Below are positions 1 through 64,000 of a stretch of 64,000 bases of DNA, piece after piece. Below the pieces are notes generated by a model. It was not told the origin of the DNA, made no database searches, and saw only the letters and a list, made by a program, of their open reading frames with translations. How positions within the stretch are numbered: position 1 is the stretch's first letter; the number at the start of each line of letters is the position of its first letter. The stretch comes from Streptomyces sp. RFCAC02. GTDB taxonomy: Bacteria; Actinomycetota; Actinomycetes; Streptomycetales; Streptomycetaceae. The position numbers and the translations under genes are program-made. The DNA lies in assembly GCF_004193175.1 (NCBI RefSeq), contig NZ_SAUH01000001.1, positions 310,001 to 374,000 on the forward strand. Direction: 5' to 3'.

Positions 1-3000
1 TTGCCGTCGGCGTCGTATTCGGCCCGGATGGCCCGCAGCACGGTGTCGCCGGTGCCGTAGTCCTCCGTCGTGACGGCCAGGTTCAGGTGGTTGAAGTGCG
101 TACGGCTGTGGTGGCCTGTCGCGTCGGTGACGTCTGTCTGGCGCCCGTACGTGTCGTAGCCGTACTGGGTGGTGTGTCCGAGTCCGTCGGCGACGGTGAG
201 GACTTCCCCTGCGGCGTTGTACGTGGCGGTGGCGGTGCGGCCGGCAGGGGTGCGGGAGGTGATCTGATTGCCGGCGTCGTCCCAGGTGTAGGTGGTGGTC
301 AGGTTGGCGGTCGTGGGGTACCGCTCGATGACGGTCTGGGTCAGCTGCCGTCCGAGGGCATCGTAGGTGGCCTCGGTACGGGCACCGGTCGGGTCGGTCA
401 TCGACAGTTGCAGGCCGGTCGGTGTCCAGCTGTAGGTGGTGACGGTGGGGACGGGGAGGATCGGCTCGGTCTCGGTAGGTGTGAACAGCAGCGAGGGCAG
501 TTGCTCGGTGCCCGGATCCGGGTCCGTGCGGCGGATCAGGTGGCCGAGTTGGTCGTACGTGTAGGTGGAGGTTCGGCCGAGGGCGTCGGATGTGGAGGCG
601 ACGCGGCCGAGGGAGTCGTAGGCGATCGTTTCGGTGGCCGTGATGGTGCCGCCGCCGGGAGGCGTGTAATCCGGCCGGGTGACGGAGGTGGGGCGCCCCA
701 GGTCGTCGTAGGCGGTGCGGCTGACGCCGTTGAGCGGGTCCCTGGTGTGCGTGATGTCGCCGAAGGTGTTGTAACCGGTGACCGTGCGAGGGCGTGTGCC
801 GTCGGCCTCGGGGCCGACGGCAGTGGTGAGGCGGCCGAGGGCGTCGTATGCGAAGTCGGTCGTGTTTCCTCGTGGGGTGGTGGTGGAGGTGAGCAGGCCT
901 CGCTGGTCGTACGTGTGCTGGGTCACGCTCTCGCCGTCGGCGTCGCTCACCGTTTCGGTGAGCGGGTTGCCGAGGGAGTCGTAGGTGTATGCGGTGGCGA
1001 GGAACTCTTCCTCGGTCGGCCCGTGCCGCCGCTCTTCCAGCAGACGGTCGGCGTCGTCGTAGGTGTAGGTGGTTCGCCGGTTGAGGTCGTCGGGGTCGAG
1101 GACGCTGGCGATCGTCCGTCCTGTGGTGTCCACCTCGAAGCTGACCGTGGTGAGCCCGCCGTTGCTCACGCGCTGCAGCAGATGGCCAGCCCGGTCGTAG
1201 GTGTTGTCCTCGATGACGATGTCCCGCCCGTCGACGTCCTGGGCCGTGACGGTGGCGACCAGGCCGTCGCCGTAGTACGTGTAGGCGGTCGTCGCGCCCA
1301 TCGCGTCGGTGGAGGCGGCCAGGCGGCCGGCGGGGTCATAGGCGTGGGACTCGAGAGTCAGGTCGCGGACTTCGCCGGTCGGGTCGCCGGTCCAGTCCTC
1401 GAGAACCGACGTCGCGTGCTGGCCGAGGGGGGTGTAGGTGTAGCGGATCACGGTGCCGGCCGGATCGGTGTTCTCCACCACTCGGCCCATCTCGTCGTAG
1501 ACGGTGTAAGACGTGTTGCCTTCCGCGTCGATGGTGCGGTCGAGACGCCCGTGATCGTCGTAGCGGTAGGAAGTGGAGCGCGGTGGGTCGTCACCGGTGA
1601 TGTCGGCGATCGTCTCGGTGAGCTGGTTGCCGTCCGCGTCGAAGGTGCGGGTGACTTCCGCGGTGTGCAGTTCATCTGTCACCGCGTTCTCGCTGCCGGT
1701 GTCGGTCTCGGTGACCACGCGGGAGAGTTCGTCGTAGGTCAGGGTGAGGGTGACGCCGTCCGGCTCGCTGTCGGATATCTCGGTCTCGGTGAGGACGCGG
1801 CCCAGACCGTCGTAGGTGTACTCGGTGACCAGGCCGGAAGGGTGAGTGGTCCGTGCGGTGTCGCCGTTGGCGTAGTAGGCGTAGCGGGTGATCGTTCCGT
1901 CGGCCTGCTCGTCGGTCGCGAGAAGCCCTGCCGGGGTTGTTCCGCCACCGAACGCCGGTTCGGTTCCCGTCGTGTACGTGCGGCGAGTAGTGCGGCCGTC
2001 GGGAAGAACCGTCTCGGTGGGGAGGCCTTGGGCCGAGTAGGACATGGTCGTGCGGTAGGCGGGATCGGCCGGCCCGGTGGAACGGGCGTCCGCCGTGGCG
2101 GTGGGGCGGTCGTTCCTCGGATCCAGCGGATCGCCGGCGTTGAGGTAGTGGTCCGTGTAGGACGTCTGGCAGTTGTGAGGGCCGCGGCAAGTGGTGTTGG
2201 AGACCGTGTTGCCGCGAGCGTCGTGGCCGGTGATGGTGACGTTCCCCGCTGGATCGGTCACGGTGTGCAGGAAGCCGCCTGTGTCGTACGCGTAGGTGGT
2301 GACTCCGCCAGCGGCGTCGGTGGATGCGACCTTCCGATGGCCGCGCAGTGCGTCGTATGTGGTGCTGGTGGTGTGCCCCAGGGGGTCCGTCACGGTGACG
2401 GTCGCGCCGAGCGCGGAGGCAGCGTGCCGGCTCCGGGCGGCGTAGTGCGCTGCTACATCGCCCTCTGTCAGGGCGTGCCGGTAGAGGGCGACTTCATCGA
2501 GATGGCCGTTGAAGTAGTAGGTGCCTTCCGGCACACCCATCCAGCTGTCGTTCGCCGCGCCCGCGCCGAGATAGCCGTAGGACTGGCCCTGGCCGGTGAC
2601 CGTGCCGTTCAGCGTCCCGACGACCGCACCATCGAGGTACAGCTTCTGTGTGGTGCCCGATCCCGTGAGGACGGCGTAGTGCCACTTGCCGTCCAGCACG
2701 GATTGGCTGGACGTGATGGGCGTCGTGCTGCCGCCCAGGACGTACCACTGTCCTCGGAGCTTCCCTGCCTCGTCGATATTCAGTACGGGGCGGTACGTCG
2801 CGGGTGTCTCGCCCAAAGGTGCGCTCTGCAGCCCGTAGAGAACGCCGGGGCCACGTGCGAGGAACCACATCTCCGCGGTGACGTCGGAAGTGCCTGTCAG
2901 CAGGTTCCCTGGGATGGCGATGGCTTCGCCATTCAAGTACGTGGACACGCCGTCCCCGTTGGCGAAGATGCTGCTGATGCCCACGGTGAGCTGTCCGGTC

Positions 3001-6000
3001 GGTGTCCCGGGGTGCTCTCCCGTCTCGTCGGTGACGATGTTGTCCGTGTCATCCATGCGCCAGTAGGCGACGGGGCCGTCCCCCGTGACGGCACCGCGGT
3101 AGGCGGCGCCGCTGCCCGAAATCTGTCCCATGCCTGCGCGGTAGGCGGTCAGGGCTTCGGGGAGTTCGAGACGTGCGTGGTCGTAAAAGGCGACTTCCGC
3201 GATCTGGCCCGTGAAGGGGCGGTAGCCGTTGGGCTTATCGTCCCAGCTTCCCGAGGAGTAGCCACCGCCGATGTAGGTGTAGTTCATGCCCCTGGTGTCG
3301 GTGCCGTCCGTGCTCGTGCCGACCAGGGTGCCGTCCACCCGCATGTTCTGCCCGGTGGCGGACGCGGACAGCAGGACGTGATGCCACTGGTCATCGTCCA
3401 CACGCCGCTGAGAGGTGAGGGTCGCGTCCTCACCGGGCCGCAGACGTCCGCGGAGCTTCCCGTTGCCATCGACGAGGAGAACCGGCCACCATCCGGTCGG
3501 TGTCTCGGTCATCGGTGTGTTCTGCATGCCGACGATCACGCCGGATTCGCTGGTGCGGAACCACAGTTCGACTGTCTGTTCTCCCGAGGTACCCCACGCT
3601 TCCCGCGGCACCTCGACCGCGCTGTCCCGCGCGCCGGTGAAGTAGGGGGCGACGGTGTCGCCGTCCGCGAACGGTCCCGGGCCGCCCAGACGGACGTCAC
3701 CGAGATACTCACCGGGCAGGTTCTCGCCGAGGGCGCTGGCCGCGACGGCGCCGCTGCGTTCGTTCAGGCGCCAGTAACCGGACGGCGCCAGGCCCCGGAC
3801 GGTGTCGGCGTAGACGGCCGAGCCTCCGCTGTAGGTGGGGGCGGAGATCTGCCAGGTGCCGCCGTCCTCATCGGTGTGTTCCGTGATGCGGCCGCTGATG
3901 TCGTCGTAGACGTTGTGCGCGTGCGTGCGGCCGGTGGGGAGGGTGACGTTTGTGATGCGGCCGGTGGCGTTGCGCAAGGCGTAGTGCTCGGCGACGGTCG
4001 TCGCGTCCAGAGGGCGGTGGTACACCGCGACTTCGTCCAACTCGCCGGAGAATCGGCGGACACCGGAGGCCGCGCCGTCGAACCCGGACGATGAGTAGCC
4101 GGCGCCCAGGTAGGTGAAGGACATGTCCAGGTGGTCGATCGGTCCGGCGAGTGAACCGACCTCGTCGCCGTCGAGATAGAGGGTCTGGGAGGTGCCTTCG
4201 CCGGTGAGCACGGCGTGGTGCCAGGCGCCGTCGGTCACGCTGGCGCTGCTCGTGATCGGGGTGATGTTCCCGCGGTCGCCGGTGAAGAAGTAGCCCCTGA
4301 GCTTTCCGTTCGTGTCGACCGTCAGCGGCGGGCTCCACGATGTGGGTTTGCCGTCCTCCAGACGGTCGCTCTGGAAACCGACGAGGACGCCCGGGGAGGT
4401 GGTCCTGAACCACAGTTCGACGCTGAGGAAGGTGGTGTTGCGGATCGTGTCGTGCGGCAGGCGGACGACGGAGTCGGTGCCGTTGAAAGTGGCCGCCGTG
4501 TCGGAGGTGCCGGTCAGAGCCCCTTCAGCGCTGTAGCCGATGCTGTAGTAGTCGGCATCGTTGAAGCCGGTTCGTGAGGGCGCCGTACTTGCGGCCGTGC
4601 CTCCGCCGCTCTCGTCCAGCCGCCAGTAGGCCACTGGGTTCCGGTCGAGCACGGCGCTGCGGTACAGGGAGCCGTCCTCGTAGGTGTACTCGGTGCACTC
4701 CTCTTCGCCGCTCGGCGGGCACACTCGCGTGAGCTGGCCGTCCGTGTAGGTGTACGACCAGGTGAGACCCGGTTCGTCCGGAGCGACGGCGTTCGTGGAC
4801 ACCGTGGACACTCTTCCGTCCTGCCAGTCGAAAGTCAGTGTCCGACCCGACGTCATGTCCTGGACGGTGGCCAGTTGATCACCGTCGTAGGTGAGGTTCT
4901 GCTGTCTTCCGGCGCTGTCGGTGACGGTGCTCAACGTGCCCCCGGCGGCGAAGGTGTAGGTCGCGCCCGAGGTGTCCCGCAGGACCCAGCCACCTCCCGA
5001 GACGGGTGTGAGTGTCCCGCTGCCACCCGCGGGACCGGTGTAGGTGCCGTTGGCATTGCGCCCGAAGCGCACTCGGCTCCCTTCAGGGAGCGTGATGAGA
5101 ACACTGCCGTCTGCCTCGGTGCGCGCTCTCATGTCCCAACGCGTCGTCCAGCCGGGGCCGAACGCCGTATCGGTGCGGAAGTCGAGCGAGTTGTACGTCC
5201 GGGTCACCGAAAGCTCGGGGCCTACCGTCGACACCGCGGCATCCGTCGCGGACGTCGCATAGTTGCCGCTCGTGCCACTGAACTCGTGACCGTCCTCGCC
5301 ACCGAGGTGCCCGGTCACCGATGGCTGGGGAACCTGAGTCGTGAAAAGCGAGGGATTCGGGCGCAGCGAGGTGCTCTCACCGTCATTGACGTAGGCATAC
5401 CAGGCGTAAGTCTTGTTCCAGGACAGCCAGCCGCTGGGTACGGCCCACTGCTGGGCGGTGGAACGGCTGCCGGTGCGGCAGTTCTTGCGGACGTTCTCGC
5501 CGTCGACCTCGCAGACCTCGAAGCTGTACTGCACGCGTGCGTTCGGGTAGTGATCGCGGTCGGTGCCTTCCGCCCACAGGGTGGGTGTCAGGGTGTCGAG
5601 CACGACGCCGCTGCCCGGTGCGGCCGATGTGAGGCGCGGGGGAATATTGACGGCCTCTATCCGTACCGCGGTGCCGGGGACTCCCAGATCCGTGAAACGT
5701 GTCGCGTTCACGGCCATAGTCCAGTCGAGCGTGTAGGTGCCTGGGTCGAGTGGAGCGATCCGGGCGTCGAGGGTGACGGTCTCGCCTGGTGATACGTCCT
5801 CGGGCATGACGGCGCCGCGCTGGAGTGCGGGGGAAGTGAGCTTCGTACCGTCCTCGTCGTAGAGGTCGTAGCGCAGCGTGTATTTGCCGTTCGCCGGCCA
5901 GGTCTCCCGCCCTTGGTTGGTGACGGTGATCTTCTGGACGCCTTCGCCGGCCGAGGTCACCGCGGCCGTCAGTTGTCCGGCACGGTAGGTCGCTCCGTAG

Positions 6001-7619
6001 GCGATCCAGGTCACGTCGAGGCTCGGGGCGCCATTGGGGTAGCGCGTCGAACCGAACTGCTTCCAGCCGAGTGAGTCGGTGGTGGACGCAGTGATCGCAA
6101 GGCCGTAGTTGTTCTTGCGCCCGTGCGTCCAGTCGTCGACCAGGCGGCGGCCGCTGCTGCCCAGCGAAATCGTCTCCCACGCCGGTGCGCAGGCCCACGA
6201 GGAATACCCGTCGGCTCGCCAGCCGTGCGCGAAGCGGTCAGTGGCCAGGGCGGCCCCGGTGGAAGGGCCGGGATAGTCCTCCAGTGTGCCGGCCGACCAG
6301 TTCTCGGTGATCGGCCGCACCGTGACAGGACGGGCCGTGCATGAGTACGACCAGGTGTTGTACAGGGCCAGCCTGGCGTCCAGGACCCAGGCGTTGCGGA
6401 GACTCGACTCGACACCCGAGAAGCGGAGGAAGGAGGCCGCGGCGTGCGCCCCTCCGTCGTACGTGCCGGTCTTGAGAACCGTGTCGGTGGAGAAGTTCGT
6501 GTTGTAGGGCCGCTGGACGTAGGTGGAGGAGGAAGCCTCGACACGAGTCACGGAGGGGTCCACACGGACGGGGTAGACCCGTTCCGGCGCGTCGAGCCAC
6601 TCGTCGTCCAGGGTGACGGTCAGAACCTGGCGGTCCTGGTCATCCCGACTAAGGCTGTAGCTGACCCCCGCGGAGATAGCACCCTGTCCTGAGTTCTCCC
6701 CGACGTCGGCGTCCTCCATCCACCCGGTGGGCGCGTATGCCCGAACGATCCCCTCGGCGTCGGCGAAGGTGACTCCCCCGTGTTCGTCCAGGGCTGCCGT
6801 GAGCCCCACGAGTTCCAGAGGGAAGTGCCACTGTCTCGGCGCCGCTGGAGAGCCGAGAACCAGCGTTTCCTTCACCGTGTCATTACCGCCAATGAACTCC
6901 ACGGAGGCCTCCGTGAAGACGTCACGGTAGGTGATGACGGACTCGTCGACCTCGCCGACGCTCGCCGCAGCGCCGGCCAGGGAATAGGCCACGCTGTATT
7001 CCGCGTCCAGGTCCATCCGCACGAGTGGAGCGTCGTCGGCCTCCGCGGCGAAGGCGATTCCGGCGTCGGTAGCCTCGGTCGTCCAACTGCTCGCGGTCTC
7101 GGCGGTGCGCGTCAGCGCGGTGTCTATGGGCTTCCAACTACCGTCGCCAAGAGCGAAGTTGACCGGTTCGTTGTAGTACCGGGTGGTGTAGGTGCCGTCC
7201 GCGTTGAGATAGGTGCGGGACTGCTCGTCACGTTCGGCAGGCAGCTCGACGCTGGTTTCCTCGCTGAAACCGGAGGCCGGCTCCGTCGGCTCGGTCTCCA
7301 CTACCTCGGGGTCGGGGACGGCGACCGACGGCTCAGTTTCCCCCAGATCCTCGACAGTTGACTCGCTCGGTGCCAGCGGAAGCTCGTCGGACGCACGCCC
7401 GGGATCGGTGCCGTCCGGTTCAGTGTCCGCCGTCGTCTCCTCCGCTCCGACAGAGTGACCACGCCCCGCCGCGTCCGACCACTCCTGGACAGGCAACTCA
7501 CCTGCCTGCTGCGACGAAGAGGCCCGCAACTGGCGGGCGGCGGCTGCGGCCGGATCCGAAGCCGCTGTGACGACCATGAGCGTAGCGACCGTCACAACAA
7601 GCGAACGAAAACGACGCAC
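1..7619 (-). CDS. secreted RHS/YD-repeat protein with LamG domains (3' end outside window)
   Basis: About 2,540 residues are visible in one uninterrupted frame; the C-terminus lies beyond position 1. The N-terminus (MRRFRSLVVTVATLMVV) looks like a signal peptide. A DNRLRE-type jellyroll follows at about residues 355-500, then an RHS N-terminal region. Three LamG/concanavalin-like domains sit at about 1035-1240, 1300-1490 and 1535-1730, each ending in a motif like DEVALYRHAL. RHS/YD repeats (TYDALGR, YDADG) run from about 1740 onward. In Actinobacteria such proteins are large surface or secreted polymorphic-toxin carriers or adhesins; the toxin tip, if any, is not visible. The GTG at 7619 gives the compact signal peptide; an in-frame GTG at 7652 with a better-spaced GAGAGGGGGA is an alternative. 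The function is inferred from architecture only. Confidence 0.9.
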   Translation of the reverse strand, partial: MRRFRSLVVTVATLMVVTAASDPAAAAARQLRASSSQQAGELPVQEWSDAAGRGHSVGAEETTADTEPDGTDPGRASDELPLAPSESTVEDLGETEPSVAVPDPEVVETEPTEPASGFSEETSVELPAERDEQSRTYLNADGTYTTRYYNEPVNFALGDGSWKPIDTALTRTAETASSWTTEATDAGIAFAAEADDAPLVRMDLDAEYSVAYSLAGAAASVGEVDESVITYRDVFTEASVEFIGGNDTVKETLVLGSPAAPRQWHFPLELVGLTAALDEHGGVTFADAEGIVRAYAPTGWMEDADVGENSGQGAISAGVSYSLSRDDQDRQVLTVTLDDEWLDAPERVYPVRVDPSVTRVEASSSTYVQRPYNTNFSTDTVLKTGTYDGGAHAAASFLRFSGVESSLRNAWVLDARLALYNTWSYSCTARPVTVRPITENWSAGTLEDYPGPSTGAALATDRFAHGWRADGYSSWACAPAWETISLGSSGRRLVDDWTHGRKNNYGLAITASTTDSLGWKQFGSTRYPNGAPSLDVTWIAYGATYRAGQLTAAVTSAGEGVQKITVTNQGRETWPANGKYTLRYDLYDEDGTKLTSPALQRGAVMPEDVSPGETVTLDARIAPLDPGTYTLDWTMAVNATRFTDLGVPGTAVRIEAVNIPPRLTSAAPGSGVVLDTLTPTLWAEGTDRDHYPNARVQYSFEVCEVDGENVRKNCRTGSRSTAQQWAVPSGWLSWNKTYAWYAYVNDGESTSLRPNPSLFTTQVPQPSVTGHLGGEDGHEFSGTSGNYATSATDAAVSTVGPELSVTRTYNSLDFRTDTAFGPGWTTRWDMRARTEADGSVLITLPEGSRVRFGRNANGTYTGPAGGSGTLTPVSGGGWVLRDTSGATYTFAAGGTLSTVTDSAGRQQNLTYDGDQLATVQDMTSGRTLTFDWQDGRVSTVSTNAVAPDEPGLTWSYTYTDGQLTRVCPPSGEEECTEYTYEDGSLYRSAVLDRNPVAYWRLDESGGGTAASTAPSRTGFNDADYYSIGYSAEGALTGTSDTAATFNGTDSVVRLPHDTIRNTTFLSVELWFRTTSPGVLVGFQSDRLEDGKPTSWSPPLTVDTNGKLRGYFFTGDRGNITPITSSASVTDGAWHHAVLTGEGTSQTLYLDGDEVGSLAGPIDHLDMSFTYLGAGYSSSGFDGAASGVRRFSGELDEVAVYHRPLDATTVAEHYALRNATGRITNVTLPTGRTHAHNVYDDISGRITEHTDEDGGTWQISAPTYSGGSAVYADTVRGLAPSGYWRLNERSGAVAASALGENLPGEYLGDVRLGGPGPFADGDTVAPYFTGARDSAVEVPREAWGTSGEQTVELWFRTSESGVIVGMQNTPMTETPTGWWPVLLVDGNGKLRGRLRPGEDATLTSQRRVDDDQWHHVLLSASATGQNMRVDGTLVGTSTDGTDTRGMNYTYIGGGYSSGSWDDKPNGYRPFTGQIAEVAFYDHARLELPEALTAYRAGMGQISGSGAAYRGAVTGDGPVAYWRMDDTDNIVTDETGEHPGTPTGQLTVGISSIFANGDGVSTYLNGEAIAIPGNLLTGTSDVTAEMWFLARGPGVLYGLQSAPLGETPATYRPVLNIDEAGKLRGQWYVLGGSTTPITSSQSVLDGKWHYAVLTGSGTTQKLYLDGAVVGTLNGTVTGQGQSYGYLGAGAANDSWMGVPEGTYYFNGHLDEVALYRHALTEGDVAAHYAARSRHAASALGATVTVTDPLGHTTSTTYDALRGHRKVASTDAAGGVTTYAYDTGGFLHTVTDPAGNVTITGHDARGNTVSNTTCRGPHNCQTSYTDHYLNAGDPLDPRNDRPTATADARSTGPADPAYRTTMSYSAQGLPTETVLPDGRTTRRTYTTGTEPAFGGGTTPAGLLATDEQADGTITRYAYYANGDTARTTHPSGLVTEYTYDGLGRVLTETEISDSEPDGVTLTLTYDELSRVVTETDTGSENAVTDELHTAEVTRTFDADGNQLTETIADITGDDPPRSTSYRYDDHGRLDRTIDAEGNTSYTVYDEMGRVVENTDPAGTVIRYTYTPLGQHATSVLEDWTGDPTGEVRDLTLESHAYDPAGRLAASTDAMGATTAYTYYGDGLVATVTAQDVDGRDIVIEDNTYDRAGHLLQRVSNGGLTTVSFEVDTTGRTIASVLDPDDLNRRTTYTYDDADRLLEERRHGPTEEEFLATAYTYDSLGNPLTETVSDADGESVTQHTYDQRGLLTSTTTPRGNTTDFAYDALGRLTTAVGPEADGTRPRTVTGYNTFGDITHTRDPLNGVSRTAYDDLGRPTSVTRPDYTPPGGGTITATETIAYDSLGRVASTSDALGRTSTYTYDQLGHLIRRTDPDPGTEQLPSLLFTPTETEPILPVPTVTTYSWTPTGLQLSMTDPTGARTEATYDALGRQLTQTVIERYPTTANLTTTYTWDDAGNQITSRTPAGRTATATYNAAGEVLTVADGLGHTTQYGYDTYGRQTDVTDATGHHSRTHFNHLNLAVTTEDYGTGDTVLRAIRAEYDADG

Positions 7620-8072
7620 GATCCCCCCACACGGCACAGGAAAAACAACCACGCCATGGTTCCCCCTCTCAACATCAACAGGGAATGCTGGGGCTGGGAT
7701 TTCAACAAGAGTCCACCCGCTCGACACCAAGAAGTCGACAGCGGGCAATCTACTAATGGGGGATAACCCTCAGACAGGGCTATACAGACATAAAGGCGCT
7801 TTGGCTTTTCACCGCACGTATGCACCGACCAGCGCCCCTCTGCATACGAATGATCATTTCGGCATACTCTCGCCCATTTCATTCGCCTCTGCCGGAGGTG
7901 GACCGCATCCACTCCACCTCGGACGTTCGGTAGGCCGTGTCACTCGCCGTGTCACTCGGAGTGGACCACACCCTCGCGTCGACGCCTACGCACCTGCACA
8001 CGACATACACCGCATGTGGACGGCGGCGCCGCTCACGGCTGGCACCGAGTGCTATTGGGCGATCGATCCATC
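7620..8072. other. intergenic region upstream of the RHS gene
   Basis: About 450 bp with lower GC than its surroundings lies between the start of the RHS gene and the stop of the DUF317 gene; both are on the minus strand. It presumably holds the RHS promoter. A short direct repeat (GTGTCACTCG twice, near 7936-7957) is visible. I see no convincing gene, RNA or strong terminator. Confidence 0.5.
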
Positions 8073-8804
8073 TCATGTGCGGTGGACGATTCGGAGATGG
8101 CCCTGTGCGCTCCTCGGCAGGGTGCGCCGAGGGACGGGCTCGGGTGAAGCGAGGGATGTCGCGAAGGCGGCCACGAGGTCTGGGGGTGAGCCGGCGGAGA
8201 AGCAGGCGCACCAGAGGTAGGAGGCTCCGATAGCTGGTTCCGCCCATGCCTGCCAGCCTCTGCGTGTCTCGCGCGGGTCGGATGCACGGATCAGCGGCGG
8301 CTCCGATTCGAGGGAGACGGTGGCTGTCAGTCCGGGGGGTGAAGCAGCGTCCGGGTAGTCGATATCGCGTTCCCAGCCGAGCCGAGTGAGGGCGGTGAGA
8401 ACTGTCTCGTCTCCGGCGCTGCCCTCGCTCGGCCCGTTGGGCTGGAGGGCGTCGAGGAATCCGATCAGTGCCTCGAAGGGCATTCCCTCGGTGAAGTAGG
8501 CGCTCCATTCGGTCGCAGCCGTATGCGTGTGGCTGCGGGCGGAGATCTGCCAGGCCACGGGAAGGGCGCCGATTTCGATCGGGTAGCCGGCCTTTACCCA
8601 CTCTGCGGATGTGAGGCCGTCGGGGCTGAGGTACAGGAGGGTGGCGTGGGCGGTGGGCCACATGGTCCAGCCGTTGTCGGCCAGGTGTTCGCCCACCGTG
8701 GTGGCGAGCGTCCCGTCATCTCCGGCGAGGTGACGGGGAGTCACCCAGTAGACCGGGGTCGCGGGGCGCTCGGGGGGCGGGTCAGGAGTCGAGTGTGTGT
8801 CCAG
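8073..8804 (-). CDS. DUF317 domain protein, apparently CTG-initiated
   Basis: A protein of about 243 residues with the DUF317 signature: a VYWVTPRHLAGDDG entry motif near the N-terminus and a SPPDLVAAFATSLASPEPVPR-type second half. DUF317 proteins are common on actinomycete plasmids and integrative elements; their biochemical role is unknown. The first ordinary start is a GTG at 8744, but it lies inside the conserved TPVYWVTPRH block and has no Shine-Dalgarno. In frame upstream, a CTG at 8804 follows GGAGG by 4 nt and gives MDTHSTPDPPPERP leading into the family motif. I therefore prefer the CTG; a sequencing error or local decay is the alternative. It lies just downstream of the small gene at 8861. 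Confidence 0.75.
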   Translation of the reverse strand: MDTHSTPDPPPERPATPVYWVTPRHLAGDDGTLATTVGEHLADNGWTMWPTAHATLLYLSPDGLTSAEWVKAGYPIEIGALPVAWQISARSHTHTAATEWSAYFTEGMPFEALIGFLDALQPNGPSEGSAGDETVLTALTRLGWERDIDYPDAASPPGLTATVSLESEPPLIRASDPRETRRGWQAWAEPAIGASYLWCACFSAGSPPDLVAAFATSLASPEPVPRRTLPRSAQGHLRIVHRT

Positions 8805-8860
8805 GTCGCCTCCAGGTGCTCATGGCCGTACGCCGGGATCCGGTTGCGCCGGCGGGTTCA

Positions 8861-9115
8861 TCAGCGCGGTGGTGTGGGAGTGGGCGGGTGCCACATCAGC
8901 CGTTCCGCCACGTCGGGTGGGAGGTGGGTGTCCGATTCGTCGTCGGGGTACTGGGCGACGAAGGCGATGGCCCGGCCGTGTTCGTCATGGCTCGCGACGA
9001 GTGCGCCGATGCGGTGGGCCATGGGGAAAAAGGGGTTGAGCGCCAGGCGTACCGGCGTGTCCGGGGGAAGGACGGAGAGCTGGGCAGCGAGGTCTCCCGC
9101 GGTCATCTCAGTCAC
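8861..9115 (-). CDS. small conserved hypothetical protein
   Basis: An 84-residue soluble protein (MTEMTAGDLAAQLSVLPPD...) with no signal peptide or membrane segment. The GTG start at 9115 overlaps the 3' end of the DUF317-like gene at 9108, so the two are probably translated together; an ATG at 9106 is an alternative start. I do not recognise the family. The phrasing (limits on value retrieval, DDESDTHLPPD) resembles small accessory proteins that sit next to DUF317 genes on Streptomyces elements, but this is only contextual. Confidence 0.6.
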   Translation of the reverse strand: MTEMTAGDLAAQLSVLPPDTPVRLALNPFFPMAHRIGALVASHDEHGRAIAFVAQYPDDESDTHLPPDVAERLMWHPPTPTPPR

Positions 9116-9461
9116 TGCTGCCTTCCCTCTCGGGGTGGGGGGCGTTCAGGGTGGCGGCGACCGCCGCGGCGACGACTTCGGCGGGGGTCGAGGGGGCGAA
9201 GGTGACCTTCCACCCGGGCTGGGAGGCGGTACCGGTCACCGCGAGCACCCAGCCCTCCCCGCTGCCGCAACGGCCGGCCGGGAACCAGCCGAGGTAGCAC
9301 CTGCCGTCCCGGCTGCTGATGTGGGTGTCCGCCCGGTCATCGACCACGAGGGCGAAGTCGTCGGCGGCGAACTGGTCGGTGACGAGCGCCGGGTCGCCGG
9401 GGTCGAGGCTCCAGCGCCTTCGCCGTGGGACGCCGTCTTTCGCTGTGGTTTCGTTCGGCAA
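9108..9461 (-). CDS. short single-domain DUF317-like protein
   Basis: About 117 residues matching the second half of DUF317 proteins: VDDRADTHISSRDGRCYLG, a W-rich middle (PGWKVTFAPSTP) and the closing AEVVAAAVAATLNAP. It is roughly half the length of the full DUF317 proteins at 8073, 9648 and 26054, so it is a natural single-domain member or a truncated copy. I chose the TTG at 9461 because AGGAGAGG lies 8 nt upstream; an ATG at 9512 is in frame but has no clear ribosome-binding site. It overlaps the next gene and follows a strong terminator hairpin at 9584. Confidence 0.65.
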   Translation of the reverse strand: MPNETTAKDGVPRRRRWSLDPGDPALVTDQFAADDFALVVDDRADTHISSRDGRCYLGWFPAGRCGSGEGWVLAVTGTASQPGWKVTFAPSTPAEVVAAAVAATLNAPHPEREGSSD

Positions 9462-9583
9462 GGGCGGTACCTCTCCTTCTCGGTTTGCGGCAGGGAAGGT
9501 CGAGGTTGACATGCGCTGCGGCTTTCGGCCAGATCGTTCCCGTCTGCCCGAAGCGAACTACTCCCACTGCCTGCGTGCATGGG

Positions 9584-9631
9584 AAAAGGGCGTGGTCGAC
9601 AGAATGGCGATTCTGTCGACCGCGCCCTTTT
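9584..9631. terminator. strong bidirectional hairpin terminator
   Basis: A nearly perfect inverted repeat: two 22-nt arms (AAAAGGGCGTGGTCGACAG and its complement, one G-T pair) around a 4-nt GGCG loop, flanked by A and T runs on both sides. It lies between the stop of the DUF317 gene at 9648 and the start of the next minus-strand gene. It should end the 11.7-9.6 kb operon. Confidence 0.85.
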
Positions 9632-9647
9632 CGGGCACTCGTGTCCG

Positions 9648-10460
9648 TCAGCGTCTGGGTGCTGTGGACGGTTGGCGAGGAGGTGTCGCGGTGCTCCAGC
9701 GAGTGATGCTGGGCGGCGTGGCTCCGCGGGTGGAGCGCGCGATGTCGAGGGGCGTCGGAGTCGGCTGCACCGGGGTCAGCTGCGCGACGGCCTTCAGTGG
9801 GCGGGCGAGGAATTCCTTCCAACGCAGGAGGGGGACCGGATCCGCCACGGACGTGGTGATGGCGGTGACGAGTTCGACGGGTGTGGCGGAGGATGCGCTC
9901 GCGTACCACCGGCTGCCTGTCGGTCCGCCTTGGAGCAGCCATCTGGTATCGAGGGTTGTCAGCTCGGCCGTACGGTTCGACGGCCATCGCTTGTACTGGA
10001 GGCTGGCCAGACGGTCGGGGGAATGCAGGGAGACGAGCGTCACGTCGTCGCTTCCGTAGCTCCACTGCTGCTCCAGCAGCGGTCGGATGGGGGGTGACAT
10101 ATCCAGGTGGCACGGCGCGAGGTAGGCATGAGGTCCGTCGGTGTATGCCTGGGCCAGCGCTGTGGTGAACGCCGTGACGAATTCGGTGGGGCAGGCGTCG
10201 TTGAAACTGACGGCCCACGCCGGGACGTCGAACGGCTCGGCGGCGGCCGTGATACGCCACAGCCCGTCGTCGGCTCCTTCGGGGAGGAAGCCGAGGCGGA
10301 CGCGGTGGTCGGGTGATGAGCAGTAGGCGTTGCCGAGTTCGTCGTGGGTGAGGTGGAAACCGGCATCGGTGAGGGGGGTGAGCGCCGGGTCTCCTATTCC
10401 AGTCGTGCCGGCGAGGTGGCGGGGGGAGACGTAGACGTCCCCGTCCAGGTCGTACTTCAT
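9648..10460 (-). CDS. DUF317 domain protein
   Basis: A 270-residue protein with two DUF317-type halves: VYVSPRHLAGTTG, then a PTEFVTAFTTALAQA segment, and later WLLQGGPTGSRWYASASS with PVELVTAITTSVADPVP. No membrane segment or signal is visible. The ATG at 10460 overlaps the stop of the HxlR-type regulator as ATGA, so the two are translationally coupled. Its partner gene suggests a regulatory or maintenance role on the mobile element, but DUF317 has no established function. Confidence 0.85.
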   Translation of the reverse strand: MKYDLDGDVYVSPRHLAGTTGIGDPALTPLTDAGFHLTHDELGNAYCSSPDHRVRLGFLPEGADDGLWRITAAAEPFDVPAWAVSFNDACPTEFVTAFTTALAQAYTDGPHAYLAPCHLDMSPPIRPLLEQQWSYGSDDVTLVSLHSPDRLASLQYKRWPSNRTAELTTLDTRWLLQGGPTGSRWYASASSATPVELVTAITTSVADPVPLLRWKEFLARPLKAVAQLTPVQPTPTPLDIARSTRGATPPSITRWSTATPPRQPSTAPRR

Positions 10461-11290
10461 CGACGCGGTCCAGTCGTGGAGACGGCGGCGCGGGCCGGAG
10501 GTGGAACGGGCCGGTGGGAGAAGAGATCCCCGGGCCGCCAGGCGGGGACGGTCGGTGCTACGGCGGAGGGGGTGACGGTCAGTCCGGTACGGACGCGCGG
10601 TACGGCGGGCGGCTGATGGCTCGGCCAGACAGGATGATCCGGTCGGCTGCCGACCGGGCGGCCGGCGGCCCAGGTGGACAGGCCCTGGTAGACGGGGGCC
10701 AATGCGTGCCCGGTAGCCGTGAGGCGGAAACGGCCGTCGTCCGCCTCTTCGACGAGTCCGTCGGCCTCGAGTTGCCGCAACTGTGGGTAGGCCGTGGTGG
10801 TGCGCCCGGCCGTCACCACGGCCGCGGTGACGGCCGGGCCGCTGGTGGCGCCCCGGGCTTTGAGCGTCCACAGGATCGGGGTGGCGTACCGGCCGGAGAT
10901 GAGCGCGAGGGTGTCCTCGGCTTCCTCGGCGGCGGGGACGGGCCGGGGGCGCAGCGCTCCGGCGTCGTCGGGGGCGAGGGGCTTTTCGAGGTGCTCGCTC
11001 CCCCACTTCGCGAGTATGGACAGAGCGGGGCGGAGGTCGGCACCGCGCTGGGTGAGGCCGTAGGTGACGTGATGGGAGCGGTGTTCGACGCGTTCGACGA
11101 GGCCGGAGGCGGCCAGCTTGTTCAGGCGTGGGTGCAGTTGGCCGTCTGCGAGCCACGGCAGTCGTGTCTTGATCTCGGTGTAGCGCAGAGGGCCGGGGGC
11201 GAGGGTCATCAGCGTCCACACGGTCCACCGTGCGTTGAGCATGGCGACGGTCTCGGTGACTCTGCGAAGGTCGGGGTCGTTCATGGCCAC
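10457..11290 (-). CDS. tandem HxlR-type winged-helix regulator
   Basis: A 277-residue transcription regulator made of two HxlR-like winged helices in one chain. The first (about residues 8-95) reads ARWTVWTLMTLAPGPLRYTEI then LNKLAASGLVERVE. The second (about 120-205) reads SGRYATPILWTLKARG then LRQLEADGLVEE. HxlR proteins normally carry one such domain and dimerise; here the duplication would make a pseudo-dimer. A proline-rich tail follows. The GTG start is 8 nt after GAGGA. It overlaps the DUF317 gene downstream by 4 nt. It probably regulates genes of the element. Confidence 0.85.
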   Translation of the reverse strand: MAMNDPDLRRVTETVAMLNARWTVWTLMTLAPGPLRYTEIKTRLPWLADGQLHPRLNKLAASGLVERVEHRSHHVTYGLTQRGADLRPALSILAKWGSEHLEKPLAPDDAGALRPRPVPAAEEAEDTLALISGRYATPILWTLKARGATSGPAVTAAVVTAGRTTTAYPQLRQLEADGLVEEADDGRFRLTATGHALAPVYQGLSTWAAGRPVGSRPDHPVWPSHQPPAVPRVRTGLTVTPSAVAPTVPAWRPGDLFSHRPVPPPARAAVSTTGPRR

Positions 11291-11307
11291 GTGGTTGTTC
11301 CTCGGGG

Positions 11308-11715
11308 TCAGCGGCTTGGGGCGGCCGAGCGGGTCGGCGAGGCGGGGCGGGTCGGGGCAGGAGCGGTGGGTTCCGGTACGCGGCGCAGGCCACGGAGGAC
11401 GGCGGTGAGGACCTGGATGTGGGTGTCTCGGATCGCGGTGAAGTCGGCGATGCGGCGGGAGCAGTCGAGGATGTGGCCCGTGTCGGCACCGTCGAACGTC
11501 CGCTGTGGGGAGGTGAGTTCGTGGAGTCGCTGACGCTGCTGGTCGATGGCCCTGTCCGCCAGGTGCAGGGCGTCGTGTCCTTCGACGAGCGCGGCGAGCA
11601 TGGACTCCGGACGCTGCTCGGCCTCGGCGCGCAGCTCGGCGATCGGCCGGCCCCAGAGGGCTTCGATCCGCTCGACGACGGCCTCGACGGAGGGTTTCTC
11701 GTGGGTGACGGGCAA
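11308..11715 (-). CDS. hypothetical helical protein
   Basis: A 135-residue, largely helical and charged protein (VVERIEALWGRPIAELRAEAEQ...) with a Pro/Thr/Arg-rich tail and no membrane segment. The TTG start is supported by GAGG 7 nt upstream. It is the first gene of the unit leading into the HxlR and DUF317 genes. A conserved 15-bp motif lies about 97 bp upstream of the start. I do not recognise the family; a coiled-coil accessory protein of the element is the most I can say. Confidence 0.65.
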   Translation of the reverse strand: MPVTHEKPSVEAVVERIEALWGRPIAELRAEAEQRPESMLAALVEGHDALHLADRAIDQQRQRLHELTSPQRTFDGADTGHILDCSRRIADFTAIRDTHIQVLTAVLRGLRRVPEPTAPAPTRPASPTRSAAPSR

Positions 11716-11811
11716 GGCGCAGCCTCGGATCCAGGTCTTTGGTCGCGGAACACGGAGATGGCAGCGACGGCAGAACGGGGGAATTACGGGACCATCGTCT
11801 GCATCGGTGCC

Positions 11812-11826
11812 GATTTCGCTAACCGG
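11812..11826 (-). promoter_or_regulatory. recurrent upstream motif, copy 1
   Basis: On the minus strand this reads CCGGTTAGCGAAATC. Near-identical copies (CCGGTTNNCGAAATC) occur at 14801 and 15771. All three lie 58-158 bp upstream of minus-strand genes in the same orientation. It is a candidate operator or promoter element. Confidence 0.5.
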
Positions 11827-11846
11827 CCGTGCGACTTAAGTCGCTG

Positions 11847-12560
11847 CTATCGACGGCTCGGTCCGGGCGGGGCGGAGCAGCCCGGTGGGTATTCGCTCGG
11901 CCGAAGGGTGAGAGACGTGGTCTGTGCGGGATCAGGGAGAGTGGTCACCTCGCCCTCCCAGTATTTCTCCCACCATTGGGTAGCTGCCTCGTAGGTGGCG
12001 AACGGGGCCTCGCGCAGGGTGTGGGTGCCTGCCTGCAGGTCGGTCGTCTCCAGCAGGATCCGGAAGGGTGGGCGGCTCCCGTCGACGGCTCGCAGGAGCG
12101 CGGCGATCCGCACGGGCTCGGAGTCTTCGGTGTAACTGTGGAGCAGCGCGAACCGATCGCCGTCCGAGGTCAGCCGGGTTTCGAGTGCTCGGGTCACATC
12201 GTCCGCGGCGCTCGTGCCGACCTGTTCGCCGAGCTGGATCGCATCGGCCGGGCATCCCCGGGCGATGAGCCATGACTGGGCCATCGCCGGGAGGGGGAGC
12301 CGGACGAAGTCGGAGCAGAATGTCATGCTCGCCGGGTCCCGCGTCAGGTGGAGAGCGGCGATCTGCGGCATTCCGGGATAGCCCCAGGTGGCGGAAGTGT
12401 CGTGCAGGAGAAAGTAGCTGTGTGCGTCATCCGCCGTGTGATGTTGGGCCAGAACGTCCAGGTCGAAACTTTGGGATTCCCATTCGCCCGGTGCTTCCCC
12501 GCGTGCCGGTTCATAGCCGTCCAGACGAAGCCGGTCGGACAGTGCGAGAGAGTCGGTCAT
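11847..12560 (-). CDS. conserved hypothetical protein of actinomycete mobile elements
   Basis: A 237-residue soluble protein. Visible features are an acidic N-terminal part, a motif FCSDFVRLPLPAMAQSWL near residue 90, a region FALLHSYTEDSEPVRIAALL that resembles a beta-strand pair, and an aromatic EAATQWWEKYWEG near the C-terminus. No catalytic motif is evident. It is the last gene of a five-gene minus-strand unit (14743 to 11847) in which every neighbour overlaps by 4 nt; its ATG overlaps the upstream stop. I do not recognise the family. Confidence 0.7.
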   Translation of the reverse strand: MTDSLALSDRLRLDGYEPARGEAPGEWESQSFDLDVLAQHHTADDAHSYFLLHDTSATWGYPGMPQIAALHLTRDPASMTFCSDFVRLPLPAMAQSWLIARGCPADAIQLGEQVGTSAADDVTRALETRLTSDGDRFALLHSYTEDSEPVRIAALLRAVDGSRPPFRILLETTDLQAGTHTLREAPFATYEAATQWWEKYWEGEVTTLPDPAQTTSLTLRPSEYPPGCSAPPGPSRR

Positions 12561-13294
12561 CTCCGCTTCCCGATGCGTCCCGGCCCGGGACTTGCGCTGA
12601 TGGGGCGGTCGGTGAGGGGCCAGGTCCCTGGAGAAGGTCGGGGGGCCGCGTTCGTCGGGCGCGGCGGCTGGAGGGCTGCCAGCAGGGCGTGGCGGCCGGC
12701 GGCGGTCAGGGTGACCGACTGTCCGGCGAGGAGCGTCCGCGAGGTGTTCAGGTGTACCAGCCCCGCCTTTCGCAGGTCGTGCACCTGCGCCGGCGAGAGG
12801 GACTCTCCTGTCGTGGTCGTGACGGTGAGCCGGTGGGTGAGGGCGTTCTCCCTCAGTGTGGTTCCCTGGCCGCGGCTGATGCATATCAGGGCGGCCGTAT
12901 CCCTGGCCGACAGTTCACCCGGCGGGCGCGGGCCGCGCTCCGGGACCGTTCCGAGCCGTGCCAGGGCCGCGACCGTCGTTTCCTGCCGGACGTCCCGGTC
13001 ACGCGCCGCGTCGCGCAGATGCCCGACAGCACGGTCGACCCGCGTGAGCAGGAAACGGTCGACAGGCCCCGTGGACGTCAGGCGATGCACGAGTGCCAGC
13101 TGATACGTGACCGTCTTCTCGGCTTCGAGGAGTTGGCGGTAGGCATTCGCCAGGCGCAGGCGCGGACCGTCCAGCAGTCCGCGCTCCAGCAGCCGTAGGA
13201 ATTCGCCGGCCGTGCAGCCGGCCGCCTCGGCAATCTGTGCGTCCAGCGCCGTCTCCACCGCACCGGGCGCCCGCCCTCCGGAAGATCCCGTCAT
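12557..13294 (-). CDS. two-part protein: helical N-terminus plus C-terminal winged-helix-like domain
   Basis: A 245-residue protein. The N-terminal half is helical (LEAEKTVTYQLALVHRL). The C-terminal half (about 130-225) reads LSARDTAALICISRGQGTTL, SLSPAQVHDLRKAGLVHLNT and LLAGQSVTLTAAGRHALLA, a DNA-binding-like repeat that is clearly shared with the gene at 28702. Both probably belong to one paralogous family of element proteins. The ATG overlaps the upstream stop as ATGA. The function is unknown. Confidence 0.7.
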   Translation of the reverse strand: MTGSSGGRAPGAVETALDAQIAEAAGCTAGEFLRLLERGLLDGPRLRLANAYRQLLEAEKTVTYQLALVHRLTSTGPVDRFLLTRVDRAVGHLRDAARDRDVRQETTVAALARLGTVPERGPRPPGELSARDTAALICISRGQGTTLRENALTHRLTVTTTTGESLSPAQVHDLRKAGLVHLNTSRTLLAGQSVTLTAAGRHALLAALQPPRPTNAAPRPSPGTWPLTDRPISASPGPGRIGKRR

Positions 13295-13677
13295 CGCCTG
13301 CCCAGGGCAGCGAGATCCGCACGGTGGTACGCCTTCAGGCGGCGTCCGTTGCCCAGCCGGGTGTCCCTGGTGTGGATGCGGTAGGGGGCCAGCAGGTGAG
13401 CGAGGCGCTGCTGGGTGAGGTCCCGGTAGAGCCAGCGCCCCTCGGCGGTTCCGGGCAGGTGCCGCAGACCGGCCACCAGATCGGCCGAGGCCATGGCGGC
13501 AGGATCGCCCGCGGTCGAGAACGCGGTGAGGCACGCGTCCAGGAGCGACATGGGCTCCGGAGAATCGGTTCGCCCGGCCTGAGTGCAGGAGCAGCGGGGC
13601 GTCGCGTGCGTCGTTTCGGCGACGAGGACGACGCGCTGGCCGGGCTCCGGCCAGATCAGGACGATCGGTGACTTCAC
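13291..13677 (-). CDS. hypothetical protein with DUF3631-like C-terminus
   Basis: A 128-residue protein. Its C-terminal part (YRDLTQQRLAHLLAPYRI, RRLKAYHRADLAALG) resembles the winged-helix end of DUF3631 proteins that accompany primase or helicase modules on actinomycete elements. The N-terminal 35 residues contain a short hydrophobic strand and a Cys-X-Cys (PRCSCTQ). The GTG start overlaps the RelE-like gene's stop, and the stop overlaps the next start. A full DUF3631 ATPase region is absent, so this is a short relative or a fragment. Confidence 0.6.
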   Translation of the reverse strand: MKSPIVLIWPEPGQRVVLVAETTHATPRCSCTQAGRTDSPEPMSLLDACLTAFSTAGDPAAMASADLVAGLRHLPGTAEGRWLYRDLTQQRLAHLLAPYRIHTRDTRLGNGRRLKAYHRADLAALGRR

Positions 13678-14126
13678 GGAAGGGGGCCTTTCTGGCGTGC
13701 GGGTGGAGCGGGAAGCTGAATACGCGACTCGGTTCCGGTCCGAGCGGCACGCTGTGGGGAGCGCGTGCGGGCTGCCGTGGGGCGTGGGCCGACGGGCGGG
13801 TGCGCCAGGCCGAGACGCTCGCGGACGGTGCGGTAGATGTCGTATCCGGCGCGCGGCCGCAAGGCGACCACGTGGATTTCGACCCTGCGGGCGGAGCCCC
13901 GGGGCGCCGGCCGCTGGGTGTAGACCGTGCGCCAGGCGTTGCGGGAGTCCACGTAGAGCTTCCGGTACCCGGTCAGGTCGTCGTGGAGACGGCGGCCGAC
14001 GAGTTGTGCCCTGACCGCGTCCTGGATCTGGGCGAGGGCGAGGTCGCGGATGTCTCCGGGGGCCTGGAGCAGGTCGGAGAGGGCACGAGGGTCGAATGAC
14101 AGGGCGAACAGCTCGCTGCCGGTCAC
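13674..14126 (-). CDS. RelE/ParE-fold toxin-like protein
   Basis: A 150-residue protein whose first 110 residues follow the RelE pattern: a helical start (ALSDLLQAPGDIRDLALAQI), then GYRKLYVDSRNAWRTVYTQ, then RRVEIHVVALRPR with a terminal VYRTVRERLG-like segment. RelE-type toxins cut mRNA at the ribosome. The C-terminal 40 residues are basic and disordered, unlike classical RelE. The GTG start overlaps the DUF4913 gene's stop as GTGA. No classical antitoxin is adjacent; if this is a toxin, the DUF4913 protein or the gene downstream may hold that role. Activity is not established. Confidence 0.65.
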   Translation of the reverse strand: MTGSELFALSFDPRALSDLLQAPGDIRDLALAQIQDAVRAQLVGRRLHDDLTGYRKLYVDSRNAWRTVYTQRPAPRGSARRVEIHVVALRPRAGYDIYRTVRERLGLAHPPVGPRPTAARTRSPQRAARTGTESRIQLPAPPARQKGPLP

Positions 14127-14743
14127 CGGGTGTCCCCGTCTTCCTCGTCGGTGCCGCTGTCCGTTGTGCGCGTCGAGGGCTGGGGCCGGGGCAGGAGGCG
14201 GTGTGCCGGCCGGTCCGGGTCCGTCATGCAGGCGGACAGCGGCCCGCCGGGCGCCCGGATCACCGCCATGGTGTGCGTGAGGAAGTCGCGGTGCCACACG
14301 AGCATCCCGGCCGGTCCGGCTTCGGGTTCGGCGTGCTGCTGGTAGGCCAGCCACAGGGCGTGCAGCCAGGCGAGAACGTCCTGGTGTTCCTGCCATCGCC
14401 GGCACCAGGGTGACGCGGTGGTGACCTCGGCGCCGTGGGTGGGCATCAGGAACCCGTCCACCCAGCCCGTCAGGGCGTCGATCTCGTCGTCGAGTTCCGG
14501 GCCGTCCAGCTCGAGGATCGGACGCGGCTCCGGCGGGGCGGCCGGCACCGGGGCGGACGGAAGGCGCCTGCCCACGGCTCCGAACGGGACCGGGTTCTCC
14601 TCGGCGAGCGCGTCGAGCCGGCGTGCCTGCTCGGCCGACCGGTCCAGCAGCTTGCGCACGCTGGCCTCGATCGTCTCCAGGTCAGCCTCGGGAATGCGTA
14701 CGGGCCGCGCCGTTCCGCTTTCGGCTTGGGTCGGTTCGGGCAA
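14123..14743 (-). CDS. DUF4913 domain protein
   Basis: A 206-residue protein. The C-terminal half shows the DUF4913 signature: WVDGFLMPTH, then WCRRWQEHQDVLAWLHALW, then MLVWHRDFLTHTMAV. The N-terminal 90 residues are helical and proline-rich. DUF4913 proteins occur on actinomycete mobile elements, usually near RelE-like genes, as here; their role is unknown. The TTG start is chosen because GGAGG stands 7 nt upstream. It heads a five-gene unit with 4-nt overlaps throughout. Confidence 0.8.
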   Translation of the reverse strand: MPEPTQAESGTARPVRIPEADLETIEASVRKLLDRSAEQARRLDALAEENPVPFGAVGRRLPSAPVPAAPPEPRPILELDGPELDDEIDALTGWVDGFLMPTHGAEVTTASPWCRRWQEHQDVLAWLHALWLAYQQHAEPEAGPAGMLVWHRDFLTHTMAVIRAPGGPLSACMTDPDRPAHRLLPRPQPSTRTTDSGTDEEDGDTR

Positions 14744-14800
14744 GGGAATTCCTCCATTCCAGGAAGGGATCGTCCGCTGCCCAGGGTCTTCACGGGACCC

Positions 14801-14815
14801 GATTTCGCCAACCGG
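14801..14815 (-). promoter_or_regulatory. recurrent upstream motif, copy 2
   Basis: On the minus strand this reads CCGGTTGGCGAAATC, 58 bp upstream of the DUF4913 start, in the gap after the methyltransferase gene. See the copies at 11812 and 15771. Confidence 0.5.
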
Positions 14816-14851
14816 GCCGCCTCTGCTATGCGGCCACGACAATGCGAGTTG

Positions 14852-15613
14852 TCAGCTCGTCAACTCGAAGTCCCCGGGATCTCCGGTCTGCTGGAGCGTC
14901 TCGTCGAGCCGCCGAGCGGCGATCTCGTGGTAATGCGTTGTTTTTTCCACGCCGATGAAGTCACGCCCCTCGAGCAGGGCGGCGACACCGGTGGAGCCGC
15001 TGCCGGCACAGAAGTCGAGCACTGTCCCTCCGGGCGGCGCGATCTTCACCAGCTCACGCATGACCGGAACCGGCTTCTGGGTGATGTGACAGCGCGCCTT
15101 TCCGGACGGCTGGGACGCGCTGTAGAGGCCGGGCAGGTAGACCGGGTTGCGGTCCCCGTCGATGGCGCCCTTGCTGGCCCACACGATGAATTCGCAGTTC
15201 TGCGTGAACCGGCCTTTCTGCGGTCGGCTCGTGGGCTTGTGCCAGGCGAGGATCCCGCGCCACAGCCAGCCGGCTGCCTGGATCGCGTCCGTTGTGACGG
15301 GAAGCTGCCGCCAGTCGCTGAACAGCAGCGCTGTCCCGCCGTCCCGGGTGAGACGGTGGGCTTCCGTCATGATCTGGGTCAGCCAGAAGCCGTAGGAGCG
15401 CTGGTCCATGTTCTCGCCGGTGAAGTCCGGCAGCCGGTGCTTGGCTTCGGCGCTGCTGTACTTCTGTCGTGCGCTGCGAGACGTGCGTTCCATCGCCGTG
15501 CGGCCGCCGGAATTGTAGGGCGGATCGGTGATGACGCTGTCCACGCAAGCGTCGGGCAGCCCGGAAAGCACGTTCAGCGCGTCACCATGATGGAGAGAAA
15601 AAGACAAAGACAC
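14852..15613 (-). CDS. DNA methyltransferase (N6-adenine or N4-cytosine, beta class)
   Basis: A 253-residue enzyme that would transfer a methyl group from S-adenosylmethionine to an exocyclic amino group in DNA. Catalytic motif IV is near the N-terminus (VITDPPYNSGG, about residue 30). The SAM-binding motif I is near the C-terminus (TVLDFCAGSGSTG, about residue 205). That order defines the beta class. HITQKPVPVMRELV precedes motif I as usual. No restriction endonuclease is adjacent, so it looks like an orphan, possibly protecting the element from host restriction. The GTG start at 15613 is the first in frame. Confidence 0.9.
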   Translation of the reverse strand: MSLSFSLHHGDALNVLSGLPDACVDSVITDPPYNSGGRTAMERTSRSARQKYSSAEAKHRLPDFTGENMDQRSYGFWLTQIMTEAHRLTRDGGTALLFSDWRQLPVTTDAIQAAGWLWRGILAWHKPTSRPQKGRFTQNCEFIVWASKGAIDGDRNPVYLPGLYSASQPSGKARCHITQKPVPVMRELVKIAPPGGTVLDFCAGSGSTGVAALLEGRDFIGVEKTTHYHEIAARRLDETLQQTGDPGDFELTS

Positions 15614-15770
15614 CTCGCGGGTTTCGGGAAAGAGTAAGGCGATTCCCTCCCCTCCCGCCCGGAAGACTGCCTGCTTCGGGAACGGTGACGAGAAAGGGAA
15701 CGGTCACCTTACGGCCGGATCCCCGGTCGGGCCTCATCGGCCGTCGGGCCGCGCTTCGCTTCATCCGGCT

Positions 15771-15785
15771 GATTTCGGCAACCGG
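15771..15785 (-). promoter_or_regulatory. recurrent upstream motif, copy 3
   Basis: On the minus strand this reads CCGGTTGCCGAAATC, 158 bp upstream of the methyltransferase start, in the divergent region between the minus- and plus-strand operons. See the copies at 11812 and 14801. Confidence 0.45.
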
Positions 15786-15853
15786 TGAACCGTCCTTACG
15801 GTGCTTGCACCACTCGGCGCCCCGTGCTCCGGGGATTGCACCAGTACGCACCG

Positions 15854-15880
15854 GGCGTCTGTGCCGAAGCCACAGACGCC
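15854..15880. promoter_or_regulatory. hairpin in the divergent intergenic region
   Basis: A perfect 10-bp inverted repeat (GGCGTCTGTG and its complement) around a 7-nt loop. It lies 78 bp before the conjugation operon in a 344-bp gap between divergent genes. It lacks a T-run. It could be an operator, an oriT-like structure or a leader hairpin; the sequence alone does not decide. Confidence 0.45.
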
Positions 15881-15957
15881 GCCGATCTCATTCCGAGGAT
15901 TACCGTGACACCTTCCATCGCTCCCGCATTCTTGCCGCCGCCCGGTGACGGGACAGC

Positions 15958-16989
15958 GTGAAGGGCGTCCTCATCGGAACGGCGGTGCTCGTTCTTTCCC
16001 CGTTTCTCATCACCGGGACGGCACTCGTGGCCTTCGCCGGCCACGCGGCGGTCTCCGCGTCGCCCACGGCCTGCCAGGACGCCCTCGACGCCGCGTCGAT
16101 CGCCGAGGAGCTCTCCGAGCTGGACCAGCCGGACGAGCAGGTCGCCAACGCCTCGGTCATCGTCTCCACCGGCCGGCTGCTGGACATCCCCGCCCGTGGG
16201 CAGGTCATCGCGCTGGCCACCGCCATGCAGGAGTCCGGGCTCCTCAACCTCCCCTACGGAGACCGGGACTCGCTCGGCCTCTTCCAGCAACGCCCCTCCC
16301 AGGGCTGGGGAACGGCTGAGGAGATCCTCGAACCCGCCTCGGCAAGCACCCGTTTCTACGAGGCGCTGGTGCAGGTGGACGGCTGGCAGCAGCTCACCGT
16401 CGCGCAGGCCGCTCAGGCCGTACAGCGATCCGCCTATCCGGACGCCTACGCCCAGTGGGAAGACCTCGCCACCGCCCTGCAGGAAGTCCTGGCGGAGACC
16501 GCCGTGGAGTCCGACGGCGCCGCATGCCCCGACAGCGACAGCACCGACTGGGACACCATCCCCGAAGGGACCGTGCCCGAGGGGTACGCGATCCCCGCAA
16601 GCGCCGGTCCGGCGGCACGAACGGCGATCGTCTGGGCGATGGGGCAGCTCGGCACCCCCTACCAGTGGGGCGGCACGTGCACCGACCCGCACGGCCCCGA
16701 CCCCATGGCCCGCTGCGACTGCAGCTCCCTGGTGCAACAGGCGTACGCCCACGCGGGCGTATCGCTCACCCGCACCACCTACACCCAGGTGACGGAAGGC
16801 GAGGCCGTCTCCCCCGACGACATCGCTCCCGGCGACCTGGTCTTCAGCCGAGGCACCGCCGAACGGCCCGAACACGTCGGCATGGCCATCGGCGCGGGAC
16901 TCGTCATCGAGGCACCGCGCACCGGCAAACCCGTACGGATCACGCCGCTGGAGGACTGGGACGTCCTCGTCGTGCGCCACGTCGTCTGA
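15958..16989 (+). CDS. conjugation-associated cell-wall hydrolase (transglycosylase-like plus NlpC/P60)
   Basis: A 343-residue protein with an N-terminal membrane segment or signal (LIGTAVLVLSPFLITGTALV). A lytic-transglycosylase-like region (about 85-190) contains ATAMQESGLLN with a candidate catalytic Glu, and GLFQQRPSQGWGT. The C-terminal NlpC/P60 peptidase domain (about 215-343) has its catalytic Cys in CDCSSLVQQAY and His in EHVGMAIG. Such bifunctional enzymes open the peptidoglycan for DNA-transfer machinery, like VirB1-type proteins. It opens the plus-strand conjugation operon. An in-frame stop just upstream makes the GTG at 15958 the earliest start. Confidence 0.85.
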   Translation: MKGVLIGTAVLVLSPFLITGTALVAFAGHAAVSASPTACQDALDAASIAEELSELDQPDEQVANASVIVSTGRLLDIPARGQVIALATAMQESGLLNLPYGDRDSLGLFQQRPSQGWGTAEEILEPASASTRFYEALVQVDGWQQLTVAQAAQAVQRSAYPDAYAQWEDLATALQEVLAETAVESDGAACPDSDSTDWDTIPEGTVPEGYAIPASAGPAARTAIVWAMGQLGTPYQWGGTCTDPHGPDPMARCDCSSLVQQAYAHAGVSLTRTTYTQVTEGEAVSPDDIAPGDLVFSRGTAERPEHVGMAIGAGLVIEAPRTGKPVRITPLEDWDVLVVRHVV

Positions 16990-17059
16990 CAGCACCCTCT
17001 TCTCCCATCCCGCTCTCCCGCCAGGCCGACGACATGGCCCTGGCCCGCAAGGAGTTGCC

Positions 17060-17362
17060 ATCCCCGCTCCCCTTTCCACCCTCGCGTACGACCCGGGCGT
17101 TACGCCCGCCGAAGGCGGCCTGCCGGGGCTTTCCGTCCTGCGCGAGGTCGTCAACAGCATCAACCTGTTCTGCATCCTCGCCGTCGTGGGTGCCCTCGCC
17201 GTCTCCCTGAGTGTGTGGGCCTGGGGCCACCACACCGGCGGCCATCAGGCCGAGGCCAACGGCAAGAAGGGCGCCGTCGTAGCCGCCGGCGCCGCGCTCG
17301 GTCTCGGCGCCGCCAACGGCATCGTCGCCTTCTTTTCCGCACTCGGCACGGAGGTCCACTGA
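17060..17362 (+). CDS. DUF6112 pilin-like small membrane protein, no canonical start codon
   Basis: A 100-residue protein matching DUF6112, the small two-helix membrane proteins in actinobacterial conjugation operons: GLPGLSVLREVVNSINLF, a first hydrophobic helix, WAWGHHTGGHQAEANGKKG, then a second helix ending in AANGIVAFFSALG. In other transfer systems this position is held by pilin-like subunits. No ATG, GTG or TTG is available before the first helix. An ATC at 17060 follows AAGGAG by 5 nt and gives the expected length. The stop overlaps the next ATG. It may use a rare start codon, or a start has been lost. Confidence 0.75.
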   Translation: MPAPLSTLAYDPGVTPAEGGLPGLSVLREVVNSINLFCILAVVGALAVSLSVWAWGHHTGGHQAEANGKKGAVVAAGAALGLGAANGIVAFFSALGTEVH

Positions 17363-18036
17363 TGCGCAACCCCCTCGCCAGCACGCGGATCAACCGGCGC
17401 GTCGTGCTGCTCGCGCTCGCGCTCGCCGCACTGCTCGCCCTGACCGCCGGCGCCGCGTTCCTGACCGCACGCACCGGCGACGGTGGCCATGACGAGGCGG
17501 ACGGCGGCCCTTCACCGGCCCAGCAGGCCACTCCGTCGCCGTCCGCACCCTCGACCGCCGAGGGCCTTCCGCGCCCTCCGCACATCGACGAGCCCATCGC
17601 CTTCGCGGAGGCGGCAGCTACCGCACTGTGGTCCTACGACACCCGCACGACGACCCGGGCGCAGCACCTCGCCGCCCTGGCACAGTGGATGACCGGCGAA
17701 GAACGCTACGCCGACTGGTCTTCCGTGGCCGGTCAGGTGCCTGACGCCGTGCTGTGGTCCCGCATGGCCGACTCCGACCAGCACACCGCTGCCCGCGAGC
17801 CCGAGGGTCACTTCCCCGCCGCGTTCCAGCAGGCACTCGCGGAACACCCCGCCGGCATCACCGAGGCGTACATCTACGCCGTCACCGTCAACGGAACCCA
17901 GAGCATCGCCTGGACCGATCCGGACGGGGGGACGGAAGCCGCGGGCTCGGAGGAACGTGCCATCACCCTGGCCGTCCAGTGCCGCCCGTCGCACGACTGC
18001 GCCCTGGTCGCCGTCTCCCCCACCGTCATGTCCTGA
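17362..18036 (+). CDS. membrane-anchored conjugation accessory protein
   Basis: A 224-residue protein with one N-terminal membrane helix (RRVVLLALALAALLALTAGAAF) and an outside domain. The linker is Pro/Ser-rich. The folded part (about 70-224) reads AAATALWSYDTRTTTRAQHLAALAQWM and ends with paired cysteines in AVQCRPSHDCALVAVSP. The topology and length fit VirB8/TcpC-like scaffold proteins, but no clear sequence motif proves it. The ATG overlaps the DUF6112 stop (TGATG). Confidence 0.7.
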   Translation: MRNPLASTRINRRVVLLALALAALLALTAGAAFLTARTGDGGHDEADGGPSPAQQATPSPSAPSTAEGLPRPPHIDEPIAFAEAAATALWSYDTRTTTRAQHLAALAQWMTGEERYADWSSVAGQVPDAVLWSRMADSDQHTAAREPEGHFPAAFQQALAEHPAGITEAYIYAVTVNGTQSIAWTDPDGGTEAAGSEERAITLAVQCRPSHDCALVAVSPTVMS

Positions 18037-18063
18037 CCGGACCCACACATAGAAAGGAAGCGC

Positions 18064-19407
18064 GTGGGTTTTTGCGATCTTCCTCTCGTCGGCTCGGCAT
18101 GTGACATGGTCGACACGATCGGCGGGGCCGCCGACGCGGTCGGCGACGCCGCCGCATTCGCCGCCGATCCCGGCAAGGCCATCGGCGAGTGGATGGCCGA
18201 CAGCGCCGGCGAACTCGCCGCCGCGGCCGCCGATCTGGCCGCCGACGCGGTCGACGCCACCACCCATGTCGATCTCGGCGCCCAGTGGTTCATCGACAAC
18301 TACCAGATGCTCCTGCCGATCGGCCTCGTCCTGATCGTCGCGACCTTCTGCGCCCAGCTGACCCGCGCGGCGCTCCGGCGCGACGGCCAGGCCCTCGCCC
18401 AGGCGTTCACCGGCACGGTGACCGGCGTCCTGTTCTCCTTCGCCGCCATCGCACTGACCACCGTCGCCCTGGACGTCACCGACGCCCTCAGCGACGGGCT
18501 GTTCACCGCATCCGGGCAGTCGGTCTCCGACGCCGTACGCCGCGTCGTGTCGGTGGGGCAGATCACCGGACTCACCGACCTGGGCTGGCTGGTCGCGGTC
18601 TTCGCCGCCCTGGCAGCCGCCCTGGGCGCCGCACTGTTCTGGTGCGTGATGATGGTCCGCAAGGTCGGGATCCTCGTCCTGGTCACCCTGGCCGTCTTCG
18701 CCGGAGCCGGCGGCGGCTGGGAAGTTGCCCGCCGATGGCGCCGGGGCTGGATCGAGGCCACCGCGACCCTCGTGGTCTCGAAACTGCTGATGACGGTCAT
18801 CTTCGTCCTGGGCATCAGCGCGATCGGCAGCAGCGTAGCCGAGGGCGGAATCGGCGCCCTCGCCGACGTCCTGGCCGGCACCGTGATCATGGCGCTCGTG
18901 CTGCTGTGCCCGTACGCGACCTTCCGGTTCGTCCACTGGGCCTCCGAGGGCACCAGCGGCGAGGACATCCACCGCGCCGGCGGTTCCGGCGCACAGGTCG
19001 CCCGCCAGCACGCCTCCCATGTCGGCCGGCGCGCTGCCGCCCTGGCCGCCAGCGGCGTCGGCGGTGCGGCTGCCGCCTCCGGCACCGCACCCCAAGGGCC
19101 GGACTCTCCGACCGGGACCTTCCCCCGTTCTCCCGCCGCCACCGCACATGTCAGCGGCGAAGGAGCTGCGGTCGGCATGACGAAGGCCGCGATGCCGCCC
19201 GACGTCGATCAGGGAGCCGGCACGCTACCCGGCCGGAACTCCGGGCGCCGCCGGCCGGAAGTAACGCCCTCCTCCCGCGAGCCCACCGGCCCCCGCGGGA
19301 GCGCCCCGGCGCCTTCCCCGGGCGCCGCGTCCCGTCCGCAGCCGGCCCCGGGTCCATCCAGCCCCGGTCCCATCGGACCTGCCGGGCCCCCGCCCGACGG
19401 CACCTGA
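18064..19407 (+). CDS. VirB6/TrbL-like integral membrane protein
   Basis: A 447-residue protein. After a helical Ala-rich N-terminus (possibly extracytoplasmic, with two Cys in CDLPLVGSACD) there are about six hydrophobic helices between residues 80 and 300 (LLPIGLVLIVATFCAQL, VTGVLFSFAAIALTTV, LVAVFAALAAALGAALFW and more). A long cytoplasmic Pro/Ser/Gly-rich tail follows. This is the layout of the TrbL/VirB6 channel component. The GTG start is preceded by AGAAAGGAAGCGC. It sits between the scaffold-like protein and the SCO6880 protein. Confidence 0.8.
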   Translation: MGFCDLPLVGSACDMVDTIGGAADAVGDAAAFAADPGKAIGEWMADSAGELAAAAADLAADAVDATTHVDLGAQWFIDNYQMLLPIGLVLIVATFCAQLTRAALRRDGQALAQAFTGTVTGVLFSFAAIALTTVALDVTDALSDGLFTASGQSVSDAVRRVVSVGQITGLTDLGWLVAVFAALAAALGAALFWCVMMVRKVGILVLVTLAVFAGAGGGWEVARRWRRGWIEATATLVVSKLLMTVIFVLGISAIGSSVAEGGIGALADVLAGTVIMALVLLCPYATFRFVHWASEGTSGEDIHRAGGSGAQVARQHASHVGRRAAALAASGVGGAAAASGTAPQGPDSPTGTFPRSPAATAHVSGEGAAVGMTKAAMPPDVDQGAGTLPGRNSGRRRPEVTPSSREPTGPRGSAPAPSPGAASRPQPAPGPSSPGPIGPAGPPPDGT

Positions 19408-19490
19408 CCCGGCACCTTCCAGGGGGCGGCACGCCATGACGGACCCGTCCGCGTGCCGCCCCGCCCGTCCTCGCCCGGAACCGTTCTCCC

Positions 19491-20960
19491 TTGCCCGAAC
19501 AGCTCGCCCCTCCCACCGTCGTCTTCCCGCACCGACCCAGACGCGGAGTCCTCTACGGCCTCTCCCTCCCCCAACTCGTCCTCGCCGCATCAGCGTTGGC
19601 GCTCCTGCTGCTGACCCTGCTGTCCGCCGGCCTCCTCAGCGCCGTCGCCCTCGGCCCCGTCTGGGCAGCGGTCGCCACGCTGGTCACCGTCCGCCGCTCG
19701 GGACGCCCGCTGATCGACTGGCTCCCCGTCATCGCCCGCTATGCCCTGCGGCGCCGAACGGGACAGACCCGGTGGCTGGCACGCCCCGTCACCCGGCCCC
19801 GCCGCGAAGGGCTGCTGCACCTGCCCGGCAGCGCCGCCTCCCTCCAGGTCCTCAGCCCCTCCGGCCCCGGTGACCAGGCCGCCGCCGTGTACGACCCGCA
19901 CCGGCGCGTCCTCGTCGCCATCGCCCGGGTCACCTCCCGCGCCTACGTCCTGCTCGATCCCGCCACGCAGCACCAGCACGTGGCCGGGTGGGGACGCGTG
20001 CTCGCGAGCCTGGCGCGCACGGAGCACATCGCCGCCATCCAGGTGCTGGAGCGCACCGTCCCCGACTCGACCGGTGACGCGGTCGCCCGCCACTGGAGGC
20101 GCCATGGGCACCACACCGGCCCGGCCGCCGACATCTACGGCGAACTGGTCGCCGCGGCCGGACCGGCCGCCGCTCCTCACGAGACGTATCTCGCGGTCGC
20201 CCTGGACCTCAAGGCGGCCCGGCGGCTCATCGGCCAGGCCGGCGGCGGCCTGGGCGGCGCGTTCACCGTGCTGTCCCAGACCACCGCCGGCGTCACCCAG
20301 GCCGTCCGGAACGCCGGACTGACGGTGACCGGCTGGCTGACCGCCCCGCAGGTCGCCGGCGTCATCCGCAGCGCCTACGACCCCACCGCCCGTACGGCGC
20401 TCCAGCAGTGGTCCCCTTCCGGCCGCACGGAAGCCGATCCGGCCGCCGCCGGACCCGTCGTGCAGATCGAGGAGCACGACCGGCTCGCCACCGACACCGC
20501 GCGGCACGTCACCTACTGGGTGGAGAACTGGCCCCGCACCGAGACCGGCGCCTCGTTCCTGCACGGGTTGCTGTTCACCGGCGGCGTGCGGCGCTGCCTG
20601 TCCCTCATCCACACCCCGCAGGATCTCGACCGTGCCCTGCGCGACATCCGCCGCACGAAGGCCGGCATCCTGGCGGACGCCGCCGAACGCGCCCGCCGCG
20701 GACAGGTCGCCGCCGAGGCCGACGACGTCGAGTACCAGGACGTGATCAGCCGCGAACGGCAGCTCATCGCGGGGCACGCCTCCGTCGGGCTGACCGGCCT
20801 GCTGACCATCTCGGCACCTGACGACACAGCGCTGGACGCCGCCTGCACCCAGATCGAAACCGCCGCCGTCGCCGCTCAGATCGACCTGCGGCGCTTCTCC
20901 TACCAGCAGGCCGAGGCGTTCCTCCTGGCCGCGCTGCCCCTGGCCCGCACCGCCGCGTGA
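19491..20960 (+). CDS. SCO6880-family conjugation protein
   Basis: A 489-residue protein of the SCO6880 family. Two hydrophobic segments form a PrgI-like N-terminus (GVLYGLSLPQLVLAASALALL, about residues 20-65). A cytosolic region with VAIARVTSRAYVLLDPATQ and ETYLAVALDLKAARRLI resembles the N-terminal domain of VirB4 ATPases. It carries no Walker motif, consistent with a split VirB4 whose motor half is the gene at 21388. The TTG start is the first in frame after the previous gene; the ribosome-binding site is weak. Confidence 0.85.
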   Translation: MPEQLAPPTVVFPHRPRRGVLYGLSLPQLVLAASALALLLLTLLSAGLLSAVALGPVWAAVATLVTVRRSGRPLIDWLPVIARYALRRRTGQTRWLARPVTRPRREGLLHLPGSAASLQVLSPSGPGDQAAAVYDPHRRVLVAIARVTSRAYVLLDPATQHQHVAGWGRVLASLARTEHIAAIQVLERTVPDSTGDAVARHWRRHGHHTGPAADIYGELVAAAGPAAAPHETYLAVALDLKAARRLIGQAGGGLGGAFTVLSQTTAGVTQAVRNAGLTVTGWLTAPQVAGVIRSAYDPTARTALQQWSPSGRTEADPAAAGPVVQIEEHDRLATDTARHVTYWVENWPRTETGASFLHGLLFTGGVRRCLSLIHTPQDLDRALRDIRRTKAGILADAAERARRGQVAAEADDVEYQDVISRERQLIAGHASVGLTGLLTISAPDDTALDAACTQIETAAVAAQIDLRRFSYQQAEAFLLAALPLARTAA

Positions 20961-21391
20961 ACCACCATGTCCCGGCAGAAAGGAGGACTCCCGTCGCCTC
21001 CGCCCATCCGGACGATGCCGATCTCTATCTGCGGGCCGCCACCGCGGGCATCCGCCACCACACCCGGGCACTCACCCGGCGAGGCACCGATCCGGCCACC
21101 CGCGACCATCTCGACCAACTCCACGCCCACCTCGTCGAACTGCTGCGGCTGCTCGACCACCTCACGAACACCGTCCGGCCCCAGCACCCCGCAGCCGGCC
21201 GGTCCGTCGCTGAAGCCCGCAACCGGCTGTGGGAAGCGGCCACCGGCATCCACGCCGCTTTCCATCACCTCCCCGCACCCGCCGACGGCCCGCCCCTACT
21301 GACCATCTGCCGCCGCCATCTCTCGGCCAGCCACGCCGTCCGCCGCCACACCACTCCCTCGGACCTGACCCGCGAAGGACCGCCCCGGTGA
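20957..21391 (+). CDS. small hypothetical protein between SCO6880 and VirB4-like genes
   Basis: A 144-residue, His/Leu-rich helical protein (DHLDQLHAHLVELLRLLDHL) without membrane segments. Start and stop overlap both neighbours by 4 nt (GTGA each time), so it is translated with them and probably acts in the same complex. I do not recognise the family. Confidence 0.65.
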   Translation: MNHHVPAERRTPVASAHPDDADLYLRAATAGIRHHTRALTRRGTDPATRDHLDQLHAHLVELLRLLDHLTNTVRPQHPAAGRSVAEARNRLWEAATGIHAAFHHLPAPADGPPLLTICRRHLSASHAVRRHTTPSDLTREGPPR

Positions 21392-22869
21392 CCCACCGTT
21401 CCCGCACCGCCGCCCCGCTGTTCGTCCCCCGCGGCGACGGCAGGACGGCCCGCGCGGCGACACGCCGCCTCCTCGCCCAGGCCACCGCCCGCTCCCGGGC
21501 CGCCGACACAACCACGACGGGCACGGCGCTTGCCCTGCCCCCGCCGGTCCACCCGCCCGGCGGACGCCGTGGCCCCGACTCCGCCCGCGCCGGCACACTG
21601 CGGCTGCCCGACCACCACCTCACCACCGCCATCGCCGCCGGCGCCTACCCGTTCCTCGCCGAAGGCGGCCTGGGCGGCGAAGGCACCTACATCGGGCGCG
21701 ACGTCCACGCCGAGGCGAGCTTCTGCTTCGACCCCTTCCGCCTCTACGGCACCATCGACGGCTTCACGAACCCCAACGTGCTGCTCGCCGGCGTCATCGG
21801 CCAGGGCAAATCCGCGCTCGCCAAAAGCCTCGCCCTGCGCAGCAGCGCCTTCGGCCACCGCGTCTACGTCCCCTGCGATCCGAAGGCCGAATGGACGCCC
21901 GTGGCCGCCGCTCTGGGCGGTACCACCATCGCACTCGGCCCCGGCCAGCCGGGACGGCTCAACCCGCTGGACACCGCCCCGCGCCCCGCCGGCGTCCCGG
22001 AAGCCGACTGGGCCGATGAAGTCCGCAGCCGCCGCCTGCTGCTGCTCACCTCCCTGGCCCGCACCGTCCTGTCCCGGGAGTTGCTGCCCATGGAGCACAC
22101 GGCCCTCTACGTCGCCCTCGACACCGCCGTCGCCGACGCCGCACGCGCCGGACGTCCTCCGCTCCTGGGCGACGTCGCGCTCGTCCTCACCAGCCGACGG
22201 CTCGACCCCGACGACGAGCACGCCTCCCGACAGCTCACGAACGCGGCACGGGACGTCGCGCACGGACTGCGCCGCCTCGTCCAGGGAGACCTGGCCGGCA
22301 TGTTCGACGCGCCCTCCAACCTCCGGTTCGACCCGGACGCCCCGATGCTGACCATCGATCTCTCCCGCCTCGGCAACACCGGCGACGACACTGCCCTCGT
22401 GCTGGCCATGACCTGCGCTTCAGCGTGGATGGAAGCCGCCCTGGCCGATCCGGACGGCGGCCGGCGCTGGATCATCTACGACGAGGCATGGCGGCTGATG
22501 CGACACACCAGCCTCCTGCACCACATGCAGGCCCAGTGGAAACTCGCCCGCGGACTCGGCATCGCCAACCTCGCGATCATCCACCGCCTCTCCGACCTGC
22601 TGACGGCCGGCGACGCCGGAACAGCGCCCCGAGCACTCGCCGAAGGACTGCTCGCCGACTGCTCCACCCGCATCATCTACCGCCAGGAGACCGACCAGCT
22701 CCACGCCGCGGCCGACCTCCTCGGCCTCACCACAGTCGAGACCGACGCCATCGCCCACCTCAACCGGGGCCGCGGCCTGTGGAAAGTCGCCGGACGCTCC
22801 TTCATCGTCCAGCACCTCCTCCACCCCACCGAAGCCGAATACTTCGACACCGACACCCGCATGCACTGA
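21388..22869 (+). CDS. VirB4-like conjugation ATPase
   Basis: A 493-residue P-loop ATPase expected to energise the type IV secretion-like channel at the membrane. Walker A is at about residue 135 (GVIGQGKSALAKS), followed by VYVPCDPKAEWTPVA. Walker B is near residue 360 (RWIIYDEAWRLM), then an AQWKLARGLGIANLAIIHRLSDL segment with the sensor region typical of the VirB4/TraC group. It is shorter than full-length VirB4 because the N-terminal domain is encoded separately in the SCO6880 gene. The GTG start overlaps the upstream stop. Confidence 0.9.
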   Translation: MTHRSRTAAPLFVPRGDGRTARAATRRLLAQATARSRAADTTTTGTALALPPPVHPPGGRRGPDSARAGTLRLPDHHLTTAIAAGAYPFLAEGGLGGEGTYIGRDVHAEASFCFDPFRLYGTIDGFTNPNVLLAGVIGQGKSALAKSLALRSSAFGHRVYVPCDPKAEWTPVAAALGGTTIALGPGQPGRLNPLDTAPRPAGVPEADWADEVRSRRLLLLTSLARTVLSRELLPMEHTALYVALDTAVADAARAGRPPLLGDVALVLTSRRLDPDDEHASRQLTNAARDVAHGLRRLVQGDLAGMFDAPSNLRFDPDAPMLTIDLSRLGNTGDDTALVLAMTCASAWMEAALADPDGGRRWIIYDEAWRLMRHTSLLHHMQAQWKLARGLGIANLAIIHRLSDLLTAGDAGTAPRALAEGLLADCSTRIIYRQETDQLHAAADLLGLTTVETDAIAHLNRGRGLWKVAGRSFIVQHLLHPTEAEYFDTDTRMH

Positions 22870-22902
22870 GCCCTCCGTGCCCCATCGACCGGCAGCAGGC
22901 CC

Positions 22903-23301
22903 ATGAATCTTCCCGTTGGCCACGAAGCCCCGCACGAGCGCGTGCCCGACCTCACCGACGCACTCAACGCCACGACCGACACCGTACGAGCCGCCGACCT
23001 GATCCGCCTCGTCATCCACCCGGAGACCGGACTGCTCGAACGTCTCGCCGACTTCTTCGAGGCCGCGGCCGAGCACGCCAGAGGGCTGGAGGCGGACGAC
23101 GGCTTCGACCTGCACTACGAGTTCCAGGACGCGGCAGCCGCTCTCCGCGACTTCGGCAACGACCTCCAAGAACCCGTCCGCCGTCTCCGCTCACTCGGCA
23201 CGGCCACCCCGCAGCGCCCCCACGATCAGGCGCCGGCCGAAGCCGCCACGAAGCCCCCGCCCGTTCCCCGCACAGCGGCTCCCGTCACCCGCCGCCGCTG
23301 A
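22903..23301 (+). CDS. hypothetical protein of the conjugation operon
   Basis: A 132-residue acidic helical protein. A motif RAADLIRLVIHPETGLLERL is echoed by VRIISALLDADDGILGRV in the gene at 25668 and more distantly by the N-terminal part of the gene at 28702. They look like one small paralogous family within the operon. The tail is Pro/Arg-rich. The function is unknown. Confidence 0.65.
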   Translation: MNLPVGHEAPHERVPDLTDALNATTDTVRAADLIRLVIHPETGLLERLADFFEAAAEHARGLEADDGFDLHYEFQDAAAALRDFGNDLQEPVRRLRSLGTATPQRPHDQAPAEAATKPPPVPRTAAPVTRRR

Positions 23302-23325
23302 CACCCCGCCCCAGGAGGCCCTGCT

Positions 23326-23877
23326 CTGTCCACACGATCCGTCATCGCCCGCCCCAACGGAAACAACGGGTTCACTGGCATTTACTGCCATTTCGATGGC
23401 TACCCCAGCCATCAGCTCCCGCTCCTGCTCACCGCCTACAACCACCGGTGGAACAACGACCTCGACGCCATGTCCCGGTACCTGATCGACGAAGTCGCCG
23501 TCGGGTGGGAGGCACTGGGCACCGATCTCCTGGACGGCGCCCCCGAAGAGGTCAGGACACGGCTGATCGACAGCCCCCACCCGAGCCAGCACCTCGTCCT
23601 CCACACACCGGACGGGACACCACCGCAGCGCATGACCACCACCGAGGCGAACACGGAAGGACTGGAGTGGGCCTACCTGCTGCGGCCGGCCGGTATCCAC
23701 GTCATCCACCTCCCCGAGGGCTACAACGCCCTCGCCCCCTGGGACACCAACCCCCTGTCCCCCTTCAGCGACGATCCGGCACGGTGGGCGCCCGCCCGCA
23801 GGACTCCCTCAGCCGGACGCGGCAAGGCGACACCTGCCCGTGCGGAACCCACCTCCCGGACCGCACACCGACACTGA
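23326..23877 (+). CDS. conserved hypothetical protein, apparently CTG-initiated
   Basis: A 183-residue soluble protein. The family-like N-terminus (STRSVIARPNG, FTGIYCHFDGYPSHQ) lies upstream of the first ATG, which is at 23470 and in mid-domain. A CTG at 23326 stands 7 nt after a perfect AGGAGG and is the only sensible start. The core GIYCHFDGYPSHQLPLL resembles a widespread bacterial and phage family that senses or binds through a His/Asp-rich patch. The C-terminal 50 residues are low complexity. It follows the gene at 22903 after 24 nt. Confidence 0.75.
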   Translation: MSTRSVIARPNGNNGFTGIYCHFDGYPSHQLPLLLTAYNHRWNNDLDAMSRYLIDEVAVGWEALGTDLLDGAPEEVRTRLIDSPHPSQHLVLHTPDGTPPQRMTTTEANTEGLEWAYLLRPAGIHVIHLPEGYNALAPWDTNPLSPFSDDPARWAPARRTPSAGRGKATPARAEPTSRTAHRH

Positions 23878-24058
23878 ACGCGAAGCGACCAAGTGGCCGG
23901 ACAAGCGGCCTCGCGGGCAGACGCCTTCCTCACCGCAGCCACGTCGCGGCAGTGATCTCCGGTCCTGGCAGGCACCTACCCGACAGACACCGGTTGGGGA
24001 AACCGGCGCACCACCGGACCCTGAACACGTCGTTGTCCGGTTCCCACCAGGAAATCCC

Positions 24059-24481
24059 GTGATCGATCCACTGCCTCTCCCTGAGATCCCGACCACGCGC
24101 CGTGTGCTTCCCGATCCGCTCACGCCGCACAGGGACATCACGCACGAGCACTTCCGGCCCGGCGAACAGATCGTCGTCATCCGGGGCGTGGCGCGGGGAA
24201 AGCTGTGGGGGGATGCGATGCGGGTGGTCGCGCCGTCCTGGCACACCCCCACCGACGAAGCCGGCTGGCGGCTGCGTGATCCCGACGGCGGTCAGCACAG
24301 TTACGTCACCGCGCACCCGCGCTACCTCGTGCACGTGCGGCGCCGATGCGCCGACTGCCTCATCCATCTCAGGGCGCTGCAGGAACATCTCCGTCCCAGG
24401 ACCGCACGTGAGGCCGTCGTCGATGCCGGCTGGTACGCCCGGACTTCCCTCGACCAGCTCGTGCACATCGCCGACCGCTGA
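24059..24481 (+). CDS. hypothetical protein
   Basis: A 140-residue protein. FRPGEQIVVIRGVARGKLWGDAMRVV suggests a small beta-barrel. Two cysteines (RRCADCLIHL) could bind a metal with nearby histidines (HSYVTAHPRYLVHVRR). The GTG start has AGGA 6 nt upstream. The preceding 180 bp after the gene at 23326 hold no clear gene. It is part of the conjugation operon; the function is unknown. Confidence 0.6.
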   Translation: MIDPLPLPEIPTTRRVLPDPLTPHRDITHEHFRPGEQIVVIRGVARGKLWGDAMRVVAPSWHTPTDEAGWRLRDPDGGQHSYVTAHPRYLVHVRRRCADCLIHLRALQEHLRPRTAREAVVDAGWYARTSLDQLVHIADR

Positions 24482-24524
24482 CGCGCCGCTGCACCCGTTC
24501 ATTCATCCCGACACCGAGGAGACC

Positions 24525-25232
24525 ATGCCCGAACCCGTCACCGATCTCACCACCTACGCGGAGATCCTCGCCGAGGAACTGCCCGGCGACTGGCAAGCCA
24601 CCACTCACGACCTGACAGGCGATCGGGACTCGACACTGACCGACGATGTGTGGGACCTCGACCTGATGGCCGACGCCCTGGCCCGCCGCCGCGTCGAGCA
24701 CTGCGCTGTCCTCCACGGCGACGTTCCGCGCCGTCTGTTCCTCATCGAGCACGGCCGCGGCTTCCTGGCCGCCGCGATGGCCCCCGCCGGCGTGCAGCCG
24801 GAAGCGTTCCGCGGTGTCCGCGAACCCGACGGCATCGCCATCAGCGCGGACGACCCGGCCCTCGCCGCCGCATCCATCACCTCGGACCTGCTCCCCCGCT
24901 ATGACGTAGCACTCGCGAAGGTACGGCGTGCCGGCGAGGCCATGGCGGTGAAGACGGACACCGACCGGGTCATGTTGACGTGGACGGGGCGGGACCTGCG
25001 GGTTCACGCCCGTCCGGCGGCCGTCACCGAGGCCCTCATCCGCTCCGGCTTCGAACCCCGCGACGGCACACTCGTACTCCCCGGCGCCGACAGCGCGCGC
25101 CAGGCCGCCGCCGTACGGGACGCCGCCACCCGCCTGGCCGAACTGGGCGTCGGCCTCGCCATCCGAACAGCGCCACCCGAGCCGACGGCGCCGGCGCGCA
25201 CCGCGTCCTCCCCCGCACTGCGGCACCGGTGA
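24525..25232 (+). CDS. conserved hypothetical protein
   Basis: A 235-residue protein. The first 140 residues (LPGDWQATTHDL, VWDLDLMADALARRR, LHGDVPRRLFLIEHGRGFLAAAM, LLPRYDVALAKVR) follow a pattern common in Streptomyces mobile-element proteins of unknown function. The second part is alpha/beta (LTWTGRDLRVHARPAAVTEAL). GAGGAG stands just before the ATG. It is probably cotranscribed with its neighbours. Confidence 0.65.
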   Translation: MPEPVTDLTTYAEILAEELPGDWQATTHDLTGDRDSTLTDDVWDLDLMADALARRRVEHCAVLHGDVPRRLFLIEHGRGFLAAAMAPAGVQPEAFRGVREPDGIAISADDPALAAASITSDLLPRYDVALAKVRRAGEAMAVKTDTDRVMLTWTGRDLRVHARPAAVTEALIRSGFEPRDGTLVLPGADSARQAAAVRDAATRLAELGVGLAIRTAPPEPTAPARTASSPALRHR

Positions 25233-25238
25233 ACGCGC

Positions 25239-25634
25239 ATGAGCAACCGCGCTGACGACAACGGAACCGACGTGGAGATCTACCGCGTGCCGCTCTCCCG
25301 GACCATCCGCGTCGAGACCCCGACCGGCGCCCCGCCCAGTCTCCTCGACCTCCTCGACACACTGGGATTCGAGCGACAGGGCGTGACAACGTCCGGCCCC
25401 GTCTACACCTGGCACGAAGTCCCTGCGGCACTCGGCGAACAGGACGTCGAGCAGCTCCTGGCGCGCGCCTGTGTGCGACTCGTCGCGGCCGGCCACGTCA
25501 CCCACATCGACCGGGCACTCCTCTCCCGGACCGCACTCAACGACGCTCTCGCCGAAACCCGACGCCGACCAAACCCCGTACCAGCACCGCATGGTCCGGC
25601 CGGTCCCGCGCTCCCGCCCGCGAGGCACCGCTGA
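25239..25634 (+). CDS. hypothetical protein
   Basis: A 131-residue protein starting 6 nt after the previous stop. VYTWHEVPAALGEQDVEQLLARAC suggests a small alpha/beta fold; the tail is Pro-rich and disordered. No motif that I recognise. Confidence 0.55.
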   Translation: MSNRADDNGTDVEIYRVPLSRTIRVETPTGAPPSLLDLLDTLGFERQGVTTSGPVYTWHEVPAALGEQDVEQLLARACVRLVAAGHVTHIDRALLSRTALNDALAETRRRPNPVPAPHGPAGPALPPARHR

Positions 25635-25667
25635 CGTCACCCTCCGATCCCGACATGCTGGAGGAGC

Positions 25668-26057
25668 ATGCCTGATTCCCGGGACGGCGTCCGTCTCGCC
25701 GACTCCATCGCCCACGACCTCAGTGCGCTCAACGAACACCTGATCACTGCCCCGGCCGCTGACGCCGTACGGATCATCAGCGCACTCCTTGACGCCGACG
25801 ACGGCATCCTCGGGCGCGTCGCCACGCTCATGGCCACCGGTTCCCACCGGGTCCGCCCGCACGCCGAACGGGGAACGCTGCCCGCCGAGGTATGGCTCGC
25901 ACTGGGCCGAGCGTCGAACGAGCTGCACGACACCACCCTCGACCTCGATCCCCACGCCGAGGCTCTCCGCACCGCCGCCAACCGCACCCCGGCGACCGGC
26001 TCCCCATCCCAGCGACCGTCCGAGCCATCGCCCCTGATTGTGCGGAGGCACCGGTGA
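25668..26057 (+). CDS. hypothetical protein related to the gene at 22903
   Basis: A 129-residue helical protein (LADSIAHDLSALNEHL, ADAVRIISALLDADDGILGRV). The last motif parallels the gene at 22903. GGAGGAGC stands before the ATG. Its stop overlaps the start of the DUF317 gene as GTGA. Confidence 0.6.
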   Translation: MPDSRDGVRLADSIAHDLSALNEHLITAPAADAVRIISALLDADDGILGRVATLMATGSHRVRPHAERGTLPAEVWLALGRASNELHDTTLDLDPHAEALRTAANRTPATGSPSQRPSEPSPLIVRRHR

Positions 26058-26839
26058 AACGGGACTGGCCGGGCTGGGGACAGCACGATCAGCAGCAGAC
26101 GATGCTCCACTACCTGGTCTCTCCCCGCCACCTGGCAGGCGGGGGCGACCTCGGCCACGTCACCGCCTTCCTGCGGGCATCGGGCTGGAAGACGCTCCGC
26201 CCGCACGGCCCCACGACCGGCTGCCTCGCCCTGGAAAGCCCGGACCGCACCGTCCGCGTCGGCTACGACATGGAGGCCATCCCCGGCGGGTGGACGATCT
26301 CCGGCCGGCCGACGGCCGGCCAGGAAGCGTGGCACGCGACCTTCGGCCGGCAGACCCCCGTGGAGATCATCGCCGGGCTCACCGACGGCCTCACCCGGCC
26401 CCACGCCACACACCCCGCCAATCCCTGGACGCCCCTGCGCAACGGCGGCTGGCGCATCGAGCACCGCACCCAGCACACCGCGACCAGCCCGGACGCGACC
26501 GCGCGGTTCCGCTACCACAAGGACGCCCACGGCCAGCCCATCTGGTGGACCGGCGTACGCGACCAAGGCGTCGCGTGGGAAGCCGTGCTCACCCCCACCA
26601 CACCGAGCCACCTCGTGACGGCGTTCACCGTGGCACTCACCTCACCGGACCCCGTACTGCGCCCGCACAACCACCTCCCGCCCAGCACCCTCCTGCACGC
26701 CGAACCAGTACCCCTGACTCCGCGGCAACTCGGAGGGTGGCAGCAGCACCGGATCACCACGGCCCGCGCCGACACCTGGGCACGTAACACGCCCCCCGCC
26801 CGGCCAACCCGTCGCCCCGCCAGCAGCCGTTGGCGCTGA
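26054..26839 (+). CDS. DUF317 domain protein
   Basis: A 261-residue protein with the family entry motif HYLVSPRHLAGGGD, the central TFGRQTPVEIIAGLTDGL, and the closing SHLVTAFTVALTSPDPVLR repeated in two halves. It resembles the DUF317 proteins at 8073 and 9648 but lies inside the plus-strand conjugation operon just before the coupling protein. The GTG start is coupled to the upstream gene. Confidence 0.85.
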   Translation: MKRDWPGWGQHDQQQTMLHYLVSPRHLAGGGDLGHVTAFLRASGWKTLRPHGPTTGCLALESPDRTVRVGYDMEAIPGGWTISGRPTAGQEAWHATFGRQTPVEIIAGLTDGLTRPHATHPANPWTPLRNGGWRIEHRTQHTATSPDATARFRYHKDAHGQPIWWTGVRDQGVAWEAVLTPTTPSHLVTAFTVALTSPDPVLRPHNHLPPSTLLHAEPVPLTPRQLGGWQQHRITTARADTWARNTPPARPTRRPASSRWR

Positions 26840-26891
26840 CCGGCGGGACGCACGCCCGGCCCGCTGAACACCAGCCCGAAAGCTCTTCCTC

Positions 26892-28682
26892 TTGGCTCCT
26901 TCCCTGTCCGCTCGCGGCGGTGGTGACGGCTACGACATCGCCTTCAAGATCCTGCTCGCCACCGTGGCCGTCGCCGTCCCGCTGGCCCATCTCGCCTGGC
27001 TGGGCGGAAATCTCACCGCCCGGCTCACCGGCGCCGACCCGTGGGCGCCGTATCTGCCGGCCGACGCTCTCCTGCACCGCGAACAGCTGTGGCCCCGCAC
27101 CGGACCCACCGCCCTGCTGATCGGCGCGCTGATCATCCCCGCCGTCGCCCTGGCCGCCGGCGCCGGCGCATGCGCATGGTGGGCGCACCGGATGCGGCGT
27201 AGCCGGCGCGGGCCGGTGGCGGACATGGCCACGCCCATGGACGTCGAGCCGCTGCTGCGCAAGGCCGTCACCGCGAAGGCCCGGTCGCTGCGGCCGAGCC
27301 TCAGCCACGTCCGGCACATCGCCGCTCGGGACACCGGCGTGCTGCTGGGCAATCTGCAGGGCACGGGCCATGAGGTGCGCATGGGATTCGAGGACGTCGC
27401 CGTGGCGATCATGGCACCGCGGTCGGGGAAGACGACCAGTCTGGCGATCCCCTCGATCCTCAACGCACCCGGCGCGGTCCTGCTCACCTCCAACAAGGCC
27501 GCCGGCGACGCCTACACCGCCACTCTGCAGGCGCGGGCGGAAGTGGGGCGGGCCTGGACGCTGGACCCGCAGCAGATCGCCCACGCGGAGCGCACCATGT
27601 GGTGGAACCCGCTGGAGAGCGCCACGACGCTGGAGGGCGCGAACCGGCTCGCCGGCCACTTCCTGGCCGCGTCGGTGGACGCGTCGCAGCAGGGCGACTT
27701 CTGGTCCAAGGCCGGCTCGAACATCCTCGCGCAGCTCTTCCTGGCCGCCGCGCTGGGCGGGCGGCCGATCACCGATGTGATGGGCTGGCTCGCCTTCCCC
27801 GGTGACCGCACGCCGCTGGACATCCTGCGCGACCACGACTTCGCCGGGGTGGCCGCCCAGCTCAAGGGCACCGTCGAGGGTCCGCCCGAAACCAGGGACG
27901 GCATCTACGAGACGGCCCGGCAGTACGCGGCCGCCCTGCTGAACGCGGAGACCGCCCGCTGGGTCACCCCGCAGCCGGACGCCGACCAGTTCCGGCCCGA
28001 GACGTTCGTCAGCTCCCGCGACACCCTGTACCTGCTGTCCAAGGACGGCGGCGGTGGAGCGTCCGCCCTGATCGCGGCCTGCGCCGACGCCGTCATGCGC
28101 GCCGCGACCACCCAAGCCGAACGCACCGGCGGACGCCTGGACCCGCCCATGCTCGCGATCCTCGACGAGGCCGCCAACGTCTGCAAGATTTCCGACCTCC
28201 CCGACCTCTACTCGCACCTGGGGTCGCGCGGGATCATCCCGATCACCATCCTGCAGTCCTACCGCCAGGGCCAGAAAGTCTGGGGCGACGCCGGGATGGA
28301 CGCCATGTGGTCCGCCGCCACCGTCAAGGTCATCGGAAGCGGCATCGACGACCCCGACTTCGCCGACAAACTCAGCAGGCTCATCGGCGACCACGACGTC
28401 GAGACAACCTCCACGTCCCAGTCCGACTCGGGGAAGTCCACCAGCATCTCGACGCGGCAAGAACGCATCCTGCCGGCCGACGCCATCCGTGCCCTGCCCA
28501 AAGGCACCGCACTGTGTTTCGCCACCGGGATGCGCCCAGCCATGCTCACTCTGCGCCCCTGGTACCTCGAACCGGACGCCGACGCCCTGGCCACCGCATC
28601 CACCACCGCCTCACAGGACATCACCACCCGAGCCATCGCCAAGACCGCTCCCCCACCCGACCAGCCACGGGAAGCAGCCTGA
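26892..28682 (+). CDS. VirD4/TraG-type conjugative coupling protein
   Basis: A 596-residue membrane ATPase that would connect the transferred DNA to the channel. Two N-terminal membrane helices (ILLATVAVAVPLAHLAWL; ALLIGALIIPAVALAAGA) precede the P-loop at about residue 177 (MAPRSGKTTSLAIPSI). Walker B is at about 420 (MLAILDEAANVCKI), followed by GIIPITILQSYRQGQKVWG, the TraD/TraG C-terminal signature. The length is normal for the family. The TTG at 26892 is the earliest start and its ribosome-binding site is weak. No relaxase gene is in the window. Confidence 0.92.
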   Translation: MAPSLSARGGGDGYDIAFKILLATVAVAVPLAHLAWLGGNLTARLTGADPWAPYLPADALLHREQLWPRTGPTALLIGALIIPAVALAAGAGACAWWAHRMRRSRRGPVADMATPMDVEPLLRKAVTAKARSLRPSLSHVRHIAARDTGVLLGNLQGTGHEVRMGFEDVAVAIMAPRSGKTTSLAIPSILNAPGAVLLTSNKAAGDAYTATLQARAEVGRAWTLDPQQIAHAERTMWWNPLESATTLEGANRLAGHFLAASVDASQQGDFWSKAGSNILAQLFLAAALGGRPITDVMGWLAFPGDRTPLDILRDHDFAGVAAQLKGTVEGPPETRDGIYETARQYAAALLNAETARWVTPQPDADQFRPETFVSSRDTLYLLSKDGGGGASALIAACADAVMRAATTQAERTGGRLDPPMLAILDEAANVCKISDLPDLYSHLGSRGIIPITILQSYRQGQKVWGDAGMDAMWSAATVKVIGSGIDDPDFADKLSRLIGDHDVETTSTSQSDSGKSTSISTRQERILPADAIRALPKGTALCFATGMRPAMLTLRPWYLEPDADALATASTTASQDITTRAIAKTAPPPDQPREAA

Positions 28683-28701
28683 CCATCACCCCTGACGCCC
28701 C

Positions 28702-29562
28702 ATGGAACAGACGCCCGTGAACGACTTCACCGACCCCGTCCGCGACCTGCGGCAGCTCGCCGTCGACTTCGATGCCCTGTGCTACCGGGTCCGCAACCTC
28801 ACCATCACCCCGGCAACCGACGCTCTCGACGTCATCTCCCCACCGCTGCAGGACGTGCAACAGGCGACCGGACGCCTCCTCGCCCAACTGCGCACCCTCG
28901 CCACCAGCCCCTACACCACCGTCCCCGGCAGCCAAGAGACCCTCGACGCACTCGCCTCCGTCACGGTGTCCGCCGCGCTGGCCGGCGCCGACCTCGCCGC
29001 CGCCCTGGCCGACAACCCCTGCCACGCCACCCCGCACGGCCCCGCCAGCGACGAAACCGCGGCCCGCGTAGCCCGGCACAAGAAGACGGCACCATCCGTC
29101 GCCGGGTATCTCGCCGACGCCGCCGACCAGCTCGCCCTGTGCGCGACTGCGATCCAATACACGGCCGCCGCCGTTCACCAGGCCACCAGCACGACGGCCA
29201 CGACGACCGCCTCCCACCGGGCAACCGACCTGTCGCCGCCGGCCAGGCTGACCGAGCCGCAGTACACGGCGCTGAACGCCATCGCCCGCGGCGGCGCACG
29301 CCTGCGGGAAACCGGCCGGCCGGGAACCGCCCGCGTCTCCACAGCAGACGGCACCCGGATCACCCAGGCCACACTCCGCGCCCTGGAAACCCGCTCCCTC
29401 ATCCGCGTCGACAACCGCACATCACTGTACGAGGGCAAGAGCATCGCCCTCACGACAGAAGGCCGCAGGGCGCTCGACCATCACCGTGCCGCTCCGGCGA
29501 ACACCACCGCGCTCACTCCAGCAGCGTCGGCGCTCCGGCCCCGCGCCGGACGCGCGCAGTAA
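28702..29562 (+). CDS. two-part protein with C-terminal winged-helix-like domain
   Basis: A 286-residue protein. The helical N-terminal half (LRQLAVDFDALCYRVRNL) is followed by a C-terminal half (about 185-265: LTEPQYTALNAIARGGARL, TQATLRALETRSLIRVDN, LYEGKSIALTTEGRRAL) that is clearly homologous to that of the gene at 12557. It is likely DNA-binding and element-encoded. The ATG at 28702 is used here; an in-frame GTG at 28717 is possible. Confidence 0.7.
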   Translation: MEQTPVNDFTDPVRDLRQLAVDFDALCYRVRNLTITPATDALDVISPPLQDVQQATGRLLAQLRTLATSPYTTVPGSQETLDALASVTVSAALAGADLAAALADNPCHATPHGPASDETAARVARHKKTAPSVAGYLADAADQLALCATAIQYTAAAVHQATSTTATTTASHRATDLSPPARLTEPQYTALNAIARGGARLRETGRPGTARVSTADGTRITQATLRALETRSLIRVDNRTSLYEGKSIALTTEGRRALDHHRAAPANTTALTPAASALRPRAGRAQ

Positions 29563-29757
29563 TCCCCTGCCTCAGCGGACGAGCCGTGCCCGTCCGGTCC
29601 GAACCTGCGCGCCCAGTACCAGGTCGGCCCTCCGACAACTCACCCTTCTTCCTCTGGATCTCTTCTTGCCCGAACAGCCTGTTTTCCGTGCCTTTTCTCT
29701 CGGCGCGAGCGTCCAGTCCAGTGCCATGCTCGCCTTCTCGGCCGACGGCTGCTCCCC

Positions 29758-30909
29758 GTGGGCCTGCCGTGGCGCGGCAGCGGAGCAGGACGACTTCGGA
29801 CTGGCTTTTTGATCCTGGACCTGTTCGCGGGGCCGGGCGGCTGGTCGCACGCCCTGCGGGTCCTGGGCAGGCGGGACATCGGTATCGAGTGGGACCGGTG
29901 GGCGTGCCGGACCCGCGCCGCCGCCGGCCACCTGACCGTCCGTACGGACGCGGCCGTCTACCCGGTGCGGCCCTTCCTCGGCCGCACCCGCGGGCTGATC
30001 GCCAGCCCGCCCTGTCAGGCGTGGTCCACGGCCGGAAGGCGCCTGGGCCTGGTCGACCAGCCGCTCGTCCACCAAGCGATCGCCGACCTCGCCGCCGGCC
30101 GCGACACCCGCGCCCGGCTCCTGACGGCCTGCCGCGACCAGCGATCGCTGCTGGCCGCCGAACCCATGCGCTACCTGCACGCCCTCAACACGGTCGGCGA
30201 GCCGGAATGGGCCGTCATGGAAGAAGTCCCCGCCGTCCTCGCCCTGTGGCGGCAGTACGCGGCCACCCTGCGGACCTGGGGCTTCTCCGTCTGGGCCGGC
30301 ATCCTCAACGCAGCGGACTTCGGGGCGCCCCAGACCCGGCGCCGCGCGATCCTCCTCGCCTCCCGCACCCGCACCGCGACCCCGCCGCCGCCCACTCACG
30401 CCCGCGACGCCGAACCCGAGTCCCTGTTCGGCCCAGGCCGCCGCCGATGGGTGTCCATGGCCGAAGCCCTGGGATGGGGCGCAACCCAGCGCCCCGTGCC
30501 GACACTCTGCGCCGGCGGCGGACCCGGCGGAGGCCCCGAACCCTTCCCCTCCGGCTCCCGCAAAGCCCTCGCCGACGCCCGCGACCACGGCCACTGGACC
30601 AACCCACCCCACGCCACCACCCGGCGCGCCGACGAACCAGCCGGAACCCTGTTCTTCGGACACCGCTCGAACGCATGCGTCTGGATCCCCGAACACACCA
30701 GCGACCCGACCGGCCGCGGGGCGATCCGCATCACGTCCGCCGAAGCCGGCGTCCTGCAGACCTTCCCCGCCGACTACCCCTGGCAGGGAAATCAGAGCCA
30801 GCGCTTCACCCAGATCGGCAACGCCGTCCCACCCCTGCTCGCCGCCCACCTGCTGGCCCCACACCTCAACACGACCGTGACGCCCGGCGACTTCTCCCTC
30901 GCAGCCTGA
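29758..30909 (+). CDS. C5 cytosine DNA methyltransferase
   Basis: A 383-residue enzyme that methylates carbon 5 of cytosine in DNA. Motif I is LILDLFAGPGGWSHAL near the start. Motif IV holds the catalytic cysteine (IASPPCQAWSTAG). Motif VI is EEVP instead of the usual ENV. Motif VIII is PQTRRRAILLA, and motif X is QIGNAVPPLLAAHLL. A 190-bp gap precedes it, and the following gene overlaps it by TGATG. It is an orphan enzyme likely to protect the element from restriction. The GTG at 29758 is the earliest start; a TTG at 29809 is possible. Confidence 0.9.
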   Translation: MGLPWRGSGAGRLRTGFLILDLFAGPGGWSHALRVLGRRDIGIEWDRWACRTRAAAGHLTVRTDAAVYPVRPFLGRTRGLIASPPCQAWSTAGRRLGLVDQPLVHQAIADLAAGRDTRARLLTACRDQRSLLAAEPMRYLHALNTVGEPEWAVMEEVPAVLALWRQYAATLRTWGFSVWAGILNAADFGAPQTRRRAILLASRTRTATPPPPTHARDAEPESLFGPGRRRWVSMAEALGWGATQRPVPTLCAGGGPGGGPEPFPSGSRKALADARDHGHWTNPPHATTRRADEPAGTLFFGHRSNACVWIPEHTSDPTGRGAIRITSAEAGVLQTFPADYPWQGNQSQRFTQIGNAVPPLLAAHLLAPHLNTTVTPGDFSLAA

Positions 30910-31451
30910 TGCCCCACCCCACACCCCCGCCCGGTCCCGACACCGGCCTCGCCGACCTGCCCCCGACCCGGCCCGCGCACTACGCCGAACAAGCCCTCCT
31001 CGGCGCGCTCCTCCTCCAACCGCACCGGCGCGCCGACATCCGCGACCTGCGGCCGGAGCACTTCGGTAACGCCGGCCACCGCGCGCTCTTCCACGCCATC
31101 CGCACCCTCCCCCTCCCCCTCCCCGACCCCGCACTCCACCAGGCCGACCCCGCCTGGCTCGACACCGTCCTCGCCACCGCCGGCACATCCGCACGCGGAC
31201 TGACCGCCGCCCTGCTGCACACCCTCGTCCTCACCTGCCCCCGGCCCGTTCGCCGCATGCCTCAGTGCACCACCACGCGCATCGTCACCCGCAGCAACCG
31301 CGCCTCAACGCATATGACGCAACCAGCGCCACCGACAAAATCCTCACATACACACACTCGTCCGCCCCCTGCCCAGCGCCCACGAGGCACTCCTCAACCA
31401 CGTCCTCAACACCCACTACGGGCGCCCGCGCGGGGAAGCGCAGGCCCTTGA
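30909..31451 (+). pseudogene. DnaB-like helicase N-terminal domain gene, apparently eroded at its 3' end
   Basis: The first about 110 residues fit the DnaB N-terminal domain used by small plasmid proteins: HYAEQALLGALLLQPHRR, LRPEHFGNAGHRALFHAIR, ALLHTLVLTCPRP. After that the reading frame becomes Pro/His/Thr-rich and family-like similarity fades. The frame closes at 31451, only 24 bp before the first CRISPR repeat. I infer that the 3' half has been lost or frameshifted where the CRISPR array now abuts the element. An intact but low-complexity tail cannot be excluded. Confidence 0.6.
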
Positions 31452-31474
31452 ACCAGTCGATCATCCCGTTCCAC

Positions 31475-34400
31475 GGTCCACCCCCGCCCGCGCGGGGAGC
31501 ACTTGGCAACGCTCATGAGCTGGGCGTGCCGCCTCGGTCCACCCCCGCCTGCGCGGGGAGCACCGCTTGGGGTCCTGGTAGGTGCCGGCGCGTACCGGTC
31601 CACCCCCGCCTGCGCGGGGAGCACTGGCCCGAGTAGTCCGCGTCATATCCGCGTACCGGTCCACCCCCGCCTGCGCGGGGAGCACTTCGCGAAGTCGTAG
31701 CACTGGAGGCTCATCGACGGTCCACCCCCGCCTGCGCGGGGAGCACACCAGTGCGACGCGTCGCACGCCCCACCGCGCCGGTCCACCCCCGCCTGCGCGG
31801 GGAGCACGTCGTCGCGGTCCCGCCCCGGGCGTGCAGGAACGGTCCACCCCCGCCTGCGCGGGGAGCACACGAGCAACCCGCTCGACACGAACGTGGCCGC
31901 CGGTCCACCCCCGCCTGCGCGGGGAGCACGCCGAGAACGGCCACGAGCAGATCCAGGAGCGCGGTCCACCCCCGCCTGCGCGGGGAGCACCGGAAGGACA
32001 CCGTCATGACCGTCACCACCGGCGGTCCACCCCCGCCTGCGCGGGAAGCACATCGATCCCACCCCGTCGGCCATCTGCTCCGGCGGTCCACCCCCGCCTG
32101 CGCGGGGAGCACGGCGCTCCTCGGCGGGGCGCTGGGCGAGCAGTAGGTCCACCCCCGCCTGCGCGGGGAGCACCCCGCACCGCACCGCCAGCCGCTCACC
32201 CGGCACGGTCCACCCCCGCCTGCGCGGGGAGCACTTTCGTCATGACGAAACCCGGTCCGTCCGGCGCGGTCCACCCCCGCCTGCGCGGGGAGCACAGGAC
32301 CAGGGCGACGGGGACCAGGAGCACGCCCGGTCCACCCCCGCCTGCGCGGGGAGCACATCTGGCGGACAGACGGAATGCGGTCGCCGTCCGGTCCACCCCC
32401 GCCTGCGCGGGGAGCACCGCCGCAGGTTCCCAGTCCATTGGAGACCTCACGGTCCACCCCCGCCTGCGCGGGGAGCACTAGAAGAGCTCGATCTCGTCGA
32501 GCTCGCCCGGCGGTCCACCCCCGCCTGCGCGGGGAGCACTTCTTGGTGATGTTGACGTTAATCGCGCGCTGCGGTCCACCCCCGCCTGCGCGGGGAGCAC
32601 GGGCCACCCGACACCGACGACAAGCCCGTCGCCGGTCCACCCCCGCCTGCGCGGGGAGCACAGCGCGTCAGCGGCCGACGACCTGGACGCCATCGGTCCA
32701 CCCCCGCCTGCGCGGGGAGCACCCGGGCGTGCTGTATGCCGAGGCGCGGCATCGCGGTCCACCCCCGCCTGCGCGGGGAGCACCCGCTGAGACCGAGCCG
32801 TCCCATGCTCGCGTTCGGTCCACCCCCGCCTGCGCGGGGAGCACCGCGGACGCCGACGGTGTGCCGGGAGAAACGTCGGTCCACCCCCGCCTGCGCGGGG
32901 AGCACGGCGACCATTGCTTGGCCGCGCGGAACAGCTCCGGTCCACCCCCGCCTGCGCGGGGAGCACACCGCCGCCGGGTCCTGCGGGGACTGCGACGGCG
33001 GTCCACCCCCGCCTGCGCGGGGAGCACCAGTGTCCTCCGTGGCATCTCATCACGGGGGACGGTCCACCCCCGCCTGCGCGGGGAGCACGTGGCCGTCGGG
33101 GTAGAGGGCGGTCCAGCAGTTGGTCCACCCCCGCCTGCGCGGGGAGCACGTGGGCGCCGCCACAGCGGGCGGCAAGAGCCTCGGTCCACCCCCGCCTGCG
33201 CGGGGAGCACGTCGCCAGGAGGACCGCGAGCTGCGCGTCGAGCGGTCCACCCCCGCCTGCGCGGGGAGCACGACTCGGTGACCGACGCCGTGGTCGTGGT
33301 CGTCGGTCCACCCCCGCCTGCGCGGGGAGCACCACCGACCCACCGACGTCGCCGCCCGCTCGCCCGGTCCACCCCCGCCTGCGCGGGGAGCACACGGTCG
33401 GGCGGATCTGGACGATCGCCGCGTCTGGTCCACCCCCGCCTGCGCGGGGAGCACCGCGGCTTCGGCGGCCCGGCGCTCGGCGGCGGCGGTCCACCCCCGC
33501 CTGCGCGGGGAGCACAGTAGACCGATCTCGGGGCGGACGGCCCGGGGCGGTCCACCCCCGCCTGCGCGGGGAGCACGAGGGCACCACCTGGCAGGCCATC
33601 GGCCGCCTCGGTCCACCCCCGCCTGCGCGGGGAGCACATGACCGACCGCGACGCGGCCAAGGAAGTCCTCTGGTCCACCCCCGCCTGCGCGGGGAGCACG
33701 CCGCGCACGGCCGCTACGCCGAGGGCGTCAACGGTCCACCCCCGCCTGCGCGGGGAGCACATGCGTACCAGTTCCCGCATCAGGGAGAGCGGCGGTCCAC
33801 CCCCGCCTGCGCGGGGAGCACCCTCTCCCTCAACCTGCACGGCTACCGTACAGCGGTCCACCCCCGCCTGCGCGGGGAGCACCCCGTCCGTCCGTCCGTC
33901 CGGCCCGCGCGAGCCGGTCCACCCCCGCCTGCGCGGGGAGCACGGAACCGGGCTATGCCTCTGGTACGCGCGTCGCGGTCCACCCCCGCCTGCGCGGGGA
34001 GCACATGTCATTGACGGTTTCCATCGGGGACGGCGGCGGTCCACCCCCGCCTGCGCGGGGAGCACTCGTTGCCGTTGCTCTTCCTGATCCGCGCATACGG
34101 TCCACCCCCGCCTGCGCGGGGAGCACCGCGGGCGTGGTTCCGCTGCATGGCGTCCGACACGGTCCACCCCCGCCTGCGCGGGGAGCACGCCGCCGCACCG
34201 AGCGTCGTCCGCTGCTGCACCGGTCCACCCCCGCCTGCGCGGGGAGCACCGAGGTCTGCACCAGTCGAATAGTGCTCAGTGCGGTCCACCCCCGCCTGCG
34301 CGGGGAGCACCCGCGCGGGGGCTGGTCAAGCCCTCGGGGTGGCGGTCCACCCCCGCCTGCGCGGGGAGCACGTGCGGCGCCCCGGCCGGCCTCGGCCTCG

Positions 34401-34554
34401 GCGCGGTCCACCCCCGCCTGCGCGGGGAGCACACCGGATGGCTGGCTAGGGGTGTTGGGGTGGGCGGTCCACCCCCGCCTGCGCGGGGAGCACGCCACCT
34501 CGGCGAGGCGGTAGACCTTGATGGGCGGTCCACCCCCGCCTGCGCGGGGAGCAC
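31475..34554 (-). CRISPR. type I-E CRISPR array 1
   Basis: About 51 repeats and 50 spacers at a 61-bp period. On the minus strand the repeat reads GTGCTCCCCGCGCAGGCGGG followed by GGTGGACC, usually plus a G, with a CCCCGC/GCGGGG stem; spacers are about 32 nt. The repeat at the 31475 end is degenerate (CCCG for CCTG), marking it as the old end, so transcription runs leftward from the cas2 side. One internal repeat near 32030 has a G-to-A change. Only 18 bp separate it from cas2, so crRNAs may be cotranscribed with the cas operon. Confidence 0.97.
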
Positions 34555-34572
34555 ACTTACTGACCTGCGGTT

Positions 34573-34890
34573 TCATGCGGGCTTTGCCATGTCGTTATGT
34601 GATTCGCGGGGGTTCATCGCGACCAGAGTCAGCCCATCGAAGTCGATGGGTGTGCGGCGGCGGGTGCCTGCGGTGGCCAAGGTGAAGCCCTGCTCGTTCG
34701 CCTGGGGGTGGAGCAGGACCGCTGCGCCGTCAGCGATAGTGGCGGATACGGCCTTCCACAGTTCGTCGCGCACCCTGGCGGAAAGGGTCCCGACGTAGAG
34801 ACCGGGCATGGTTTCCAGCATCCAGCGGGACAGTGCGCCCCTGACATGGTCGGGCACGGCCGTGGTGGAGATGACGGTCATGGAGGCCAT
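34573..34890 (-). CDS. cas2e: CRISPR adaptation protein Cas2 (type I-E)
   Basis: A 105-residue Cas2 of the I-E type. MTVISTTAVPDHVRGALSRW is the ferredoxin-like start, GLYVGTLSARVRDELWKAV is typical of Cas2e, and FTLATAGTRRRTPIDFDGL closes the fold. Cas2 joins Cas1 in the integrase complex that inserts new spacers. It is the last gene of the cas operon, 3 nt after cas1. The stop is 18 bp from the first repeat of array 1. Confidence 0.95.
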   Translation of the reverse strand: MASMTVISTTAVPDHVRGALSRWMLETMPGLYVGTLSARVRDELWKAVSATIADGAAVLLHPQANEQGFTLATAGTRRRTPIDFDGLTLVAMNPRESHNDMAKPA

Positions 34891-34893
34891 GGT

Positions 34894-35874
34894 TCAGTCC
34901 TTGTCGCCGTAGTTGATCCCGCCGCGGATGTTGCCGAGTTCGGGGTCCCATAGGTGGGTGAGTTCTTCGGTGGCTTCCTCGATGTCGTCGTCTGTGGGGC
35001 CTGTTCCGGGCTCGAGAAGGTTCTGGATGTCGGCGACGATGCGCGGCAGGAGCCGGAAAAGACGGAGATCTTCACGGAAGGAGCGGCGAGCGTCGCCCTC
35101 TGGATCGGTGGATGCATGAAGGGAGAAGGCCAAGGGAAGGGCGAGTCTCGCTTTGTACAGGTCGGCGATGTCGTAGACGAAGGCGTGGGACTTCCCGGTG
35201 TGAACGAAGCCGAGGCCCGGGGTGCACCCGATGGCGGTGATGGCCGCATGCGCGATGCCGTAGAGGCAGGTGTTCGCGGCCGAGAGTGCCTTGTTCACCG
35301 GGTCCTGGCTGTCCCAGTCCGCGGGGTCGTAGGAGCGTTTGAAGGGGCTGAGACCGTGTTGTCTGGCGAGCGTGCGGTACAGGGCTTTCATCCGTGTGCC
35401 TTCCAGGCCACGAAGTGTGCCCACGGTCGCGTCGGGAGGCGCGGTTTCCCCGAAGCGTCGCCGGTACATGCGGCGGGCGACCTCCGCGCGGGTGATGGGA
35501 TCGCCCCAGGCTCGGGCCTGGCTCTCCAGCCAGCGGGTGGGTTGTTCGTCAGGCACGGTGGCGCTGTAGCAGCGGACCGCTCCTGCCCCGGTGCAGATGA
35601 CGGTGGTGCGGTGGCGCGTGAGCGTGGTCAGGGCACGTGCCGTGATGGATGTGCCGGGACCGAGCAGGAGGGTGCTCAGTGCTGCCGTGGGCAAGGGGAT
35701 GCGTTGCTCGCCGTCGGAGGTGTCGATGACGGCATCGACGCCCGTGTCGTCCTGAACGATGCGGGCGATGTCGATGTAGAGGAACGAGAGGCTGTCGCCG
35801 ACGCGGGGCAGCATGGCGGCTGTCGGTTTGGCCAGGCGGCGACGTGCCTGGCCGCTGCCGGGTGCTGGAGTCAC
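34894..35874 (-). CDS. cas1e: CRISPR integrase Cas1 (type I-E)
   Basis: A 326-residue metal-dependent integrase for spacer acquisition. The family core is present: SFLYIDIARIVQDDTGV, LLLGPGTSITARAL, ALSAANTCLYGIAHAAI with the first acidic region, and GFVHTGKSHAFVYDIADLYK holding the metal-binding His and two Asp. The GTG start overlaps the cas6e stop (GTGA). The length is normal. The sequence gives no reason to think adaptation is broken. Confidence 0.96.
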   Translation of the reverse strand: MTPAPGSGQARRRLAKPTAAMLPRVGDSLSFLYIDIARIVQDDTGVDAVIDTSDGEQRIPLPTAALSTLLLGPGTSITARALTTLTRHRTTVICTGAGAVRCYSATVPDEQPTRWLESQARAWGDPITRAEVARRMYRRRFGETAPPDATVGTLRGLEGTRMKALYRTLARQHGLSPFKRSYDPADWDSQDPVNKALSAANTCLYGIAHAAITAIGCTPGLGFVHTGKSHAFVYDIADLYKARLALPLAFSLHASTDPEGDARRSFREDLRLFRLLPRIVADIQNLLEPGTGPTDDDIEEATEELTHLWDPELGNIRGGINYGDKD

Positions 35875-36521
35875 CGGGCCGGGAGGGCGCTCAGGAGCCC
35901 GCATCCGTAGGACTTGCCACGGCCGATTCCGTCGGTGATGGCGGTGCGGAGTGCGTCGGCGTCGGTGACGGCGGCGATCCCGTCGAAGCGTGTGCGGGCG
36001 TGGGTGATGCGGTGCTTGTCGCCACCGCGTGTGCCGGCGGCGTCGGCCAGTGCCATGCTCCGGACGGAGAGAAGGGTGAGGCCGGCCCGGGTGGCCTGAC
36101 GTTCCCACCACGCGTCGGCTTCGGCTCCGTGGAGCGGCTTCACCTGGAGCGGGCGTCCGTCCTGGGTATTCTTGCCGAGTTTTCGGGTGGCGTTGGCGAT
36201 CAGCCGGTAGTGGATGTGGTCGCCGGTGCGAAGCGCGTCGAGGAGCGGTACGAGGGATTTCGTCTGGGCGGCACCGTAGTTCTGCGGGAGGCGCTCCGCG
36301 GAAGGTGGGAGTCCGCTTTGGATGAGGACGGTTGGTTCTCGCCCGGACATCTCTTCGAGACGGAACAGGACCCGGGCCTGTTGCCTCGGATGTTCACCGA
36401 GGTCCTTGGGGAAGAGCGCCATCACGCGGTGGTGGAGGGCCACGGCGCTGCTGAGATCCTTACGCGCGGCCGGGTTGTCCACGTCGGGCACGAGCCGGGT
36501 GATCCACAAGGGTGTGCTCAT
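35871..36521 (-). CDS. cas6e: CRISPR RNA endonuclease Cas6e
   Basis: A 216-residue Cas6e (CasE) that cuts pre-crRNA at the base of the repeat hairpin and stays bound in Cascade. The N-terminal HHRVMALFP contains the candidate catalytic His. The C-terminal GIGRGKSYGCGLLSALP is the glycine-rich loop. Start and stop each overlap neighbours by 4 nt. The I-E arrays and the mini-CRISPR all keep the CCCCGC/GCGGGG stem this enzyme recognises. Confidence 0.95.
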   Translation of the reverse strand: MSTPLWITRLVPDVDNPAARKDLSSAVALHHRVMALFPKDLGEHPRQQARVLFRLEEMSGREPTVLIQSGLPPSAERLPQNYGAAQTKSLVPLLDALRTGDHIHYRLIANATRKLGKNTQDGRPLQVKPLHGAEADAWWERQATRAGLTLLSVRSMALADAAGTRGGDKHRITHARTRFDGIAAVTDADALRTAITDGIGRGKSYGCGLLSALPAR

Positions 36522-37378
36522 GGGAGGTCCTGAGGCGGGTTGGAGTCGAAGTAGGTGATCAGATGCTCGAGGTATGCGGTGCCGAGTCCCGCGCAGCGTG
36601 ATGCGGGGAGGTGAACGGTGGTGTGGTGGCGCTGTCTGGCTCGGTACCGGCGGTCGAGGGACGCGAAGGACAGCGGGTCGTCGTGAGCCTGGGTGACGCT
36701 GTCCTGCGGCGCGGGGAGCCAGTCCGGCTGGGGAGCTTCCTCGGTGACGGCGCGCAGAAGCGCGGCCAGTGGGGCGTCCGCTGTGTAGTCGACGGCCACC
36801 GTGTCAGTTCGCGCGGCGCCTTTGGCCTGACGACGGCGCGCCAGGGGCAGGTTGACCAGGTGGTGCAGGCTGTCGCGTGCGGTGCCGAGGAAGAAGGGTG
36901 CGCTCGGCGGGCAGGAGCGGCGTCCCAGGTAGGGCGGCCAGGTGGGGCGACGCAGAGCTGCGGCGCAGCGTCGCAACAGGTCCGTGTTGTCGCTGGTGAT
37001 GGCGGCGGTGAAGGCGGCGTCCTGGAGGTAGTAGCGGTGGGAGACCAGGGTGGAGGTGTCTCCGCTGCGGTGCTTTCCCTCGGCGGTGGCCACGGTGAGG
37101 TGGCGGGGCATGCCGCCGCCGACCGTGTGCAGGTCCCGCAGGAGCGTGCCGGGTCGGTCGGTTCGGACGGTGAAGCGCAGAGCGCTGAGTTCCGCGAGGC
37201 GGGCGTCGTCACGCCGGTAGCCGAGGGCGGAGGCGACCAGGCCGATGAGGCCGGAACGGGTGGGTGCTGCGGCGGTGTCGCGTTGGGCGGGGAAGCGCGA
37301 GATTTCGCCCCAGGACTGGAGTGGTCCGGACAGGTGCAGGAGGATTCCCGGCACCCCGTTCTCGTCGGAGGTGCTCAT
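36518..37378 (-). CDS. cas5e: Cascade subunit Cas5e
   Basis: A 286-residue Cas5e (CasD) that caps the 5' handle of the crRNA in Cascade. The diagnostic start is ILLHLSGPLQSWGEISRF; TRSGLIGLVASALGYRRDD and HTVGGGMPRHL follow. It is longer than E. coli CasD (224 residues), mostly through a C-terminal extension typical of actinobacterial versions. It overlaps cas7e and cas6e by 4 nt. Confidence 0.95.
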   Translation of the reverse strand: MSTSDENGVPGILLHLSGPLQSWGEISRFPAQRDTAAAPTRSGLIGLVASALGYRRDDARLAELSALRFTVRTDRPGTLLRDLHTVGGGMPRHLTVATAEGKHRSGDTSTLVSHRYYLQDAAFTAAITSDNTDLLRRCAAALRRPTWPPYLGRRSCPPSAPFFLGTARDSLHHLVNLPLARRRQAKGAARTDTVAVDYTADAPLAALLRAVTEEAPQPDWLPAPQDSVTQAHDDPLSFASLDRRYRARQRHHTTVHLPASRCAGLGTAYLEHLITYFDSNPPQDLP

Positions 37379-38550
37379 GCCGCCGTTTCCCCGGGATCGG
37401 TTCCGAGGGCGTGGTCGACGGCCTTCTTCACGAGTTGCCCGAAGGAGTCGACCTGCTCGCCCAGTGCCTTCGATGCCACGGTGTTGATGGCCGCGTGTGC
37501 CCGGAAGACGCGGTCTTCCGCGCCCAGGAGCCGCTCGACGGCGGCGGCGTACTCGGCGAGTCCGGTGATGGACGGGCCGATGTGGCCACCGTGTCGGGCG
37601 TCGGCGCGGACCGGCTGCTCGAAGGCGCTGGCGTAGGAGACCGGCCGGTCACGGCGGACCACGACGTGGGCGAAGTCGGGGACGGTGTGCGGAGCGGTGG
37701 AGTTCTTCTTTGCCTGGGGCAGGGAGAGCAACGCGGCGTCCAGGAACTCGCGGGACAGCTCGGCGGCGCTGTCCAGGTCGCCACCGATGTTGTGCAGGAG
37801 GTCTTCGAGGTCCAGGACGACGTAGCGGTAGAACGTGCCGGCGCTGTGTTCGGCGTGCCCCATGTGCGCGGAGCCCGTGGTGTCCTCCCAGCCGTGGGTG
37901 ACGTCGTCAACGGCGGAGAAGTAGTCGATCTCCACGTCGGTGCGGTGCGTGGTGAAGGCGTGGGCGACCTGAACCGCGCCGTCGACCTTGGCGTCGTCCA
38001 CCTGCGCGAGCATGCGGCCGAAGAGGTTGACGATGCCGTTGCGGGAGCGCAGGACGGCGTTCACCCGGTCACCGGGGATGATCGCGTCCTTGGCCTTGAT
38101 CTCCTTGGTGTCCTTCGCGGACTGGAGCGCGTCGCGGTACTCCTCGGCGAGGTCGGCGAGTTCAGCCACGGCGCTGTCCGGCACATAGACCATCGCGGTC
38201 GAGGTCCAGGGGTTCCGCTCGGGCTCCTTCTTCGGTGGGGTCACGCCCACACCGCTGCCCGCCATGACGTGTCGGCCGGCCCGGGTGGCCAAGTCGGCAG
38301 GCCAGGAGCGGTGTTCGATCAGGTGGCGCTGAATGAGCTCGGGGAGCCTGCGGGTGCGCAGGGAACGCTGCCCGATGCGCTCCTGGAGCCGGAGGCGGGC
38401 CGCCCGCTTCCAGGACTGGCTGCTGACACGTGTCCTGCTCGCGCCACCGAAGTCGACCAGTTTCACCGAGTTGGTGTCGTCGCGGTTCAGGTTGGCGTAA
38501 GGCACCGGCTGGAGGATATGGACCTCGATGAAGCGTCCAGGGATGCGCAT
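37375..38550 (-). CDS. cas7e: Cascade backbone subunit Cas7e
   Basis: A 391-residue Cas7e (CasC/Cse4) that polymerises along the crRNA and bends out every sixth base. Signature segments are FIEVHILQPVPYANLNRDD, VKLVDFGGASRTRVSSQSWKR, VQVAHAFTTHRTDVEIDYFS and AGTFYRYVVLDLEDL. The ATG at 38550 begins the family motif. A gap of 92 bp separates it from the cse2 stop, the only sizeable gap inside the operon; a weak internal promoter there is possible. Confidence 0.96.
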   Translation of the reverse strand: MRIPGRFIEVHILQPVPYANLNRDDTNSVKLVDFGGASRTRVSSQSWKRAARLRLQERIGQRSLRTRRLPELIQRHLIEHRSWPADLATRAGRHVMAGSGVGVTPPKKEPERNPWTSTAMVYVPDSAVAELADLAEEYRDALQSAKDTKEIKAKDAIIPGDRVNAVLRSRNGIVNLFGRMLAQVDDAKVDGAVQVAHAFTTHRTDVEIDYFSAVDDVTHGWEDTTGSAHMGHAEHSAGTFYRYVVLDLEDLLHNIGGDLDSAAELSREFLDAALLSLPQAKKNSTAPHTVPDFAHVVVRRDRPVSYASAFEQPVRADARHGGHIGPSITGLAEYAAAVERLLGAEDRVFRAHAAINTVASKALGEQVDSFGQLVKKAVDHALGTDPGETAA

Positions 38551-38642
38551 GGGGTGTCTCCTTTGACGAAGGTAATGGTGAGACGGACGCGTGCCGTGTC
38601 GTCCGTGTGTTGCCTGCGAGCACCGGTGGCCCGCGGTACGTG

Positions 38643-39323
38643 CTATGTGTCGGCCTGGTCCGCCGCCTCGGTGGCGGCCCGCTGCCGTTCGCGGTAATAG
38701 GACTGCATCCACCGGCGGCAGACACGGTCGCGGCGGCTGCCCCAGTCCCGCAGGTCACGGATGAGCTGGGGCCACTCGACGGCGTGCGGCCGGTCGGCGA
38801 TCAGGTCCACGAGGGCGGGCAGGTGCCGGTGGACACCGTCGACGCTCTGCTTGGCCAGGGCGTCCAGCCGGTCCTCGATGCCGCGTGCCCGCCGGGGATC
38901 ACGGTCGACTGCCTCAGCGAGGTTCGTGCCGAAGTTCCGGAACGTCGCGCCGGCGCCGGAATGATCAGCGGTCATGGCGCCGTCCTTCGCCTGAGAGGAA
39001 GTTTCGTTCTGCTCCACCGCTGCCGGGCGGGGCGGCGGCGGTCCGTCCTCGCGCGCCGCCGGGTCCAGGCTGGCCATCATGGCGGCGACGGCGTAGTAGG
39101 CCCGCTCCGAGTCGTCTCCACCGCGGTGCTCCTCCGGGATGAGGTCGGCGATGTACCGGTGCATGCGCGGGCACTGGTCGACGGGACGACGCTGCCCGCT
39201 GCGCAGGGCCGTCCGTGCTCCCGGATCGTTGTTGCACAACCAGCGGACCCGGGCGACGAACCCGTGGAGGGTGGGCTTGTTCTCCGTCTCGGCCTGCGCA
39301 GCGTCAGCGGCTGGGGCGTTCAT
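38643..39323 (-). CDS. cse2: Cascade small subunit Cse2/Cas11e
   Basis: A 226-residue helical Cse2 (CasB). FVARVRWLCNNDPGARTALRSG and CPRMHRYIADLIPEEH are the family blocks; the C-terminus has LPALVDLIADRP and RDWGSRRDRVCRRWMQSYYR. The ATG at 39323 follows CCAGGAGAGGCGC, a strong ribosome-binding site. The frame upstream of this ATG is open and encodes the C-terminal part of Cas8e without an intervening stop, so a Cas8e-Cse2 fusion could be made in addition to free Cse2. Confidence 0.92.
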   Translation of the reverse strand: MNAPAADAAQAETENKPTLHGFVARVRWLCNNDPGARTALRSGQRRPVDQCPRMHRYIADLIPEEHRGGDDSERAYYAVAAMMASLDPAAREDGPPPPRPAAVEQNETSSQAKDGAMTADHSGAGATFRNFGTNLAEAVDRDPRRARGIEDRLDALAKQSVDGVHRHLPALVDLIADRPHAVEWPQLIRDLRDWGSRRDRVCRRWMQSYYRERQRAATEAADQADT

Positions 39324-40873
39324 GCGCCTCTCCTGGTTCGTGTTCCGGCCGGAATCGGTGCGCCGGGGAATGGCCCGCACGCCTCCGTACAGTTCGAGGC
39401 GGGCTTGTTCGATGGCCTGCGTGGCGCGGCAGGTCAGGGGTGCTCGGGCGGTCACCTTGTCAAACACCTGGTGGGCGAGCCGGAGGAACGTCTGCCGTGC
39501 CTCGTCGAAGCGCTCTTCGCTCAGGATGTTCCAGAACGCTGTGCCGGCGGCCGGCCAGTAACGCGCTGCGGCGTCCTTGGACCACACGCATTCCTCGACC
39601 TTGCCGTCGGTGAGCGCGGCCCAGGCACGCTTGGCTGCGTATTCCACGCGGCGGCCATAGCGCTCGGCCGCCTCGCGCGTGTCACCGATCCGGCGGGCCG
39701 TGCCCAGTTTCCTGGCTTCGACGAGACTCAGCAGCGACGGGGTACTGGCAGAGACGTACTGCACGTCACGCGTCTGTCCGTCCTGCTCGAATCCCAGAGC
39801 ACGCAGCGTCAGACCGGGCGACTCCAGCATGTCGTCGCCGAGAACCTGGGGACGGCGCGGCTGGGCCGAACCGTTGGCCTTGGGCAGCAACAACGCATCG
39901 AGGTCCCGCCACAGTGCGCGACCGGAGTCAGCCGACCGTGGGTAGATGTTCCCCGCCTGGCTCGTCTGCCAGATCACGTAAGCGTCATCGGTGACGGGCG
40001 CCGGATAGCGCGTCCCCAGGTGATGTAGGCGTCGGTGACGTACTGTCCCGTCGCGTCCGGGACCAGGAGCAGGGCGTGCTGCCAGCCTCCGGTCAGCCGT
40101 GAACACGGCCCGTTGTACGCGGTCGGCTCTGCCAGCGCAGATGGCGCGGTTTCCCTCTCCCAGGGGCAGAGGTCATGAAGCGGGTCCTCCTCGACACCGG
40201 GCGGGGTGAGGCCGGCCAGCAGAGTGTGAAGCAGCGTGGGACCCTCGGGGTGGTAGGAGAGCGTTGAACGCAGCGGCCCGGCCCTGACGTCGGCCTTCGT
40301 GGTGTTTCCGATCGTGCGTGTGGAACATCTTCCGGAGGGGCCGTAGTAGAGCCAGATCAGCAGGTGAAGCGCGGCCTCGGCCGCGGGCACAGGGTGGGGA
40401 CTGGCGTCCTGGTGGTGACCGAACCAGGCGTGGTTGTTCCCCGCCGGACGCCCGAGAACCAGCTTGTTCACGCCAGCGGTCTTGGGGCACTCCTCACGCA
40501 GCCGCGGATCCTGAAGGAACGGCGACTCGCCGAAAAGGTCGAAACGTTCGCTGATTTCCGACGTGAAGTAGTCATCCACACTCCGGGGATCGATCCCCTT
40601 CTCCAGCACCTCCTCCCGACGGTCGCACCACTCGTCAGGGCCTTCCGGGGCATCGTCCAAGCCCGTGACCCGGGCGGTCAGCGCATACAGCACCCGGTAG
40701 AGAGCGGACAACGCCGGTGGCGGTCCGATCCGCAGACCCGCGATCTCGTTGGCGTGGACAAGCGCGGTCCGGATACCGACCGCAGATGGCTCCCGGTCCG
40801 GATCGGCCCACTCCACATCGATCCAGCCGGTCCCGAGGAGATCGAAACCAGGCGATCCAGCCGAGGGCAACAC
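39324..40873 (-). pseudogene. cas8e: cas8e (Cascade large subunit) split by a one-base frameshift
   Basis: The large subunit that reads the PAM. The 5' part (40873 to about 40018, 285 residues of family sequence: GFDLLGTGWIDVEW, ESPFLQDPRLREECPKTAGV, NHAWFGHHQD, WQHALLLVPDATGQYVTDAYITWG) is in one frame. That frame runs into a stop at 39974. The 3' part (TRYPAPVTDDAYVIWQTSQAGN, YPRSADSGRALWRDLDALLL and on) is in another frame. The two join at a G-run at 40014-40017 (CCCC on plus), where one missing G explains the break. Joined, they give about 517 residues, a normal Cas8e. The start is GTG 40873 or the next TTG, after GGAGG. A sequencing error or programmed slippage at the G-run are alternatives to real loss. 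Confidence 0.85.
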
Positions 40874-40912
40874 TGCCTCCAGAGACGTTTGACCAGTTCA
40901 CTAAACTGCGGA

Positions 40913-41002
40913 CACCTCCCCGCGACAGCGGGGGTGAGCCCGATCAGCCGCTCAGCAGCTCGATCACGGCCCGCAGATCCCCGCGCGAGCGGGGCGGCTC
41001 GA
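40913..41002 (+). CRISPR. degenerate mini-CRISPR (two repeats, one spacer), CreR/CreA-like guide candidate
   Basis: Two imperfect copies of the array-2 repeat stand exactly 61 bp apart: 40913-40941 (core TCCCCGCGACAGCGGGGGTG) and 40974-41002 (core TCCCCGCGCGAGCGGGG). The single spacer at 40942-40973 is 32 nt, the I-E length. The stem is intact, so Cas6e could process it. A -10-like TAAACT at 40902-40907 would start RNA at about 40914, at the first repeat. A 14-bp hairpin follows. The spacer's first 14 nt match 41052-41065 except at positions 6 and 12, next to AAG. It is antisense to the cas8e leader. Confidence 0.88.
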
Positions 41003-41031
41003 ACTCCCCCGGACCCAGGGGGAGTTCGAGC
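40997..41031. terminator. perfect 14-bp hairpin after the mini-CRISPR
   Basis: GCTCGAACTCCCCC and its exact complement around a 7-nt loop. On the plus strand it would end the mini-CRISPR RNA, as T-less hairpins do in Streptomyces. On the minus strand it starts at the predicted +1 of the cas8e mRNA and may fold in its leader. Confidence 0.7.
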
Positions 41032-41083
41032 TATCCGCACTATACCGGAAGGATCAACCGCTTAGGACACGAAGCCCACTAGG
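41032..41083 (-). promoter_or_regulatory. putative cas8e operon promoter overlapped by a Cascade target site
   Basis: On the minus strand TATAGT (41044-41039) fits a -10 box, with transcription starting near 41031 and a leader of about 160 nt before cas8e. On the plus strand, AAG at 41049-41051 is the classical I-E PAM. The next 14 bases, GATCAACCGCTTAG, match the mini-CRISPR spacer GATCAGCCGCTCAG. Cascade bound at 41052-41083 would cover about -20 to -52. The site also spans the cas3 stop codon. Confidence 0.7.
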
Positions 41084-43882
41084 TCCATACTGGACGCGCC
41101 CGGGCGCCAGCTCCCCGAGCCACTCGTCCGCTTGACGGCGCATGACCAGCGGCAGCCAGTCCCGCGTGCTGGCGTTTGCACGCCACGACTCAGGAACCGC
41201 GTCGTGCAGCTCCGGCCGGCCCCTGACCCAGCGCCCCGGAACAGGGATGACGAACCGCGCCAGAAGCTTCGCCATGTCCCGGTTCAGCCGCTTCTTCGCG
41301 CCCCACCCGGGGACCTCCAGGCTCCCGGCCTCGTCGAGCGTCCAGTGGCCGCTCCCCTGCTCGTAGACGCACACCACACGGGCCGAATCGGCACCCAGCC
41401 GAGTCGTCACCAGTTCCCGCCCGACAGGGGTCGACGCCGTACTCAGACGGTGCAGGTCAGTTCCGACGTCGGAGGGAGGTCTGATGTGCACCATGGCAGC
41501 GAGGTGCTTGTCGGCGGCCTCCTCAGCCAGCCTTTCCGCGTGCCATGCCTCGTGACGCTCCTGCTCAGCCCCCGCGGACAGACGAAGCGCGGAGAAACTG
41601 TGGTCGTAGACGGCGTCCACCAAGGTCTGGACATCTCCCGGCACCGCGACCGGCCGCCCCTCGTACTGGCGCAGCAGCGCGCTTGTGGCGTTCAGCAGAT
41701 CAGCGTGGTAGACGGCTCTCCAGGCTGCCGGGGGGTCGCACTTCCCGCTCGCATCCTCCGGGTCCAACACCACCACCGTGGGATCGGCCGGCATCCACGG
41801 AGGCCGACGGTCAGCGTGAGGATCAACCCCTGCCCTGTCGTCACGGTGCCGTACGCACCGTCCGGACCGCTGCAGCAACAGCGCCACAGGAGCCAAGTCG
41901 GTGATGATGAGATCGAAATCTAGATCGAACGACTGTTCGACAATCTGTGTCCCTACCAGAATCGCGCTTCGCGGACGCCGGCCGGCCTTGCCGAAGGCGC
42001 TCTCACACGCGGCTGTTCTCTTCGCGCGGTCGCCTGCTCGGAATCGCGCGTGCAGCAGATGCAACTCGGGCAACGACTCGGCTCCCCGTTCCCGTTCTTC
42101 GCCGAGCCACGTGTCCAGGAACTCCCACGTCTCCTGGGCCTCGGCAACCGTCGTGCAGATGACGAGCACACATCCGCCGCCGTCGACCACCGCGCGCAGT
42201 CGCTTCCTGATGACCGCCAGGCGGTGATCCGCGTGCGTCGTCTGCACACCCGTCCGCACCGGTTCCCGGACCAGCCGCAGACTCCTCGCGCGATCACTCT
42301 CGACGGCACGCGGTTCGCTGATCTCACCGCTGGCCCCGTCCGCGTAAACCCAGCCGGGATAGCAGGGCTCCCACCGCGCCGTCGCCCTCTCCCGGCCCTT
42401 CTTCGGACAACTTCCCTGGAGGTAGGCATCGACCAGCGACCGCGCGCTGGCGCCGGTGAGGGTGGCCGACAGCACGACGACCGGCACGCGCAGAGCGCCC
42501 AGCCACTTCAGCAGGACCAGCAGAAGTTCGTGCATCCAGGGGCCGTACGCATGCGCCTCATCAATGACCAAGGCTTTTCCGGACAGGCCGAGCAACCGCA
42601 GGACGTTGTAACGGACCGGGAGGACGCCAGTCAGTGCTTGATCGATGGTGAACACGCTCAGCGGTGCGAGCAGCCCACGGAGCGAGGTCTGCAGCCATCG
42701 GGAAGCCTCACCGGTCGCGATAATGCGCGACGCATCGATCGGCGCCTCGCCATCCGCGTCGGAGCTGAGCCAGGACATCCCGTGCACCCGTGTGAGAGCT
42801 GCCGTCCCCGCAAGACTGCGTTCGGCGAACCCGGCCACTCGCCGGTGCATCGCGTCGACAGTTGCCATGGTCGGCATCGCGAATCCCACACCGCCGAGCC
42901 CGCAGCGCCGAGCCATCAGCGAAGCCGACCACCACGCGGCCTCCGTCTTCCCGTCCCCCGGAGGCGCGGTCACCAGCAGCAGGCCCGCGCCATCGACCAG
43001 ACCGGGCAGATACTCGACCAGGGAGCTCTGCAAGGAGTTGGGCGCGAAGTCGAACATTTCACCGAAGTGCATGTCCTGGAATTGCGCACGTCCCAGCCCG
43101 GCCCGCTCCACGACCCCGGGAGCTTCACGCACCGCTGAGGACCAATGCTCCTCAAGGTCCTTCGACGACGCCGCCCGCCCTGGCGCCGGCATGCGCGGGA
43201 CGATGAACGACTCCTGACTAGCCAGCCAATCGGCCACGATCACGAGCCCGGCCAACAACACAGCCACCGAGGAGGAGATTGGTGCTTCAGGCGCAGACCG
43301 GGCGCCAGTCAGCCGCTGCAAGACCTCGACGTGAGCTCGGCACTGCTGCCTCCACTCGTCCCCGCTGCCCATCCCGAGCCGATGCAGTCGCGGTGCGACG
43401 AGTTCCTCGTTTGTCAACTTCGCCCAGAACCGACCATGATGGCCGCCGAGGAGCTGCCCGATCTGATGAGCAACGCTCTTCCGTGCCCGGTTGGAATGGG
43501 GATAACCGAAGTCCGCGAGCAACTCGGCCAGCACCCAGTGAGTCACTTCACTGTGGTGCAGCGGCATGCCACTCTCACCGGCGGCCGCCTCTCCGTAGCG
43601 CCCCGACGCCAGCAGCCGGTCGAACAGACTCCTCACCTTCACCTGGAAGGAAGGGCTGATCTTCCCGACATCGTGCAGCCCGGCCCAGAAACAGACCGCC
43701 GCACGCATCTCGGCCACCGAAAGTCTGATCTCAGCGGCAAGGCGCCCCCGGACCGCCTCGTCGAACCAGACATCCCACAAGGCTCCAGCAACGGCCGCCG
43801 TGTCGATCAGATGGCACACCACCGAGTACGGAGCCGGCAGACCGCTGTCCTTGCCCCACAAGCAACAATCGATCTCACACAC
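41054..43882 (-). CDS. cas3: CRISPR nuclease-helicase Cas3 (type I-E)
   Basis: A 942-residue Cas3 that is recruited by Cascade to unwind and degrade target DNA. The N-terminal HD nuclease domain has LHDVGKISPSFQ at about residue 75, with further His residues later. The SF2 helicase follows: TAPPGDGKTEAAWW (motif I), LVIDEAHAYGPWM (motif II, DEAH), VVVLSATLTG (motif III) and LLQRSGRCVRHRDD (motif VI). Full length and intact. The GTG start lies 217 bp from array 2, which is divergent. The stop lies in the region matched by the mini-CRISPR spacer. Confidence 0.95.
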   Translation of the reverse strand: MCEIDCCLWGKDSGLPAPYSVVCHLIDTAAVAGALWDVWFDEAVRGRLAAEIRLSVAEMRAAVCFWAGLHDVGKISPSFQVKVRSLFDRLLASGRYGEAAAGESGMPLHHSEVTHWVLAELLADFGYPHSNRARKSVAHQIGQLLGGHHGRFWAKLTNEELVAPRLHRLGMGSGDEWRQQCRAHVEVLQRLTGARSAPEAPISSSVAVLLAGLVIVADWLASQESFIVPRMPAPGRAASSKDLEEHWSSAVREAPGVVERAGLGRAQFQDMHFGEMFDFAPNSLQSSLVEYLPGLVDGAGLLLVTAPPGDGKTEAAWWSASLMARRCGLGGVGFAMPTMATVDAMHRRVAGFAERSLAGTAALTRVHGMSWLSSDADGEAPIDASRIIATGEASRWLQTSLRGLLAPLSVFTIDQALTGVLPVRYNVLRLLGLSGKALVIDEAHAYGPWMHELLLVLLKWLGALRVPVVVLSATLTGASARSLVDAYLQGSCPKKGRERATARWEPCYPGWVYADGASGEISEPRAVESDRARSLRLVREPVRTGVQTTHADHRLAVIRKRLRAVVDGGGCVLVICTTVAEAQETWEFLDTWLGEERERGAESLPELHLLHARFRAGDRAKRTAACESAFGKAGRRPRSAILVGTQIVEQSFDLDFDLIITDLAPVALLLQRSGRCVRHRDDRAGVDPHADRRPPWMPADPTVVVLDPEDASGKCDPPAAWRAVYHADLLNATSALLRQYEGRPVAVPGDVQTLVDAVYDHSFSALRLSAGAEQERHEAWHAERLAEEAADKHLAAMVHIRPPSDVGTDLHRLSTASTPVGRELVTTRLGADSARVVCVYEQGSGHWTLDEAGSLEVPGWGAKKRLNRDMAKLLARFVIPVPGRWVRGRPELHDAVPESWRANASTRDWLPLVMRRQADEWLGELAPGRVQYGPSGLRVLSG

Positions 43883-44099
43883 TCAGACGCCCTTGCCCCT
43901 ACCATCCACTGGTCTCGCTCCCACATCCGACTACGAAGACACTCAAGCAGCCACCACTGACAAAACCCGCTGACCAGGGAGAGAACAGAAGGAGCCGACC
44001 ATGACACCCAGGCACCCGCTCTGGCCCTCACGGCACACAGAGCACGATCCTGTGAATAACGAATTGGCAAAGCCCAACTAACACCCCAGCTCAGGAAGG
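43883..44099. promoter_or_regulatory. leader of array 2 and cas3 promoter region
   Basis: 217 bp between the divergent cas3 start and the first repeat of array 2. The last 60 bp before the repeat are AT-rich for this genome (TGTGAATAACGAATTGGCAA), as expected of a I-E leader. It should carry the array promoter on plus and the cas3 promoter on minus. Confidence 0.65.
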
Positions 44100-46276
44100 G
44101 TGTTCCCCGCGCGAGCGGGGGTGTGCCGCCGGAGAGGACCTCGCGACTGATCAGGCACTTGTGTTCCCCGCGCGAGCGGGGGTGTGCCGTCGCCCGACTT
44201 GTCCGCCCCGGCGGTGAACCCGTGTTCCCCGCGCGAGCGGGGGTGTGCCGGTACCTGATTGGTACCTGTCGTGTGGAGTGATGTGTTCCCCGCGCGAGCG
44301 GGGGTGTGCCGGGGAAACGCGGCCGGTGCTCCGCGGGCACCGCGTGTTCCCCGCGCGAGCGGGGGTGTGCCGATGTTCAGCGCGTCGGCAAGGGCCTCTT
44401 CGAAGTGTTCCCCGCGCGAGCGGGGGTGTGCCGATGCTGCGCACCCGCCGCGCCACGCCGTTCGGGTGTTCCCCGCGCGAGCGGGGGTGTGCCGACCTGG
44501 GCGCCCTGCTCGCCGTCGGCGCAGGTGTGTTCCCCGCGCGAGCGGGGGTGTGCCGCTGTTGGCGGAGAACACGCCGCCGCGCTGGCGGTGTTCCCCGCGC
44601 GAGCGGGGGTGTGCCCGGCGCCCCCGGAGTCCCGGAGGCGCCGTTCGAGTGTTCCCCGCGCGAGCGGGGGTGTGCCGGTACCTACGAACGACCTTGACCC
44701 AGGGGAACTGTGTTCCCCGCGCGAGCGGGGGTGTGCCGCGGACCGCGACCCGGCGGGCGCCGCGCCGCGCGTGTTCCCCGCGCGAGCGGGGGTGTGCCGC
44801 AGCTCGCCATCACCGCGTTCGTCGCGGCCTAGTGTTCCCCGCGCGAGCGGGGGTGTGCCGCTGGAGTCTCCGTCCGCGACGCCGGACGCCTAGTGTTCCC
44901 CGCGCGAGCGGGGGTGTGCCGCGAGCGGATGCCCGCAGTGGTGCAGCCCCATGGTGTTCCCCGCGCGAGCGGGGGTGTGCCGGATCTTGTGGACGATGCG
45001 GGCCACGTAGGTGGGTGTTCCCCGCGCGAGCGGGGGTGTGCCGAGAGGGCCGTGGGCGCGGTCGCCGAGGTAGGTGTGTTCCCCGCGCGAGCGGGGGTGT
45101 GCCGGCGAGCGCTTCGGGGTTGGTGCCAGCGCGGCGGTGTTCCCCGCGCGAGCGGGGGTGTGCCGCCGGACGGCGACCGCGACCTCAGCCAGCGCGAGTG
45201 TTCCCCGCGCGAGCGGGGGTGTGCCGCACCGCTTTTCGCCTTGCCGACATTCGGCGGAGTGTTCCCCGCGCGAGCGGGGGTGAGCCGCGCTCAGGAGGTG
45301 CGGGTTGAGCTCGGGCGAGGTGTTCCCCGCGCGAGCGGGGGTGTGCCTCAGGTAGGCAGCCGAGTGGCCGACGCGGGCGGGTGTTCCCCGCGCGAGCGGG
45401 GGTGTGCCGCCGCACAACACGGACTCCCGGAAATGGGATTCGTGTTCCCCACGCGAGCGGGGGTGTGCCGTCAGCCAGTGCTTCCAGCCGCTCCCACGGG
45501 ATGTGTTCCCCACGCGAGCGGGGGTGTGCCGTCAGCCAGTGCTTCCAGCCGCTCCCACGGGATGTGTTCCCCGCGCGAGCGGGGGTGTGCCGCGACCCGC
45601 TACCTCGACGCCGCCGAGCAGCTGGTGTTCCCCGCGCGAGCGGGGGTGTGCCGGGGTGTCAGGATTCCGGGGGCGCCGTGGTCTAGTGTTCCCCGCGCGA
45701 GCGGGGGTGTGCCGACCAGGACCACGGTCACGACCAGGGCCGCGCCGTGTTCCCCGCGCGAGCGGGGGTGTGCCGTCCTCGCCAGCGGTGACGCGGTACT
45801 CCCAGGTGTGTTCCCCGCGCGAGCGGGGGTGTGCCGCGCCTCGGGCCGGGGTGGGAGATGCCACGCGAGTGTTCCCCGCGCGAGCGGGGGTGTGCCGGGC
45901 ATGCGGGTGCTGCATCATGGCTCCTAGCTGTGTTCCCCGCGCGAGCGGGGGTGTGCCGGCGTGGCTGGGGCAGCCCCGGTTCCCCCGCATGTGTTCCCCG
46001 CATGTGTTCCCCGCGCGAGCGGGGGTGTGCCGCTCGCCAAGGAGCAGCGCAGGTCGGCCGCCCAGTGTTCCCCGCGCGAGCGGGGGTGTGCCGAACCCGC
46101 GACGAACGACGCCGTACACCGGCACGTGTTCCCCGCGCGAGCGGGGGTGTGCCGCCGGGATTGCCCGCGAGACGGGACTCAGCCGGGTGTTCCGCGCGCG
46201 AGCGGGGGTGTGCCGCGGTTGATCCAGGCGGCGCGGGACCCGGCCGCGTGTTCCCCGCGCGAGCGGGGGTGTGCCG
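44100..46276 (+). CRISPR. type I-E CRISPR array 2, cut at its far end by an IS
   Basis: About 36 repeats and 35 spacers. The 29-nt repeat begins GTGTTCCCCGCGCGAGCGGG and ends GGTGTGCCG; spacers are mostly 32 nt. The leader is at the 44100 side. Near the far end the repeats vary (CCGCGCG at 46187, CCACGCG at 45442 and 45503). One repeat-spacer unit is duplicated (spacers at 45471-45502 and 45532-45563 are identical). A 13-nt partial repeat is duplicated at 45991-46003. After the last repeat, 27 nt of spacer are followed directly by the ISL3 left end. Confidence 0.97.
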
Positions 46277-46303
46277 GACCGGATGTCTTCGACGGGCTGT
46301 AGT

Positions 46304-48059
46304 GGGCTCAGGCAAAAGTTCCGTGATGCGGTGACGTAGTGTCACTCGAGGAGGACTCATTTGCGGAGGAGGGGGAAGCTGGCCCGGCCGAACTTCTGCC
46401 GTTTGAGCATCTTGATCCGGTTGACTGTGCCTTCCACAGGCCCGGAGTTCCAGTGCGTGGTGAGTCCCGCCGTGACCGCGTTGAAGTCGCCTTTCAGGTG
46501 TTCGGCGAAGGTGCTGATGCCAGGCAGGCGGGAGCCGTCGGCGATCCACTCGGGCAGGCATTGGCCGTCGAGCGTGGCCAGCATCTCCGCGAACGAGCTG
46601 ATGAGCCGTGCCGCCGTCTCCAGCTCCGGGCATCGGGTGAGTACCGCCTTGCGATGCAGTTTGTCCTCTTCGGTGAGGGTGGCGGGGTGTCGGGTGAGCC
46701 ATCCGGTGACCTGCCGGATCGACGGTGGAACCGATGGAGGCGGGGCTCCTTCCAGGACTGGGAGTTCTCTGCGGGCCCACTCGACGAGGGTGGTGTAGCC
46801 GCCGCGGTAGCCGCGTTCGGCGATCTCGCCGTGCAGTTCCCGGAAGGTGATGCGGCCGTTCGTCTCGGCCCAGCGCATCCTCAGGTAAGAGCTGAACGGG
46901 TCGAGCTTGCTGGACCGTGGGCTGCGGCCCTTCACCATGTCCTGCCAGCGGGCGGCGCGGGCGTACCGCTGGACGGTGTGCCGGCCACAGCCCAGGTGCT
47001 GGGTGATCTCCCGGATGCCCAGGCCCTGCCCGATCAACTCGTGCACGAGCTCGTGATGACTGCGGGCACGCTCGGCGAACCGGCCGGACGGCTCGTCGCC
47101 CGTCGGTTCTGCCGGTGACTCCCATGCCGGCTCGGGCTCAGGGACCACCGGCGGCACGTCCTTCAGGCACAGCCGGTGGGCGGCGACGGCCTTCTCGGCC
47201 CCCACTGTGAGGTTGCGCCACAGGTGGTAGCGGTCGGCGACCTGCGTGGCCTGGGGTGCCGCGGTACTGGCCGCTTCGGCGTAGGCACCGGAACGGTCCC
47301 GGCAGACGACCTCGATCCCGGGGTGCCAGGCCAGCCACGGCGCCAGCGTGTCCGCGTCGCGCTCGGGCAGGAGATCGGGGACCTGGTGGGACACGGCGTC
47401 GATCACGACGGTGCCGTAGTTGTGTCCCTTGCGCAGGGCGAAGTCGCCCACGCCGACCGCCCGCGGCTCGCTCGACTGTGGGTCGGCCAGGTCCATCACC
47501 CGGCGAAGGAGCGTGCTGCGGCTGACGATGATCCCCATGAGCTTCGCGAGCCGGGCCCCGGCCCGACCGGCCAGCGCCAGGCCGATCGAGCCCATCGCCG
47601 ACCGCAGCCGCTCGGTGGCCTGCCCGAGCCGGCGCGTCAGCCCGGGCACCTGCTCGGCGAACGTCCGCCGCGGGCAGGACGGGAGAAGGCACCGAAACCG
47701 GCGGACACGCAAAGCCAGCACCGCGCGTCGCCCAGCACTGGGCAGATCCGCCGGAAACCGCAGGTAAAAGCTGTGGACCCGCTCCGACCAGTCCCCGCAG
47801 TCCGGACACACCGCACCCGTCGCCGTGCAACGGGCTTCGACGCGTATCGACTCGCCGACCGTCTCCACGGACACGATCGCCAAGCCGGCGACCGACGGGA
47901 ACAGCATCTCCTGCAACTGGGACAACACCTGGCTCACGGCGACCGAATGCCAGCCAGACCAGCCGATCGATGAGCGAAATCAAGGCGACTTCCGCACAGC
48001 CCGGAACACGGTCAACGACTACAACCTGTAGCCGCCGCACGGAACTTGTGCCAGAGCCC
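46304..48059 (-). mobile_element. ISL3-family insertion sequence
   Basis: A 1,756-bp element bounded by imperfect inverted repeats: GGGCTCAGGCAAAAGTTCCG at the left and GGGCTCTGGCACAAGTTCCG read inward at the right, 18 of 20 identical. It carries one transposase gene. The 8-bp flanks (GCTGTAGT left, AAAAGAGG right) are not a target duplication, so the present junctions did not arise by a simple insertion. Confidence 0.9.
46357..47937 (-). CDS. ISL3-family transposase
   Basis: A 526-residue transposase. The N-terminal zinc-finger-like part has CPDCGDWSERVHSFYLRFP. The DDE-type core begins at SSEPRAVGVGDFALRKGHNYG (first Asp); VADRYHLWRN gives a second conserved acidic region; THWNSGPVEGTVNRIKMLKR holds the last Glu. 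An inserted HTH (IREITQHLGCGRHTVQRYAR) is typical. Full length, so potentially active. It is transcribed toward array 2. Confidence 0.95.
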   Translation of the reverse strand: MSQVLSQLQEMLFPSVAGLAIVSVETVGESIRVEARCTATGAVCPDCGDWSERVHSFYLRFPADLPSAGRRAVLALRVRRFRCLLPSCPRRTFAEQVPGLTRRLGQATERLRSAMGSIGLALAGRAGARLAKLMGIIVSRSTLLRRVMDLADPQSSEPRAVGVGDFALRKGHNYGTVVIDAVSHQVPDLLPERDADTLAPWLAWHPGIEVVCRDRSGAYAEAASTAAPQATQVADRYHLWRNLTVGAEKAVAAHRLCLKDVPPVVPEPEPAWESPAEPTGDEPSGRFAERARSHHELVHELIGQGLGIREITQHLGCGRHTVQRYARAARWQDMVKGRSPRSSKLDPFSSYLRMRWAETNGRITFRELHGEIAERGYRGGYTTLVEWARRELPVLEGAPPPSVPPSIRQVTGWLTRHPATLTEEDKLHRKAVLTRCPELETAARLISSFAEMLATLDGQCLPEWIADGSRLPGISTFAEHLKGDFNAVTAGLTTHWNSGPVEGTVNRIKMLKRQKFGRASFPLLRK

Positions 48060-48079
48060 AAAAGAGGCCGTCCTAGACA

Positions 48080-48785
48080 CTTCATTGAGGTCGCCCCGGA
48101 GGGCGGGGATGGAACCCGTCGCCGCCGCGCGGTGCTCCTCGCCGAGGCCAAGGACCTTCAATGAGGCCGCCCCGGAGGGCGGGGGTGGAACCCCGCCGCG
48201 AGGTAGGGGATGTTGGGTGTCGACAGGGTCCTTCAATGAAGCCGCCCCGGAGGGCGGGGGTGCAACCTGTCCGTCCCGATGGACACCGCCGATGTCGACA
48301 ATTCCCTTCAATGAAGCCGCCCCGGAGGGCGGGGGTGCAACCAAGGACGCCACGGCTGACCGGGAGGCCGCCGCCCAGCCTTCAATGAAGCCGCCCCGGA
48401 GGGCGGGGGTGGAACCCCGGCCACCATCAGTGCCCGCTTCGGCCAGGGCGGGCCTTCAATGAAGCCGCCCCGGAGGGCGGCGGTGGAACTAGTTGTGCCA
48501 GGTGAGCCCGCCGAACCCGTAGCGGCTCCTTCAATGAAGCCGCCCCGGAGGGCGGGGGGTGGAACCTTCTGGGAGCTTCGCGGCCTCGGCCGGCACAAGG
48601 TCCTTCAATGAAGCCGCCCCGGAGGGCGGGGGTGGAACCAGACCTGCAGCCACTGCCGACATCACCGCCATGCCCCTTCAATGAAGCCGCCCCGGAGGGC
48701 GGGGGTGGAACACCTGTCCGCGCGTGCCGAGGGCCAGGCGCCACATCACCTTCAATGAAGCCGCCCCGGAGGGCGGGGGTGGAAC
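48080..48785 (-). CRISPR. type I-U (I-G) CRISPR array 3
   Basis: Ten 36-nt repeats and nine spacers of about 38 nt at a period near 74 bp. On the minus strand the repeat starts GTTCCACCCCCGCCCTCCGG and ends with CTTCATTGAAG. The repeats at 48080 and 48156 are the most diverged, so the old end is on the left and the leader on the right, next to csb2. One repeat (48529) has an extra G. Confidence 0.93.
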
Positions 48786-48929
48786 GGCGTCTGAGCTGGG
48801 GGTTTGGTGTTGCTGTGGTGTCGGTGACTTGGCAGGCGGGGAGCATGCCGGGTGATTTCCGGCATTTTGCTTCGGTGCGGTGCGGGGTTTCCGGGCATGC
48901 TTGTGGTTCCGAGGTTGGGTGGCGGTGTG
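48786..48929 (-). promoter_or_regulatory. leader of array 3
   Basis: 144 bp between csb2 and the array. A block at 48861-48919 (core GGCATGCTTGTGGTTCCGAG) is nearly identical to one at 57277-57335 next to array 4, and both lie about 75 bp from the last repeat. This defines a common leader for the two I-U arrays. Confidence 0.75.
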
Positions 48930-50372
48930 TCAGGGGGTGGGGTTGAAGGTGCCGAGGCCGAAGTGTGAGTGGTGGCCGAGGGCGAGGGGGCCGGTGAGTG
49001 GTTCGTGGAAGGTCAGGCGGAGTCCGTAGGCGGGGCGGGCTGTGGTGAGGGTTTCCTGTTTGGTGCGGCGGTGACGGGTGTGGAGGCCCCATGCACCGGC
49101 GACAGTTTCGACGCAGGCTGGTGCCGGCAGGCCGCGGTGGGCGAGTTCGCGGGTGACTTCGGCGGTGAGGTAGGTGTGGAGTTCCTGCTTCTTCTTGCGG
49201 TGGTGCGGGGGGATGAACGGGGTTGTGCTTGTCCAGCGGGTGGACGGGGTGGCCCATTCGGGAGGTAGGTGGTCTTCGGCCCGTCCGTGGGCGGTGACAC
49301 GCATGTGGATGTTGTGAGGGCCGGGGACGTCGTGAGGGACGCCGATGGTGCGGGTGCGGGCGGCTTCGTGGACGGCGGTGAGTTCCTCGTCGGTGAGTCC
49401 GGCGGGGATCCACAGGACGATTTCGTCGATGTGCTTGCCGTTGGTGCTCCGGGGGAGGAAGTGGGTGTGGCGGTGGCCTCGCATCGGGCTCAGGTCGGCG
49501 TTCTTGCCGGCGAGGGCGCTGGGGTGTTGAAGGCGTTCCTTGTCGTCTCCGACGAGTTGTTTGATGCAGGCCGCGCGGAGGGCGTCGGTGACGGCCAAGG
49601 CCTGGGTGAGGGGTGGAAGCGGGCGGCTCGCGATGGTGAGACGCACCGTGGTCACGCGGTGGCGTGGCCGGGGAATCGTGCGGGTGCGCGGTGTGGGGAG
49701 GGGGGTGGGAAGCGGGATGGTGTAGGGGAGGTGCTGGGTGTGCGGGGGGAAGCGGCGCTTCGTGGCCCGGACGTCGGCGGGGCGCAGGGTGAGTGCGTCG
49801 AGGTCGAGGGGCCCGTCGGGGGCGAGGAGCTGGACGTGATCAGTGCCGGGTTCGGATCGGGTGTTGTCGTCGTTCCACAGGGCGATGCTGCAGGCGGTGT
49901 GGGAGTCGGGGACCGCGTCGTGGTGGATGCGTGCCTCGGTGGTGCTTTCGGCGCGCCCGAGGTAGGGGATGGCCTGACAGAGCTGCGCGAGAGCGGTGTG
50001 CTGGGGGGCGGTGAGCGCGGCGTTGTTCCAGGTGACGTAGATGGTGGCGTCGGCGCCGAGGACCGCGAAGGCGTCGATGATCTTGTCGGTGCTGGGGTTG
50101 TCGAGCCGATGGTGGCTGTCGGGGTAGTAGTGGCGGGTGTGGGCGAGGTGGTAGGGCGGCAGGTGGTAGACGGGTGGGGCAGCGAGTTGCTGCAGGATGG
50201 GGTGGACGGTGTCGGTGTCGAGTTCGGGGTGGCGTGCGCGCCAGGCCGCGTACAGGGCGCGCAGGATGCGCCAGGGGGCGGGGGGTAGTTCAACGACGCC
50301 CTCGTTGACGTATCGGCCCCAGGGGGTGGCGTGGTAGCGGCGGTGCGGAAAGTGGAAGGCAAGGGTGATCAC
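48930..50372 (-). CDS. csb2: type I-U CRISPR protein Csb2 (Cas5-Cas6 fusion)
   Basis: A 480-residue GSU0054-type protein, the fused Cas5/Cas6 of I-U systems, expected to process crRNA and hold its handle. The N-terminus (ITLAFHFPHRRYHATPWGRYVNE, ELPPAPWRILRALYAAWR) is diagnostic. The middle has MRGHRHTHFLP with candidate catalytic histidines. The C-terminus GPLALGHHSHFGLGTFNP is the Cas6 glycine-rich end. The GTG start overlaps the csb1 stop (GTGA). It is the last gene of the operon before array 3. Confidence 0.93.
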   Translation of the reverse strand: MITLAFHFPHRRYHATPWGRYVNEGVVELPPAPWRILRALYAAWRARHPELDTDTVHPILQQLAAPPVYHLPPYHLAHTRHYYPDSHHRLDNPSTDKIIDAFAVLGADATIYVTWNNAALTAPQHTALAQLCQAIPYLGRAESTTEARIHHDAVPDSHTACSIALWNDDNTRSEPGTDHVQLLAPDGPLDLDALTLRPADVRATKRRFPPHTQHLPYTIPLPTPLPTPRTRTIPRPRHRVTTVRLTIASRPLPPLTQALAVTDALRAACIKQLVGDDKERLQHPSALAGKNADLSPMRGHRHTHFLPRSTNGKHIDEIVLWIPAGLTDEELTAVHEAARTRTIGVPHDVPGPHNIHMRVTAHGRAEDHLPPEWATPSTRWTSTTPFIPPHHRKKKQELHTYLTAEVTRELAHRGLPAPACVETVAGAWGLHTRHRRTKQETLTTARPAYGLRLTFHEPLTGPLALGHHSHFGLGTFNPTP

Positions 50373-51421
50373 TGGGCGGTGGCCTTCTCTTCCGCCCGGG
50401 CCGTCTTGCGGGTCTTCTTGGGGGTGGCCTTCGTCTTGCCGCCCTGCCACAGGACGGTGAGCGGGCCGGTGTGCTCCAGAGCGGCGGTGACGGTGGGCAT
50501 CAATTCGCGGATGCGGGCGGCGAGTGTCTCGGTGTCGGGCAACGTGGTGGTGCCCTGGACGTCGTCGGCGAGTTCGAGGTCGCAGGCGGTGCGCAGTCGC
50601 AGGCCGGTGTCGAGGAAGGTGCGGATCTCCCACAGGGCCAGTGCGGTGAGCAGTTCGGTGGCCTCGGCGTCCAGGCGGTAGGAGCGCAGGAGCTGGACGT
50701 CGACGCTGAACTGGGCCTCGATGTGGCGGGCGGTGTATTCGACGCGGTGGAAGGGGATGGAGCCGTAGCCCTCGCTGCTGCCGCCGAGCACGAGGCCGTC
50801 CTCGGAGTCCTCGCCGTTCTTGCCGGTGTTGTGGCGGACGTGGTCGGATTTCCGGCCGCCGCTGATGGCCTGCTCGACGTCGTACGCCTCGATGGCGGCG
50901 CTGATGGCGCGGGCGAAGCGCGGCTGTCCGGGCCAGTCCTTCTGGCTGAAGAAGCAGCCGTGCAGGAGGACGAAGGGGTCCATGGATGTCAGTGCCCGGG
51001 CCATGGCGGGGTAGTCGAGAGGCTGGTCGTTGGCCAGGCCGAGGCGTTCGCCGATCACGTCGGTCATCGGCTGGCCCTCCAGGAGGGAGGAGCGGACGAA
51101 CGGGGAGGCGAGCCGGTGGGCTTCCTGCCGCGAGGAGGTCAGGAAACGCTGCGGGGCGTCGGCCTGGCGGACCTCGACGTAGGGCAGGTCGGCCAGCAGG
51201 GTGACGGGTGCTTGACCGGCCGTGTCCCAGGCGGTGTTCTCCAGCCGGTTGGCCATGGACTGGGCGGATTCCACCAGCAGGGACCGGACCGGCTTGCCGT
51301 CGTGGTAGCCGGTGAACTCGGCTGCTCCGAGGTCGGGGAAGCCGGTGGGCTGGAAGCGGGAGCCGAGTGCGGGTCGCAGCGTGGCGCGGAAGCGGAGCCG
51401 GTGGGCGGTGGTGTCGATCAC
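50369..51421 (-). CDS. csb1: type I-U CRISPR backbone protein Csb1 (Cas7)
   Basis: A 350-residue GSU0053-type Cas7 that forms the backbone of the I-U effector. Family blocks are SRFQPTGFPDLGAAEF, LLVESAQSMANRLE, DPFVLLHGCFFSQKDWPGQPRF and GYGSIPFHRVEYTARHIEA. The C-terminus is a Lys-rich tail. It overlaps csx17 and csb2 by 4 nt each. Confidence 0.94.
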   Translation of the reverse strand: MIDTTAHRLRFRATLRPALGSRFQPTGFPDLGAAEFTGYHDGKPVRSLLVESAQSMANRLENTAWDTAGQAPVTLLADLPYVEVRQADAPQRFLTSSRQEAHRLASPFVRSSLLEGQPMTDVIGERLGLANDQPLDYPAMARALTSMDPFVLLHGCFFSQKDWPGQPRFARAISAAIEAYDVEQAISGGRKSDHVRHNTGKNGEDSEDGLVLGGSSEGYGSIPFHRVEYTARHIEAQFSVDVQLLRSYRLDAEATELLTALALWEIRTFLDTGLRLRTACDLELADDVQGTTTLPDTETLAARIRELMPTVTAALEHTGPLTVLWQGGKTKATPKKTRKTARAEEKATAQ

Positions 51422-53634
51422 GAGTCGCTGTCCTTTGCGGGTGTGCTGTTGTCGGGGATGTGCAGGAGCGCGGTGACGGTCACCGCGGTGAGTGCTCGCG
51501 CGCGGGCTTCCGGCGTGACGGGGAAGAGCAGAGCGGCGGCCAGGCGGGTTCCGTCGATCCCGGCGGGGCTCTCGCGCGGAGTGGAGGCGGGTGGGCAGTG
51601 TGCCTGCCGCATCCGCAGCCGGGCGTCGGCGAGGACCGCGTCAAGGTGGCCGGCGCGCAGCCGGTTCGCCCAGTCACTGCGCGGACGCAGAACGGGCTTG
51701 AACGGTGGCTGGTCGCGGCGCAGTCGCGAGCGCACCCTCGGGAGGGTGTCCCCGTAGAAGGGCATCAGGGTTGCCAGCGGGTGCCCCAGGGGCCGGGCGT
51801 CGGCGGCTGCGGCGGTCTGGTCGCCGTGAGGGTCGGTGACGTGCCAACCCAGCAGGACCAGGCCGCGCAGCAGATCTGCGAGGAGCTGATCGTCGAGGTG
51901 CCCGTCGACGAAGTCCTGTACCAGCCCGGGTGGGGGCGGGATCGGCGGCCCGGCCGGGTATGCGAAGGCGGGCGGGATGCCGGCCTGGTCGCGCTGGTCG
52001 GCCAGTTCCCACAGACGCCGCTGATGGGCTGCGGCCAGGGCCGGAGCGAGGGTGGTGGCGTCCAGGTCGACCTTGGACAGGGGCCGGTCGGTCCACACCG
52101 CCCGCCCGGGGCCTTCGGGCCGTGAGCGGGTCAGTGGGGCGCGCAGGGCCGGCGGGCCACCGGGCCGGTCGGCCAGTGCCGCGAGCGCGGCGGCCAGGCG
52201 CAGTTCACCGCCGGCGTGCGCCGGCCGCCAGGCAGCGCGCTCACGGAGCCGGAAGGGAGACACCTTCTCGCGCAGTGCCCCGGAGCGGGCGACGGCTTCG
52301 TGGAGCTGCCCGAACAGCCTGACGAAGACGGCGATCTCCGCGTCCGTCTCCCGAGTACCGGCGGCCAGCGTGAACATGCTGGCGCGGGTGCGGCGCAGCA
52401 AGCTGGCCACTGTGGCCGGGAGCGGGTCCCGCAGCCTCTGCACCCAGTCGAACGCCTCGCGCAGCAGGGACAGCTCGCCGGTGCGGGGACCGACGGGGAC
52501 GTCACCGGCACGGATGGCGAGGGGGTTCTGCCCCAGGCGCTCGACGATGGCGAAGCGGCGGAAGGCAGTGAGACTTCGGTCGACACCGAGGGTCCCGGCG
52601 GCGCGTGCGAAGTCGAATCCGTTGCGGGCCTGCCGCCCGCGGTACTGGGCACGTCCTTCGCCCATCAGCTGTTCGAGCTCGGGGAGGCGGGCGGGTGTGG
52701 GCCACAACGGCGCCCACAGCTCCCCCTTCGCCTTCTCCTCCGCGGCGGTGCCGTAACCGTAGGGGGTGGAGCGGACGACGAACGGGCTGGTGTGCCCAGC
52801 TGCTGCGGCGTTGCGACGGGCGACCGAGCCGGCGAACAGAAGCAGACCCTCGCACGTGAGAACGGTCCGCCAGGGATTCACGAAGCCCTTGTCGTCCAGC
52901 TTCTCGAACATCGAGGAGTGAATGCCTCCACCGCGCCCGGGGTCGAACTGACCCACCGTTCCCCGTACGTACGGCGCTTCCTCGGTCCCGTCGATCAGGG
53001 ATCGGGCCCACGGCAGCACGGTGCCCGGCCGGCTCGGCGGGCCGAGGAGTTGCAGGAGCTGTTGGAGGTAGCTGGCCGACAGGTCCTGGCGCCCGAAGTT
53101 CCCGCCCGTGCCGGCCAGCGGGTTGTAGGACACATCTTCGCCGTCCAGGGCCAGCGCGGTGTCCATCCAGGGCAACACTGCGTCGGGCATCCGGTTGCGG
53201 CACAGCGTCAGCAGGCTGGTCTTGTGCTTCTCGTCCCACATGGTGCCGCCGGCCCAGCCGCGGTCGCGTCCTTCCTCGACCACCGCCCGCCCGGCCGCCA
53301 CCGCCTCGCGGAGCGGCGCCAGCCGGGCCGCGGTCGAGTGTTCGACCGTCTCCAGTGCCCGCTCGGCCTCCTTGCTCTTGCCGTTGCCGTTGAACCCGGA
53401 CCCTGCGTTCCACGGCGACACCAAGGGGCTGGGCACGAAGTCCTCGGTCAGCCAGCACGCCAACCCGTCCGCGTCCAGAGTCGAGGCGAGGACCGGCACG
53501 CCCCGCTGCCATGCCAGGGCGGCGTCGGCGTCGTACTGGGTGGCGACCGCGCGCAGCAGCCCCAGAGCGCACAGGTAGTCGGCAAGGCTCACAGCTTCCA
53601 GCCCCGGCACAGCCATCCGATGCCGGGTCACCAC
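51418..53634 (-). CDS. csx17: type I-U CRISPR large-subunit protein Csx17 (Cas8)
   Basis: A 738-residue Csx17, the Cas8-like subunit of this I-U variant. Diagnostic segments are SLADYLCALGLLRAVATQY, LVSPWNAGSGF, YNPLAGTGGNFGRQDLSASY, TVGQFDPGRGGG and NPWRTVLTCEGLLLFAGSV. The length is normal. It overlaps cas3 by 7 nt and csb1 by 4 nt. Unlike the neighbouring I-E cas8e, it is in one intact frame. Confidence 0.94.
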   Translation of the reverse strand: MVTRHRMAVPGLEAVSLADYLCALGLLRAVATQYDADAALAWQRGVPVLASTLDADGLACWLTEDFVPSPLVSPWNAGSGFNGNGKSKEAERALETVEHSTAARLAPLREAVAAGRAVVEEGRDRGWAGGTMWDEKHKTSLLTLCRNRMPDAVLPWMDTALALDGEDVSYNPLAGTGGNFGRQDLSASYLQQLLQLLGPPSRPGTVLPWARSLIDGTEEAPYVRGTVGQFDPGRGGGIHSSMFEKLDDKGFVNPWRTVLTCEGLLLFAGSVARRNAAAAGHTSPFVVRSTPYGYGTAAEEKAKGELWAPLWPTPARLPELEQLMGEGRAQYRGRQARNGFDFARAAGTLGVDRSLTAFRRFAIVERLGQNPLAIRAGDVPVGPRTGELSLLREAFDWVQRLRDPLPATVASLLRRTRASMFTLAAGTRETDAEIAVFVRLFGQLHEAVARSGALREKVSPFRLRERAAWRPAHAGGELRLAAALAALADRPGGPPALRAPLTRSRPEGPGRAVWTDRPLSKVDLDATTLAPALAAAHQRRLWELADQRDQAGIPPAFAYPAGPPIPPPPGLVQDFVDGHLDDQLLADLLRGLVLLGWHVTDPHGDQTAAAADARPLGHPLATLMPFYGDTLPRVRSRLRRDQPPFKPVLRPRSDWANRLRAGHLDAVLADARLRMRQAHCPPASTPRESPAGIDGTRLAAALLFPVTPEARARALTAVTVTALLHIPDNSTPAKDSDS

Positions 53635-56090
53635 AGCACCCCCTGTTCGCCCGGCTCCTCACCGGTGGGCGTATCGGGCGGCGAGCCGTCACCGTCAGGC
53701 GGCGGGGGCTCGGTCTCCTGGTAGGAGCGGCTGGCACGCCAGTCGGCCACCCGCACCATCGCCTCCAGCCAGCCGACGCGGAACGGCCCCGCGTCCGGCC
53801 GATCCCGCAAGGCACTGACGCGCTGCACCCACGACCGGCCCGCCCCTCCCCCCAGTGACAGCACCGACATATCCAGCTTCAGCTCCGGAACGATGCGGCC
53901 GTCCGCCGTTTCCACCGGACCCACCACCTCGCCGTCGGCCACCCCCAGCAGACGCGGCGGGTCGTGCTCCGCCTCATCCCGCACCGAACGGACCGACACC
54001 CGCACCTTCCCGTGGTGCGCAGCGGCCAGGTACACCGCCAGGTCCGCTTCGTCGACCCCGTTCAGCAGCCCACTGGCCGGATCGAGCATCATCAGCGCCG
54101 TCACCAGCTCATGCCGGAAGTACGGGACCTCATGGCGCAACGGCCCGCCGGGCGCTTTCGCCCACGCCCCCGGCCCCGGCGGCTCCTTCCCCGCCGCCCG
54201 AACCAACGACCGTCGGAAGATCATGTGATTTTTCCCGAGGTCGTGGTGCCGGGCTGCCACGAGCGCGGCGTCCCGCTGCTGGGGCGACAGACCTGGGGTG
54301 TCCTCGGCCGCCCCCAACAGTGCGCACAGCTCACGCTCCGCATCCCGGCCGTGTTCGGCAAGCCGCACCCAGCGCTCCGCCCGGGAACGCCGGTCGCCAC
54401 CGAGCCCGCTCACCCGCCGGGAAACGTGCTCGACCACCGGCACCGGAACACGGGAGCCCGCCGACCAGCCCGTCTCCACGCGGTATCCACCGAGCCGTGC
54501 GTCCATCAGGAACACCGCGCCCGGCCGGACGTCCTGCGCCGACGCCCGCCGCCACACGTCGTCCACCTGATCGTGACACCACAGCCGGCGATCCTTCGCG
54601 AGCTTCCGCAGATCGGCCAACGGTGCCGGACACAGCTCCTCCCGTCCCGGGAACGCCTCGTCCTCCCCAGGGCGGCTCTGCGGCCATGACCGCCAGGCCA
54701 CCAGCCCGGTCACGTCCTCCCCGTCCCGAATCCAGCGCCCCACCTCGATGTCCGCACCGCTCAAGTCCGGCATCGTGTCCCACAGCTGCAGAACATCCCG
54801 CCGCCGCAGATGCAGGTAATCCGGCCGCTCCTGGGCGACCTCCAGGTCCAGCATCTGCGTCAGCGTGACCTCCTGTCCCTCCCAGCCGGCCAACGCCTCC
54901 GCCGCCGCCAGCAGATCCCCCTCCACGTACGGCGCCGACGCCCGCTTCCCCCCGGGCGGCCACGCCCACACCACCTCGGCGCCCGGATCATCCCCCGTAC
55001 GGTTGCAACGCCCGCACCGCTGCAACACCGACGTCCACGGCGCCACCTCCGTGAACAACACCCGCGACGTGATATCCACCCCCGCCTCCAACGCCTGGGT
55101 ACTGATCACGATCTGCCCCGCAGCAGGCAACTCCCCCCGCACCGCCTCGACCAGCACCCTCCGGTCCCCCGGCCGGAACTGGCCGTGCACCAGCGTCACG
55201 TCAGGCCCCGCCCCGCCCCCCGGCACGAGCTCGGAGACCACCGCCGCCACCTCCACCGCACGGCGCACCGTGTTGAAGAACGCCAGCGTCCGGGTCCCCG
55301 CGACATGCCGCTCCACCAGCACACGGGCCACCTCACCCGCATACCGCTTCGCATCCTCGCCAACCTGCAGCCGCGTGAAGCGACGCCGCGCCTCCAACCG
55401 CTTCCCCAGCCCCTCCGCCCGGCGATCCGCGTCCGACAGCTCGACCGGCATCGGCGGCACCGGCCGGTCCACCGTCACCAGCTCCCCCGCGTCCACCGTC
55501 GCCGACATCCACATCGACGCCGACGGCACCGCCGTCCCCAACGCCTCCCTCAACGCCTGCAACTGCACCGACGTCGCCACCGCCGGCCCCATCAGCTGCG
55601 TCTCGTCGAACACGAACTGACTACCGTTGTGCAGCAACCCGAACGGCACCGGCCACCGCGCCCGCGCATCGCCATATCCCCGAAGCAGCAGACGCGACAA
55701 CACCATGTCCTGCGTCCCCACGAACACCGCCGGTCCGAACGGATCCAACTGCCACGCGTCATCGTCCCGGGGCTCCCCATCCATCAGGACATGCACCGCC
55801 ACCCGGTCCGCCAGTCCCAGCTCGTCCAACCACCCCCGGACCTTCTCGGTGACCTGCTCGACCAGCGTCCGCATCGGCAGCACGTACACCAACCGCCCCG
55901 GCGTCTCCCGACGCACCCCCACGTCCGGATGCTCCAACAACCGCCACAACCACGGCAGAACCGCCGCCTCCGTCTTCCCAGACCCGGGCGGCACCCGCAA
56001 CAACTCAGGCAACCCCTCCTCCGCCACACGCTCCTGGAACGGAAACGGCCCAAACCCCGTAGCCCGACGCATAAAAGCCTCGAACGACAC
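53628..56090 (-). CDS. cas3: type I-U Cas3 helicase-nuclease
   Basis: An 820-residue Cas3 with the I-U order, helicase first and HD domain last. Motif I is LLRVPPGSGKTEAAVL near residue 35. Motif II is FVFDETQLMGPAVA (DETQ instead of DEAH). MWMSATVD is motif III and VLQRCGRCNRTGDD is motif VI. The HD motif at about 620 is AARHHDLGKNHMIF. The GTG at 56090 gives MSFEAFMRRATGF, the usual family start; a GTG at 56096 with GGAGGGG upstream is an alternative. It heads the operon and lies 128 bp from array 4. Confidence 0.94.
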   Translation of the reverse strand: MSFEAFMRRATGFGPFPFQERVAEEGLPELLRVPPGSGKTEAAVLPWLWRLLEHPDVGVRRETPGRLVYVLPMRTLVEQVTEKVRGWLDELGLADRVAVHVLMDGEPRDDDAWQLDPFGPAVFVGTQDMVLSRLLLRGYGDARARWPVPFGLLHNGSQFVFDETQLMGPAVATSVQLQALREALGTAVPSASMWMSATVDAGELVTVDRPVPPMPVELSDADRRAEGLGKRLEARRRFTRLQVGEDAKRYAGEVARVLVERHVAGTRTLAFFNTVRRAVEVAAVVSELVPGGGAGPDVTLVHGQFRPGDRRVLVEAVRGELPAAGQIVISTQALEAGVDITSRVLFTEVAPWTSVLQRCGRCNRTGDDPGAEVVWAWPPGGKRASAPYVEGDLLAAAEALAGWEGQEVTLTQMLDLEVAQERPDYLHLRRRDVLQLWDTMPDLSGADIEVGRWIRDGEDVTGLVAWRSWPQSRPGEDEAFPGREELCPAPLADLRKLAKDRRLWCHDQVDDVWRRASAQDVRPGAVFLMDARLGGYRVETGWSAGSRVPVPVVEHVSRRVSGLGGDRRSRAERWVRLAEHGRDAERELCALLGAAEDTPGLSPQQRDAALVAARHHDLGKNHMIFRRSLVRAAGKEPPGPGAWAKAPGGPLRHEVPYFRHELVTALMMLDPASGLLNGVDEADLAVYLAAAHHGKVRVSVRSVRDEAEHDPPRLLGVADGEVVGPVETADGRIVPELKLDMSVLSLGGGAGRSWVQRVSALRDRPDAGPFRVGWLEAMVRVADWRASRSYQETEPPPPDGDGSPPDTPTGEEPGEQGVLW

Positions 56091-56218
56091 ACCCACCTCG
56101 CACACCCCTCCCCCAGCGCAAACCGGCGACGACCACATCACGCGCGCATACTGCCACCCGCCACTGACAACAGACCGTCCAGCAGCGGACACAGAACGCA
56201 CGTGCGAATCAGTGACAT

Positions 56219-57200
56219 GCTGCGATGGGGCCGCCCCGGAGAGCGGGGTGGAACCGGCGATGTCGCGCTCCAGCGCCTTGAGCCGCAGCTCGCTGCAATG
56301 GGGCCGCCGCGGAGGGCGGGGTGGAGCCGACCTCGACCTGGCAGACGTTCATGGTGTTCGTCTGCTGCAATGGGGCCGCCGCGCAGGGACACCTGCGTTG
56401 CGTCGGCCGCTCTCGATGTCACAGAGGCTGCAATGGGGCCGCCGCGCAGGGCGGGGGTGGAACCGGTACCACCGCACCGCGCGCGCCCCGTCGGCGCCCG
56501 GGCTGCAATGGGGCCGCCGCGCAGGGCGGGGGTGGAACGCCGACGGAGCCCGGGTGCGTGGACCCGGTGCTGTTGCTGCAATGGGGCCGCCGCGCAGGGC
56601 GGGGGTGGAACGCCGACGGAGCCCGGGTGCGTGGACCCGGTGCTGTTGCTGCAATGGGGCCGCCGCGCAGGGCGGGGGTGGAACTCCGCGTCGATGTCCT
56701 CGATGCCGACCTCGGCGGCGCTGCAATGGGGCCGCCGCGCAGGGCGGGGGTGGAACGTATGCCGCGCTCCTGCTGGTCGCGGTCGATGCTGGAGCTGCAA
56801 TGGGGCCGCCGCGCAGGGCGGGGGTGGAACCCGTAACCGGCATCGTGGACGCCTTGCCGCACCTGGTGCTGCAATGGGGCCGCCGCGCAGGGCGGGGGTG
56901 GAACGGCTGCACGTGGTCGACCTCGGCGGGGTCGTCGACGGTGCTGCAATGGGGCCGCCGCGCAGGGCGGGGGTGGAACCTCCGGACAGTGGGCTCCAAC
57001 CTCCTGGAGATGGTGCTGCAATGGGGCCGCCGCGCAGGGCGGGGGTGGAACCTCCGGAGTCGGTCGCCCAGGCCGCGACGGCGGCGCGGCTGCAATGGGG
57101 CCGCCGCGCAGGGCGGGGGTGGAACCAGAGCTTACTTTTACTTTTTTCCCTAACACGTATAGAGCTGCAATGGGGCCGCCGCGCAGGGCGGGGGTGGAAC
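56219..57200 (-). CRISPR. type I-U (I-G) CRISPR array 4
   Basis: About 14 repeats and 13 spacers. On the minus strand the 37-nt repeat begins GTTCCACCCCCGCCCTGCGC and ends CCCCATTGCAGC. The three repeats nearest cas3 (56219, 56292, 56366) are degenerate, the third cut to 25 nt. The leader is on the right. Two neighbouring spacers at about 56539 and 56611 are identical. The spacer next to the leader (57125-57163) is strikingly AT-rich. Confidence 0.95.
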
Positions 57201-57565
57201 GGCACCCCACCAGGGGCTTCGCGTTCCATGGGCTGCGACGCTGACGTCAGTCGGGGAGACATAAGCGCCACTATCGGGCATCTGACTTCGGTGAGGCACC
57301 GGGTTTCTTGGCATGCTTGTGGTTCCGAGGTGGGAGCGAACAGACCACCGAGTGGCAGCTTCTTCCCCCGGGGGCATCTGGGCAAGTCGGTCCGGCACGC
57401 GTCTCCGGCTCACCATGGAGACGCCGAGCCGGACCAAGCGTCGCCCAACGCACAGGTCCGGTTCACCAAACCGGGGAGCCACCGCATCATGGACAGTCCA
57501 CTGCCCCCCTGCCAGCCCTCTCGAAAGGCTCCTTAACACGTCGCACCCCTCGCCCAACTGCACAG
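57201..57565 (-). promoter_or_regulatory. leader of array 4
   Basis: 365 bp between the nuclease-like gene and the last repeat. The block at 57277-57335 matches the array 3 leader. Transcription from here would pass through array 4 into the cas3-csx17-csb1-csb2 operon. I see no gene in this stretch. Confidence 0.65.
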
Positions 57566-58429
57566 CTACGCCGCAGCGTAGCTGTCACGGAAGTAGGGGC
57601 GTGCTCGTTTCAGGTCGTTCGGCGTATGGAGACGCAGTTCCAAGTTGCCCGTGCCGTGGTGCCCCTGGCCGGTCACGTCTCGTACGAGTCCGGGGAGCAG
57701 GTCGATCGTTTTCGGGTCGGCCTTCAGGTAGACCAGCAGCCCGGACTTCCGGGGGGTGCAGACGCAGGCGAAGTTCCGCAGCCGCCGGTAGGCGCGGTAT
57801 CGCTTGCGCTGCACTGCGATGACGTCGTCGCCGAGGTCGAGCAGTGTGTGGTGCACCGCCTGGGCGAGCTCTGCCGTCGCGCTGTTCGTCTCGCGGGTGG
57901 ACCGGAACGCCGGCTCCTGTCTGGCATCGCCCGGGGAGACGGTGGAAGCGACGGTCTCCAGGCCGACATGGGTGTCGCCGAACCATCGGTAGCGGACCAG
58001 GTCGATACTGTGCCGGTGCTCACGAACGGCGTGAAGGTCATAGCGGGTGAAGCCGCCGGCGACGCAGATCAGCCTGGGCCTGCTCCACAGGCGATCGGCT
58101 GCGGCCCGTGATCCGATCCGGTCACGGACCAGCCGGCGGAAGGCGTCCTTGCGGTCGAGGAGCCGAGCCAGGTAGAAGAGCCCCTGGCTGATCACTCCAG
58201 CGTCCGTACCACGCTTGTACTCGACGATCACCGGCGCGCCGTTCTCATCGAGGCCCAGCGAGTCGATCCGGCTTCCGTGCACCGCCCCCGTGCTGTACTC
58301 GCTCGCCAGGTAGCGCACACCGAGCAGCGTCTCCATGCGCGCCTCGACCAGCCCCTGCACGTCCGTCTCGACCACAGCCAGCCGAGGAATGACCTCCCGC
58401 ACCTCTTCCGCGACGACGAACAACTTCAA
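57566..58429 (-). CDS. PD-(D/E)XK nuclease-like protein with DUF5655 domain
   Basis: A protein of about 287 residues. The N-terminal half has the nuclease core: LLGVRYLASEYSTG, then RIDSLGLDENGAPVIVEYKR with the Asp and Glu-X-Lys of the PD-(D/E)XK fold, then GLFYLARLLDRKDAFRRLV. The C-terminal half is DUF5655-like (LGDDVIAVQRKRYRAYRRLRNF, LKADPKTIDLLPGLVRDVTG). Such proteins resemble NucS/DUF91-type nucleases; the cellular role is unknown. TTG 58429 gives the usual MKLF-type start after GGAGGGGAGGGG; TTG 58459 is possible. It borders the I-U array leader. Confidence 0.8.
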   Translation of the reverse strand: MKLFVVAEEVREVIPRLAVVETDVQGLVEARMETLLGVRYLASEYSTGAVHGSRIDSLGLDENGAPVIVEYKRGTDAGVISQGLFYLARLLDRKDAFRRLVRDRIGSRAAADRLWSRPRLICVAGGFTRYDLHAVREHRHSIDLVRYRWFGDTHVGLETVASTVSPGDARQEPAFRSTRETNSATAELAQAVHHTLLDLGDDVIAVQRKRYRAYRRLRNFACVCTPRKSGLLVYLKADPKTIDLLPGLVRDVTGQGHHGTGNLELRLHTPNDLKRARPYFRDSYAAA

Positions 58430-59104
58430 AGCAGGCCGGCCCCCTCCCCTCCGGATCAACGAAATACCATCAGATAGGCAAGTTGCGCCATCAACGGGAT
58501 AGAAAGTGCTAATCGGATCTCGGACTGATCTGGCGTTGCTCCCTTTCCGTCGCGGGACGGCGAGACTGATCGCCCGTCAGCTATCCCTCTGACCTGCCGA
58601 AACGTACAGAACTCGAACGGCCTTCGGAGCCGCGTGCGTAGGTTCGAGTCCGCCGGTCGACCGCCTCCGCCTGCGGCGGAGCCCGCATGCTGCGGCTGCC
58701 CCTCGTCAGCCGCTGTTTCCCTCGCGCCAGTGTGGGACGACTCTGGGACTTTCGATCGCATCGAAGCGCATGCGCGGGAAAGGCGTTGAAAACCAATCAC
58801 CCTGGTCAGCAGGGTACAGTCGCGCGTCTCGGCAGGTCCCGAGCCTGCCCGGTCTCTTCTTCGACGTCTGACTGCAGTGGCAGGGAACGCAGATCGGCGA
58901 AAGTCACTTACCGTGTCCGCCGGACCACCGGGCTTTACGGTCTTGCCGCAGGTCACGCCCGTCCTTCCGGGGAGAATTTGGGGAGTATCCACTCCGCTGG
59001 AGAGCGCGTGGGGAGGGTCGATCGCACAAGACGACCCGGCCATGAAAGACGCCGAAAGGCAGAAACTCGCAGGTCAACAACGAACAGCGGTGCATCACCG
59101 CAGG
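58430..59104. other. non-coding junction region
   Basis: About 670 bp between the DUF5655 gene and the hipA-like fragment. I find no credible gene. It contains a tRNA-half-like sequence at 58617-58656 and a GC-rich inverted repeat (CCTCCGCCTGCGGCGG, 58665-58681). Base composition and lack of coding suggest a recombination junction. Confidence 0.5.
58617..58656 (+). other. tRNA 3'-half-like sequence, possible attachment-site remnant
   Basis: CGGC-CTTCGGA-GCCG (58618-58632) forms an anticodon-arm-like hairpin with a 7-nt loop and candidate anticodon TCG (Arg). After a short variable stretch comes GGTTCGAGTCC, a T-loop consensus. The T-stem pairs poorly and no D-arm or acceptor 5' strand precedes it, so it is not a working tRNA. 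It could be an att remnant of an integrative element. Confidence 0.35.
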
Positions 59105-59230
59105 TCACCGCCGCTTCCCTGACACCTTCATGACGTAGGTCCCCAGATCATCGGCCTCGACGATCCCGGGCAGCGACCCGCCCTCCCGTAGCGGCGTGAC
59201 ATAGCGGGTGGCGGTGACCTCAGTCAGCAT
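59105..59230 (-). pseudogene. truncated HipA-family kinase N-terminus
   Basis: A 41-residue frame whose first 34 residues match the N-terminus of the actinobacterial HipA-like kinases (MLTEVTATRYVTPLREGG, SLPGIVEADDLGTYVMK). The frame then ends in SGKRR and a stop, where the family continues with a conserved Gly/Lys-rich region and about 200 more residues. The rest of the gene is not in the adjacent sequence. It marks a break where foreign DNA or a deletion replaced the 3' part. Confidence 0.65.
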
Positions 59231-59548
59231 GTACCCGGGCCATTCGACTCCTCGACCTCGCACTCCGTGATCCGGCTCCCGCCTACGATAGCCAGCCACG
59301 CGCCGGTGACCGCGCCGAGCGGGCGGCCGAGGTGACCGTTGAGTGAACGGGAAACTCTTGCGCGGTGATCTTGCGCGCCAGCAGAATCCTCGCGGCGGAT
59401 GAACGGTCCCCCGTCCGACCGGTGTTCGATCGGCGACTCCCCCGCCTCCTTCACCGATCGGGCGTTCCGTGCCCACGACCCTCGTCCGTCCCCGTCCGGC
59501 GTGTGTCCCGCACCGGGCGGCCGTGGTCCGAGGCCAGGAAGAGGCAGC
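59231..59548. promoter_or_regulatory. divergent intergenic region
   Basis: 318 bp between the hipA fragment and the secreted-protein gene, presumably holding both promoters. No RNA gene or further coding sequence is evident. Confidence 0.4.
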
Positions 59549-59980
59549 ATGAAAAGACACCTCGCACGCATCGCCGTCCCGCTCGCCGCGACGGCCGCCG
59601 TCGTGGCGGCGACCGGCACACCGGCCGCCGCCGCGTCGGACGCCGACGTCGACTGCGGGCTCACCTGGAGCAACGAGTACAAGCTGTACGACCCCTGCGG
59701 CTGGGTGTACTTCCAGTCCGAGACCGGCGACGGCACGGAGTACCTGGTCCTCCACGACACCAACAGCGACGGCTACGGCGTCATCGTCCAGAACTACCGC
59801 TACGACATGGCCGACGCCGGCCCCTACAGCGGCACCGTGACCTCGGGCAAGGGGACCCACAAGGTCTGGACGCTGCACATGCCCGAGGGCACCGCGATCG
59901 ACTTCCGGATCTGCCCCTACACCACCGCCCACGGCCCGTACTACAGCCAGTGCAGCAACTGGGTACGGGGTATCGCCTGA
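59549..59980 (+). CDS. small secreted hypothetical protein
   Basis: A 143-residue protein with a Sec signal peptide (MKRHLARIAVPLAATAAVVA, cleavage near AAAASDA). The mature domain of about 115 residues is Tyr/Asp/Gly-rich with four cysteines (VDCGLTW, YDPCGWVY, FRICPYT, SQCSNW), probably two disulfides in a small beta fold. AGGAAGAGGCAGC precedes the ATG. I do not recognise the family. Confidence 0.75.
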   Translation: MKRHLARIAVPLAATAAVVAATGTPAAAASDADVDCGLTWSNEYKLYDPCGWVYFQSETGDGTEYLVLHDTNSDGYGVIVQNYRYDMADAGPYSGTVTSGKGTHKVWTLHMPEGTAIDFRICPYTTAHGPYYSQCSNWVRGIA

Positions 59981-59989
59981 TCGACGGCA

Positions 59990-60016
59990 GGGGCCGTTCC
60001 CGCCGGTGACGGCCCC
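59990..60016. terminator. hairpin between convergent genes
   Basis: GGGGCCGT and its complement ACGGCCCC around an 11-nt loop, between the stops of the secreted-protein gene and the convergent kinase gene. A plausible shared T-less terminator. Confidence 0.5.
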
Positions 60017-60022
60017 CGCCCG

Positions 60023-61888
60023 TCACAGTGCCCGGACATGGACGGACCAGAGCTGGACCCTGTCCCGGAAGCCCACGGCGAGGAGGCGGCCGTCCGGGGT
60101 GAGCGCCATCCTGCCCATGTGCTCCAGCTCCGGCTGACCGGGGAGGATGAGCAGTTGCTTCCCGGTGCGGGCGTTGCGGATGTGGAGGTTGGCGTGCGTG
60201 TCGCCCGCCATGAGCAGGTGGCCGTCCGGGCTGAACGCGAGGTGCGCGAGGGGAGCGGTGTACCCGGTGAACCGGTGGTGCCGTCCACCGGTACGGGCGT
60301 CCCACACGTGGACCGACGCGTCCGCGCCGCCCGCGGCGAGGCTGCGGCCGTCCGGGCTGAACGCCACGGCGGCCACCGAGGAGGTCACCCCGCCCAGGCG
60401 GCGGCTCCGGTTCCCGGAACGGGTGCGTTCGACGCGCGCCACGCCGCGGTAGCCCCCGGCGGCCAGCGTGCTGCCGTCCGGGCTGAACGCCAGCGCGAGC
60501 ACGGAACCGACCGGATCGCCGAGGGTGAACCGCTTCCCGCCCGTGTGCGCGTCCCAGATGTGCAGCGACCCGTCCGTGTCGCCCGTCGCGATGGTGCGGC
60601 TGTCGGGGCTGAACGCGACGGAGCGCACCCAGCCGGTGTGTCCGGTGAGCTGACGGCGGAGCGTACCCGTGTGCGGATCCCAGCAGCGCACGACCTTGTC
60701 ACCGCCGCCCGCCGTGGCGAGCGTGCTCCCGTCCGGGCTGAACACGACGGCCCTGACCCAGCCGACGGGTCCGGTGAGGCGGCGGAGCCGTGTGCCGGTG
60801 TGCGGGTCCCAGAGGCGTACGCCCCCTTCGCGGTCGCCCACGGCGAGGACGCGGCCGTCCGGGCTGAAGGTCATGCCGGACACCCCCCTGTGGGGTTTCA
60901 CCTTCAACGTGCGGCGCAGCACGTACGTGGGCGCCGTGGGGCCGGGCTCCGCCCATGTCGAGGCGGCGGTGGGCGGCGGGGACGGCGGTCCGTGGTCGCG
61001 GCGGGTCTCCGGCGCGGGCGCAGGCCGCTCGGCGGTCACCGTCGGCGCGGCGTGCGGGGCGGTGGGCGCCGCCAGTGCCGCGGCCAGCGTCCGGCTGTCC
61101 GGCCGCCGGCGGGGGTCCTTCGCGAGCAGCGCCATGACCACCTCCTCCAGGTCGCGCGGTATGCCGGGACGCAGCGTGCCGGGGCGGGGCGGGGCCTGCT
61201 CCACGTGCTGGCGCATCAGCGCGTAGAAGGGCTGAGCCGCGGGGAACGGGGGCTGGCCCGTGAGGAGTTCGAACATGACGACGCCCAGGGCGTAGAGATC
61301 GGTCCGCGCGTCGGTCTCCTTCCCCTCCCACTGCTCGGGCGACATGTACGCGGGGGTGCCGATCACGAGACCGGTCGCGGTCACGGTCCCGGACGCCTCG
61401 GCGTTGCGGGCGATGCCGAAGTCGCAGACTTTCACCCGGTCCCCCGCCTGCACGAACAGATTCGCCGGCTTCACGTCACGGTGGACGATCCCGTGCCGGT
61501 GCGCGGCCGCCAGAGCGTCCACGGTCTGCCGCGTCAGGTCGAGCACACGGAGGTGGGGCAGGCCCCCGGGGTGTCCGGCCAGGACGTGGGCGAGGTCGTG
61601 ACCCCGCAGGAGTTCCATGACGATGAAGTGGTACGGCTCGTGGCGGCCTGCGTCGTGCACCACGGTGATCCCCGGGTGCTGGAGCCCGGCAAGGGTGTCC
61701 GCCTCCCGCCGGAAGCGCCGTACCGACCCGTCGCCCGGCAGGGCGAGCATCACCTTCACCGCGACCTCGCGCCCCAGTTCGGAGTCCAGGCCCAGCCAGA
61801 CCTCGCCCATGCCGCCACGGCCGAGCCTCCGCCGGAGCACGTACCGATCGCGGAGCGCGACTCCGGCGAGGCGCATTCCGGAACTCAC
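60023..61888 (-). CDS. Ser/Thr protein kinase with WD40 propeller
   Basis: A 621-residue PknB-type kinase. The kinase domain (about 10-275) has GRGGMGEVW (ATP loop), VAVKVM (Lys), IVHRDVKPANL (catalytic Asp), VCDFGIAR (DFG) and GTPAYMSPEQ. A Pro-rich linker (275-335) follows. WD40 repeats (335-621) each carry FSPDGRVLAVGD-like strands with LWDPHTG or VHVWDARTG ends; I count about seven, enough for one propeller. No membrane helix is visible in the linker, so it is probably cytosolic. It would phosphorylate proteins docked on the propeller; substrates are unknown. Confidence 0.93.
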   Translation of the reverse strand: MSSGMRLAGVALRDRYVLRRRLGRGGMGEVWLGLDSELGREVAVKVMLALPGDGSVRRFRREADTLAGLQHPGITVVHDAGRHEPYHFIVMELLRGHDLAHVLAGHPGGLPHLRVLDLTRQTVDALAAAHRHGIVHRDVKPANLFVQAGDRVKVCDFGIARNAEASGTVTATGLVIGTPAYMSPEQWEGKETDARTDLYALGVVMFELLTGQPPFPAAQPFYALMRQHVEQAPPRPGTLRPGIPRDLEEVVMALLAKDPRRRPDSRTLAAALAAPTAPHAAPTVTAERPAPAPETRRDHGPPSPPPTAASTWAEPGPTAPTYVLRRTLKVKPHRGVSGMTFSPDGRVLAVGDREGGVRLWDPHTGTRLRRLTGPVGWVRAVVFSPDGSTLATAGGGDKVVRCWDPHTGTLRRQLTGHTGWVRSVAFSPDSRTIATGDTDGSLHIWDAHTGGKRFTLGDPVGSVLALAFSPDGSTLAAGGYRGVARVERTRSGNRSRRLGGVTSSVAAVAFSPDGRSLAAGGADASVHVWDARTGGRHHRFTGYTAPLAHLAFSPDGHLLMAGDTHANLHIRNARTGKQLLILPGQPELEHMGRMALTPDGRLLAVGFRDRVQLWSVHVRAL

Positions 61889-62013
61889 GGGTGACTTCGC
61901 CTCCTCGAACGTGCCGCGGGTGCGCGCCCGCCGGCCGGGACCCCATCCAAGCGGCTCGTGCCCGGCGCGTCGAGTGCGCGGCGGGACGGGAACCCGGCGC
62001 CTCGTGCCGGTCG

Positions 62014-62619
62014 TCAGTCCGGTGGTGACGCGGCGGGGAGGTGCGGCGCGGCGGGGAGGTGCGGCGCGGCGTCGACGACGGCGTGCACGACTCCGGCGAC
62101 GAGGGCGCGGTCCAGGGGTGCCGCGTCGAAGCGGCCGTGCATGGGCCAGCCCTCGACCAGGGCGTCGAGGGCGCGGGCGACCCCGGGGGTGAAGTGGAGT
62201 GCCAGACTTTCCCGGCTGCGCGCGGTCCAGGAGCGCGTGATGTCCCGTACCGCCGGGTGGTGGTTGGCGTAGGCGTACATCTCGAAGATGAGCGTCAGGT
62301 CGCGGTCGGTGGCGTAGTCCGGCCCGCAGATCAGCTCGACGACGGCCGCCTCGGCCTCGGCGGTCGAACGGGCGCGCCGCACCGTGCGCCGGTAGAGGTG
62401 CGACATCGTGTCGGCGAGGCGGGCGAACGCCTGCGTCAGCAGGTCGTCCATGCCCTCGAAGTAGTACGTCAGCGAACCGAGCGGGACGCCGGCCCGGGCG
62501 GCGATCCTGCGGTGGGTCGCCCCGGCGACGCCGCCCTCGGCGACGACGTCGAGGGCGGCGTCGAGGATGCGGTCCCTGCGGCCCGGATCGTTCGGGATCT
62601 CACGCCGTGTTCCGGTCAC
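62014..62619 (-). CDS. TetR-family regulator
   Basis: A 201-residue repressor. The N-terminal HTH (RRDRILDAALDVVAEGGV, THRRIAARAGVPLGSLTYYF) is typical TetR. The C-terminal ligand-binding half is helical and ends in a short AAPHLPA direct repeat. The GTG start at 62619 is close to the HTH as usual. It is divergent from an MFS exporter gene across 82 bp, the classic arrangement for a regulator of that transporter. Confidence 0.9.
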   Translation of the reverse strand: MTGTRREIPNDPGRRDRILDAALDVVAEGGVAGATHRRIAARAGVPLGSLTYYFEGMDDLLTQAFARLADTMSHLYRRTVRRARSTAEAEAAVVELICGPDYATDRDLTLIFEMYAYANHHPAVRDITRSWTARSRESLALHFTPGVARALDALVEGWPMHGRFDAAPLDRALVAGVVHAVVDAAPHLPAAPHLPAASPPD

Positions 62620-62701
62620 GGCCCCAATGTGACACAGGCTCCGAGCCCATGAGTGTGTACGCTTGTACAGACTCTTTGGTACCGTCTGGAGGCACCCGCC
62701 T
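62620..62701. promoter_or_regulatory. TetR/MFS divergent promoter region
   Basis: 82 bp between divergent genes. It contains TGTACGCTTGTACAGAC and a CAGAC/GTCTG inverted pair around 62668-62688, candidate operator elements for the TetR protein. GGAGG stands 9 nt before the MFS start. Confidence 0.5.
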
Positions 62702-63943
62702 GTGACTGCCGACCCCGGCACGCGCCGCACCGCCGCGTTCGCCCTGTTCTTCCTGCCCGGGCTGGCGATGGCGTCCTGGGTGACCCGGACACCCGATGTG
62801 CGCGATCTGCTCGGCGCCTCGACCGGCCGCATGGGGCTCGTCCTCTTCGGCCTGTCGGTCGGGTCCATGGCGGGCATCCTGTGCTCCGGTCCGCTCGTGG
62901 CGCGCTGGGGCGCCCGGTACGTCATCGCGGCCGGGACGCTGGCGACCGCGACGGGCTGCGGCGTCATAGGACTCGGCGCGGCGGCGGGGACGGACCCGGC
63001 CGTCGCCGCCGGACTCGCGCTGATCGGCGTGGGGATGGGCGGCGGCGAGGTGGCCCTCAACATCGAGGGGGCCGAGGTGGAGCGGCTGCTCGGCCGTTCC
63101 ACCCTGCCGGCGATGCACGGCTGCTACAGCCTCGGCACGGTGGTCGGGGCGGTCGGCGGCATGCTCCTGACCGCCGTCTCCTTCTCCGTCCTGTGGCACC
63201 TCGTCATCGTGACCGCCGTGGTCCTGGCCGTGCTGCTCTCCGTGATCCGCCACGTGCCCACCGAGGTGGGGCGCAGGACGGGCGCCGGCGCGCCGGGCCG
63301 TGACACCGCGCGCCCCGGGGTGTGGCGGGAACCGCGGCTGCTGCTCATCGGCGGCATCATCCTGGCGCTCGCCATGGCGGAGGGCACGGCGAACGACTGG
63401 CTGCCGCTGATCATGGTCGACGGCCACGGCTTCGACGCCGCGCTCGGCTCGGCCGTGTACGCGGTGTTCGCGGCGTCGATGACCGCGGGCCGGTTCGCCG
63501 GCGGCCGGTTCGTCGACCGGTACGGGCGCGCCACCGCCCTGGGCGCGAGCGCCGTGGTCGGCGCCGCCGGCATCGCGCTGGTGATCCTCGTCGACAACCA
63601 GGCCGTCGCCGCGGCCGCCGCGGTCCTGTGGGGCATCGGCGCGTCGCTGGGCTTCCCGGTCGCGCTCTCGGCGGCCGGCGACTCGGGCGACAACTCCGCC
63701 GCCCGGGTCACCCTCGCCGCCACCATCGGCTACATCGCCTTCCTCGTGGGGCCGCCGTCGCTCGGCCGGCTCGGCGAGCAGTTCGGGCTCCGCAACGCCC
63801 TGTTCCTCGTCCTGGGGCTGGTGGTGGCCGCGACCTTCGCCACCCCCGCGGCCCGCACCGCGCGGCCCGTCACCGAAGCCGCGCCGGCGGACCGCGAGGG
63901 GTCCGGCGCCGGTCAGCCCCGTGTGGGCGGTGCGGCGAAGTAG
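62702..63943 (+). CDS. major facilitator superfamily transporter
   Basis: A 413-residue inner-membrane transporter with about 12 hydrophobic helices. The start of the fold (FALFFLPGLAMASWVTRTPDV) and the long N-terminal repeat (LVLFGLSVGSMAGILCSGPL) resemble the YbjJ-like MFS subgroup. GRFVDRYGRATALGA matches the loop motif between helices of the second half. The GTG at 62702 is chosen for its GGAGG. The substrate is unknown; the divergent TetR gene suggests inducible export. The 3' end overlaps the next convergent gene by 31 bp. Confidence 0.9.
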   Translation: MTADPGTRRTAAFALFFLPGLAMASWVTRTPDVRDLLGASTGRMGLVLFGLSVGSMAGILCSGPLVARWGARYVIAAGTLATATGCGVIGLGAAAGTDPAVAAGLALIGVGMGGGEVALNIEGAEVERLLGRSTLPAMHGCYSLGTVVGAVGGMLLTAVSFSVLWHLVIVTAVVLAVLLSVIRHVPTEVGRRTGAGAPGRDTARPGVWREPRLLLIGGIILALAMAEGTANDWLPLIMVDGHGFDAALGSAVYAVFAASMTAGRFAGGRFVDRYGRATALGASAVVGAAGIALVILVDNQAVAAAAAVLWGIGASLGFPVALSAAGDSGDNSAARVTLAATIGYIAFLVGPPSLGRLGEQFGLRNALFLVLGLVVAATFATPAARTARPVTEAAPADREGSGAGQPRVGGAAK

Positions 63944-64000
63944 TGCCCCTCGTCCAGGTCGGCGATGAGACCGGGACGGGTCGGCTCCCAGCCCAGCAGG
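63913..64000 (-). CDS. 3' end of an SDR/epimerase-like gene (partial)
   Basis: The last 28 codons of a minus-strand gene that enters from the right edge. LLGWEPTRPGLIADLDEGHYF is the C-terminal pattern of NAD-dependent epimerase or atypical SDR proteins in Streptomyces. It is convergent with, and overlaps, the MFS gene. Only the tail is visible, so the family call is tentative. Confidence 0.5.
   Translation of the reverse strand, partial: LLGWEPTRPGLIADLDEGHYFAAPPTRG

Follow-up and report, generated by a model that had tools for sequence, protein, structure and literature searches.

A mini-CRISPR between cas3 and cas8e as a probable self-guided brake on type I-E Cascade in Streptomyces and related actinomycetes

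A mini-CRISPR beside the cas genes of Streptomyces sp. RFCAC02

Between cas3 and cas8e of a type I-E operon in Streptomyces sp. RFCAC02 lies a unit of two degenerate repeats and one spacer, referred to here as creR, and the question it raises is whether such a unit is a leftover of a CRISPR array or a gene that serves the operon beside it. The operon was read in a 64,000-nt stretch of DNA (the window) and occupies the minus strand in the order cas3 (41054-43882, 942 aa), cas8e, cas11, cas7 (37375-38712, PF09344), cas5 (36518-37378, PF09704), cas6e (35871-36521, PF08798, the expected processing enzyme) and cas1e (34894-36111). The first part of cas8e (39974-40873, minus strand) covers positions 1-264 of the Cse1 profile, and the remainder (Cse1 255-430) shares a minus-strand frame at 38643-40106 with cas11 (Cse2). 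Two type I-E arrays belong to the same neighbourhood, one on the plus strand at 44100-46276 with the repeat GTGTTCCCCGCGCGAGCGGGGGTGTGCCG and one on the minus strand at 31474-34554 with the repeat GTGCTCCCCGCGCAGGCGGGGGTGGACCG. One unit of the plus-strand array (45930-46032, repeats at 45930 and 46004) measures 74 nt instead of 61. An ISL3-family transposase gene (46357-47937) lies between this array and a second kind of array within 48061-50633, whose repeats of about 37 nt are spaced 73-76 nt and which adjoins a type I-G Csb2 gene (48930-50633).

The creR unit is read on the plus strand, antisense to the cas operon. Its first repeat, R1 (40913-40941, stem 40918-40923 / 40928-40933), ends in the 5' handle GTGAGCCC (40934-40941); the 32-nt guide spacer follows (40942-40973), and then the second repeat, R2 (40974-41002, stem-loop 40979-40994). 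The two repeats are spaced 61 nt apart and retain intact Cas6e-type stems. Compared with the plus-strand array repeat, the stem-loop of R2 is identical at 16/16 positions and that of R1 at 14/16, with both differences in the loop, while over the full length identity is 21/29 for R1 and 20/29 for R2, the edges being degenerate. R1 and R2 agree with each other at 19/29 positions, short of the near-identity of ordinary type I-E array repeats. When both strands of the window were searched for perfect GC-rich hairpin pairs 61 nt apart, R1/R2 was the only one outside the two type I-E arrays, the corresponding minus-strand match being the same stems read on the opposite strand. R2 lacks a usable 3' handle, since its final 6 nt form part of the left arm of a perfect 14-bp hairpin immediately downstream (40997-41031, plus strand, arms 40997-41010 / 41018-41031). 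This hairpin is possibly the end of the guide-RNA transcript; viewed on the minus strand, it stands at the start of the predicted cas8e leader. Such a hairpin after R2 is not general, a stem of at least 10 being found in 10/41 relatives' loci (0.24% of shuffles). The preliminary description of this DNA, made from its letters alone, had pointed to two degenerate I-E repeats 61 bp apart with a 32-nt spacer and to the perfect hairpin behind them, and both are present. An Rfam search of 40700-41300 at E up to 1 found no family. Processing of type I-E crRNAs yields an 8-nt 5' handle, the spacer and a 21-nt 3' repeat part, and by this rule the mature CreR is predicted to be a 61-nt RNA spanning 40934-40994 on the plus strand.

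The spacer matches a site a short distance downstream. An AAG PAM (41049-41051, plus strand) precedes a target at 41052-41083 on the plus strand, of which 41052-41067 is the pairing part, and the target overlaps the stop codon of cas3. Spacer and target agree at positions 1-5, 7-11, 13, 14 and 16 and are mismatched at 6, 12 and 15; positions 6 and 12 are those flipped out when type I-E Cascade pairs with its target. With these two set aside, 13 of the 14 remaining positions up to 16 match, compared with 4 in positions 17-32. Both the AAG and a match over the first 14 nt save positions 6 and 12 had been claimed beforehand and are borne out, and the decay proposed after position 14 in fact sets in slightly later, since position 16 matches too. 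Scored over positions 1-5 and 7-11, a full 10/10 at an AAG site in the 750-nt neighbourhood (either strand) was reached by one of 19,758 random 32-mers from the window, and the best of the window's 86 array spacers scored 8 at AAG sites of that neighbourhood. The target pattern AAGGATCANCCGCTNAG has a single occurrence in the 6.1-Mb genome.

Two promoter-like boxes flank the unit. TAAACT (40902-40907, plus strand) is a putative -10 of the guide-RNA gene by resemblance only, and in 10/41 relatives CACAAT stands near the equivalent place. TATAGT (41044-41039, minus strand) is a -10-like box for cas8e that begins 4 nt past the PAM on the cas8e strand. Both boxes had been proposed as -10 elements, the second as overlapping the match. 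They are where they were said to be; their assignment as promoters is weaker, as no sigma-70-type pair was found in 40750-41250 for either the guide-RNA gene or cas8e. The cas8e promoter at the target is a predicted one.

The state of cas8e bears on whether creR still acts in this strain. Its reading frame changes near 39995-40010, Cse1 homology is spread over the two frames, and tblastn with the Cas8e of three relatives shifts frame at the same place, so that the gene appears to be frame-broken in Streptomyces sp. RFCAC02; barring an assembly error, Cascade from this locus may no longer function in the strain. There is accordingly some chance, which we rate as a minority possibility to be taken seriously, that creR once worked in the lineage and is now a relic at a locus that makes no Cascade. 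Weighing against decay, 13 of the 14 pairing positions still agree between spacer and target, and neither stem is disrupted; the break itself may be an assembly error or a real loss, and if real it may be recent. The genome also has a second type I-E cas3 locus (L037, G000:C1:1368815-1370700), which carries its own creR-like element with a different seed, GTGAACAATCG, and a target match of 11/11.

Guide and target in related cas3 loci

If creR guides Cascade to its own operon, its spacer and target should be kept as a pair in relatives. Cas3 loci were fetched with the window's Cas3 from genus, order and class (392, 293 and 394 genomes in overlapping sets, each yielding up to 30 loci), to which were added 40 stretches taken by place and the best 79 of 280 relatives found through an alignment of 13 Cas3 proteins, the latter 79 loci being those from named genomes. 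Fetched loci L058, L060-L063, L066, L075, L076 and L112 were left out before counting, as were array-like candidates whose R1 and R2 were identical at 27 or more of 29 positions. From 190 regions, removal of 2 under 350 nt (leaving 188) and of 24 duplicates gave 164 distinct cas3-downstream regions, nearly all actinomycete. A first scan over whole loci was dropped because it mixed true elements with chance matches of 8/10, and the search was restricted to the stretch downstream of cas3; a fixed-geometry version, in which 41 of 73 antisense candidates reached at least 9, was replaced since it missed repeats with shifted stems. The final scan sought a stem followed by a GTGNNCC-type handle, together with an AAG site no further than 600 nt away on that strand, and scored positions 1-5 and 7-11.

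Elements scoring 9-10/10 at an AAG site were found in 58 of the 164 regions and fall into 37 seed groups; since descent links some of these groups, the 58 do not represent as many independent origins. Outside arrays, 73 candidates antisense to cas3 had a second hairpin, 55 of them scoring at least 9 and 59 at least 8, while none of 18 sense-strand candidates scored 9 and one scored 8. Three of the 58 elements have no second hairpin (L073, L161 from Actinacidiphila and L183 from Planomonospora). Carriers make up 56 of the 130 regions with cas8e detected downstream and 34 of the 77 named regions, the latter in Streptomyces, Kitasatospora, Actinacidiphila, Actinomadura, Thermomonospora, Planomonospora, Nocardiopsis, Murinocardiopsis, Nocardia and Catenulispora. 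The other 74 cas8e-bearing regions, including Thermobifida fusca (L158), gave no element at 9 or above; some of the scan's negatives are misses, L013 and L136 carrying an element by eye, and other regions look truly without one. The loci nearest to the window by Cas3 sequence, L077 (56% identity) and L128 (54%), have short gaps and no element. On plasmids, ten of 208 records with a Cas3 match were examined, none of them among the 164 regions; five carry an element scoring at least 9, and the five without it are four from S. anulatus and one from S. cyaneofuscatus.

L130 (Actinocorallia) has a lone repeat-like hairpin and handle beside the end of cas3, with no second repeat seen by eye. In four creR-less loci a palindrome, AGTGATC-N10-GATCACT, lies beside the cas3 stop, perfect in L009 and L015 and imperfect in L008 and L018; it is perhaps a protein operator in place of a guide.

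The spacers follow their own targets. In a swap control with one locus per seed group (37 groups, members of a group differing at no more than 3/10 positions), 1 of 1332 exchanged spacer-region pairs scored 9; one locus per group was used since swaps that included loci with related seeds gave 20/1640 at 9 or above. When full 10/10 matches were sought without regard to the PAM, 33 were found and all 33 had AAG. The target lay on the creR strand in 41/41 cases of the fixed-geometry scan, in which both strands were searched, and against AAG sites of the other strand the best score among the 73 antisense candidates of the final scan was 7, none reaching 8. A PAM-free search allowing 9/10 is less telling: in the fixed-geometry scan 46 candidates matched, 39 of them with AAG, and PAM-free swaps reached at least 9 in 109/615 (97 at 9, 12 at 10), so the evidence rests on the PAM and on full matches. 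Mirrored changes (264/358 spacer differences over 92 pairs) were set aside as proof, the elements having been chosen for matching and the pairs being non-independent. Seed and target therefore vary together in relatives, as the preliminary description required, rather than drifting apart.

This pattern leaves little room for a plain CRISPR remnant whose self match arose by chance or accident. The degenerate repeats and the presence of only one element in the window are what such a leftover would look like, but 37 seed groups keep their own match against 1/1332 swaps, AAG stands before 33 of 33 full matches, and the window's creR spacer found no counterpart in a phage or plasmid collection at E 0.01, a threshold that is strict for a query of only 32 nt. 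We consider this explanation exceedingly improbable.

The pairs also record how far pairing is maintained. A leave-one-out profile scored each position in elements chosen by the other pairing positions and the AAG (58-60 elements per position); positions 6 and 12-32 had no part in choosing elements. Positions 1-5 match in 97, 95, 97, 98 and 93% of elements and positions 7-11 in 98, 98, 82, 88 and 88%, while position 6 falls to 26% and position 12 to 29%. Positions 13-17 match in 81, 86, 64, 67 and 43%, and positions 18-32 lie at 17-38%, with about 25% expected from base composition. Position 18 is at background (21%), which makes a third flipped base indistinguishable from the end of pairing.

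Layouts of target, promoter-like boxes and small ORFs

The 58 loci show two layouts. In class A (46 loci, the window's type) creR lies between the target and cas8e, and in class B (12 loci) between cas3 and the target. The target is upstream of cas8e by 72-464 nt in 44/46 class A loci, the outliers being one distance of 580 and a negative value for L014 that stems from a wrong start estimate, and by 48-156 nt in 10/12 class B loci, the stretch examined for the other two (L168 and L045) having given no cas8e. In 23 of the 46 class A loci the PAM is followed, 2-7 nt on, by the start of a TANNNT box, against a mean of 2.2/46 in control windows further on; the box is absent from this place in the other half of class A and from all 11 class B loci scanned. 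In several class B loci a GTGCTCTACTGGT-like block lies about 30 nt further on.

The class A layout raises the prospect of a further role for this DNA, as a structured leader of cas8e or as an antisense RNA. A precursor of CreR would be complementary to the 5' UTR predicted for cas8e, creR is antisense between target and cas8e in 46/58 loci, and the region 40908-41038 folds strongly (z -6.46) with a stem pair readable on both strands, so that the leader might be cleaved by Cas6e at the mirror-image stems. On the leader strand, however, a search for a handle behind the stems came up empty, and the 12 loci with creR on the other side keep the guide-target match, so antisense overlap is not what is conserved. 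An additional role of this kind strikes us as distinctly unlikely.

Class B brings to mind the CRISPR-regulated toxin-antitoxin systems (CreTA or CrePA), in which a guide of the same kind represses a toxin and not the cas genes. Seven of the 12 class B loci have a small hydrophobic ORF on the creR strand between target and creR (L167, with ...PWVLVVAVIVIVIGMRPDPATVGSCSALLLGAAEAYRRL..., L168, L171, L174, L178, L092 and L045). Thirteen homologues were found for the L178 peptide, and four class B peptides gave no Pfam family above cutoff; the ORF is a possible CRISPR-repressed membrane peptide. In the window, by contrast, the stretch between target and cas8e is occupied by creR itself and holds no separate small ORF, since every overlapping ORF of 20 aa or more is a long frame that either traverses creR or continues into cas8e (a toxin RNA lacking an ORF would escape this search), and the target is still upstream of cas8e in the class B loci that lack the small ORF. 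A toxin as the repressed gene in place of the cas genes is, in our estimate, very improbable. A combined view is that the type I-E self-guides of actinomycetes form a widespread, fast-changing family that pairs just under the Cas3 threshold, and that the class B guide both throttles Cascade and silences a membrane peptide released on its loss, an autorepressor and an addiction module in one. It draws on class B, where the target is flanked on one side by cas8e and on the other by a putative gene for a small conserved membrane peptide that runs on the creR strand, and we regard it as speculative and rather unlikely.

A proposed brake on the supply of Cascade

The anatomy of creR, its match to the target and the co-variation of the two within the limits that type I-E Cascade sets on PAM and pairing are established here. 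The AAG PAM, a match that ignores positions 6 and 12 and is lost beyond 17, and the -10-like boxes of class A all fit Cascade-guided repression of the cas8e promoter, and we conclude from the sequences that creR is very probably a CreR-type gene that would autorepress the cas8e operon through self-guided Cascade. The preliminary description had arrived at an autorepressive crRNA-like regulator, and the co-variation, the PAM, the pairing profile and the -10-like boxes in relatives lend that proposal support. The steps from transcription to repression and its release are inferred. In the mechanism we propose, the creR transcript would be cut by Cas6e at R1 and R2 to give a 61-nt crRNA-like guide, which the Cascade encoded at this locus would take up. 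So loaded, Cascade would occupy the AAG-flanked site (41049-41067) within the minus-strand promoter predicted for cas8e and, by promoter occlusion, keep RNA polymerase off cas8e and the genes behind it. Pairing over about 16 nt would be too short for activation of Cas3, so the host DNA would stay uncut. Repression would relax whenever Cascade runs short or ordinary crRNAs occupy it.

Work on E. coli Cascade gives these lengths their meaning. It is reported to bind in vivo where an AAG PAM is joined to a seed match that can be as short as 5 nucleotides; pairing of at most 18 bp suffices for the highest affinity, and longer pairing, beyond 18 bp, is required for interference and priming (PMC5904413). 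Every sixth base of the pairing is flipped out or unpaired (PMC5904413; PMC12871591). The natural pairs, which end at 16-17, should therefore lie where binding is near its best and Cas3 is not yet active. The window's site resembles the off-target sites of E. coli Cascade, where seed and AAG give binding without interference and position 6 counts little, and differs from them in being conserved and placed at a predicted promoter; the E. coli account describes no effect of off-target binding on transcription and treats repression by targeted promoter binding as known (PMC5904413). The type I-E system of S. avermitilis has AAG as its PAM and a cas3 that stands apart from the cse1-cas2 operon (PMC4762764). 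By analogy, the brake should act on the supply of Cascade rather than on Cas3, with cas3 probably outside the repressed unit.

RNAs of this kind are known. CreR, the cas-regulating RNA of Liu et al. 2023 (Cell Host Microbe 31:1481, as cited in PMC13131331, PMC12948488 and PMC12737573), is described as a mini-CRISPR regulatory RNA (PMC12948488; PMC12737573), and autorepression by CreRs through partial promoter complementarity is summarized for types I-B, I-E and V-A (PMC13131331). Like these, creR would yield a crRNA-like RNA from a mini-CRISPR with partial complementarity to a cas promoter, and the outcome proposed here is likewise autorepression. A CreR is expected to have degenerate repeats outside arrays and beside cas genes, as R1 and R2 are, and a spacer partly complementary to a cas promoter beside a proper PAM, as the creR spacer is to the predicted one; to these we added that guide and target be kept as a pair in relatives, which the survey found. 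The RNA of a CreR is further expected to be processed by Cas6 and bound by Cascade, for which creR has the stems and the handle, and its repression of cas transcription to be lifted by abundant crRNAs or by anti-CRISPR proteins. The creR element departs from the CreR outlined in those sources in lying mostly antisense between the predicted cas8e promoter and cas8e, with cas3 probably outside the repressed unit. With CreA of the haloarchaeal type I-B CreTA it shares degenerate ectopic repeats, a partially matching crRNA-like guide and Cascade-based repression, whereas CreA, as there described, represses a toxin RNA (PMC9458426) and the match here is at the predicted cas8e promoter with no toxin evident in the window. 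The long-form tracrRNA of type II systems is likewise a CRISPR-derived RNA that directs its effector to a cas promoter through a short match, with Cas9 and tracrRNA in place of Cascade and a crRNA-like guide (PMC8730458). In the open-licence literature we found no paper on a Streptomyces CreR, and the one paper with both words treats CreR generally (PMC12948488). Since CreR autorepression is already in print for type I-E, creR belongs to a known kind, and what the present work adds is the clade-wide co-variation and the pairing footprint.

In summary, dozens of related loci keep this arrangement with different but matching sequences, which makes a built-in brake on the CRISPR system very likely. 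Read together, the 58 natural guide-target pairs resemble a footprint that evolution has left of Cascade pairing, with positions 6 and 12 ignored and matching kept to about position 11 and fading by 17, and as a naturally occurring series they lend themselves to the question of what R-loop length is tolerated before Cas3 becomes active. The creR gene offers a concrete answer to how the type I-E cas genes of Streptomyces are held back, and it points to one site at which an alteration should increase the amount of Cascade in actinomycete hosts.
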